From Chloroflexia bacterium (lineage in GTDB: Bacteria > Chloroflexota > Chloroflexia > Thermomicrobiales > CFX8), in contig JAUIIK010000041.1 in NCBI GenBank assembly GCA_030431755.1, positions 1-37,278 on the forward strand: 37,278 nt of DNA, in the 5' to 3' direction. The translations under genes were made by a program, and so were the position numbers. This document shows, piece after piece, positions 1-37,278 of this stretch. Each line of letters starts with the position of its first letter. Position 1 is the first letter of the stretch. Below the pieces are notes generated by a model that had not been told where the DNA came from, made no database searches, and saw only the letters and a program-made list of their open reading frames with translations.

Positions 1-284
1 TCCTCGATCTTCGGCCGGTCAGCTGCGTGTACCAGCAGCGGCACGTCGTAGTGTGTGCGGAGCGCGTCCGCGTCGCCGATGTGGTCCCAATGGCCGTGGG
101 TGATGAAGACGAGCTCCGGTTGCAAGGCGCGCCGGTCGATCTCGGATGTCACCGGGTCGAAGCTATCCGGCGGACCGTCGATGATGAGCGCCTTGTTGGA
201 TGACTTCTCAACGACGAGAAAGACATTCGTTTCGAGCGGCCCGGCGGCGATCTGGATGATTTCGAGCTGTGGGGTTTCTGCCAC
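1..284 (-). CDS. MBL-fold metallo-hydrolase, N-terminal part (cut by window edge)
   Basis: The minus strand from a GTG at 284 reads through the left edge with no stop, giving 94 residues of an N-terminus. The motif THGHWDHIGD is the metallo-beta-lactamase metal-binding signature (HxHxDH); here the second ligand of the first metal is seen as H-G-H-W-D-H. Before it comes the usual pattern of a beta strand (NVFLVVE) and an IDGPP turn. The GTG start is preferred because an AGGAG sits a few bases upstream, and an in-frame ATG further out is followed directly by a stop. The family covers hydroxyacylglutathione hydrolases, lactonases and many unassigned hydrolases, and the substrate cannot be told from this fragment. 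It is divergent from the gene at 392. Confidence 0.9.
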   Translation of the reverse strand, partial: MAETPQLEIIQIAAGPLETNVFLVVEKSSNKALIIDGPPDSFDPVTSEIDRRALQPELVFITHGHWDHIGDADALRTHYDVPLLVHAADRPKIE

Positions 285-391
285 GGTTTCTCCTGTTTCC
301 TATGCCATGCGATGCCTGGACACTCTACCATCAGCGTAGAGGGCGTCCGCGTGTTACCCGGACGCATACGAGAGCAGGACAGGAGCGAGCC

Positions 392-778
392 ATGTCTGGA
401 TTCAGCAGCGAGATTCTCGATGCCGCCGAGCGCGAGCGAGAGATCGAGTTCGAGACCTTTGGGCGTGTCACCGGGACACCGGCGCGTGTCATCATCTGGA
501 TAACGCGAGCCGGTGACCAGCTCTTCATTCGGTCCGGTGGCGGGCTGACGCGCGATTGGCCGCAGAACTTCAAACACCACGGCCACGGTGTCCTGCGCCT
601 GGCCGGCGAGGCAATCCCGGTCACGGCCCGGCACGTCGAGGATGTCGCCGAGGCCAAGCGGGTTACCCGCGCTGTCCAGGCCAAATACGCCAGCGGCGCG
701 GACGGCCACGATAGCCCGGCCGACGCCCCGCCAGTGCCCGCCGAGCTGGCGACCTTCGAGCTACTCCCGAAGGAATAG
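392..778 (+). CDS. small DUF2255-like protein
   Basis: This encodes 128 residues starting MSGFSSEILDAAERE, with AGGAG seven bases before the ATG. The central part (IIWITRAGDQLFIRSGGG, then a Trp-containing loop and a VLRLAGEAIPV strand) resembles the DUF2255 / split-barrel type of small protein, in which a short beta barrel follows an N-terminal helix. No catalytic residues are recognised. There is no signal peptide or membrane segment. It stands alone, divergent from the MBL-fold gene with about 107 bases between the starts. The family call is moderate; the reality of the gene is well supported by start, RBS and codon use. A relation to deazaflavin-dependent nitroreductase-type barrels is an alternative. 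Confidence 0.72.
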   Translation: MSGFSSEILDAAEREREIEFETFGRVTGTPARVIIWITRAGDQLFIRSGGGLTRDWPQNFKHHGHGVLRLAGEAIPVTARHVEDVAEAKRVTRAVQAKYASGADGHDSPADAPPVPAELATFELLPKE

Positions 779-878
779 TGTGTCTGGGACCGACCACATA
801 GGCCTCGCTCGGAGGTGGAGAGCGGGTCGGTATTCGGGCCCGGCAGCGCCATAGTCACTTGTCTTGGCAACAGCACTG

Positions 879-1051
879 GTCATCCTGAGCGAAGGCGGGT
901 ACCCGTGTAGCGGGTGGGAGCCGAAGGATCTAGTTGACCAGGCCAACGCGACGAGAGCGAATGAGAGATTCTTATGCGTCGAGCCCTGCATTGCTAGCCA
1001 TCGGGTGCCAGCCAGATCCTTCGGCTTCGCAAGGCCTTCGCTCAGGATGAC
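879..1051. repeat. 173-bp MITE-like inverted-repeat element
   Basis: The ends are a perfect 18-bp inverted repeat: GTCATCCTGAGCGAAGGC at 879-896 and its complement at 1034-1051. Inside it is a second perfect 13-bp inverted pair (AGCCGAAGGATCT at 919-931, complement at 1014-1026). No ORF in it looks real. The whole can fold into one long hairpin. It lies in the 476-base gap between the DUF2255-like gene and flgC; the rest of that gap holds the flgC promoter region. Confidence 0.8.
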
Positions 1052-1179
1052 ATAACGTTAGTCCCGTGTTCCTGATTGAAAGTGAGTGGTGTCACCGGGC
1101 GAGGTTGCCCGCACAGCCTCAACCTCGGTCGGCTCTACATACATACCAATACGTGCCAAATTGTCACGGATAATCGAGG

Positions 1180-1207
1180 TTGCGCGGCGCTAAACCGTTG
1201 TTATAAT
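1180..1207 (+). promoter_or_regulatory. predicted sigma-70-type promoter of the flagellar cluster
   Basis: TATAAT at 1202-1207 is a perfect -10 box, with TTGCGC at 1180-1185 as a -35 candidate 16 bases upstream. The -10 stands out in a GC-rich setting and is about 48 bases before the flgC start. It would drive flgC and probably the following genes. This is pattern recognition only. Confidence 0.55.
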
Positions 1208-1209
1208 GA

Positions 1210-1231
1210 GTGTACGTACACCTGTACGTAC
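1210..1231. promoter_or_regulatory. GTACGTAC palindromes at the flgC transcription start (candidate operator)
   Basis: GTGTACGTACAC at 1210-1221 is a perfect 12-bp palindrome starting three bases after the -10 box. GTACGTAC is repeated at 1224-1231. The same core TGTACGTACA lies just past the -10 of the predicted dnaA promoter (22245-22254). The position fits a repressor operator or mRNA leader element; the binding protein is unknown. Confidence 0.4.
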
Positions 1232-1254
1232 GATGGTATCCGAGAGGAACGACC

Positions 1255-1707
1255 GTGGGTCTCTTCGAGAGCATGCGCCTGAGCGAATCCGGTCTGAGCG
1301 CCCAGCGCGTTCGTATGGATGTTATCGCAAGCAACATCGCGAACGTCAACACCCTCGAGACCGAGGATGGCGGCCCGTATGTTCGCAAGCGCGTGCGCTT
1401 CGAGACGACAAACCCCGACACCGGCGATATCGTCCGGGTGAGCGCCTTCGACAATGTGCTCGCTGAACGGGCCGTCGGCAACGGCGTGCGCGTCTCGGCC
1501 ATCGAGGAAGACAACGCGGCGCTCGAGCTTGTCTACGACCCGGACAACCCGGCCGCTGACGAGGACGGGTTCGTCCTGCAACCGGATATCGACGTTGTGA
1601 CTGAGATGACCGACATGCTGTCGGCGACGCGCGCCTATGAAGCGAATATCACCGTCCTGAACTCGCTGAAAGCGATGGCGATGCAGGCGCTCGATATCGC
1701 GCGTTAG
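1255..1707 (+). CDS. flgC: flagellar basal-body rod protein FlgC
   Basis: The 150-residue product forms part of the proximal rod, outside the cytoplasmic membrane, after export through the flagellar type III apparatus. The N-terminus carries the rod/hook signature MDVIASNIANVNT (about residues 20-32), and the C-terminus has the typical DMLSATRAYEANITVLNSLKAMAMQALDI helix, written here in two parts: DMLSATRAYEANI and TVLNSLKAMAMQALDI. A start at GTG 1255 is chosen because it gives the canonical short leader (VGLFESM) and has GAGAGG upstream. It is the first gene of the flagellar cluster. Its usual partner flgB is not adjacent but lies 6.4 kb downstream. The length is normal for the family. Confidence 0.95.
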   Translation: MGLFESMRLSESGLSAQRVRMDVIASNIANVNTLETEDGGPYVRKRVRFETTNPDTGDIVRVSAFDNVLAERAVGNGVRVSAIEEDNAALELVYDPDNPAADEDGFVLQPDIDVVTEMTDMLSATRAYEANITVLNSLKAMAMQALDIAR

Positions 1708-1754
1708 ACCGCTGCGGCCCCCCGGTTGTCGTGAGCGGGCCAGAGGAGTAGACG

Positions 1755-2072
1755 ATGCAACTGACACCACCACAGGGAACCGGAATAGGGGCAGGCGGGG
1801 CGATTTCGACCGCTGGCATGACCCCGAAGGCCGGCGAGACGGCTTCGCCTTTCGACGATATTGTCCAGGTGACAGCCCAGGCGGTCGGCAATGTCGAGGC
1901 CTCGATGGCCAACGCCGACATGTACGCGACGCGTATGGCGCTCGGCGAGGATGTCGACATCCACTCGGCCATGCTCGCGATGGAGCAGGCGTCGATTGCC
2001 GTCGACATGACGCTCCAGATCCGCAACCGGGCGCTGGAGGCCTACCGCGAGATCATCTCGATGCAGGTCTAG
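1755..2072 (+). CDS. fliE: flagellar hook-basal body protein FliE
   Basis: This encodes 105 residues, the usual FliE size. FliE links the MS ring to the rod and is needed for rod export. The C-terminal half has the family pattern with the conserved end MTLQIRNRALEAYREIISMQV, seen as LQIRNRALEAYREI and MQV. The N-terminal 30 residues are Gly/Pro/Thr-rich and flexible. The ATG at 1755 follows GAGGAG at 1743-1748. It is 47 bases after flgC and is followed by the heptamer repeat at 2080 and then fliF. Confidence 0.95.
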   Translation: MQLTPPQGTGIGAGGAISTAGMTPKAGETASPFDDIVQVTAQAVGNVEASMANADMYATRMALGEDVDIHSAMLAMEQASIAVDMTLQIRNRALEAYREIISMQV

Positions 2073-2079
2073 CTTGTGA

Positions 2080-2141
2080 GGGATTAGGGATTAGGGATTA
2101 GGGATTAGGGATTAGGGATTAGGGATTAGGGATTAGGGATT
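2080..2141 (+). repeat. GGGATTA heptanucleotide tandem array (8 full units)
   Basis: Eight perfect GGGATTA units run from 2080 to 2135, followed by GGGATT at 2136-2141. The array starts eight bases after the fliE stop and ends 76 bases before the fliF start. Nine G-triplets with four-base loops fit the rule for G-quadruplexes on the coding strand. No coding function is seen in this 145-base gap. Confidence 0.97.
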
Positions 2142-2217
2142 CGTGCGATGAATCTGGGCCCTGGAGCCAGGTTGAATCAGTAGTGATTGCGACGAGATGA
2201 AGCGCAGGTGAGCGACG

Positions 2218-3822
2218 ATGAATGAGGGCATAACCAACCAGTTCCAGCGCGTGCGTGAGCTTGTCGGGCGGATGAGTCCCGGGATGCAGGTCGCCGCTGC
2301 CGGGCTGCTGGTCGCGGCAATTGCCGGCGTGCTCTTCTTCGCGACTCGCAGCGAACCGACCCGCATGGAGGTGGCCTTCTCCGGCCTCCAGACCGAGGAC
2401 GCTGCGCAGATTGTCGATATCTTGCGTGACAACGGCATCGACTACGAGGTCTCGTCGGATGGCTCGACGATCCGGGTGCCGTCAGACGATGTGGCCGACG
2501 CGCGGCTGATGGCGGCCAGCAATGGCTTGCCCGAGGGTGGCACCGTTGGCTTCGAGATCTTCGACAGCACCTCCTTCGGCACGACGAACTTCCAGCAACG
2601 GGTGAATTACCAGCGGGCGCTCGAAGGCGAGCTGGCCCGGACGATCAACCGGCTCGACGCCGTCCAGAGCTCGCGGGTCATGATCGCGATGCCGGAGGAG
2701 ACGGTCTTCATCGACGACCAACAGCCGACGACGGCCTCGGCCGTCTTGCGCCTGAAGTCCGGCGCGTCGCTGCCGCCCGACCAGCTGGTCGGCATCAGCA
2801 ACCTCATCGCCGGCAGCGTCGAAGGGCTCGTGCCGGAGGACATCACGATCGTCAGCACCGATGGCTCGATGCTCTGGGATGGCGCAGCCGTCGCGCAAGC
2901 GCCGTTGACCGGTCTGGACGATCAGTTCACCGCCCAGCGCGCCTTTGAATCGGGGCTCGAACGGTCGATCCAGGAGATTGTCGAGCGCGTCGTTGGGCCC
3001 GGTGGGTCATCGGTCACCGTAAGCGCGGTGATGGACTGGGATCAGCGCACCGTCCAGAACGAGACTTACTCGCCGGATGGCCTGGAGCCGCAGATCCGTA
3101 GCCAGCAGGAGACATTACGGTCATCGACGAATAGTACCGACGGGGCTGGCGGGGTACCGGGCACAGACACTAACATTCCTACAGACCAGGAAGAAGAAGG
3201 TGTCGCCGACGCAGGCACATTGGATACCTTCAGTGATACGGTCACGAATTACGAGATCTCGTCGAGTTCCGAGTCGATCATCGAAGCGCCTGGCGATGTG
3301 CAGCAGCTCTCGGTGGCGGTCGTGCTCGATCAAGAGCGCGTCGATCCCGAAGTGGTCCTCACGATCGAAGATCTCGTGCGTAGCGCGGTTGGACTGGAAG
3401 ATGCGCGCGGCGATCAGATGACGGTTGCCGCGGTCCCGTTCAGCGAAGAGGGTCTGCTTTCGGAGATCGATCTCCCGTCACCCTCGCTGATCGACCAGTA
3501 TCTCCCGCTCGTCACGATCGCCCTGATGATCCTGATCCCGGCCGTGCTGCTCTTCCTGCTCTACCGGATGTTGTCGAAGACGGATGAGGAAGCCGTTCTT
3601 GCGCCGGTTGTGCTCGGAGACCTCACACCCCAGGCGGCAGCGGGGCCCGCGGGAGGCGGACCGCAGATTGACTTCCGCATGGAAGAAGTTGCCCCGGTTG
3701 AGCTCGACGAGACGGTCGCGAACCCGTCGGCGCGCCGCCAGCAGATCCTGCGGCTGGCAGAGAACGACCCGGCCCAGTTGTCCGCGCTCGTTCGTTCCTG
3801 GTTGTCTGAGGATAACTCCTGA
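2218..3822 (+). CDS. fliF: flagellar MS-ring protein FliF
   Basis: The 534-residue product forms the MS ring in the cytoplasmic membrane on which the switch and rod assemble. Transmembrane segments lie at about residues 23-43 (AAAGLLVAAIAGVLFFAT) and 427-449 (PLVTIALMILIPAVLLFLLY). Between them are the YscJ/FliF ring-building domains (FSGLQTEDAAQIVDILRDNG; YQRALEGELARTI) and a Ser/Thr/Gly-rich linker. The cytoplasmic tail RRQQILRLAENDPAQLSALV is the FliG-binding end. The start ATG is preceded by AGGTGAG. Its stop overlaps the fliG start by one base (TGATG), showing tight coupling of ring and switch protein. Confidence 0.97.
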   Translation: MNEGITNQFQRVRELVGRMSPGMQVAAAGLLVAAIAGVLFFATRSEPTRMEVAFSGLQTEDAAQIVDILRDNGIDYEVSSDGSTIRVPSDDVADARLMAASNGLPEGGTVGFEIFDSTSFGTTNFQQRVNYQRALEGELARTINRLDAVQSSRVMIAMPEETVFIDDQQPTTASAVLRLKSGASLPPDQLVGISNLIAGSVEGLVPEDITIVSTDGSMLWDGAAVAQAPLTGLDDQFTAQRAFESGLERSIQEIVERVVGPGGSSVTVSAVMDWDQRTVQNETYSPDGLEPQIRSQQETLRSSTNSTDGAGGVPGTDTNIPTDQEEEGVADAGTLDTFSDTVTNYEISSSSESIIEAPGDVQQLSVAVVLDQERVDPEVVLTIEDLVRSAVGLEDARGDQMTVAAVPFSEEGLLSEIDLPSPSLIDQYLPLVTIALMILIPAVLLFLLYRMLSKTDEEAVLAPVVLGDLTPQAAAGPAGGGPQIDFRMEEVAPVELDETVANPSARRQQILRLAENDPAQLSALVRSWLSEDNS

Positions 3823-4832
3823 TGTCGATGTCTAACGCCAACGCGCTCCACGGTAAGCAGAAGGCCGCCGCGCTCTTTATTGGCCTCGGACCCGAGGTTT
3901 CGGCCGAGGTAATGAAGCACCTGCGCGCGGACGAGGTCGAGTCGATCACCCGCGAGATCTTGCGGATGGAGCAGATCGACGACCACACCAAAGAGGATGT
4001 CTTTCGCGAGCTCTACGATATGGCGCTGGCGCACAGCTTCATCACGACCGGCGGCGCGGACTACGCCCGCAATATGCTCCACCAGGCCTTCGGCGAGGAG
4101 CATGGCGACAACATCCTCCGTAAGGTCGGCCAGACGATCCCGGCCAAGCCCTTCGAGTTCCTCAAGCGCTCCGATCCCCGGCAGCTCGCGAACTTCCTCC
4201 AGAACGAGCAGCCGCAGACGATTGCCCTGATTCTCTCGCACCTGCCGGCGAACCAGTCGGCTGAGGTCGTATCGAGCTTTCCGGAAGAGATGCAGGTCGA
4301 TGTCTCGCTGCGCATCGCGACGATGGACCGCACGCCGCCGGACATCGTCGCCCGGGTCGAAGAGATTCTCCAGGTGCGGATGTCGTCGGTTATTTCCCAG
4401 GAGTTCACGACGGTCGGTGGCACGGCGTATCTCGTCGATGTGCTGTCGTCGGTCGACCGCTCGACGGAGCGCGAGATCCTCGACCGGCTCGAAGACGAGG
4501 ATCCCGAGATTGCCGACGAGGTGCGCAAGCTCATGTTCACCTTCGAGGACATCATCAACCTCGATGCGCGCTCGGTCCAGCGCGTCTTGCGCGAGGTCCA
4601 GATGAAGGATCTGGCGCTGGCCCTTAAGGCGGCCCGCGACGATCTCAAGGAACACATCTTCTCGAACATGTCCCAGCGTGCGGCCGAGATGCTGCGCGAG
4701 GAGATCGAGATCTCCGGACCGGCGCGTATCCGCACCATCGAGGACGCGCAGCTTCGCATCGTGGCGATTGTGCGGCGGCTGGAAGACCAGGAAGAGATCA
4801 TCATTTCACGGGGAGGAGAGGTTCTTGTCTAG
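3822..4832 (+). CDS. fliG: flagellar motor switch protein FliG
   Basis: The 336-residue product is the C-ring component that binds FliF and takes torque from the stator. The N-terminal domain (KAAALFIGLGPEVSAEVMKH) binds FliF. The middle domain has a variant of the EHPQ motif, EQPQTIALIL, at about residues 128-137. The C-terminal domain carries the charged torque helix (LALKAARDDLKEHIFSNMS). Length and domain order are normal. Its ATG overlaps the fliF stop, and fliH begins within its last eight bases, so the set is translationally coupled. The EHPQ His is replaced by Gln, a conservative change seen by eye. Confidence 0.97.
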   Translation: MSMSNANALHGKQKAAALFIGLGPEVSAEVMKHLRADEVESITREILRMEQIDDHTKEDVFRELYDMALAHSFITTGGADYARNMLHQAFGEEHGDNILRKVGQTIPAKPFEFLKRSDPRQLANFLQNEQPQTIALILSHLPANQSAEVVSSFPEEMQVDVSLRIATMDRTPPDIVARVEEILQVRMSSVISQEFTTVGGTAYLVDVLSSVDRSTEREILDRLEDEDPEIADEVRKLMFTFEDIINLDARSVQRVLREVQMKDLALALKAARDDLKEHIFSNMSQRAAEMLREEIEISGPARIRTIEDAQLRIVAIVRRLEDQEEIIISRGGEVLV

Positions 4833-5511
4833 GAGCACCCGACTCGTCCGTGACTGGTCCAACGTCAGTGAGACGGTCCGGCTCATCAATGACACGGCTG
4901 CGCCGGCGCGTAGCGCGGCAACCCATGTCGAGCCCGCGCCCGATACCAGCGCGCTGCTGGCCGAGACACAGCGCCAGATTGAAGAGATGCACCTGCAAGC
5001 CCAGGCCCAGATCGAGGCGCAACGGGAGCAGATGTACGCCGATGCGCTGGCCCAGGCGCGCCAGGAGCTGCAGTCGGAATTCGAGACGCTCGTCGATGCG
5101 AGCTTTCAACGCTTCAACCAGATCGTCGCCCAGGCGGCAGTCGATCAGGAACGCATTGTCGAGGCTGCCGAGAAGGACCTCTTCGAGCTGGCCGTCGCCA
5201 TCGCCCACGAGGCCACCGGCGAGCAGCCCTCTGAGGACGCCATCGAGCGGCGTGTGCGCGATGGGTTGGATCTGCTCACCTCCAGCGAGGTTACGACCGT
5301 CCTCTTGAATCCTGACGATCTCATGCTGGCGACGCCCTGGATCGAGCAGTGGCAGCAGGCCGAGGGCGTCCAGGTCGAGATCGTGCCCGACCGCTCGGTC
5401 GAGCCGGGCGGCTGCGAGATCGTCGCCCGCAGCGCGATCTATGATTTCAGCCCCCAGGCGCGTTTGCAGATGATCGTTGACGCCTTGCGCGACCGTGGCG
5501 AGAGTGGGTAG
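4825..5511 (+). CDS. fliH: flagellar assembly protein FliH
   Basis: This 228-residue protein is the regulator of the export ATPase FliI and links it to the C ring. A long Glu/Gln/Ala-rich coiled coil (about residues 45-90, with AQAQIEAQREQMYADALAQA) is followed by the FliH/YscL C-terminal domain (AAEKDLFELAVAIAHEATGE; CEIVARSAIYDFSPQARLQM). The start is taken as TTG at 4825 inside the end of fliG because GGAGGAGAGG lies directly upstream. Other starts further upstream would run through fliG in another frame. The fliI start follows four bases after the stop. Confidence 0.9.
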   Translation: MSRSTRLVRDWSNVSETVRLINDTAAPARSAATHVEPAPDTSALLAETQRQIEEMHLQAQAQIEAQREQMYADALAQARQELQSEFETLVDASFQRFNQIVAQAAVDQERIVEAAEKDLFELAVAIAHEATGEQPSEDAIERRVRDGLDLLTSSEVTTVLLNPDDLMLATPWIEQWQQAEGVQVEIVPDRSVEPGGCEIVARSAIYDFSPQARLQMIVDALRDRGESG

Positions 5512-5515
5512 CCCG

Positions 5516-6886
5516 ATGAGCGCCGTCAACCTCCGGCCATACCACGATGCGCTGCTTGATATCCCCGGCGCGCGCCGCGAGGGCCGCGTGCGCGAGGCCG
5601 TCGGCATCGCGCTCGAAGCCGAGGGGCTGGATGTCAGCATCGGCGAGCTCTGCCATATTCACCCGCGCCGCTCGCACGGCGACACCGCGCGCGATGGCAT
5701 CCCGTCTGAAGTCGTCGGCTTCCGGGGCGACCGCTTCGTCCTCGTGCCGTTGACCGATGTACGCGGGATTGGTCCCGAGAGCCGGGTCACAGCGACCGGT
5801 CGCTCCTTCCGCGTGCCGGTCGGCGATGCGATGCTCGGTAGAGTGCTGGACGGCCTTGGCCGCCCGATTGACGGCAAGGGACCCCTGCGGGTGCAGCACA
5901 CCTACGAGCCGTCGCTGCATCCACCCTCCCCGCTTGGCCGGCAGCCGATTTCGCGGCAGATCCAGACCGGCGTCCGGGCGATTGACACGGCCATCTCCTG
6001 CGCCGAGGGGCAGCGTATGGGTATCTTCGCCGGCTCCGGCGTCGGTAAGAGCACGCTCATCGGGATGATCTGCCGCAACATCGAAGCCGATGTCCGGGTC
6101 ATCGCGCTGATCGGCGAGCGTGGCCGCGAGGTGCGGAACTTCATTGAGAACGACCTCGGCCCGGAGGGCTTGTCGCGCTCGGTCGTGATCGTCTCGACCT
6201 CCGACCAGCCGGCGATGTTGCGTCTGAAGGCGGCCTGGGTCGCGACCTCGATTGCCGAGCATTTCCGCGACGCCGGCCAGCGGACGGCGCTGATGATGGA
6301 CTCGGTCACGCGGTTGGCGATGGCCCAGCGCGAGATCGGCCTGGCAGCCGGCGAGCCGCCGACATCGCGCGGCTACACGCCGTCGGTCTTCAGCCTGCTG
6401 CCGAAGGTGCTCGAACGGGCAGGTATGGGCGAGGTCGGCAGTATCACCGCGTTCTACACCGTCCTCGTCGACGGCGACGATTTCAATGAGCCAGTCACCG
6501 ATGCCGTGCGCGGTATCCTCGACGGCCATATCTATTTGTCGCGTGATCTGGCCAACGAGAACCACTTCCCGGCCATCGACGTGCTGGGCAGCGTTAGCCG
6601 TGTCATGCGGGACATTGTCGACGAGCGGCATTACCGGCTGGCCGATGACCTGCGGCACATCATGGCGACCTACCACCATGCCCGCGACATGATCGACATT
6701 GGCGCGTACAGCGCCGGCTCGAACCCGAAGATCGACCGGGCGGTGCGGCTGATGGGCCAGATCCAGGCATTTCTCCAGCAGACGCCGGACGACCTGTCCC
6801 CGATCCCGAGGAGTCTGGAGCGTATCGAGGGCATTCTGAACGCGCCTGACGATGCGCCGCTGACCCAGATCGGCGGTCTGCGATGA
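5516..6886 (+). CDS. fliI: flagellum-specific export ATPase FliI
   Basis: The 456-residue ATPase energises and organises type III export of rod, hook and filament subunits on the cytoplasmic side. The Walker A motif GSGVGKST lies at about residues 172-179, and the Walker B region is RTALMMDSVTRLAMAQREI. The FliI/YscN signature PPTSRGYTPSVFSLLPKVLE and the F1-beta-like fold are clear. The start is set at ATG 5516, giving MSAVNLRPYHDAL; an in-frame GTG at 5504 is possible. The stop overlaps the fliJ start by four bases (ATGA). Confidence 0.97.
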   Translation: MSAVNLRPYHDALLDIPGARREGRVREAVGIALEAEGLDVSIGELCHIHPRRSHGDTARDGIPSEVVGFRGDRFVLVPLTDVRGIGPESRVTATGRSFRVPVGDAMLGRVLDGLGRPIDGKGPLRVQHTYEPSLHPPSPLGRQPISRQIQTGVRAIDTAISCAEGQRMGIFAGSGVGKSTLIGMICRNIEADVRVIALIGERGREVRNFIENDLGPEGLSRSVVIVSTSDQPAMLRLKAAWVATSIAEHFRDAGQRTALMMDSVTRLAMAQREIGLAAGEPPTSRGYTPSVFSLLPKVLERAGMGEVGSITAFYTVLVDGDDFNEPVTDAVRGILDGHIYLSRDLANENHFPAIDVLGSVSRVMRDIVDERHYRLADDLRHIMATYHHARDMIDIGAYSAGSNPKIDRAVRLMGQIQAFLQQTPDDLSPIPRSLERIEGILNAPDDAPLTQIGGLR

Positions 6887-7419
6887 GCGCGCCGCGCGGC
6901 TTCGTCTTCCGCTTGCAGGCATTGCTCGACCATCGCGAGAAGCTGGTTGAGGATGCCGAACAGATCATGGCGCGGCACGAGGCGACGGTCGCTCAATACG
7001 AGCAGGGGCTGGAGTTCATCGCCGCCCGGCGCGGGCAGATGAAGACCTACCTCGGCGCGCTCCAGGTGCAGCCGTCAATCGATATCCAGGCGCTGGAGTC
7101 CGTCAGCGGGTACGACGGCGTCTTGAACCACGAATCACAGGAGCTCCGGACCAAGCTGCGCGCCGCCGAACGTGACTTACGAGAGTCACGCGATGTCGTC
7201 GTCCAGTGCCGGATCGATCTAGAGGCCATCGAAAAACTGCGTGAGCGCGATCTCAAGCGGTTCGTCATCGAGCAGCAGGCGAAAGAAGACCGCATGCTCG
7301 ACGAGCTGGCTTCAGCGGCGTTTGCGCGGGAAATGGGAGCAGCGCGAGGACTGCGCCCCGCGGGGGATGCACCATGGAAGGATCAGGACTCGACCTCTCG
7401 CGCGTCTCACAGCAACTAA
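6883..7419 (+). CDS. fliJ: flagellar export chaperone FliJ
   Basis: The 178-residue product is coiled coil for nearly its whole length, beginning [20 protein letters not shown], which is the usual FliJ N-terminus. FliJ stands in the FliI hexamer as a stalk and helps cargo hand-over to FlhA. Heptad-like Glu/Arg/Leu patterns run to about residue 145 ([20 protein letters not shown]), followed by a Gly/Pro/Asp-rich tail. It overlaps fliI by four bases, and the next gene starts 46 bases before its stop. Identity rests on position as well as pattern, since FliJ sequences diverge widely. Confidence 0.88.
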
Positions 7420-7973
7420 TCGCAGCCCGCCAGCTACAGGTTGGCGGCTGGCTGCGCGGCTCGCAGACGAATGCTGCGGGCGGCTCGTCATCGTTTTCTG
7501 ACACCCTGGCGAATGCGCTGGGTGGCTCCAGCCCGGTCGTCAGCCCCGGCGCCAGCTATGGCTCCGGGCCGCTTACGTCGACGCTGCCCTTTGGCGATCT
7601 GATCGACTCGGCGGCGCGTTCGGCGGGCATCCCGCCGGCCTTGATCGCGGCGGTCATCCAGGCGGAATCCAACTTCAACCCGAATGCCGTCTCCCCAGCC
7701 GGGGCCAAGGGGCTGATGCAGCTCATGGACGGCACGGCTGCCGGGCTGGGCGTCACCGACTCCTTCGACCCGGCTCAAAACATCCAGGGCGGCACGCAGT
7801 ACCTGACGTCGATGCTCGAACGCTTCGGCGGCAATGTCGCGCTGGCGCTGGCGGCCTACAACGCCGGGCCGGGCGCGGTGGAGCAATATCAGGGCATCCC
7901 GCCATACGCCGAAACGCAGAAATACGTGCCAACGGTACTGGGGTTCTATGAGCAGTACCAGGACCGGTCCTAG
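7374..7973 (+). CDS. SLT-type lytic transglycosylase in the flagellar cluster
   Basis: This 199-residue product has a C-terminal soluble lytic transglycosylase (SLT/GEWL) domain at about residues 75-195. The catalytic Glu lies in [15 protein letters not shown], followed by the fold markers [26 protein letters not shown] and [15 protein letters not shown]. The N-terminus ([20 protein letters not shown]) is not a signal peptide. The enzyme would cleave peptidoglycan to let the rod through, the job FlgJ does elsewhere; no flgJ is seen here. Lack of a signal peptide suggests export through the flagellar apparatus, as an inference. The start overlaps fliJ, with GGGGGATG before the ATG. Confidence 0.9.
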
Positions 7974-8073
7974 CCCGAGTGCAGACTCACGGTGGGGGCG
8001 TAACAGGACCACGGTGGCTTTAGTTCCGCAGGCACAGTGGCATACGCTTGAAAAGGAAAGTTGAGGAACGACT

Positions 8074-8490
8074 GTGGCGCGAATTGAAGCCACCGAGGTT
8101 CTCCAACAATCGCTCGACGGCCTGAGCATGCGACAGCAGGCGACGGCCAACAACATCGCAAACGTTGACACGCCAGGCTACAAGGCGACGCAGGTCTCAT
8201 TTGAGACGCAGCTCGCAGCGGCGGTCGAAGAGCAGATGTTGGAGCGGCGCGGTGTGCAGGTGGCAACGACCAACCCGGCGCACCTCGCAGCAGGCCCGCG
8301 GGGGCTTGACCAGGTCGAACCGGTTGTCAGCAAGTTCGACACTGTCAGCTACCGCAACGATGGCAACAGTGTCGATATCGAACGCGAGATGGCCCTGCTG
8401 GCCGAAACGCAGTTGCGGTACTCGACCTTGAGCAGCCTCGTTAGTCGCCGTTTGGCGATCGAGCGCAACATCATTCGGGCGGGCACGTAG
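8074..8490 (+). CDS. flgB: flagellar basal-body rod protein FlgB
   Basis: The 138-residue proximal-rod protein carries the N-terminal signature ANNIANVDTPGYKATQVSFE and the FlgB-specific C-terminal pattern NDGNSVDIEREMALLAETQL. Start GTG 8074 has GAGGAA upstream. The roughly 100 bases before it hold no gene and no clear promoter. FlgB and FlgC are usually adjacent (flgBC-fliE); here flgB follows the transglycosylase gene, well away from flgC, so the order is rearranged. The length is normal. Confidence 0.95.
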   Translation: MARIEATEVLQQSLDGLSMRQQATANNIANVDTPGYKATQVSFETQLAAAVEEQMLERRGVQVATTNPAHLAAGPRGLDQVEPVVSKFDTVSYRNDGNSVDIEREMALLAETQLRYSTLSSLVSRRLAIERNIIRAGT

Positions 8491-8500
8491 TCGGTATGGG

Positions 8501-10609
8501 ATGCAGGCACGAGCAAGGATGCGTAGTAGCGTGCAGGATTTGTTTCAACTGGGAATGGTCGCGCAGGATGCCGGAACGACAACCGGCCCAGCGCGCTCCG
8601 GCCGGAAAGCCCACAAGCACGACGGTGAGAGCGCCGTTGGCAGCGTGGACTTCGAGACGGCCATGGCCCTGGCTGCAACGCTTGCCGCTACACCGTCGCC
8701 AGCCTTCAACCAGTCGCCGCCGTTGCAACTGCGGCACGGCCAACCCTCCACCACAGATGTCGACGCAAGCGCAAGCGCTCCGGCCGGGATCTCCGGCGAT
8801 GCCAGCGCCTTCGCCTTCTCATCACACTCCCGCCTCTCCCGCGAAGTCGGCACGAATTCACTGCCATTGCTTGAGAGTGCGTCGGACGGTCAGCAGACCG
8901 GCGAGCGCGGAGTGGCCTTCGCTGACGCGAGCACAGCCAGTGACACGGCGGCGATCCGGAATTTGCTTGCCCGGCTCGCCAACCCGGGCGAGCAATCGGG
9001 CGGCTCAGACGTGTCGGCTACGACACCGGCAATCGACGCGGGTGGGCTCGTTCCAATTGACCGGCCCGCGCCGCCGCAGACCCCAATGGCGCCGGAAGCA
9101 GTAGACGAAGTGGGAGCGGGAAGCTTGGCAGATACGACCGAAGACGGCGGCAGCGGCATTCAGCTCGACTATCGCCCGGTGCGGCGGCTGATTCCGGTCG
9201 TTACCGAGAACTGGACGCCAGAGAGTGGGGTTGAAGCGCTTGACCAGCCGCAGGTGGCGGACGGTGAGAATCTAACCCCACCGGTGGATGTCACGCAGAC
9301 CGGGGATGTTGCTGCCACAGAGCTGCCACTGGAATTTGATCAGGTTGCGCCGCAGCCGGCGCCATTTCCCCTTGAACAGACCGACCGTTTGATCGCCGAC
9401 GAGCCCATCTTGCCGCCGCCTGTCGCGCCGCGTGATTTTCCGGAACAGACGGTCGGCACACGCCCGTTCTGGACCCGCCGGCAGCAGCCTGTGGACGCAT
9501 CTGACGCTCCAGCTGCGACGCCGCGCTTCGGCAACCAGAGCGTCAACGGACCGGAGCTCCGGGTCGTCTCGCGCAACGACAACCCTGCGCCAGGGCAGGA
9601 TGTCGAACAGCCTGAATTGCGGCTGATCGAGTTCACCCAGCGTTCGCTGGCGACTGAGCCGGACGATGATCTCGTTGCGCTGATCGCCGATGTCTGGGAG
9701 CAGTCTATTGCCGAGGGTGAAGTCGACCTGCCGGCGGCAACGCCGCGCTTGACGGCGCTTCCGACGGTCATCGCCAACACGCTCGCGCCGCGCGAACGCG
9801 ACCAGCTCGCTCGTGTTAGCGCCAGCGACGACACTGCGCCGGCCGATGCGCTTGATGCGCCGGAGCCCATGCCCTTCAAGATCAAGGCGGTCAGCGCCGG
9901 CTCAGAGCTTGGCGGCCAGTTTGACGGTATGACCGAGCAACACGACGGCGGGACTGACGCGACGTTCAGTGCCGAGCGCGGAAGCGCTCCCCAGGTTTCG
10001 CGGGCGGCCGGCGAGCCGTCGGCAACGCCGGTGGCGCTCTTCGATGATTTCCTCTCCACACGGTCGATAGAACGCGCGCAGCCCGGCCCGGATGCGCCCG
10101 TCGCCGTGCGCCAGGCGGCGCTCGAGATCGCCACCGAGGTGAGCCGCTTGCAGCGCAACGGCGGTTCGGAGATTTCCTTCAGCTTGCGCTTGCACCCCGA
10201 GCATCTGGGCGAGGTGCGGGTAGAGATTCAGCGTGTCGACAATGTCTGGTCGCTCTCGATCACGGCCGCGAACGACGAAGCACGGGAAGCCCTGGCGGCG
10301 GAGATTGGCCGCCTGGAACATCGCTTCCGCGAGCATGATCTGAAGCTTGACGGTATTAGCGTCGCGACTCAGCCACGCGATGAGTCGATTAGCGCCCCGG
10401 CCCAGGCCGAGCGGGCCAGCAGCTCGGGACTCGGCGACAACGCCCGGCAAGGGTTGCCGGGGGAGCAGAACCGGGACCAAAGCGGGTGGCGGAATCCCAG
10501 CCCAGCGACGATACTTGGTTTTGACTCTCGCGACGAAGCTGAGACCGCGCAAGAGTTGACGCGTAGGCACGATCCGACATCTGTTTCCGGCGTCGACATC
10601 AAAGCATGA
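8501..10609 (+). CDS. fliK: flagellar hook-length control protein FliK
   Basis: This encodes 702 residues. Most of the protein (about 1-540) is low-complexity, rich in Ala, Pro, Asp, Glu and Thr, as expected for the exported molecular ruler. The C-terminal hook-length control domain lies at about residues 542-630, with FSLRLHPEHLGEVRVEIQRV and the following EIGRLEHRFREHDLKLDGISV region (given here as LEHRFREHDLKLDGI); this domain switches FlhB specificity. It is long compared with many FliK proteins, mostly from the disordered part. ATG 8501 is used; ATG 8519, in frame, is also possible. It sits between flgB and flgD, the usual fliK-flgD order. Confidence 0.9.
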   Translation: MQARARMRSSVQDLFQLGMVAQDAGTTTGPARSGRKAHKHDGESAVGSVDFETAMALAATLAATPSPAFNQSPPLQLRHGQPSTTDVDASASAPAGISGDASAFAFSSHSRLSREVGTNSLPLLESASDGQQTGERGVAFADASTASDTAAIRNLLARLANPGEQSGGSDVSATTPAIDAGGLVPIDRPAPPQTPMAPEAVDEVGAGSLADTTEDGGSGIQLDYRPVRRLIPVVTENWTPESGVEALDQPQVADGENLTPPVDVTQTGDVAATELPLEFDQVAPQPAPFPLEQTDRLIADEPILPPPVAPRDFPEQTVGTRPFWTRRQQPVDASDAPAATPRFGNQSVNGPELRVVSRNDNPAPGQDVEQPELRLIEFTQRSLATEPDDDLVALIADVWEQSIAEGEVDLPAATPRLTALPTVIANTLAPRERDQLARVSASDDTAPADALDAPEPMPFKIKAVSAGSELGGQFDGMTEQHDGGTDATFSAERGSAPQVSRAAGEPSATPVALFDDFLSTRSIERAQPGPDAPVAVRQAALEIATEVSRLQRNGGSEISFSLRLHPEHLGEVRVEIQRVDNVWSLSITAANDEAREALAAEIGRLEHRFREHDLKLDGISVATQPRDESISAPAQAERASSSGLGDNARQGLPGEQNRDQSGWRNPSPATILGFDSRDEAETAQELTRRHDPTSVSGVDIKA

Positions 10610-10637
10610 GCACGCAGTCACAGGTCAGGAGCAACGC

Positions 10638-11075
10638 ATGGTAGATCGCATACAAGACCTGATTATCGATCCGAACCCAGGTCCGGAGATTGTCAACGAA
10701 CCGCCTGGACTGGGGCAGGATGCGTTCCTCGAACTGCTGGTCGCGCAATTGCGGAACCAGAACCCGTTGGAGCCGCTGGACAACTTCCAGTTCATCAGTC
10801 AGATCGCGCAGTTCAGCACGCTGGAGCAGATGACGTCATTGAACGCTGCGCTCTCGGGGTTTACCGAATTTGCGGCGCTGGGCCAGCTGGCGTCGATGGT
10901 CGGAAAAGAGGCGACGATCGTCAACGAGAGTGCCGGGATCGACGTCACCGGCATCATCACTGCGGTAACGCTCGAAAGCGGCGAGCCGCGCGTGATTATC
11001 GATGGCAACTCGTACGCCCTGGACAACATCACACGAATTGGATTGCCCGCAGGAGGCGGCGCCGATACGCCGTAG
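10638..11075 (+). CDS. flgD: flagellar hook capping protein FlgD (short form)
   Basis: The 145-residue protein is the scaffold cap for hook polymerisation. The N-terminal conserved segment reads GQDAFLELLVAQLRNQNPLE and continues with QFISQIAQFSTLEQM. A central part (LGQLASMVGKEATIV) and a beta-rich end (GEPRVIIDGNSYALDNI) follow. It is shorter than the enterobacterial protein of about 230 residues because the Ig-like/tudor C-terminal region is reduced; such short forms occur in Gram-positive-type flagella. AGGAG precedes the ATG. It is 28 bases after fliK and 31 before flgE. Confidence 0.93.
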   Translation: MVDRIQDLIIDPNPGPEIVNEPPGLGQDAFLELLVAQLRNQNPLEPLDNFQFISQIAQFSTLEQMTSLNAALSGFTEFAALGQLASMVGKEATIVNESAGIDVTGIITAVTLESGEPRVIIDGNSYALDNITRIGLPAGGGADTP

Positions 11076-11106
11076 CGTCTACGGCACAGGAAGGATCTAA
11101 CGCGTC

Positions 11107-11916
11107 ATGTTTCGATCGATGTTCGCAGCCGTCTCGGGTCTCAGAAACCACCAGACCTGGATGGACGTCGTTGGCAACAACATCGCCAACGTCAACACCG
11201 CCGGGTACAAACATGCCCGGATCAATTTCCAGGACACCCTGAGCCAGACCGTCAGCGGTCCGACCGCGCCTGGCTCGCCGCTCGGTGGCACGAATCCGCG
11301 GCAGATTGGCCTCGGCTCGTCCATCGGCGCGATCGACACGATCCAGACCCAGGGCAGCCTGCTGACGACCGACCGGGTGCTCGACCTTGCCATTCAGGGC
11401 AACGGCTTCTTCGCCGTCAGCGACACGCTCGGCACCTATTACACTCGCGATGGCGCGTTCAGCCTCGACGCCGACGGCTTTCTGGTTGTCCCGTCAACCG
11501 GCTTCTACGTCCTCGACGACACCGGCGCGCAGATTCAGCTTCCGGTGACGGCCACCGCACCGGCGCTCGAGACGATCACGATTGGCCGCGACGGCGGTAT
11601 CACCGGCTTCTTCGATGATGGCTCGACCTCGCTCGTTGGAACCATCGGCATCGCGCGGTTCCCGAACGCGAACGGCCTGCTCCGGGTCGGCGACAACATG
11701 TTCCGCGACACGCCGAACTCCGGCGCGGCCGACCTCGGCACGCCGCAGGTCGACGGCCGTGGCGCGATCAGCAGCGGTTTCATCGAGAATTCGAATGTCG
11801 ACCTGGCCGCACAGTTTACCTTCATGATCATGGCCGAGCGCGGCTTCCAGGCCAACTCGCGGGTGATTACCACCGCCGACGAGATGCTCGTGGACCTGGT
11901 GAACATGAAGCGGTAA
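11107..11916 (+). CDS. flgE: flagellar hook protein FlgE (short, FlgG-like)
   Basis: The 269-residue product begins MFRSMFAAVSGLRNHQTWMD and has NNIANVNTAGYK, the rod/hook N-terminal D0 motif. DLAIQGNGFFAVSD and the C-terminal MIMAERGFQANSRVITTADE complete the FlgE/FlgF/FlgG pattern. The MDVVGNNIANVNTAGYKHAR stretch and the place after fliK and flgD point to the hook protein, as in Bacillus, whose short FlgE was once named FlgG. The distal-rod protein FlgG is the main alternative. It is the last gene of the cluster in this window, and a hairpin terminator follows. flhA, flhB, fliP-R, motAB, fliM and fliN are not in view. Confidence 0.8.
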   Translation: MFRSMFAAVSGLRNHQTWMDVVGNNIANVNTAGYKHARINFQDTLSQTVSGPTAPGSPLGGTNPRQIGLGSSIGAIDTIQTQGSLLTTDRVLDLAIQGNGFFAVSDTLGTYYTRDGAFSLDADGFLVVPSTGFYVLDDTGAQIQLPVTATAPALETITIGRDGGITGFFDDGSTSLVGTIGIARFPNANGLLRVGDNMFRDTPNSGAADLGTPQVDGRGAISSGFIENSNVDLAAQFTFMIMAERGFQANSRVITTADEMLVDLVNMKR

Positions 11917-11949
11917 GCCCGCTAGCCACTTGAACTAACGTCTGTCTCA

Positions 11950-11979
11950 CGACGGGAGGGCCGCCTGGCTCTCCCGTCG
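11950..11979 (+). terminator. hairpin terminator after the flagellar cluster
   Basis: CGACGGGAG at 11950-11958 pairs perfectly with CTCCCGTCG at 11971-11979 around a 12-base loop, 34 bases after the flgE stop. The T-tract is weak (CTCGTTTG), so release may not be fully intrinsic. Confidence 0.6.
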
Positions 11980-12069
11980 CTCGTTTGCGGATTCCCCGTC
12001 AATCCGCGATGATGCCAGCCGGTGTTCAGCCCCGGAAGCTGACTGGCTTGAGACGATTGGCGCGCTACG

Positions 12070-13995
12070 ATGACCGCACCCCGCTACCTCTCGATTGACG
12101 ATCTGCTGAACATGACCCCGCCGGGCGACGCCCAGATTCACCCGGACGGCGACCAGATTGCCTACACCCGCACAAGCGCCGTCGGCGAGAAGGGCAACCA
12201 CGCCGGCAGCTCCGAGATCTGGCTCACGCGGGGCGTCTCGAATGACCGCCGCCTGACTGCGCGGGGCACGCATGCCCGCCACCCGCGCTGGTCGCCGGAC
12301 GGCAAGCGGCTGGCCTACCTCGGCAAGCTCAAAGGCAACGCCCACCATCAGCTCTGCTTGCTCGACCGCGATTGGGGCGAGGCGCGTTTGCTGACCAGCC
12401 GCAAGGCTGGCGTCTCGCGCTTTGCCTGGGCGCCGGATGACGGGTCGATCTTGCTGCTGGCGAGCGATCCCGAGCCGGACGAGCTCAAGGAGCGCAAAGC
12501 GGACGGCAAGGACTGGATCGAGTACGAGGCGCACCAGCGTTTCAACCGGCTCTGGCGCTATGACCTCAGCTCGGGTGAAACAAGCGCCGTCACCGAGCAA
12601 GACCTCCAGATCTACGAGTTCGCCTGGTCTCCGGATGGCACGCAGGTGGCGGCGATTGCGGCAGACAGCCCGTACAACTGGGCCTGGTACGGCGCGCGGC
12701 TCGTGGTAATCGACCTGGAGAGCGGCGCTGTCGAGACGCGCTACGCGCCGGACAAGCAGCTGGCCCGGCCGGCCTGGTCGCCGGATGGCGCGACGGTCTC
12801 CGTCATCAGCTGCATCTTCAGCGACGAAGGTATGACCGGCGGCGACGTTGTGCTGATCGATGCCGCGTCAGGTCAGGCGCGCAACATTACCGAAGGCCAC
12901 GAACGGTCCTATCTGGAATGCTTCTGGGCGGCTGATGCGGGGTCGATCCTGGCTCCGGCAGTCGAAGACGGTGCGGCGGCGGTCTGCCGGCTGGGTCTCG
13001 ATGGCGCATGTGAGACGCTCTGGTTCGAACGCGTCAATCTCGCCGCCTATGGCGGGTCGGCGATGACCCAGAGCCGGTCTGGCCAGCACGTCGCGCTGAT
13101 CGTGTCGACTCCGGACACTCCGCCAGCGGTCAAGCATGGCCGGGTCGGCGAGCACGCCATCGACTGGGCGGCGATGACCGCTATCGACGATGAGCTTGCC
13201 AACCACGTTAACACGACGATGACGACGATCCACTGGCGGAGCTTCGACGAGCGTTCGATTCAGGGGCTGCTCCTCTGGCCCGCCGGCGCGCGTCCTGGCG
13301 TCGATGCGCTGCCGATGATCGTCCTCGTCCACGGCGGCCCGACCGGCATCTCGGGCTACGGTTTCCCGGACACGCGCTCGCTCGGCTGGGCGCATCTGCT
13401 GGCGGAGCGTGGCTATCTCTGCTTCTTCCCGAACTATCGCGGCAGCATGGGCTTCGGGACGGAGTTCGCCGAGCTGAACAACAAGGACCTCGGCGGCGGC
13501 GATCTCGAAGATGTCCTGCGGGGTATCGATTATTGCGTCGAGCAGGGCTGGGCCAACCCGCACCGGCTCGGCATCGGCGGCTGGAGCTACGGCGGCTATC
13601 TGACGCCCTGGGCGGTTACTCAGACGCCGCGCTTCAAGGCCGCCGTTTCCGGCGCGTCGATCACCAACTGGACCTCGTTCCACGGCGTCAGCACGATCCA
13701 GGGCTGGGACGAGACCTTCAACCGAACCGATCCGTACAACGCCGACGGCTTCTACACCTTCCGCTCGCCGGTCTACAATCTCGACACCGTCCAGACCCCG
13801 ACGCTCTTCCTGCATGGTGAGCGCGACCCAATCTGCCCGGTCGGCCAGGCCTACGAGATGTGGCGCGGCCTCAAGGAGCGCGACGTCGAGACCGAGCTCG
13901 TCGTCTACCCGCGCGAGCCCCACGGCTTCCGCGAGCGCGAGCACGTCCGCGACCTCCTCACCCGCATCGTCGACTGGTTCAGTGAACGCGTGTAG
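12070..13995 (+). CDS. S9 family (prolyl oligopeptidase-type) peptidase
   Basis: This 641-residue cytoplasmic serine peptidase cleaves short peptides. The N-terminal part is a beta-propeller with repeated WSPDG/WAPDD strands (RWSPDGKRLAYLG, FAWAPDDGSILLL, FAWSPDGTQVAAI, AWSPDGATVSVI). The C-terminal alpha/beta hydrolase domain begins near residue 400 with VLVHGGPTG (oxyanion region). The triad is Ser506 in GGWSYGGYL, Asp586 in GERDPICPVG and His618 in EPHGFRERE. Acylaminoacyl-peptidase and dipeptidyl-peptidase-like members share this layout, so the exact specificity is open. There is no signal peptide. The Shine-Dalgarno is weak; the ATG at 12070 fits the family start (YLSIDDLLNM). Confidence 0.93.
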   Translation: MTAPRYLSIDDLLNMTPPGDAQIHPDGDQIAYTRTSAVGEKGNHAGSSEIWLTRGVSNDRRLTARGTHARHPRWSPDGKRLAYLGKLKGNAHHQLCLLDRDWGEARLLTSRKAGVSRFAWAPDDGSILLLASDPEPDELKERKADGKDWIEYEAHQRFNRLWRYDLSSGETSAVTEQDLQIYEFAWSPDGTQVAAIAADSPYNWAWYGARLVVIDLESGAVETRYAPDKQLARPAWSPDGATVSVISCIFSDEGMTGGDVVLIDAASGQARNITEGHERSYLECFWAADAGSILAPAVEDGAAAVCRLGLDGACETLWFERVNLAAYGGSAMTQSRSGQHVALIVSTPDTPPAVKHGRVGEHAIDWAAMTAIDDELANHVNTTMTTIHWRSFDERSIQGLLLWPAGARPGVDALPMIVLVHGGPTGISGYGFPDTRSLGWAHLLAERGYLCFFPNYRGSMGFGTEFAELNNKDLGGGDLEDVLRGIDYCVEQGWANPHRLGIGGWSYGGYLTPWAVTQTPRFKAAVSGASITNWTSFHGVSTIQGWDETFNRTDPYNADGFYTFRSPVYNLDTVQTPTLFLHGERDPICPVGQAYEMWRGLKERDVETELVVYPREPHGFREREHVRDLLTRIVDWFSERV

Positions 13996-14037
13996 CGGGC
14001 CGGATGCGCGAGCATCACGTTAAAGGAAGGCGCCTGA

Positions 14038-14565
14038 GTGCAAAGGATTCGCGTTTCATTGCTACTCGTGAGCGAGAACAGGCTGCTATTCGTGCGCGAG
14101 ACGGCCGAGGCACGCATAGCCGACATCGACATCGACCCAGATCGGATTGGTTTCTGGCAGCTACCCGGCGGTGGGCTTGAAGCGGGAGAATCGCTGTACG
14201 AGTGCGCGATCCGCGAAGCCCGTGAGGAAACGGGCTTGGAAGTTGAGCCTGATCGAATCGTCTACGTGCAGGAATACGTCAATCCGTTTGAGCCGTTCTT
14301 TCAAATCGAGTTCATCGTGGCTGCACGCGCTATTACCGGACACCCCCATGTTACCCACGAGGACGCGATAACCGGGCTTGCATATCTCAGCTCAGCTGAT
14401 CGACCCGGATACAACCTCGCGCCCTGGCACGACCGCGACGTTATCTGGAGTGACCTTGAACGAGCGTTCCCACGATTTCGTCACCTCGGCATTGAGCGCG
14501 TGCAAGATGCCGAATCCCCGCGCTTGCATTCCTTGCCATTCGGAACGAGATCTGAGACCAGATAA
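14038..14565 (+). CDS. Nudix hydrolase (first of two paralogues)
   Basis: The 175-residue protein has a complete Nudix box, GGLEAGESLYECAIREAREETGL, which I give in two parts: GGLEAGESLYE and CAIREAREETGL (Gx5Ex7REUxEExGU, about residues 44-66). Such enzymes hydrolyse nucleoside diphosphates linked to another moiety; the substrate is unknown. It starts at GTG 14038 with AAGGAAGG upstream. It resembles the Nudix protein at 16750 along its length (same WxxPGGGLE, YVxE and AFPxxRxLG positions), so the two are probably an old duplication separated by the ABC exporter pair. The stop is 47 bases before the palindromic repeat. Confidence 0.9.
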   Translation: MQRIRVSLLLVSENRLLFVRETAEARIADIDIDPDRIGFWQLPGGGLEAGESLYECAIREAREETGLEVEPDRIVYVQEYVNPFEPFFQIEFIVAARAITGHPHVTHEDAITGLAYLSSADRPGYNLAPWHDRDVIWSDLERAFPRFRHLGIERVQDAESPRLHSLPFGTRSETR

Positions 14566-14612
14566 CACCGAGGACCGCGGCAGCGGATTCGTCGCACCCA
14601 CGCCGAAACAGC

Positions 14613-14852
14613 ACTAGTGCTCTGTTACTCATGAAGTGATGGGATTGTCCCACCTCGCCAGGCAACTCAACCGTACCGAACCTGTCATTTCGAGCGGGGA
14701 CCCACAGCGTGGGTGCGAGAAATCTCAGTCGAACACCAGTGATGGGCTGCACTGAGATTTCTCCCGCTAGTCGAAATGACAAGCTTGATGCTTGTTGAGT
14801 CATCCGGGAAGCCGCAGAATGTCGATCAAATCATGTGTCACAGACCACTAGT
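14613..14852. repeat. 240-bp palindromic MITE-like element, copy A
   Basis: The element is bounded by ACTAGT at 14613-14618 and 14847-14852 and folds back on itself along most of its length. The outer arms match about 50 bases with substitutions (ACTAGTGCTCTGTTACTCATGA against ACTAGTGGTCTGTGACACATGA), and the inner arms are TGTCATTTCGAG/CTAGTCGAAATGACA and GAGAAATCTCAG/CTGAGATTTCTC. A second, diverged copy lies at 34653-34875. No ORF is carried. The right ACTAGT contains the TAG stop of the ABC-2 permease gene read on the minus strand. It fills the gap between the Nudix gene and the permease. Confidence 0.85.
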
Positions 14853-15612
14853 CCCATTTGAAGAACCACAGCGCTGGGATCGCCGCCGCGATGGCGAACG
14901 CGGTGAGGACCGCTAGGCCCGACCAGCTCCAGCCGAAGCCGTACCAGGGGTCCTGGATGGCGTGGACGAGGTGAGTCAACGGCAGCAGCTCGCTGAAATC
15001 ACGCAGGCCGGAAGGCAGGACGGCGCGTGGCGGGGCCGAGCCGCAGATAAGCCACATGCTGAAGAAGAGCAGCAGGCCGATGCCCTGCGCCGCCCGGCTA
15101 CTGCCGATCACCGTCGCCAGGAGCATCCCCAGCGCGCCGAAGGTGGCGGTGCCGACGAGCACGGCGACGATAACGCCGAGCGGATCCTCCGGCAGCATCG
15201 CATCGTAGACGAGCCAGGCGACAATGCCCATGATGATCGTCCCGGCAATGAAGGTCAGCAGCGCGACGGTGAGCTGCGCGCTGAAGACGACCCAGGCGGG
15301 CACGGACGACGCCCGCAGCCGCTTGAGGATGCCCTGTTCGCGGTAGCCGGCCAGATTGATTGGCAGCGTCATCAGCCCAAGCGCTGCGATGATCACCGCG
15401 ACCGAGGCGGCTGTGTAGTAGTTGACCGGCGTGACGCCGCGCCAGACGAGGATCCCGTTCTCAACCGCCTGCGCCTCCTCCTGATCGTTCCCGAAAACCG
15501 CCGACAGTAGCATCATCATCATGAGCGGGAAGACGAGCACGAAAACGATCGAGAATGGCTCGCGGAGAAAGAGCTTGATTTCGGCTATGGTCATCGCCCG
15601 GTAGCCACGCAT
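14848..15612 (-). CDS. ABC-2 type transporter permease
   Basis: The 254-residue integral membrane protein has about six hydrophobic segments: FSIVFVLVFPLMMMMLLSAV, ASVAVIIAALGLMTLPINLA, LTVALLTFIAGTIIMGIVAW, VAVLVGTATFGALGMLLATV, GIGLLLFFSMWLICGS and LAVLTAFAIAAAIPALWFF. The pattern YREQGILKRLRASSV is the cytoplasmic coupling helix of ABC-2 permeases. It partners the ATPase encoded just upstream on the same strand, five bases away. The exporter substrate, possibly a drug or lipid, cannot be read. Its stop codon lies in the end of the palindromic repeat. ATG 15612 is used; an in-frame ATG six codons later (MTIAEIKLF) is also credible. Confidence 0.92.
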   Translation of the reverse strand: MRGYRAMTIAEIKLFLREPFSIVFVLVFPLMMMMLLSAVFGNDQEEAQAVENGILVWRGVTPVNYYTAASVAVIIAALGLMTLPINLAGYREQGILKRLRASSVPAWVVFSAQLTVALLTFIAGTIIMGIVAWLVYDAMLPEDPLGVIVAVLVGTATFGALGMLLATVIGSSRAAQGIGLLLFFSMWLICGSAPPRAVLPSGLRDFSELLPLTHLVHAIQDPWYGFGWSWSGLAVLTAFAIAAAIPALWFFKWD

Positions 15613-15617
15613 TGCGG

Positions 15618-16526
15618 TTAACCCCGTATCGTTTGGCCGGTGAGTGCCAGAAAGGCATCTTCGACCGTCGGGCGGTCGGCGCGGAGATCTGCCGGCACGA
15701 TGCCGTGCGCCACCAGCTCTGCGGCAACCAGCGCCAGGACCGGGCCGGTTCCCTGTATCTCCACGGCAGCCTCGCGGCGTGAGAGCTGGTCCACGACCTC
15801 CAGCTCCTCCAACCAGCTCAGATCCTCCGCCTCGGTTGAGAAGCGCACGACTACTGGAAGCTCCAGACTATTGATGAGGCCCTGTGGTGAATCGAGCGCA
15901 ATGACCCGGCCGCCATCGACGACCGCCAACCGGTCGCAGAGGTATTCCGCTTCGTCCATGAAGTGCGTCACCAGCACGACGGTCGTGCCCTGCTCGCGGA
16001 TCTCCCGAATAAGTTCCCAGGTCGCCCTCCGCGCTTGCGGGTCGAGCCCCTGGGTTAGCTCGTCGAGGAAGACGAGCTCCGGGGCGTTGACGAACGCCAG
16101 GGCGATGAACAGCCGCTGCCGCTGCCCGCCGGAGAGACTATCAAAGGCTTGATCGCGTTGCGCTTCCAGCCGCCAGCGGGCAATCAGCTCATCGGGATCT
16201 ACGGGATTGTGGGCAAACGCGGCGAAGAGGCGCAATGCCTCCTCGACCTTCATCCGGCCGGGTAACGCCGAGTCCTGGAGCTGTGAGCCGATCCTCCGGC
16301 GCAACGTATCTGTCTGGGTCTGTGGGTCGAGATCGAAGACGCGTAGCGTGCCGCCGTTCGCCTCTCGCAGACCCTGGAGGCACTCGACGGTCGTCGTCTT
16401 CCCCGCGCCATTCGGTCCGAGGATGCCGAAGATCTCGCCCGCCTCGACACTGAACGAGACATCCTCGACGGCCACCACAGAGCCGTAGCTCTTTTGCAGG
16501 TTCTCGACCGAGATCACCGACGCCAT
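15618..16526 (-). CDS. ABC transporter ATP-binding protein
   Basis: The 302-residue ATPase powers the neighbouring ABC-2 permease. Walker A is GPNGAGKTT (about residues 37-45), the signature is LSGGQRQRLFIAL, Walker B is ELVFLDELTQGLDPQ, and the H-loop is VLVTHFMDEAEYL. The position after Walker B reads DELTQGLD rather than the common DEPTxGLD, a Pro to Leu change. The C-terminal 80 residues form the extra domain of the DrrA/CcmA-like exporter ATPases. It starts at ATG 16526. The 223 bases between it and the divergent Nudix gene should hold both promoters, but I see no clear boxes. Confidence 0.94.
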   Translation of the reverse strand: MASVISVENLQKSYGSVVAVEDVSFSVEAGEIFGILGPNGAGKTTTVECLQGLREANGGTLRVFDLDPQTQTDTLRRRIGSQLQDSALPGRMKVEEALRLFAAFAHNPVDPDELIARWRLEAQRDQAFDSLSGGQRQRLFIALAFVNAPELVFLDELTQGLDPQARRATWELIREIREQGTTVVLVTHFMDEAEYLCDRLAVVDGGRVIALDSPQGLINSLELPVVVRFSTEAEDLSWLEELEVVDQLSRREAAVEIQGTGPVLALVAAELVAHGIVPADLRADRPTVEDAFLALTGQTIRG

Positions 16527-16749
16527 TGTCGTACTCGCTGTTCATTCTGGTCTGGGCTCGTTCTCTGGGTAGACTAGCACTCCAACGGGTTGCGAAGGCG
16601 GCATCACCGCGCGTTCTCCGATTGGTGACGACAGGTTCTGCGACTCTATGCATTGGTGATGTGATGCGCAGCCAGTGACGCCGTTGCCTGTCCGGAGGTA
16701 GCCGCATCGATCATCGGCCGTTACTGGGAAGTTGCGAAATGGGGATCGT

Positions 16750-17235
16750 ATGTTCCATCGCATACGCGCATCGGTTGTCGTGCCCGACGGCGACAGGGTG
16801 TTAATGGTCGAGGCACATGCGCCGGAGTCGCGGCCAGCGGTTGGCGGTATGACCGGGCGCTACTGGAACTTCCCCGGCGGCGGGCTCGAAAATGACGAGT
16901 CGGTGCTGGAGGGCGCAGAACGCGAACTGCTTGAGGAGACCGGCCTGGCCGTGTCCGCCGAGCGCGTCATCTATGTCCACGAGGTCGTCCACCGCCTGAG
17001 CTATCCCGGCGCACGCGAGCGGCCAGTCCGGCAGATCGAGCTATATGTGCTGGCGGGAGAGGTCGAGGGGCGCATCGCGGTTGATGATCCGGATGTGATC
17101 GCTGCCCGCTTCATGACGCGGGACGAGATCGCCGCTGTGCCCGCCTACCCGCCGATGCTGGCGGATCTCTTCTGGCGCGATCTGGCGCACGCGTTCCCGG
17201 AGATGCGCTTCCTCGGCACCCACTACGTCGGTTGA
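16750..17235 (+). CDS. Nudix hydrolase (second of two paralogues)
   Basis: The 161-residue protein has an intact Nudix box seen as GGLENDESVLEGAE followed by RELLEETGL (about residues 43-65). The ATG at 16750 is chosen because GGGGAT sits just upstream; an in-frame TTG at 16732 is possible. The end LADLFWRDLAHAFPEMRFLG matches the end of the Nudix protein at 14038, where the Trp-Asp-Leu and AFPxxRxLG positions are kept, so the two share a C-terminal extension beyond the core. The substrate is unknown. The 3' end overlaps the convergent MFS gene by 13 bases. Confidence 0.9.
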   Translation: MFHRIRASVVVPDGDRVLMVEAHAPESRPAVGGMTGRYWNFPGGGLENDESVLEGAERELLEETGLAVSAERVIYVHEVVHRLSYPGARERPVRQIELYVLAGEVEGRIAVDDPDVIAARFMTRDEIAAVPAYPPMLADLFWRDLAHAFPEMRFLGTHYVG

Positions 17236-18470
17236 GCAGCCGGCGGGATCGAGAGCCGGCCGTGGCGGCGCTGGATCGCGGCCGCGCCGAGCAAGCCCAT
17301 GACGGCAAGGCCCGCGCCCATTGCTGTGAATCCGCCGACTCCGAGCAGCACGCCGCTCAACGCGCCGCCAATAGCCGCGCCGATACTCAGCACCGTCTCG
17401 GTCAACACCATCGTCGTCGAGAGGCCCGTCGGGCTGCGGTCGGCCGCCATCGTCATCACCCCGACCTGAAAGACGCCATTCGAGACTGCCGCGAGACCGA
17501 GGCAGGCGAGCGCCAGCAGCGGTCCCAACGACGTGATGAACACCAGCAGCGTGCCGAGCGCCAACCCCAGCATCGATAGCGCCGCCTGGGCCCTCGGGTT
17601 GTAGTCGCCGAACCGCCCGCCGGCAATGAGCGTGCCAACGAAGTAGCCACCACCGGCGATGAGGAAGACGAAACCGACGGCCTCTGTTCCGTAGTCATGC
17701 TCCTCGGCGAAGAACGCGCCAAGAAAGCCGAGCATGCCGATCCAGACGATCGCCCGTAGCGCCCAGACGCCGTAGATCAACAACATCGGCTGATCGCGCA
17801 ACAGCGGCCGGTAGGAATCCAGAATCTGCCCGAGCGCGAAGCGGCCATTGCCGTGCTCGTCCTCGTCCGGGAAGACGGCCAACAGCAGCAGGAATCCGAT
17901 TGCCGCCAGCCCGACCATCAGGCCGAATGCGCCGCGCCAGCCGAAGGCGGTGCTGACGGTTGTCAGCATCAGCGGTCCCAGCGCCGTCCCGAGCGAGAGC
18001 GACGCTCCGATCAGGCTCAAAGCCCTGCGCCGCGCCGGCCCGGAGTAGAGCGAAGCCGCCGCCCCGAAGGTGACGCCAATCGAGATCGAGCTGCCGAAGC
18101 CGCCCAATGCACGGGTCGCCATGAACGCGAGGTACCCCGGCGCGACGGCCGTCCCGAGCGCGCTCAGGCCGGCGCAGATGATCCCGACCAGCAGCATCTT
18201 GCGATGCCCGGCATGGTCCGCCAACGGCCCGGCGACGAGCCCGACGAAAGCCGCCGTGAAGAGGGCAATCGACACCGCCTGCCCAACCAGCGGCACGGAC
18301 GAGTCGAGATCATCGGCCAGCTCGTCCAGGAACGGGGCCGGCCCGAGCACGTTCATCACCCCGACGAACGCCGCCAGACAGAGCGGCGCCATCACCCGCA
18401 GCGACACCTCCGGCGCCGGCGCGTTGTTCGGATCTCTTGCACTCGTGGGTTGAGACGCCGCTTCCATCAT
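17223..18470 (-). CDS. MFS transporter
   Basis: The 415-residue protein has about twelve hydrophobic segments. Typical major-facilitator features are the loop after TM2, GPLADHAGHRKMLLVG (the GxLaDrxGrr-type motif A), and the halves joined by a charged loop (FPDEDEHGNGRFAL). It is probably a proton-driven exporter of small molecules; the substrate is unknown. ATG 18470 (MMEAASQPTS) is preferred to a longer frame from 18611, which would overlap the toxin-like gene and adds a low-quality leader. A Pro/Ser/Asn-rich stretch of about 30 residues precedes TM1. It is convergent with the second Nudix gene. Confidence 0.9.
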   Translation of the reverse strand: MMEAASQPTSARDPNNAPAPEVSLRVMAPLCLAAFVGVMNVLGPAPFLDELADDLDSSVPLVGQAVSIALFTAAFVGLVAGPLADHAGHRKMLLVGIICAGLSALGTAVAPGYLAFMATRALGGFGSSISIGVTFGAAASLYSGPARRRALSLIGASLSLGTALGPLMLTTVSTAFGWRGAFGLMVGLAAIGFLLLLAVFPDEDEHGNGRFALGQILDSYRPLLRDQPMLLIYGVWALRAIVWIGMLGFLGAFFAEEHDYGTEAVGFVFLIAGGGYFVGTLIAGGRFGDYNPRAQAALSMLGLALGTLLVFITSLGPLLALACLGLAAVSNGVFQVGVMTMAADRSPTGLSTTMVLTETVLSIGAAIGGALSGVLLGVGGFTAMGAGLAVMGLLGAAAIQRRHGRLSIPPAAQPT

Positions 18471-18537
18471 ACCGCCGGGCAGGATACCCCCTGGCGCGGC
18501 GGATGTCACATGCTCACTTGAGTGGTGGCCGCAGCGG

Positions 18538-18930
18538 CTAGCCAGACCGGTCTCTGAGACTGAAGGTCTCGCTGCCGATCTCCATGTTGAATGGTCGATC
18601 CAACCGGGCAAAGCGCGATGCCATCATGACGATCACATCAAAGGTTTCTGCAAGGCGTATGTGGGCTAACTCGGGACTGCAAGCGATGCCGAGATAGCTC
18701 AGTTGCTCGAATCTCGCCATACGGGAGAGCCTGCGAAAGTGCCGAACATTGCGGGTTGCAACGATGCGGTTGTGTCGGAGTGCCAGAAGCGCGACCTCAT
18801 GATCTGTGCGTCCGCGGCCAATTGCCTCGCGCGAGAGCACGGTGTCGACTCCACGCGTGAGGAAGAAATCTATGGCTCTCTGTGGTACATCCTCGTCGGC
18901 GAGCAGGCGCAACTCTTCCGGCGCGGTCAA
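18538..18930 (-). CDS. DUF5615 PIN-like protein (probable toxin)
   Basis: The 130-residue protein has the DUF5615/PIN-like pattern: LLADEDVPQRAIDFFLTRGV at the start (the first acidic pair), then GRGRTDHEVALLALRHNRIV and ATRNVRHF. PIN-like proteins are Mg-dependent RNases with a few conserved acidic residues; here the Asp-Glu-Asp near residue 13 and the Thr-Asp-His-Glu near residue 44 would be the metal ligands. It begins at TTG 18930, overlapping the DUF433 stop by four bases (TTGA), so it is translationally coupled to its antitoxin-like partner. Toxin activity is inferred from the DUF433/DUF5615 pairing common in bacteria and cyanobacteria. Confidence 0.82.
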   Translation of the reverse strand: MTAPEELRLLADEDVPQRAIDFFLTRGVDTVLSREAIGRGRTDHEVALLALRHNRIVATRNVRHFRRLSRMARFEQLSYLGIACSPELAHIRLAETFDVIVMMASRFARLDRPFNMEIGSETFSLRDRSG

Positions 18931-19553
18931 CCGGCAATTGCCGCGCTACAGTGTCCGGCGGGAAAGTCGATCGCTGCCTGAACGTCCTCCGGCGTCAGCC
19001 CCGGATATTCCTCGCGGATACCCTCGATTGTGCAGCCGGCATGCGCGAACGCTTGAATCGCGTCGACGGTCACCCGCGTTCCGGCGACAACCGGCTCCCC
19101 GCCAAGCACGTCGGGATTCTGCTCGATTCGCCCGATCTGGTGTTTCAGCTCGCGGCTGTGTTCGATCTTCCAGACGAGCCTGTTCAGAATCTGGATGACA
19201 TCAATCGGCTCCGAGCCGGAGCCCTCATCGACCAACCGGGCCGGTTCGAGGTCAACCTGCGGATCATCGCCCATCCGCAACCTGGCGCTGTCGAGCTGTT
19301 CCGCGACCCGGTCCTGAATCTTCCGTAGCCCTGAGAGCGGCACGCCCTGCTCACGCAATTCCTTCACGGCCCGCACAGCGACGAGGTCGGCAAGCGTGAA
19401 GAGCCTGCCTATTTGCTCTGCTGACCCATCACGATCACTGGCACGGATGATGCCTGTGGCGGTCCAGTGTCGGAATTGTTCCTCGCTGATCCCCGTGAGC
19501 CAAGCCAGCTCTGAGGCGGTGAAGCAGTGGTTGGAATAGTCGATAGTCATCAT
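18927..19553 (-). CDS. MerR-like HTH plus DUF433 protein (probable antitoxin)
   Basis: The 208-residue protein has two parts. Residues about 10-75 are a MerR-type helix-turn-helix (FTASELAWLTGISEEQFRHW, then RLFTLADLVAVRAVKELREQ). Residues about 145-200 are the DUF433 domain (NPDVLGGEPVVAGTRVTVDA and GIREEYPGLTPEDVQAAIDF). DUF433 proteins are typically antitoxins for PIN-like partners. The extra DNA-binding domain fits autoregulation of the operon. The 3' end overlaps the DUF5615 gene. The second DUF433 protein in the window (20283) lacks the HTH domain. Confidence 0.85.
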   Translation of the reverse strand: MMTIDYSNHCFTASELAWLTGISEEQFRHWTATGIIRASDRDGSAEQIGRLFTLADLVAVRAVKELREQGVPLSGLRKIQDRVAEQLDSARLRMGDDPQVDLEPARLVDEGSGSEPIDVIQILNRLVWKIEHSRELKHQIGRIEQNPDVLGGEPVVAGTRVTVDAIQAFAHAGCTIEGIREEYPGLTPEDVQAAIDFPAGHCSAAIAG

Positions 19554-19609
19554 CGGTTGCCATTCATGTCTGATAGCTCAAGTCTACCGAATCACCAACG
19601 CCGAATGAG

Positions 19610-20083
19610 CTAGTCGAACACCGCCGGAATCTCGTCCCCGGCCATGACCTCTTCTCCCGCGTACCAGAACGATCCCTCGCACTCGCTGTGGCGCTCGGAT
19701 GACTGACTGCCGTTCCCACCGTTGAGCAGTGTTCGTTGACCGACCTGGGTAAGAATACGGCCATGCTCGTCGCGGATTTCGATTGCGTCGCCGCCGACGC
19801 CGACGGCGAATCCTTCTGGCCAGATGATGTTCAGTGGCTGAGAGTCGTGGATCTGATCCATCGCGATCTGAAAGCAGCCGTCGTTGAGTTGGAGCTCTCC
19901 GACCAGGCTGGTCTCGTTCACGTTGCCTCCACCGGACTTCGTGAGGAAGTAGATCGTCTGGCCATCTGGGCCGTCGGTTTCGATCCTGGACAACTGCGGG
20001 CCTTGACTGCAGGCGGTGATGATCAGCACCAGGGCCACCGCGACGGCGATGGATTTCCACCTGACGAATGAAGCTACATGCAT
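19610..20083 (-). CDS. predicted lipoprotein of unknown function
   Basis: The 157-residue protein has a classical lipoprotein signal: charged start MHVASFVRWK, hydrophobic SIAVAVALVLIITAC and a lipobox ending ITAC at Cys25, so it is probably anchored on the outer face of the membrane. The mature part is mostly beta-like (QTIYFLTKSGGG, LQLNDGCFQIAM, AIEIRDEHGRIL) and could be a META-like or small sandwich domain, but I do not recognise it. GGAGGGAT lies before the ATG. It is transcribed in the same direction as the TA module downstream, 56 bases away. Confidence 0.8.
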   Translation of the reverse strand: MHVASFVRWKSIAVAVALVLIITACSQGPQLSRIETDGPDGQTIYFLTKSGGGNVNETSLVGELQLNDGCFQIAMDQIHDSQPLNIIWPEGFAVGVGGDAIEIRDEHGRILTQVGQRTLLNGGNGSQSSERHSECEGSFWYAGEEVMAGDEIPAVFD

Positions 20084-20174
20084 GTCGGGATCATCCCTCC
20101 ACTGTTACGAGAACCTCAATTGTATCGCTGTTACGCATGGACCATGGAGGGCCGTTGCAGCCGCTGGTGAACAC

Positions 20175-20233
20175 GTCGGTGGCGGGAGTGTCCTTGATCT
20201 AGGAGACGCCTTGCTTGATCATGGGAGTGGTCG
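20175..20233 (-). pseudogene. decayed fragment of the dnaA 3' end
   Basis: These 59 bases match 20816-20873, inside the 3' end of the intact dnaA, at 48 positions with a single one-base gap (hand count). Weaker similarity extends left to about 20148. In the dnaA frame the fragment has an extra base after the Asp-His-Ser codons and a TAG where dnaA has the AAG of SKIED, so it cannot encode the domain IV end. It has the same orientation as dnaA and lies just before the DUF433/DUF5615 pair. The true edges are uncertain. Confidence 0.75.
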
Positions 20234-20282
20234 GTGATTCCCTGGCCCTTGGCGATAGAATCAATGGTAGGAGGACATCTAC

Positions 20283-20528
20283 ATGGCAAGCAACACTGGG
20301 AACTACCACGATCGAGTGACCATTGATCCAAACATTCTTGTCGGGAAACCGGTGATCACCGGTACGCGAATTCCCGTATCATTGATTCTCAATCTCATTG
20401 CCCATAACCGGACCTTCGCGCAAATCATCGAGGATTATCCGAACCTTACAGTTGCGGATATCAAGGCTGCCCTGGCATTCGCTGAAGACCATGTGGATCG
20501 ACAAGATGTCTTTGTGCGAGCATCCTGA
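20283..20528 (+). CDS. DUF433 protein (probable antitoxin)
   Basis: The 81-residue protein is a single DUF433 domain: RVTIDPNILVGKPVITGTRI, then IIEDYPNLTVADIKAALAFA. It starts with ATG after AGGAGG (20270-20275). The DUF5615 gene follows three bases after its stop, so the two form an operon. It lacks the HTH domain seen in the larger DUF433 protein at 18927-19553. It lies between the decayed dnaA 3' copy and the intact dnaA end. Confidence 0.88.
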   Translation: MASNTGNYHDRVTIDPNILVGKPVITGTRIPVSLILNLIAHNRTFAQIIEDYPNLTVADIKAALAFAEDHVDRQDVFVRAS

Positions 20529-20531
20529 TTC

Positions 20532-20888
20532 GTGTCCCGCCGGCTGCTACTCGATGCGAATATGTCCCCTCGCACGAGTCAGTTTCTCGTCGATCGATTC
20601 GGCTACGACGCCGAAAGCCTCATCAGTCGTGGCCAGGGGCACCTCACGGACACTGAAGTAGCTAGGATTGCTATTCAAGAGGGTCGAGTCATACTGACTT
20701 TTGACCTCGACTACAGTTGTCCGAGAGGACCGCACTCGGAGGCGCTCGTAGTCGAGAACTACGACTCCCCGTACAGCTTCTCCCGGAGGTCGGAGATGTG
20801 GCGGCGGAGGGCGGTGTCGGTGGTGAGGGTGTCTTCGATCTTGGAGACACCGTGCATGATCGTGGAGTGGTCGCGGTTGTCGAGGTAG
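20532..20888 (+). pseudogene. truncated DUF5615 PIN-like toxin gene
   Basis: GTG 20532 opens a frame with the DUF5615 N-terminal half: RRLLLDANMSPRTSQFLVDR, then HLTDTEVARIAIQEGRVILT and FDLDY. After about residue 62 the family pattern stops. The rest of the frame, up to 20888, is read on the strand opposite the dnaA 3' end (from 20759), with low-quality, Arg/Ser-rich residues, so it is not a natural tail. Families of this type normally have about 50 more residues. The gene therefore seems to have lost its 3' part next to dnaA, and is probably inactive; a shortened active form is possible. Confidence 0.75.
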
Positions 20889-22219
20889 CGGCCGATCTCG
20901 ACCAGCGAAGAACCCGTCTCGTCGCGGATGAGGTACATCGCGATCTGACGCGGCAGGACGATCTGCTTGCTGCGGCCACGGCCGCGTAGCTCGGCCAGCG
21001 TCACGTCGAAGTGGGTGCTGACCTCGGCGATGATGCGGTCAGGCGTGATCTCGGAGCGGCGCGATTCCAGCTCGGTGTCGGCCAGCGCCTGGGCGGCGAT
21101 GTCCATCCGGATTGGCTGGTTGAAGAGCTGGGCCATCGCGATGATCTTGTTCAACGCCCCCTCCAGCTCGCGGATGTTCGACTGCACCCGGCGGGCGATG
21201 TACTCGATGACGTCGTGCGGCACGTCGACGCCGAGCATCTCGCCCTTGCGGCGGATGATGGCCGTGCGCGTCTCGACGTCCGGCAGCGAGACGTCCGCGA
21301 TCAGGCCGCCCTCGAAGCGCGAGCGCAGCCGGTCGTCGAGCGTCTGGATCGTCTTCGGGTGGCGGTCGGAGGAGATGACGATCTGCTTGCCCGACTGATA
21401 GAGCTCGTTGAAGGTGTGGAAGAACTCCTCCTGGGTGCTCTCCTTGCCGGCGATGAACTGGATATCGTCGATCATCAGGATGTCAATCGAGCGGTAGCGC
21501 GAGCGAAACTCGTCGGTCTTCTGGCTCATGATCGACTTGATCAGCTCGTTGGTGAAGCGCTCGGAAGAGACGTAGAGCACCTCAACATCGGCATTTTGAT
21601 CCATCGCCCGGTGGCCGATGGCGTGTAGCAGGTGTGTCTTGCCGAGGCCGACGCCGCCGTAGAAGAAGAGCGGGTTGAAGGCGCCGGCCGGGGCGTCGGC
21701 GACGGCCATCGCGGCGGCGTGGGCCAGCCGGTTCGAGCCGCCAACGACGAAGCTCTCGAAAGTGTAGCCGGGATTGAGGCCGTGGCGCGACGGCGCGACC
21801 AGCTCCATCTGCTGGGTCTGTGGCGACGGCGTCGGCGCGGCCGGGGTCTGTTGACGCTGGCGGGCGGCCGGCGGCACCGGCTTGGGCTTCGATTTCGGCG
21901 TGCGGTGGTAGTGCTCGCCGACGGCGGTGCGGACGACATAGTCGATCTCGACATGGCGGTTGATCAGCGTTGCGATGGCGTCGGAGATCTGCCGGTCGAA
22001 CTTCGAGCGTAGCTGCTGGACGGTGAAGGTGTTCGGCGCGGCAATGACGGCGTTGTCGCGGTCGAGGTCGACAAGCGTCGTCGCCCGCAACCAGGTCTCG
22101 AAGTTGGCGCGCGACACCTGTCCCTGGAGGTCATCCAGAGCCGCCTGCCAGACCTGTTCGAAGCGTGCATCAGCCTGCTGCTCGATTGCCATGCCCTCGC
22201 CTTTCGAGCCGTGCGCCAT
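20759..22219 (-). CDS. dnaA: chromosomal replication initiator protein DnaA
   Basis: The product (about 486 residues from ATG 22219, or 477 from ATG 22192) initiates chromosome replication. Domain I is near FEQVWQAALDDLQGQVSRAN. A Pro/Thr/Gln-rich linker is domain II. The AAA+ domain has Walker A GGVGLGKTHLLH and Walker B ILMIDDIQFIAGKES. Domain IV has the DnaA-box binding pattern LAELRGRGRSKQIVLPRQIA and DNRDHSTIMHGVSKIED. GGAGGAG precedes ATG 22219 by 11 bases with a DnaA box between; ATG 22192 has AAAGGCGAG. dnaN is not adjacent: downstream lies the truncated DUF5615 gene. Confidence 0.96.
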   Translation of the reverse strand: MAHGSKGEGMAIEQQADARFEQVWQAALDDLQGQVSRANFETWLRATTLVDLDRDNAVIAAPNTFTVQQLRSKFDRQISDAIATLINRHVEIDYVVRTAVGEHYHRTPKSKPKPVPPAARQRQQTPAAPTPSPQTQQMELVAPSRHGLNPGYTFESFVVGGSNRLAHAAAMAVADAPAGAFNPLFFYGGVGLGKTHLLHAIGHRAMDQNADVEVLYVSSERFTNELIKSIMSQKTDEFRSRYRSIDILMIDDIQFIAGKESTQEEFFHTFNELYQSGKQIVISSDRHPKTIQTLDDRLRSRFEGGLIADVSLPDVETRTAIIRRKGEMLGVDVPHDVIEYIARRVQSNIRELEGALNKIIAMAQLFNQPIRMDIAAQALADTELESRRSEITPDRIIAEVSTHFDVTLAELRGRGRSKQIVLPRQIAMYLIRDETGSSLVEIGRYLDNRDHSTIMHGVSKIEDTLTTDTALRRHISDLREKLYGES

Positions 22220-22221
22220 GC

Positions 22222-22230
22222 TGTGGATAA
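22222..22230 (-). promoter_or_regulatory. perfect DnaA box in the dnaA leader
   Basis: TTATCCACA on the minus strand (TGTGGATAA on plus) is the exact consensus. It lies between the Shine-Dalgarno and the first ATG of dnaA, and is part of a stem CTGTGGA/TCCACAG (22221-22242). It could mediate DnaA autoregulation. I found no other close match in the 500 bases upstream, which limits the oriC call. Confidence 0.7.
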
Positions 22231-22244
22231 CTCCTCCACAGCAC

Positions 22245-22254
22245 TGTACGTACA
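22245..22254. promoter_or_regulatory. TGTACGTACA palindrome near the dnaA start site
   Basis: This is a 10-bp perfect palindrome placed ten bases after the predicted -10 of dnaA. The same sequence follows the -10 of flgC at 1211-1220. A third GTACGTACAC copy is at 22630-22639. It is a candidate operator for an unknown regulator. Confidence 0.4.
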
Positions 22255-22264
22255 CTTGCCAGTG

Positions 22265-22294
22265 AGTTTAGCACCCATAACGATACGGCAACAA
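22265..22294 (-). promoter_or_regulatory. predicted dnaA promoter
   Basis: On the minus strand, TTGTTG (complement of 22289-22294) and TAAACT (complement of 22265-22270) are spaced by 18 bases, about 45 bases before ATG 22219. It is a fair sigma-70 match; a TTGCCG with a 15-base spacer is the alternative -35. Confidence 0.45.
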
Positions 22295-22308
22295 GGCGGC
22301 GCGGGGCA

Positions 22309-22331
22309 ACACTTGACTTGCGGTCAAGTGT
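22309..22331. repeat. 9-bp perfect inverted repeat upstream of dnaA
   Basis: ACACTTGAC (22309-22317) and GTCAAGTGT (22323-22331) pair perfectly around TTGCG. It is just upstream of the dnaA -35 box. It has the look of an operator for a dimeric repressor. Confidence 0.6.
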
Positions 22332-22433
22332 GGGTTTGTAGGTTGGAGTATGTAGTTTGTAGTGGACCGGGAATGCAGTCCGTATTGTCTGCTATCCCCT
22401 AGAACCTATCCCCTACCCCCTATTTAAGAGGCT

Positions 22434-22543
22434 ACGGGCCGGATCTTTGGGGCGATCCGGCCCGTAAAAGGAAGGGGAGGGGTGGAGTTCTAACACTCCA
22501 CTGGTGTGTCAGAGAGAGTAAATCGACGGTGGGGACTCTCTCT
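22434..22543. other. three consecutive strong hairpins in the dnaA upstream gap
   Basis: Perfect inverted repeats follow each other: 12 bp (ACGGGCCGGATC 22434-22445 with 22454-22465), 7 bp (GTGGAGT 22482-22488 with 22495-22501) and 9 bp (AGAGAGAGT 22511-22519 with 22535-22543). An AT-rich stretch, ACTTATATATACG, follows at 22544. The remaining gap to the M20 gene (22219-22759, 540 bases) has a CCCCTA-rich stretch at 22394-22422 and a palindrome at 22591. No gene is seen. It could be an oriC or a structured RNA. Confidence 0.6.
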
Positions 22544-22590
22544 ACTTATATATACGTCCAAGGTCCCATAGTGGTTGCATGTTTTTGACC

Positions 22591-22606
22591 CCAATTTCGA
22601 AATTGG
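22591..22606. repeat. 16-bp perfect palindrome
   Basis: CCAATTTCGAAATTGG is a perfect palindrome in the dnaA-M20 gap, AT-rich against its setting. It could be a protein-binding site or the foot of the AT-rich region of an origin. Confidence 0.6.
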
Positions 22607-22759
22607 TTGGGAATCGCTGCCGAATTGCCGTACGTACACTCCCGAAACCGCAACTTCGGCCGGAAAATCCTCCCTGACCGCGAGTCAGAGCAGCGTACGG
22701 CGCGCAGATGCTAGAGTGGCTGGGTCAGTTTGCGCCTATTGCGGAATGGAATTCAGCCC

Positions 22760-24136
22760 ATGAGCGATCTCTCAGCCACCTATCAATACGTCGATGACAA
22801 CAGCGAGGAACTCATCGCCGAGTACCAGCGGCTGGTGCGCCAGCCGTCGGTCTCATCAAGCGGCGAGGGCGTTGCCGAATGCGCCGAGCTGCTCGTCGAG
22901 CTGATGCAAGCCGCCGGCATCGACGCCCGGGTCGTCCCGACCGAGGGCCAGCCGATCGTCTTCGGCGAAGCCAGGAGCGCCAAGCCCGACGCGCCGACGC
23001 TGCTGCACTACTCGCACTACGACGTCCAGCCCGGCGACGCCGACGACCCGCTCTGGGACGCGCTGCCCTTCGAAGCAAAACGCTTCGGCGACCGTATCGT
23101 CGGGCGCGGCACGACCGACGCCAAGGGCAACGTGATGGCCTTCGTCCAGGCGGTCAAGGCGCTGAACGCCACCGGCGGCCTGCCGATCAACCTCAAGTTC
23201 ATCTTCGATGGCGAGGAAGAGAGCGGCAGCCCGAGCCTGCCCGGCTTCGTTGAAGCGCACCGCGAGATGCTGGCGGCCGACGCCATGCTCGGCTTCGACG
23301 GCGGCTACCGGGCCGGCGACAAGCCGCACGTCAGTCTCGGCAACAGCGGCCTGTTGACCTGTCAGCTACGGGCGATGGGCGGCTCGAAGGATCTCCACTC
23401 GGCCCGGGCGCGGCTGGTGCCCAACGCCGCCTGGAAGATGGTCTGGGCGCTCAACTCGATGAAGGGGCCGGATGGCGAGGTCAACATCGCGGGCTTCTAC
23501 GACGACGTCCGGCCGGTTTCGGAGCGCGAGCGGGAGCTGCTCAACGAGGCCGGCTTCTTCGACCCCGACTGGCACGATGACCTGGGCGTTGACCGCTTCC
23601 TCAACGATGTCACCGGCGTCGACGCGCTCGAACAGCTGCTCTTCACGCCGACCTGCAACATCAACGGCTTCGCCTCCGGCTTCGTCGGCGATGGCGCGAA
23701 GACGCTGCTGCCCTCGACGGCGACGGTCAATCTCGATTTCCGGTTGGTGATGGATCAGGACCCGGCCGACATCCTCGAGAAGCTGCGGAAGCACCTTGAC
23801 GATAGCGGCTTCGAAGATATCGAGCTGATCGAGCGCGGCTTCATTGAGCCATCGCGCACCGACGCCGACGCGCCCTTTGCCCGCGTGGTTGCCGAAGCGG
23901 CGCGCGAGGTGTTGGAGCGCGACCCCTTGCTCTGGCCGACCGGTGATGCCTCCGGCCGAACGACGCACTGGATCGCGACCCGGCTCGGCATCCAGAGCGC
24001 CGGGACCGGGATCGGGCCGCCCGACTGGCGCGGCCACGCCGCCAACGAGTTCATGCTCGTGCCCTATTTCCTGAGCGGCATCAAGTTCGCGACGCGGATC
24101 TGGGACATGGCAGGTGAGCGGGGCGGCTTCGAATAG
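22760..24136 (+). CDS. M20 family dipeptidase/metallopeptidase
   Basis: The 458-residue cytoplasmic zinc peptidase belongs to the ArgE/DapE/CNDP group. Metal-site motifs are HYSHYDVQP (His and Asp), GRGTTDAKGN (bridging Asp), DGEEESGSPSLP (Glu pair, one catalytic base) and GFDGGY, with the last ligand His in WRGHAANEF near the C-terminus. A dimerisation domain insert (residues about 205-340, with GGSKDLHSARARLVPNAAWK) is normal for the family. ATG 22760 is preferred to an upstream frame from 22730. It is divergent from dnaA, with the hairpin region between. Confidence 0.94.
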   Translation: MSDLSATYQYVDDNSEELIAEYQRLVRQPSVSSSGEGVAECAELLVELMQAAGIDARVVPTEGQPIVFGEARSAKPDAPTLLHYSHYDVQPGDADDPLWDALPFEAKRFGDRIVGRGTTDAKGNVMAFVQAVKALNATGGLPINLKFIFDGEEESGSPSLPGFVEAHREMLAADAMLGFDGGYRAGDKPHVSLGNSGLLTCQLRAMGGSKDLHSARARLVPNAAWKMVWALNSMKGPDGEVNIAGFYDDVRPVSERERELLNEAGFFDPDWHDDLGVDRFLNDVTGVDALEQLLFTPTCNINGFASGFVGDGAKTLLPSTATVNLDFRLVMDQDPADILEKLRKHLDDSGFEDIELIERGFIEPSRTDADAPFARVVAEAAREVLERDPLLWPTGDASGRTTHWIATRLGIQSAGTGIGPPDWRGHAANEFMLVPYFLSGIKFATRIWDMAGERGGFE

Positions 24137-24143
24137 CGCTCGT

Positions 24144-25589
24144 TCAGGGCTTGACCGAAGCGGCGATGCCGCGCAGCATCCGGGCGAAGACGATCTGGTG
24201 GAGCGGGTAGAGCGCGTACCAGTAGAGTTTCCCAAGGATGCCGACGGGATCGAAGATCGCCGTCTGGCGGATGCGCGTGCCACCTTCCACCGGCTCGACC
24301 TCGAATTGAAGCCAGGCGCGACCCGGTAGCTTCATCTCGGCTTCCAGGCGCAGCAGCCTGTCTGGCTCGTATTCCTCGACGCGCCAGAAATCGACCGTGT
24401 CGCCGGGGTGGATCTCCGAGACATGTCTGCGCCCGCGCCGCAAGCCGGGGCCGCCCACCAGCAGGTCCAGAAAGCCGCGCAAGCGCCAGAGCGCGTTGCC
24501 GTAGTACCAGCCGGCCGACCCGCCCACACGACTGATCGGCTCGAAGGCCCGCTCCACGGTCGTGCGCACCCGCAAGGAACGCGAATCGACGATGCGCGAG
24601 CCGAACGCTTCGCCACCGTAGCTGGTCGTCGCGCCGCTCGATGAGAGGGCGTCCGACCAACGGGTCATCGCGTACTCGCGGTCCTCATTGGCGAGCGCCC
24701 GGGCGATGGCTTCAGCCGCTGAGCGGGGCTGGATGTCGAAGAGCTCGGCGGCACGGTGGCTGGTGACGACGGTGTCATGCCGCAGGCTGTCGACGAGATG
24801 GCGGCCAACCCGCGCATAGACCGGCGTCACCAGGCCCAACCAGAGACTCGAGAGACGCGGGGTGAGAAACGGGACAGGCACGATCTTCCGGCCCAGCTCA
24901 CGCTGGCGGGCGTACTCCAACATCAGATCCTGATAGGTAACGACCTCCGAGCCGCCGATTTCGACGATCTCGCTGGAGTCAGTTTCAACATCGAGCGCCG
25001 CCAGGAGATAGGCCAGGACATCCTCGATAGCAATGGGCTGGGCTTTGCTGCGGACCCAGCGCGGCGCGGTCATCACTGGCAGCTTCTCGACCAGCGCTCG
25101 GACCATCTCGAACGACAGACTGCCTGAACCGATGATGATCGAGGCACGCAGCTCAATAGTCTGAACTCCAGAGTCCCGCAGAATGCGGCCAACGCGCTGC
25201 CGGCTCTCGAGGTGTGGCGATAACTCACCGCTCTCGCCCAGCCCGCCGAGGTAGATGATCCGGCTGACGCCGGCGTTCCGGGCGGCGCGCGCGAAGGTTT
25301 CGGCGCTCGCGCGTTCCAGCTCTTCAAAATCCTCGCCGGTCGCCATGGAGTGGACTAGATAGTAGGCCGTGTCGACGCCTGCGAACACCTCATCGAGTGA
25401 AGCGGGGTCGAGCAGATCGCCCTGGACGACGTCTGTGCCGGCCGCGACCCGAGGCTTGAGGTTGGACGGCGTCCGCGCGAGACAGCGGAGACGCTCGCCA
25501 CGCGCTTCAAGGCGCGGCAACAAGCGCCCGCCGATGTAGCCGGACGCGCCGGTCAGCAGAACGGTGCGTGGGGTGGTGGTGTCGCGCAT
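24144..25589 (-). CDS. NAD(P)-binding SDR-like protein with C-terminal DUF2867-type domain
   Basis: The 481-residue protein has an atypical SDR domain at about residues 1-300: TGASGYIGGRLLPRLEARG (TGxxGxxG cofactor loop), VQGDLLDPASLDEVFAGVDT and the YLVHSM region. The C-terminal half (RVGGSAGWYYGNALWRLRGF, then DRLLRLEAEMKLPGRAWLQF) matches the DUF2867/SRPBCC-like extension seen in such proteins. It probably acts on an isoprenoid or other lipid-like ligand, but the substrate is unknown. It ends seven bases from the M20 stop (convergent) and is divergent from the heliorhodopsin gene. Confidence 0.85.
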   Translation of the reverse strand: MRDTTTPRTVLLTGASGYIGGRLLPRLEARGERLRCLARTPSNLKPRVAAGTDVVQGDLLDPASLDEVFAGVDTAYYLVHSMATGEDFEELERASAETFARAARNAGVSRIIYLGGLGESGELSPHLESRQRVGRILRDSGVQTIELRASIIIGSGSLSFEMVRALVEKLPVMTAPRWVRSKAQPIAIEDVLAYLLAALDVETDSSEIVEIGGSEVVTYQDLMLEYARQRELGRKIVPVPFLTPRLSSLWLGLVTPVYARVGRHLVDSLRHDTVVTSHRAAELFDIQPRSAAEAIARALANEDREYAMTRWSDALSSSGATTSYGGEAFGSRIVDSRSLRVRTTVERAFEPISRVGGSAGWYYGNALWRLRGFLDLLVGGPGLRRGRRHVSEIHPGDTVDFWRVEEYEPDRLLRLEAEMKLPGRAWLQFEVEPVEGGTRIRQTAIFDPVGILGKLYWYALYPLHQIVFARMLRGIAASVKP

Positions 25590-25758
25590 GGCGGCTCTCC
25601 GGGGTGTTTGCTGAGATGCCAGCCAGAGTTGGCCAGTTGGCGGAAGGGCATCCCGTCTAAAGAAAGAGAAAAGCAGGCTTCAGATGTGCGTCGGTGGTAA
25701 GAGAGCTGGCCCCGGTACACAGCGATTTCCAACCACGTTAGCGGTCACTGAAGCCCAC

Positions 25759-25797
25759 TGCAAGTAAAGATATACTATAGATTTAGATATTGCAAGT
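25759..25797 (+). promoter_or_regulatory. AT-rich control region before the heliorhodopsin gene, with direct repeats
   Basis: TGCAAGT occurs at 25759-25765 and 25791-25797. The stretch between them is markedly AT-rich for this DNA and contains TATACT (25771-25776), a -10 candidate. No convincing -35 is seen, so the promoter may need an activator or alternative sigma factor. It lies in the 274-base gap between the divergent SDR-like gene and the heliorhodopsin gene. Confidence 0.4.
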
Positions 25798-25863
25798 GCC
25801 GCGAAGGTACATCCCCGCGATTTCGGGAATGTATCCAGGCACTCGCCACAGGAAGGAACACGC

Positions 25864-26652
25864 ATGACAGCGTCACAACAACGGCAGCCGAACCCGCATG
25901 GTCGAGGCTTGAGACGTGACAACCTCGTCGTCGGATTGATCCATCTGGCGCAGGTCGTCATCCTCGTGCTGCTTAGCAACGACTTCAGCCTGCCCGTGAC
26001 AGAGACGTTTCTCAGCGGCCCGCCTGGCGTCACCGACCCCGGTAGCCCCGAGGTGATCTGGGATCTGCCGCTCGGTTATGCGGTCGCCGTGTTCCTGCTC
26101 CTGGCCGCAGTCGATCACCTGCTGATGGCCATGCCGGGGATCTGGGAGTGGTACAGCCGCAATCTCGGGCGCGGCATCAACTACGCCCGCTGGTGGGAGT
26201 ATTCGGTCAGCGCCTCGTTGATGGTCGTCCTGATCGCGATGCTGACCGGCATCGCCGACATCACGGCGCTGGTCGCAATCTTCGGCGCGAATGCCGCGAT
26301 GATCTACTTCGGCATGGTCATGGAGATCTTCAACCGGCCCGGTGACGCTGAGGTGAACTGGACGCCCTACCTCTTCGGCTGTGTAGCCGGCGCCGTTCCG
26401 TGGATCGCGATTGGCATCGCCCTCTTCGGCGCGGAGGCGGAGTCCACCGGCCAGGTGCCGACCTTCGTTTTCATCATCTTCGCGTCGCTCTTTGTGCTCT
26501 TCAACAGCTTCGCGATCAACATGGTCTTGCAGTACAAGCAGCTTGGCCGCTGGCGCGATTACATCTTTGGCGAGCGCGCCTACATCGTCCTCAGCCTCAC
26601 TGCCAAGACGGCCCTCGCCTGGCAGATCTTCGCCAACACGCTGATCGACTAG
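25864..26652 (+). CDS. heliorhodopsin (retinal-binding photoreceptor)
   Basis: This 262-residue, seven-helix protein has the length and motifs of heliorhodopsins. The Schiff-base lysine is Lys248 in SLTAKTALAWQIF, the counter-ion is Glu112 in ARWWEYSVSASLM, His27 is in GLIHLAQ, His85 in AAVDHLL, and Ser244 near the retinal is kept. NDFSLPVTETFLSGPPG matches the conserved extracellular/loop stretch after helix A of this family. Heliorhodopsins have an inverted topology (N-terminus inside) and are light sensors or enzyme regulators, not usually ion pumps. AGGAAGGA precedes the ATG. No carotenoid or retinal-synthesis gene is near. Residue assignments rest on my recall of the family reference protein 48C12. 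Confidence 0.97.
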   Translation: MTASQQRQPNPHGRGLRRDNLVVGLIHLAQVVILVLLSNDFSLPVTETFLSGPPGVTDPGSPEVIWDLPLGYAVAVFLLLAAVDHLLMAMPGIWEWYSRNLGRGINYARWWEYSVSASLMVVLIAMLTGIADITALVAIFGANAAMIYFGMVMEIFNRPGDAEVNWTPYLFGCVAGAVPWIAIGIALFGAEAESTGQVPTFVFIIFASLFVLFNSFAINMVLQYKQLGRWRDYIFGERAYIVLSLTAKTALAWQIFANTLID

Positions 26653-26835
26653 CGGGGCATTGAAGCAACTACCGCGACTTCATCGACATTGCCGGGTTGA
26701 GTTCATGGCGGCTTAATCTCCGGAGCAGAGTCTGTACATGGATGCGCGCCTCCACCATGTACTCCCGGCGACGGACCGCGGCCCCGCTCGCGTCCCGCCG
26801 GGCTGGAAGACCATGTGACCTGGAGGTAGTTGACC

Positions 26836-27609
26836 ATGAATCGTTTATTTCAGCGGGCCGCACAAAAGCACCGGCTGGCGCTGTTCGCCTTGACTGTCGT
26901 GATGCTGGGAGTGCTCGCCGGAGCATCTGCAAACGCGCAAGAGGAGGCAGACCTCGATCCGACCTTTAGCGCGACCTTCCCCACGGAACACTGTCGCTGG
27001 TCGCCGATCGGCCAGAACGCCTTCTTCAGTCTCGCACCGGGCACGAAGCACGTGCTCGAAGGTGAAGAGGATGGCGATGTCATTCGTACCGCCATCGAGG
27101 TCCTGCACAAGACCGAGCGTGTCGGCGACGTGCATACGCGGGTGATCGAGGAGCGCCACTACGTGAACGGCGACCTCGACGAGGTCTCCCGGAACTACTA
27201 CGCGCTCTGCCGTGAATCCAATAGTGTCTTCTACTTCGGCGAGGAGGTTGACTTCTACGAAGATGGCGAGATCATCGGGCACGAAGGCGCCTGGCTCGAT
27301 GGGGTGGATGGGGCGAAGTTTGGCCTGTACATGCCGTCGCTGCCGTTGCTCGGCGCGCGCTACTACCAGGAGATCGCGCCGGGCGCGGCGCTCGACCGGG
27401 CGGAGATCACCGACCTCGCAGCCAGCGTCAGCGTCCCCTATGGCGAGTTCGAGGGGTGCCTCGAGACGGTCGAATCGACGCCGCTTGAGCCGGGCTCGCT
27501 GAGCATCAAGCTCTACTGCCCCGGCATCGGCATTATCGACGACGACGGGCTGGAGCTGATCGAGTACCGGCCCGGCAGCCTGGGTGCGTGGCCTGGTTTT
27601 CGTCGCTAG
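26836..27609 (+). CDS. secreted protein of unknown function (PGT-motif type)
   Basis: The 257-residue protein has a signal peptide (QKHRLALFALTVVMLGVLAG, cleavage after ANA) and an all-beta-like mature part. FFSLAPGTKHVLEGE and HTRVIEERHYVNGDLDEVSR match an uncharacterised bacterial family with an FFxLxPGTxxxxEG opening strand, and VFYFGEEVDFYEDGEIIGHE continues it. Four Cys in the mature part may pair. The ATG at 26836 is chosen as GGAGG lies nine bases upstream; a TTG at 26830 is in frame. It is 183 bases after the heliorhodopsin gene in the same direction, with no clear promoter seen between them, so co-transcription is possible but not shown. Confidence 0.85.
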   Translation: MNRLFQRAAQKHRLALFALTVVMLGVLAGASANAQEEADLDPTFSATFPTEHCRWSPIGQNAFFSLAPGTKHVLEGEEDGDVIRTAIEVLHKTERVGDVHTRVIEERHYVNGDLDEVSRNYYALCRESNSVFYFGEEVDFYEDGEIIGHEGAWLDGVDGAKFGLYMPSLPLLGARYYQEIAPGAALDRAEITDLAASVSVPYGEFEGCLETVESTPLEPGSLSIKLYCPGIGIIDDDGLELIEYRPGSLGAWPGFRR

Positions 27610-27627
27610 CTAAACTGCATCCCAACC

Positions 27628-27660
27628 AGCGGCCGTCACGGTTCCGCCGTGGCGGCCGCT
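27628..27660. terminator. bidirectional hairpin terminator
   Basis: AGCGGCCGTCACGG at 27628-27641 pairs with CCGTGGCGGCCGCT at 27647-27660, 14 bp with one T-G pair and a five-base loop. It lies between convergent genes and includes part of the molybdoenzyme's stop codon. There is no strong T-tract. Confidence 0.7.
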
Positions 27661-29980
27661 AGCTTGCGCCCTCTGCTGGGGCCGGTGGCGCCAGGACGCT
27701 GAGCGGCGGCAGGTCGCCCTCCCAGCGCTCGACGTCGACCAGGGCGTGCTGCCCGGAGCTGCCCTGGGCCAGCTTCGATGTGCCGCGGTCGAGCGCGACG
27801 GTGTTCGGGTTGCCGTGGATGCACATGCTCTCGAAGTCCGCCGGGTCGAGCGGGTCGTACCACGCGCCGGTCGAGACCTGGATGATCTGCGGCCGAACGA
27901 CCTCGGTCACGGCAACGCCGGCGAGGAAGCTGCCACGGTCGTTGAACACGCGCGCGATGTCGCCGTCGCCGATCCCGCGCGCTGCGGCATCGTCCGGGTG
28001 CATCCGCAGCGGCTCGCGGCCGTGGATCTTGGAGTCCTGGCTGTGGTCGCCAACGTCGAGCTGGCTGTGGAGCCGGGTGCGCGGGTTGTTGGCGATCAAC
28101 ATCAGCGGGAAGCGCTCAGCCGCCTCGCCGCCCAGCCATTCCTCGGGACTGAACCAGGCCGGGTGGCCGAGACAGTCGTCGTAGCCGAAGCTGGCGATTG
28201 TTTCGGAGTAGAGCTCGATTTTGCCGCTCGGTGTCGAGAGCGGGTGCTCGTCCGGGTCGTCCCGGAAGTCGGAGAAGAGCACTTGCGAATCATCGAAAGG
28301 TAGCTCGATGTAGCCCTCGGCCCAGAACTGGTCGAAGTCGGGGAAGTGGTAGCCCAGCCGCGCCGCCCGGCGCTGCCAGCGCGCGTAGATATGGCGCAAC
28401 CAGCCATCTTCGTCGCGGCCTTCGGTGAACTCTTCGCCAACTCCCAGCGCGTGCGCCAGGTCTGAAAAGGTGTCGTAGTCGGTCCGTGCCTGCTCGTAGG
28501 GTGGCAGCGCCTGTTGCATCGCGGTCAGATAGGTGTCGTTCTGCGAGCCGCCGATGTCGTTGCGTTCCATCGTGATCGTGCTCGGCACGACGATGTCGGC
28601 GTGGCGGGCCATCGAGGTCCAATAGGGATCGTGGACGACGATCGTATCGACCGCGCTCATCGCCCGGCGCAGCCGCCCGAGGTCCTGATGGTGGTGGAAC
28701 GGATTGCCGCCGCACCAGTAGATCAGCTTTGTCTCGGGATAGCTGTAGGTCGCGCCGTCGTAGTCGAAGGTCGCGCCGGGATTGAGCAGCATGTCGGAGA
28801 TGCGGGCGACCGGGATGAATGTCCCGGCGCGGTTCGCGCCCTGACCCAGACCGGGCAGACCGAGGCCGTCCGGCAGGTGGCCCTCGCCCATGCGCTGGAC
28901 ACAGCCGTAGCCGAACCCATAGCCGCCGCCTGCTAACCCGATATCGCCGGTCATCGCCGAGAGCGCCAGCGCCATCCACGGGACCTGCTCGCCATACTCG
29001 GCGCGCTGGAGCGACCAGGTCGTGTTGATCAGTGTGCGCTTCGCTGCCATCCGGCGGGCTAGGACACGCATGGTTTGGGCCGGGATCTCACTCAACTCCT
29101 CGGCCCACTCCGGCGTCTTGGGCTGGCCGTCGTCGAGTCCGAGAATATAGCGCTCGAGCTGGTCGAAGCCGACACAATAGCGCTCGAGGAACTCCTTGTT
29201 GTGCAAATCCTCGTCGATGAGTGTGTAGGCCATGCCCAGCATCACCGCGACGTCCGCGCCGGGCCGCACCGGGTGCCAGACGCCGTTGACGTTGTCCGGC
29301 ATGTCATCGCTCAGCGGGCTGAAGACGACGAACTCCGCGCCGTTCGCGAGGGCCTGATCCAGGAACGCGCGTGTCCGGTGGCGGAAGACGCCGCCGTTGC
29401 TGACGGCCGTGTTTTTCATCGGGATGCCGCCGAAGGTGACGAAGAACTCGCAGTGCTCGGCGATCGACGCCCAGCCGGTGCCAGCAAAGCGCAGCGTCTC
29501 GGCGCTGCCGATGGCGTGCCGCAGGATCACATCGCCTGCGCCGTGGCTGTAGGAGTCGACCGAGGCGGTATAGCCGCCCAGGGTGTTGAGGAAGCGGTGG
29601 ACCTGGCTCTGGGCGTGGTGGAAGCGGCCGGCGCTGGCCCAGCCGTAGGAGCCGCCGTAGACCGCCGACGCGCCGTAGCCGTCGTAGACACGCCGCAGCT
29701 CGCCAGACAGCAGCTCGGTCAGGCGCTCCCAGGAGACGGGCACGAAGGACTCGGCCCCGCGCTTGTCTGAGGGGCCCGGGCCGTTGTCGAGCCAGCCGGA
29801 GCGGATCATTGGCTCGGCGATGCGGGTGGCGTGACGGGCGCTGCTGGCGATGTTGTCGAGCACCGGCGAGGGATGCGGGTCATGCTCGAAGGGTTCGATC
29901 CCGACAAACTCGCCATCTTCGATGATCGCGTCGAACGCGCCCCAATGGGAGAGTTGCGAGCGTCTCACGCGTGTTGCCAT
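27659..29980 (-). CDS. molybdopterin-dependent oxidoreductase, BisC/TorA/DorA type
   Basis: The 773-residue protein belongs to the DMSO reductase family branch with a serine Mo ligand, predicted Ser111 in YGGSYGWASAGRF. It lacks the N-terminal 4Fe-4S Cys motif, and it has no Tat signal, which fits the cytoplasmic biotin-sulfoxide or methionine-sulfoxide reductases more than periplasmic TMAO/DMSO reductases. Other family marks are GWASIAEHCEFFVTFGGIPM, IYWCGGNPFHHHQDLGRLRR, DPYWTSMARHADIVVPSTIT and, near the end, IANNPRTRLHSQLDVGDHSQ. A substrate cannot be named. The start ATG is preceded by AGGGAAGG. It is not paired with an electron-transfer subunit here. Confidence 0.93.
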   Translation of the reverse strand: MATRVRRSQLSHWGAFDAIIEDGEFVGIEPFEHDPHPSPVLDNIASSARHATRIAEPMIRSGWLDNGPGPSDKRGAESFVPVSWERLTELLSGELRRVYDGYGASAVYGGSYGWASAGRFHHAQSQVHRFLNTLGGYTASVDSYSHGAGDVILRHAIGSAETLRFAGTGWASIAEHCEFFVTFGGIPMKNTAVSNGGVFRHRTRAFLDQALANGAEFVVFSPLSDDMPDNVNGVWHPVRPGADVAVMLGMAYTLIDEDLHNKEFLERYCVGFDQLERYILGLDDGQPKTPEWAEELSEIPAQTMRVLARRMAAKRTLINTTWSLQRAEYGEQVPWMALALSAMTGDIGLAGGGYGFGYGCVQRMGEGHLPDGLGLPGLGQGANRAGTFIPVARISDMLLNPGATFDYDGATYSYPETKLIYWCGGNPFHHHQDLGRLRRAMSAVDTIVVHDPYWTSMARHADIVVPSTITMERNDIGGSQNDTYLTAMQQALPPYEQARTDYDTFSDLAHALGVGEEFTEGRDEDGWLRHIYARWQRRAARLGYHFPDFDQFWAEGYIELPFDDSQVLFSDFRDDPDEHPLSTPSGKIELYSETIASFGYDDCLGHPAWFSPEEWLGGEAAERFPLMLIANNPRTRLHSQLDVGDHSQDSKIHGREPLRMHPDDAAARGIGDGDIARVFNDRGSFLAGVAVTEVVRPQIIQVSTGAWYDPLDPADFESMCIHGNPNTVALDRGTSKLAQGSSGQHALVDVERWEGDLPPLSVLAPPAPAEGAS

Positions 29981-30156
29981 GCCCCGGCCTTCCCTGTCGT
30001 CCTCGAAAACAGTTCCACTCCGACACTGGCAAACGTCTGTTGAATCCCAACGCCGATGTTGGAGTTGTACCGTCCATATCTGTCAAACGCGTACGAGGAT
30101 ACAAGCGCACAGCATAGCCCAACGTGATGCGGGTCAGAGGCGGCAACGGAGAAGAC

Positions 30157-30184
30157 GGGATGGGCCTCGCAAAAGGCCCATCCC
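30157..30184 (-). terminator. hairpin terminator for the beta-solenoid protein gene
   Basis: GGGATGGGCC at 30157-30166 pairs perfectly with GGCCCATCCC at 30175-30184 (10 bp, loop of 8). On the minus strand it comes 12 bases after the stop of the gene at 30196. It is followed by GTCTTCTCC, a partial U-tract. Confidence 0.7.
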
Positions 30185-30195
30185 CAGACAGGCTG

Positions 30196-31386
30196 TTACT
30201 GGCGGCCGTCGTCCGGCGGGACCGGGTCGGCCGAGATCTTATAGAGCACTGGCTCGACGACCAGATAGGAGATCGGCGTCGGCACATCGACGTGCGTCGT
30301 CAGGTGGATGCGGAAGCCGACATCCGGGATGCGCTCGATCCAGAGGATCGCCGGCGGCGGGTTGCCGCTCGGCGCGGGATTGGCCATAAACGTCGCGCTG
30401 ACGTGGCTGTGGATGCCGGTCAGTGGTTCGCTCACGAAGTGCGACGTGGCATTGACCGGGAAGGTGGTGTTGCCCGCCGTCTGAAACTGCGAACGCCCCT
30501 GCACCTGCAGCGCGACGCCTGTGTTGTCCTCGGCCCTGCCCAGGAGGCCGACGCCGTAGAAAGTGTGGCCGTTGGCTCCGACGCCGTCGACGCTGTAGCC
30601 CTGCGTCCCGATGCCGGTGGATGAGACGCCCTGGACGCCGGACTTGGCGTTGCTGACGCCCCGAATGGCGACCTCGTTGCTACTCGTGCCGACGATGCCG
30701 ATCGCGTTGTCGCTGTGTGCCGAAACGCCTGGCGAGTTGGCGCTCATGCCGCGCACGCCATAGCCGTCGACGCTGTGGCCGTAGACGCCGTCGCTGCTCC
30801 AGCTTTCGCCATGGACGCCGCGGCCATTGTCGCTCTCACCGTGGACGCCGGCGCTGCCGAGACTCTCGCCCTTGACGCCGAAGCCCGATGTGCTGACACC
30901 GCGCACGCCGTTGTCGATGTCACTCGTGCCCTGAATCGCCGTCCAATTGTCGCTCTCGGCGACGATCGCGCGGTCGTCATCGGCGGTCGCTTTGAGCGCG
31001 ACATTGGTATCGCTGTGGGCCTCGACGCCGTAGCCGTCGACGCTGCTGCCATAGACGCCGCGGCCGGTCTCGCCGGCATAGCCGATGACGCCGTCGCCGT
31101 CGTTCTGCTGAGAGGTGCCCCAGACACCTGCCCCCTGGACGCTGCTGCCCCAGACGCCGGGGCCGTTGGTCGAGTTGTAGCCCGTCACGGCGGCGACGCC
31201 GTTGTTGCTCTGGCCGTTGACGGTTCCGGCGGCGCGTGCGTCCTCCTGCTTCAGCATCGTCGTCGCGACCGCGCCGGTGGCCAGCGCCGCGCCAATCTTT
31301 AGAATGCGACGACGTGACTGCCCGGCCTCGTTGCCGGCTTCCGAAACCGCGTCGACGTCGACTCCGGTCACTGTCTGGTCTTTCAC
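30196..31386 (-). CDS. Tat-exported Gly-rich repeat protein (beta-solenoid type)
   Basis: The 396-residue protein has a twin-arginine signal: QSRRRILKIGAALATGA (RR at about residues 25-26), then KQEDARAAG. Residues about 55-310 are many short Gly/Val/Ser repeats of the kind GVWGSSVQGAGVWGTSQ and GVRGMSANSPGVSAHS, which suggest a right-handed beta-helix surface or appendage protein. The C-terminal 80 residues (ILWIERIPDVGFRIHLTT) are a separate domain. The start is GTG 31386. The function is unknown; such repeats occur in tail-fibre-like and adhesive proteins. A Tat substrate can carry a folded domain or cofactor, but none is seen. Confidence 0.8.
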   Translation of the reverse strand: MKDQTVTGVDVDAVSEAGNEAGQSRRRILKIGAALATGAVATTMLKQEDARAAGTVNGQSNNGVAAVTGYNSTNGPGVWGSSVQGAGVWGTSQQNDGDGVIGYAGETGRGVYGSSVDGYGVEAHSDTNVALKATADDDRAIVAESDNWTAIQGTSDIDNGVRGVSTSGFGVKGESLGSAGVHGESDNGRGVHGESWSSDGVYGHSVDGYGVRGMSANSPGVSAHSDNAIGIVGTSSNEVAIRGVSNAKSGVQGVSSTGIGTQGYSVDGVGANGHTFYGVGLLGRAEDNTGVALQVQGRSQFQTAGNTTFPVNATSHFVSEPLTGIHSHVSATFMANPAPSGNPPPAILWIERIPDVGFRIHLTTHVDVPTPISYLVVEPVLYKISADPVPPDDGRQ

Positions 31387-31714
31387 GTGGCTGTCCCTTC
31401 AATCTACGTAGCCATCTGACCTTCACAGTGGTTAGACCGGCGAGCGCCCGGCTTCTTACACATTTTTCCGAAAATCGTCTCCGGCGGTCGTCGGGTGGCG
31501 TATCCGCTGTCAAGCGGTACTGAATGACCGAGTGAATTCCCACCTCTCATCAGTTCACTGCAAGCCGTGTTCATCCGACAATGGAAGGACAGGCGCCGCT
31601 GCGCCTCATGTCCAGACCGTGCCGCAGGCGGCTATCCCCGGCTTTGGGGGGTGAATCAGGGAGCGAGTCATCCGGCTCAAGGAACAATATCGATATGCCA
31701 TCTTCGCCGTCGCG
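31387..31714. other. intergenic region between divergent genes
   Basis: This 328-base gap separates the repeat-protein gene from the diguanylate cyclase. It has weak stem-loops (for example GGACAGGCGC with GCGCCTCATGTCC near 31590-31615) and a GGGGGGTGA just before the cyclase reading frame. I looked for a c-di-GMP riboswitch and did not recognise one. No ORF in it looks real. Confidence 0.5.
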
Positions 31715-33304
31715 ATGCTCAGCACGGCAGCGTTGCTGGCCATTGTGCCGCCGGGCCGGGGTGATGACCTCTTCCTCACCGTCGTCGTGACCGTGCTCGT
31801 CCTGCTGGGGCGCAGCATCGACTTTAAGATCAGCAAGGCTGGCTCAACCCACATGGGCACGCCCGCACTGCTCGTCGGCGTGCTGCTGCTCGATCCTGCG
31901 CTGGCTGTCCTGGCGGTTACCGGCGGCGCGGCGGCCAGCGAGATCGTCCGGCGCGCGCCAGTGCCAGCCGTGCTCTTCAACATCGGCCAGGCGACGATTC
32001 AGGCCTTTGTCGCGCTGGCGGTGCTCTCGCTGGCCGGGTGGAATCCGCACGCGCCGGACTTCGGCAGCCCATGGCTGATGTCGGCGGTGCTCTGTGCCGG
32101 GGCGCTGGCGATCGTGACAAGCGCCTTCCTCGTCAGCGTCGGCGCGAGCTTCGATGTCGGCCGTCCGCTCGGTCCAATCTTCAAGGAAGTATTGCTCGGC
32201 GGCGAATCCAAGCTCTACATCATCGACCTGTCCAAGCTCTGTTTCGGCATCATCGCGGCGATCTTGATCGAGGTCACGCCCTTTCACGCGCTGCTGATCA
32301 TCGTCCCGCTGGCGACGATGAGCTCGGTCGTCGCCCACACTTTCAACCTCCGCCGGCAGCTCGAGAAAGCGCTGCACGAGACCGAGGACTCGCTGGCCGA
32401 AGCGCAGCGGGTGGCGCAGCTTGGGAGCTGGGAGTGGGAGATGTCCAGCCGCTACATGCGCTGGTCGGATCAGATCTTCGAGATCACCGGGATCGAACGC
32501 GCAGAGGGGCCGGTCTCGCTCAGCAATCTCCGGGAGTTGCTACGGATACCCGACCGCGTCAAGCTCGAGCACGCGATTGGCCGTGTGCTGGAGACGCACG
32601 GCCGCGAGGAATTCGATCACGAGGTGCGGCGCGCCGATGGTTCCGTGCGCTATCTGCACCATGTCATCGCCTGGGCCTCGGATGCGGGCCAGGATAATGA
32701 CCGGCTCGTCGGCACAGTACTAGACATAACCGAGCGCAAGCGGCTGGAGCTGGAGCTACGCCATCAGGCTTATCACGACGGCCTGACCGGCCTCCCGAAT
32801 CGCGAGCTGTTTCTGGAGCGCCTGGGCGAGTGTCTGGTCGGGGCAAACGGCCACGATCCGGAGAAGGGCGTGATCTTCATCGATCTCGACTTCTTCAAGC
32901 AGATCAACGATCGCTTCGGCCACGAGGCCGGCGATAGCGTGCTGATCAAGGTCGCGCGCAGGCTGCAGCAGCACGTCGGGCCGCATGACACGGTCGCGCG
33001 CTTGAGCGGGGATGAGTTCACGGTGCTGGTCTGCAACCGGGGCCAGCGCGACCGTATGATCGCCCTGGCCGGCGACTTGCTGCGCGCTGTCCAGCGGCCG
33101 ATTCACATCGACGGCGAGGCGATTCCGATGACCGCCAGCGCTGGCCTGGTGCGCATCACGCCACGCCACCAGACTCCCTCCGATGTCATCCGGGAAGCGG
33201 ACAACGCGCTCTACCGGGCCAAAGGCGCTGGCCGCAATAGGCTGAGCGTCGAGGCGCCAGATCCGGAAACTGACAGCGCGACCATCCTTCGCACGCTCGC
33301 CTGA
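31715..33304 (+). CDS. membrane-bound PAS-GGDEF diguanylate cyclase
   Basis: The protein is about 529 residues from ATG 31715. It has five or more hydrophobic segments up to about residue 210 (LFLTVVVTVLVLLG, PALLVGVLLLDPALAVLAV, ALLIIVPLATMSSVVAH), then a coiled linker, a PAS domain (about 230-345, QRVAQLGSWEWEMSSRYMRW and GTVLDITERKRLELEL), and a GGDEF domain with the active-site variant SGDEF (Ser431) in ARLSGDEFTVL. The RxxD inhibitory site is not kept (GPHD). It makes c-di-GMP. The frame is open upstream of 31715 with no ATG/GTG/TTG, so the true start is uncertain; the first TM probably begins before the annotated Met. Confidence 0.9.
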   Translation: MLSTAALLAIVPPGRGDDLFLTVVVTVLVLLGRSIDFKISKAGSTHMGTPALLVGVLLLDPALAVLAVTGGAAASEIVRRAPVPAVLFNIGQATIQAFVALAVLSLAGWNPHAPDFGSPWLMSAVLCAGALAIVTSAFLVSVGASFDVGRPLGPIFKEVLLGGESKLYIIDLSKLCFGIIAAILIEVTPFHALLIIVPLATMSSVVAHTFNLRRQLEKALHETEDSLAEAQRVAQLGSWEWEMSSRYMRWSDQIFEITGIERAEGPVSLSNLRELLRIPDRVKLEHAIGRVLETHGREEFDHEVRRADGSVRYLHHVIAWASDAGQDNDRLVGTVLDITERKRLELELRHQAYHDGLTGLPNRELFLERLGECLVGANGHDPEKGVIFIDLDFFKQINDRFGHEAGDSVLIKVARRLQQHVGPHDTVARLSGDEFTVLVCNRGQRDRMIALAGDLLRAVQRPIHIDGEAIPMTASAGLVRITPRHQTPSDVIREADNALYRAKGAGRNRLSVEAPDPETDSATILRTLA

Positions 33305-33450
33305 GCGGGCTTCACCTCGCTACATTTTCCCTATATCCTGAGATACACCCAGTTGAAACGCCGCGCCATACGATGTGGTCAGCGTAGAACCCCGCGCCAC
33401 GGGCATAGCCAGGCATTGGCCCGCGGCACTCAGGATGGAGCAGGACGACC

Positions 33451-34656
33451 ATGAGCGGCAAACCACAGCAGGACGCAACCGACGATCGTATTGAGCAGAA
33501 GCCGGCCGAAACTACGGCCGAGCCTGAGCGCGAGCGCCAAACCCCCGAGGAAGACACGACGCCGGCCATCAACGCGCCGGAAAATCTAGATGGTGAGCCG
33601 CTGCCGGTCGAGAAGGTCGAGAGCGACCTCGAATCAAAAGAAGAAGCCCTGACCGTGCCGGGCTCGGAAGACGCCGAGGCGCGCCCCGATGACCAGGGCA
33701 CGCCGGTCGTTGCCGAGCCGGAGGATGATTCTGCAGAGTCGGTCTCCGACGACCCTCCGGACGAGCAGCTCATCCCAATAGAAGATGAGGAGCCCGGCCT
33801 GGAGGATGAGGACGACGAGCCCTCCGGGCCTGCCGACGAAGACCTCGTGCCCATCGATGATGGCACGGAACTGCCGTTCGATGAGGATGCAGATCTCGAC
33901 AATGACGACAGCGACGATGATGATGACGACGAGCTGACGATCACCGCCGACAATGCTTCCAACGCCGGGAGCAGCAACGCGACGGCGATCTCGGCTGACG
34001 ACGATGAGCTCTCATTTGGCGACATCGGCAACCCCGCCAGCGAAGGCGTGCTGCTCCAGGGCGAGGCGGATGAGTCCGAAAATGAGATCGATATCGACGG
34101 TTCGGACGGGCAGACGGTCATCTCCGGAAATGCGAACGACGACAACGAGTTCATGGCGTTCGATCCCAACGAGGGTGAAAACGACAGCGGTAGTCTGCAT
34201 TTCGGCGAAGCTGATGAGGACCCTGGCAATGTCATCGGAGCTGGCATGGAAGATGACTCGCCGATTGTCAATCCAAACGATGAGACCACTGTTGAAGGTA
34301 CGGTGATAACGACGGAAGATGAGGAGCAGCCGGCGGAGTCCGAGGACGCGGCGCCAGCAGACGCGGACAAACCCGCAACCGACGACGGCGAGATCAACGC
34401 GCCGATTGATTTCTCTCCTCCTCCAGAACGCCGCCGCGAGCCGGAGCCGGAAGAAGACGAGAAGGCCGCCGAGGAGGCTGAGGCCAGGGAGCGGGGCGAG
34501 CTCGACTTGAGCGGCGGGCGCGAATCCGACAGTATCTTCGACGCCATCGACGTCTTCACCGGCAGCGACGACGACGATGATCTCTTCGCCACAAAGGACG
34601 ACGACGGCCGCGACGATAGCGACGACGATGCGGACGACCTGGACGATATCTTCTAG
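33451..34656 (+). CDS. highly acidic disordered protein of unknown function
   Basis: The 401-residue protein has about 143 Asp/Glu (36% by hand count), few hydrophobics, no Cys and many Pro, Ser, Thr and Ala, so it is predicted intrinsically disordered. Runs such as DNDDSDDDDDDEL and TGSDDDDDLFATKDDDG occur. Two near-copies, LIPIEDEE and LVPIDDGTE, repeat about 35 residues apart. There is no signal or TM. The start ATG 33451 is preceded by GGAGCAGGA. The stop TAG lies in the CTAGT at the left end of the palindromic repeat copy B, so its natural end might have been altered. Possible roles (metal or protein buffering, chaperone) are not shown. Confidence 0.75.
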   Translation: MSGKPQQDATDDRIEQKPAETTAEPERERQTPEEDTTPAINAPENLDGEPLPVEKVESDLESKEEALTVPGSEDAEARPDDQGTPVVAEPEDDSAESVSDDPPDEQLIPIEDEEPGLEDEDDEPSGPADEDLVPIDDGTELPFDEDADLDNDDSDDDDDDELTITADNASNAGSSNATAISADDDELSFGDIGNPASEGVLLQGEADESENEIDIDGSDGQTVISGNANDDNEFMAFDPNEGENDSGSLHFGEADEDPGNVIGAGMEDDSPIVNPNDETTVEGTVITTEDEEQPAESEDAAPADADKPATDDGEINAPIDFSPPPERRREPEPEEDEKAAEEAEARERGELDLSGGRESDSIFDAIDVFTGSDDDDDLFATKDDDGRDDSDDDADDLDDIF

Positions 34657-34875
34657 TCGTCTGCTACTTGCGAACTGATCGGAGCAATCCCACTTCGCCG
34701 GGAAGGTCATCTCTAACAAAATTGTCATTTCGACCAGCGGGAGAAATCTCAGTGTAACGCTTCACTGATGTTCGCCTGAGATTTCTCGCTCCACTCGAAA
34801 TGACAACCTCGGAGGTTGTTGAGTCGTCCGGGAATCCCCAAAATGTCGAGCAAGCCATGAGCAATGCGTGATCCG
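34653..34875. repeat. palindromic MITE-like element, copy B (diverged)
   Basis: CTAGTCGTCTGCTACTTG begins as copy A does (CTAGTGCTCTGTTACTCA), and the inner part has the same GAGAAATCTCAG...CTGAGATTTCTC, TGTCATTTCGA...CTCGAAATGACA and GTTGAGTCGTCCGGGAA pieces in the same order as at 14613-14852. The left terminus provides the TAG stop of the acidic protein. The right end is uncertain, about 34875. Confidence 0.75.
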
Positions 34876-34917
34876 GTTGAAGCGTTCCAGTTGCCAGGTT
34901 CGCGTCGTCGCAACCGG

Positions 34918-35050
34918 CGACGCACCGCGTCGCAGCTACCGGTGATACCGGCGCATTGCCGCTCCAGGGATCCTTGCTCCTGTAGCGGCGACGCGATGCG
35001 TCGCCATACCCGCCGCGCTCGCTCTCGGCGGATGAGGAACTCATCACCAC
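34918..35050 (+). repeat. 133-bp repeat, left copy of an inverted pair
   Basis: The sequence from CGACGCACCGCGTCGC to CTCATCACCAC matches the complement of 35994-36125 with substitutions and small indels; the 83 bases from GGATCC on are roughly 80% alike by eye. It has internal stem-forming GACGC/GCGTC pairs. It ends 20 bases before the SDR stop. Confidence 0.8.
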
Positions 35051-35069
35051 AACTCCGTATGACAGAGCA

Positions 35070-35885
35070 CTATGTGCGGATGAACCCGCCTTCGGAGTGG
35101 ATGATCTGGCCGGTGATCCAGCGAGCCTCCGGCGACGTGAGAAAGGCCACTAGCCGGGCCGCGTCTCCGGGCTCGCCCAGCCGTCCCATCGGGAAGCGCG
35201 GCAGCAGCAGGTTTTTGAGATCAGCGTCCATCCAGCCGGTGTCGGTCGGACCGGGGTTGACCGCGTTGACGGTGATCCCACGCGGCGCGAGGGCGAGCGA
35301 GAGTGACACGGTCAACGCTTCGACCGCGCCTTTGGTCGCGGCGTAGGCCAGCTCGCGCGGCATCGGGCCAAGCGACTGTCCCGAACTGAGATTGACGATC
35401 CGTCCCGACCCGGCGCGTTGACCTTCGTCGGGAAAGCGCCGGGCGAACTCGGCACAAAGCAGGGCCGTCGCCCGCAGATTGACGGCGTAGTGGGCATCGA
35501 GTGTCTGCGCGTCGAGCGTATCCCAGGTCGCGTCGGTCGAGTAGGCGGCGTTGTTGACGAGGATCGTCGCCGGACCGAGCCACTCCGCCGCCGTCTCAAT
35601 CACCCGCGCCGGAGCGTCTGGCTCCGAGAGATCAACGCGCATGGCGCTGGCCCGAACGCCCTGGCGCTCAATCGCCTCCTCGAGGATAGCCGGGCCGTCA
35701 CGGTCGAGCAGTTGCGAGGTCTGGGCGTCGTACTCCTGCCAGTGGGTGAAGAAGACATCGGCCCCGGCTCGCGCCAGCGCCATGCAGATGGCCGCGCCGA
35801 TGCCCTCGCGGCGGCTCGCGCCGGTCACGATCGCTCGTTGACCTGACAAACTCCGGGTGTTGCGTTCAGGTTCTGCGGTCATCAT
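35070..35885 (-). CDS. short-chain dehydrogenase/reductase (SDR)
   Basis: The 271-residue classical SDR has a TGASRREGIG cofactor loop (about residues 21-30), VNNAAYS, catalytic Ser in IVNLSSGQS and YAATKGAVEAL (Tyr-x-x-x-Lys), then NAVNPGPTDTGWM and the end WITGQIIHSEGGF. The REG within the loop suggests NADP(H) use, as an inference. It starts at ATG 35885 (MMTAEPE); a second in-frame ATG lies three bases on. It is flanked on both sides by copies of one repeat in opposite orientation. Confidence 0.94.
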   Translation of the reverse strand: MMTAEPERNTRSLSGQRAIVTGASRREGIGAAICMALARAGADVFFTHWQEYDAQTSQLLDRDGPAILEEAIERQGVRASAMRVDLSEPDAPARVIETAAEWLGPATILVNNAAYSTDATWDTLDAQTLDAHYAVNLRATALLCAEFARRFPDEGQRAGSGRIVNLSSGQSLGPMPRELAYAATKGAVEALTVSLSLALAPRGITVNAVNPGPTDTGWMDADLKNLLLPRFPMGRLGEPGDAARLVAFLTSPEARWITGQIIHSEGGFIRT

Positions 35886-35993
35886 TGCTCGCTCTTCGTG
35901 TCAGGGTAGTCCACCTGCCAACGGCCGCTGTCAGTTCTCATGCTTCTGTAGCAAACTCTAACCCTCCAGAGCCCCGTGCGGTCATGTGGAGCC

Positions 35994-36125
35994 GTGGTGA
36001 TGAGCTCCCTCGTCCGCCGATGGTGAGCGCGGCGGGTTGAGCGACGCAGCGTGTCGCAGCTACAGGGGCAGGATCCCTCGGAGAGGAACGGCAGCGGTGT
36101 CATTGGTAGCCGCGACGCGGCGTCG
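35994..36125 (-). repeat. 132-bp repeat, right copy of an inverted pair
   Basis: This is the inverted partner of 34918-35050. From GTGGTGATGAG at 35994 to GGATCC at 36071-36076 it matches the left copy's last 83 bases, and CGACGCGGCGTCG at 36113-36125 matches its start. It lies between the SDR start and the beta-lactamase-like gene, in a 287-base gap with no gene. Confidence 0.8.
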
Positions 36126-36172
36126 AGGGGGTCCCAGGCGGACCACAGATCTAGACACTGTGACGACACGGC

Positions 36173-37278
36173 CTACTCCGTAAATGTCCGGTAATAGTCG
36201 CAGCCCGAGAAGATTGCCCGCAATGCCTGCCCTTCGACGAAGGTCTCGAAGCGCACAGTCTCGGGCGTGTCATTGAGCCGCCAGGTTGACACGTCGATGC
36301 GCTCCATCGTCCACTCTTCGCCGTCGGGCATCACAAAGAGCGGCTCGCCATCCCAGCCCGGCGCAATTCGGAAATTGGTGAAGACAGAGCCATATGTACG
36401 GTAGTGGCCGGCGATCTGGCCGCGCTCGTCCATTGCCCGCGCAGCTCTGTTGCGAGCTACGGTCTGGCCCGCGCTGACATAGCGTGCCCCGCCATGACGG
36501 ATCTCGATGCCGAGTTCGCGATCGCCCCGGATGTTGAGCGCGTACCGAGAGAAGCCGGGATGGTCGGCAACGAACCGATCCTCGGCAACCTGCCAGATGG
36601 TCGCTTCCTCACCCTCCACAATCATGGTTAGGCGCTCGCCGTGCGCGACGAGGTCGAAGGCGCTGCTACCGTCGGGTACCGTGACATACGATCCGGCCAG
36701 CTCCGCTGCCTGCTTGATGTGCCGACGATCCGGTAGCTCGGGCAAGTCGGACATTGACCGTCCAGCTGAAGCCGCGGCCAATGCCTGATGGATCGGCAGG
36801 GCGATTGAGTAAAGCTGCGCGATGCAGTTGATCATGATGACGAAGCCAAGACCGGTATCGAGATCTGCCCACATCCAGGCCATATGCCCCGGCATCTCGC
36901 CGCCATGGCTGATGATCGTGTGGCCGTCGATCTCGTCGCGGTCGATGCCGTAGCCATACCAGTGATCCTGCTCGACCTCGATGTGCTTCTCGATGAGTAG
37001 CTCATAGCTTGCGTCCGAGAGGAGCCGCGCATCGCGATTCATCAGCGCCTGCATGTAGACGACCTGCTCGGCGACCGGCGCTGCCATGCAGCCTTCGCCG
37101 GTCGCGATCTCCAGCCATGCGGCGGGAGTCAGGCCGTGATGGGGGAGCCAGGGGCGGTCACCGAACGCAGGCAGGTAGCCGCTGACGAGCTTGTGCCGCA
37201 TGTCCAGCACCGTTTCAGGTTCGGTTGCGGTCATCCCGAGCGGCGAGAGGATGCGCCGCCGGATGATCTCACCGTAGG
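36173..37278 (-). CDS. serine hydrolase, class C beta-lactamase-like, C-terminal part (cut by window edge)
   Basis: The frame is open through the right edge: the first residues read YGEIIRRRILSPLGMTATEP, the typical stretch after the active-site region in class C beta-lactamase/esterase-like proteins. The C-terminal part has HIEVEQDHWYGYGIDRDEI and ISHGGEMPGHMAWMW, the HxG motif that replaces KTG. The SxxK and YxN motifs lie outside the window. The last 200 residues (IWQVAEDRFVADHPGFSRYA, ending DYYRTFTE) form an extra beta-rich domain. It could be an esterase or peptidase rather than a true beta-lactamase. Confidence 0.88.
   Translation of the reverse strand, partial: YGEIIRRRILSPLGMTATEPETVLDMRHKLVSGYLPAFGDRPWLPHHGLTPAAWLEIATGEGCMAAPVAEQVVYMQALMNRDARLLSDASYELLIEKHIEVEQDHWYGYGIDRDEIDGHTIISHGGEMPGHMAWMWADLDTGLGFVIMINCIAQLYSIALPIHQALAAASAGRSMSDLPELPDRRHIKQAAELAGSYVTVPDGSSAFDLVAHGERLTMIVEGEEATIWQVAEDRFVADHPGFSRYALNIRGDRELGIEIRHGGARYVSAGQTVARNRAARAMDERGQIAGHYRTYGSVFTNFRIAPGWDGEPLFVMPDGEEWTMERIDVSTWRLNDTPETVRFETFVEGQALRAIFSGCDYYRTFTE

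Follow-up and report, generated by a model that had tools for sequence, protein, structure and literature searches.

The closest solved relative of the heliorhodopsin (HeR) described here is 48C12 HeR (PDB 6su3/6su4/6uh3; E=6e-71), and our PDB matches also include TaHeR of a Thermoplasmatales archaeon (PDB 6is6/7u55; E=1e-62), whose host is likewise said to lack retinal synthesis and for which retinal uptake through a fenestration has been proposed (PMC9385722). V2HeR3, a proton-transporting viral HeR (PMC9448325), belongs to the same superfamily and has the same counterion. The presence of HeRs in Thermomicrobia MAGs from desert crust has already been reported (PMC7901476); the passages of that report dealing with them give presence only, and residues, retinal supply and gene neighbours are not described there. 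Aurantimicrobium and Luna-1 actinobacteria (PMC7734400, PMC12422013) are, like the host studied here, rhodopsin carriers without a known retinal cleavage enzyme; they keep a lycopene or C50 cyclase, however, and none was found in our genome. The HeR that we analyse adds a member to a family already known, both Thermomicrobia HeRs and retinal-auxotrophic HeR hosts having been published before.

The window (the whole 37,278-nucleotide stretch analysed here, contig C237) is part of the 5.1 Mb genome, 97% complete, of a Chloroflexota bacterium, probably of an order like Thermomicrobiales, and this genome carries a single HeR. A first-pass annotation, made from the sequence alone, had proposed that the window holds a full heliorhodopsin gene, and profile searches bear this out: the protein matches Pfam PF18761 (331 bits, curated cut-off 26.7; E=3.9e-99) and the NCBIfam equivalog NF038020 (322.9 bits, cut-off 100), each profile being covered from end to end, and is ~49% identical to 48C12 HeR over the full length. 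An AlphaFold2 model built on an alignment with 17 relatives (mean pLDDT 83.8) reaches a TM-score of 0.91 to 6su3 and reproduces the fold of solved HeRs, including strands 42-46 and 64-69 in the long A-B loop. Both signatures used in PMC9601134 are present, SxxxK in TM7 (S244/K248) and the ESL motif in TM3 (E112/S116/L123). His27, His85, Glu112, Ser244 and Lys248, the residues singled out by the first-pass annotation, are all found in the translation and align with H23, H80, E107, S237 and K241 of 48C12. The ORF is a genuine, complete heliorhodopsin, for which alignment to solved HeRs suggests the inverted topology with the N-terminus inside. It has SxxxK and not the DxxxK of type-1 rhodopsins, and its N-terminus of ~15 residues contains no Cys and no extra domain, that is, no extension of the Znf-HeR or MORN-HeR kind (PMC8612252). 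While identity and key residues stood, the partner genes and repeat-driven regulation that the annotation had also put forward did not, and it had overlooked both the lack of a lycopene cyclase and a change of two residues where the proton is transferred.

Table 1. Features of the heliorhodopsin locus (positions are those of the window)
Feature	Position	Strand	Comment
SDR/NmrA-like + DUF2867 protein	24144..25589	-	Divergent upstream neighbour; not a conserved HeR partner
Two TGCAAGT copies	25759-25765, 25791-25797	+	Offset by 32 nt within AT-rich DNA; copy number at chance level
Ribosome-binding site	25850-25857	+	AGGAAGGA; rated good / plausible
Heliorhodopsin (HeR) gene	25864..26652	+	262 aa, ATG start, seven transmembrane helices
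Ala81 codon	26104..26106	+	Replaces the counterion-bonding serine, 48C12 S76
Asp84 codon	26113..26115	+	Clade-specific acid adjoining His85; 48C12 F79, A in most HeRs
His85 codon	26116..26118	+	48C12 H80, proposed proton acceptor
Glu112 codon	26197..26199	+	Counterion, 48C12 E107
Leu212 codon	26497..26499	+	Third clade-fixed change; adjoins retinal-flanking Phe213
Lys248 codon (AAG)	26605..26607	+	Schiff-base lysine of SxxxK; invariant wherever covered
Secreted protein, no known family	26836..27609	+	Downstream neighbour; not a conserved HeR partner

With the 48C12 network of PMC9726877 as the reference for mapping, the relay is intact in the window HeR at twelve positions (N20, H27, Q30, Y97, R109, E112, S116, E154, E237, S244, K248 and W253): counterion, His pair, Arg, Glu pair and SxxxK are the same as in 48C12, and the relay residues are also common to TaHeR. 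Two sites differ. Where 48C12 has S76 and F79, and TaHeR has Ser and Ala, the window HeR has Ala81 and Asp84. In a comparison of 37 HeRs, a set that is small and biased towards relatives of the window protein, this pair occurs in 15 of the 16 HeRs from the host's order. Position 81 is Ser in all 22 other HeRs, and position 84 is Ala in 20 of these, Phe in one, Asn in one and Asp in none. Along with position 212, which is Leu in the Ala/Asp sequences and Phe in 20/22 of the others, these are the only three columns fixed in the clade against the other 22. All 15 Ala/Asp HeRs form one clade (support 98/95), so the pair goes back to a single ancestral change; the sole HeR of the order to fall outside it is that of genome G036 (Ser/Asn). 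Wider sampling of viral contigs gave two HeR loci only, both of the standard Ser/Ala type, which is also that of a viral-contig HeR outside the 37, and the two HeR loci found on plasmids are standard too. The clade has fixed two swaps at the proton-transfer site, loss of the serine equivalent to Ser76 and acquisition of Asp84. In the openly accessible papers that we searched, short of the 4,000-sequence surveys, this variant is not described.

In simulations of 48C12, Ser76 bonds the counterion and turns towards His80 during proton transfer (PMC9726877). Since the counterion-bonding serine is lost together with the gain of a carboxylate one helical turn further on, beside His85, we propose that the proton relay has been rewired in this clade. 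On illumination the proton of the Schiff base would move towards Glu112 and the site formed by His85 and His27, where Asp84 may join or tune proton acceptance. On a helical wheel Asp84 lies 72 degrees off the conserved face, which suggests that its side chain points towards the cavity; it could instead occupy a helix-helix contact. If it did face another helix, the Ala81/Asp84 pair might leave the relay unaffected and merely mark the lineage as a neutral trait, all the more since the single origin makes the coupling of the two changes rest on one event. We regard such neutrality as a possibility of lesser weight, given that Asp84 is kept in 15/15 sequences that share only ~55-68% identity with the window protein, next to a residue 83 that is free to vary, and that all three fixed changes map near the chromophore. 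A bolder version of the rewired relay, in which a carboxylate-based acceptor (Asp84, with the serine lost) replaces the standard His relay, and retinal comes from other microbes or by a route bypassing beta-carotene, is one that we advance only tentatively.

The destination of the Schiff-base proton in HeRs is disputed (PMC6951262 versus PMC9726877), with one study finding H23 and H80 of 48C12 dispensable for absorption (PMC6951262). Nine of the HeRs (L008-L015, L018) form a clade with Leu at both positions equivalent to His23 and His80; their hosts are Dehalococcoidales, Thermoleophilia and other Chloroflexota and Actinomycetota MAGs. The compared sequences thus provide three natural versions of the site, namely the standard one with His/His and Ser, the Leu/Leu one of the nine, and that of the present 15, in which His/His is combined with Ala and Asp, and a comparison of their photocycles would directly test where the Schiff-base proton goes.

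As to function, we expect the protein to bind all-trans retinal at Lys248 and to act most likely as a slow light sensor rather than a pump, light sensing being the role that the family best suggests (PMC8612252, PMC11109279). The sequence predicts absorption of green light, probably below 540 nm: Met153 and Met220 stand in place of Q148 and Q213 of 48C12, which predicts a bluer pigment, and match the group of HeRs absorbing below 540 nm (PMC7807009). One might argue that Asp84 instead turns the HeRs of this clade into light-driven proton transporters, as it brings a further carboxylate close to the residue proposed as proton acceptor, and viral HeRs with extra carboxylates do transport protons (PMC9448325). 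We consider this very improbable, because the viral hallmark, the V2HeR3 gate pair E191/W195, is replaced by Leu209/Phe213 in the window HeR (alignment with 48C12 and TaHeR), so that ion transport is not expected. The bacterial HeRs tested so far are reported not to be ion transporters. Taken as a whole, the account that we favour, a retinal-binding HeR sensor with a relay rewired around Ala81 and Asp84 and supplied with imported retinal, appears probable.

The import of retinal is suggested by what the genome lacks. The first-pass annotation had noted no type-1 rhodopsin, carotenoid cleavage or retinal gene in the window, and this holds genome-wide: no match to PF01036 (type-1 rhodopsin), PF15461 (Blh) or PF03055 (RPE65-type oxygenase) was found. 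We surveyed 61 genomes of the order, 16 of them with a HeR, and both Blh and RPE65-type enzymes are absent from all 16. Had each of the 16 possessed such an enzyme, the chance of missing it in all of them through incompleteness would be ~5e-16. Among the 61, Blh occurs in G033 only and the RPE65-type oxygenase in G006 only, neither of which has a HeR. In G033, Blh, a CrtY lycopene cyclase and a type-1 rhodopsin are clustered on one contig (C425; L035, L052, L058), and their recovery indicates that the searches are able to find these families in the order.

Judged by PF18916 and PF05834, neither of them a dedicated CruA/CruP model, a lycopene cyclase was likewise not recognised in the window genome, the former giving no match and the latter fragments. 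The PF05834 matches were rejected as cyclases, as they cover the FAD-binding N-terminus only, a full-length match being found only in G033; five classifiable ones are GMC oxidoreductases, an ArsO-type monooxygenase and an HpnE/CrtI-like oxidase, and the sixth is cut by the contig end. This genome thus offers no known gene for either the ring formation or the cleavage that lead to retinal. The HeR itself is under strong purifying selection, with dN/dS of 0.02-0.13 in nearer pairs. That the known retinal genes are absent and yet the HeR is strongly constrained implies either imported retinal or a synthase outside the known families. With the known steps of ring formation and cleavage missing from the genome, we infer that other microbes are the most likely source of the retinal, through uptake. 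For hosts of this kind, import from outside is what is usually proposed (PMC9385722, PMC9296517, PMC12422013).

Aurantimicrobium minutum, however, produces retinal although it has neither blh nor diox1 (PMC7734400). An enzyme not yet recognised may therefore take the place of uptake and render the heliorhodopsin self-sufficient here as well. A carotenoid cluster is indeed present, the only one found in the window genome, on contig C235: crtB (phytoene synthase), a cruG-like glycosyltransferase gene, cruF and crtI, with CruF fused to an acyltransferase-like domain. In a relative, G049, a phytoene synthase gene follows the HeR after ~90 nt on the same strand, which links HeR to carotenoid synthesis there. 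Self-made retinal nonetheless seems to us rather unlikely. With no lycopene cyclase recognised, even the beta-ionone ring goes unexplained, and from the known biochemistry of the families the CruF/CruG/CrtI set should yield acyclic, hydroxylated and glycosylated carotenoids. The clade makes a clean case of a HeR kept by selection where retinal cleavage is unrecognisable, and in the window genome ring formation too, and it bears on how such organisms obtain retinal.

The first-pass annotation had named the two flanking genes as genomic partners of the HeR. When the surroundings of 34 other HeR genes (~350 kb) were searched with eleven proteins of the window, neither flanking gene had a homologue there; the only matches, unrelated-looking ones, were to a generic SDR and, at 25% identity, to a molybdopterin enzyme. 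Full-length homologues of the SDR/DUF2867 protein do exist in five other genomes of the order, though never on the contig that carries the HeR, and they adjoin housekeeping genes of the pssA/psd/dnaG-like or ribosomal-protein kinds; given this company, we rejected the SDR/DUF2867 gene as a light gene. The downstream secreted protein matches no Pfam or NCBIfam family; homologues occur in 11/61 genomes including the window's own, two of them with a HeR (one weakly), and lie adjacent to a HeR in the window only. Because they are absent near 34 other HeRs and the relatives' homologues sit on other contigs, we do not take the flanking genes for partners. It is true that a published survey counts SDR genes among ten frequent neighbours of HeR in operons (PMC11109279), that an SDR overlaps the HeR upstream in G049, and that 5/6 genomes with the full-length SDR/DUF2867 protein have a HeR (p=0.004 uncorrected; three belong to one genus). 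But the window gene is divergent and forms no operon with the HeR, and the G049 SDR is of another family (DUF1731), which leaves partnership highly unlikely. The window neighbours do not indicate a signal-receiving partner.

The direct TGCAAGT repeats, from which regulated expression had been proposed, do exist in the AT-rich upstream region. Regulation through them finds no support: the two copies are the only ones in the window against a chance expectation of 2.1, and the pair is absent upstream of all relatives examined, with single TGCAAG/CTTGCA matches upstream of 2/31 other HeRs. We found no sigma-70-like site upstream of the HeR and no RNA element in Rfam. With its count at chance level, no promoter found and the pair unconserved, TGCAAGT was rejected as an operator.

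The neighbours of HeR vary among genera and include a copper amine oxidase, an alpha/beta hydrolase, an MFS transporter, aminoglycoside 3-N-acetyltransferases, an M50 peptidase and a small multidrug transporter. An aminoglycoside 3-N-acetyltransferase-family gene follows the HeR in four genomes of genus g9 (L038-L041), constant inside this one genus only, and G013 has a second copy upstream of its HeR. In G049 (L047, 5824-8575), SDR (DUF1731), HeR and phytoene synthase genes follow one another on the same strand, with a 4-nt overlap of SDR and HeR; this arrangement, which is absent from the window, agrees with the report that carotenoid genes adjoin some HeRs (PMC8612252). The HeR of G039 (L045) contains one in-frame TGA, perhaps the mark of a pseudogene or of a fault in the assembly. 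In Lactococcus petauri, a HeR is carried as mobile cargo on a small mobilizable plasmid of 10.5 kb (NZ_CP141705.1, L102), where it adjoins an IS6 transposase and a recombinase.

The rest of the window offers some clues to the host. A run of flagellar genes (1210-11916, + strand), in which FlgC-like, FliF, FliI and FlgE/F/G-like proteins are confirmed by Pfam, makes it probable that the host, besides carrying a HeR, is motile. The translation of a gene 3.6 kb from the HeR (20759-22255, - strand) reads as dnaA, which suggests a chromosomal location for the locus, possibly close to the origin. Further genes on the - strand encode a 396-aa protein rich in GVxGxS-type repeats with no Pfam match (30196-31386) and a protein of antitoxin-like architecture in which DUF433 is fused to a MerR-type DNA-binding domain (18927-19553).
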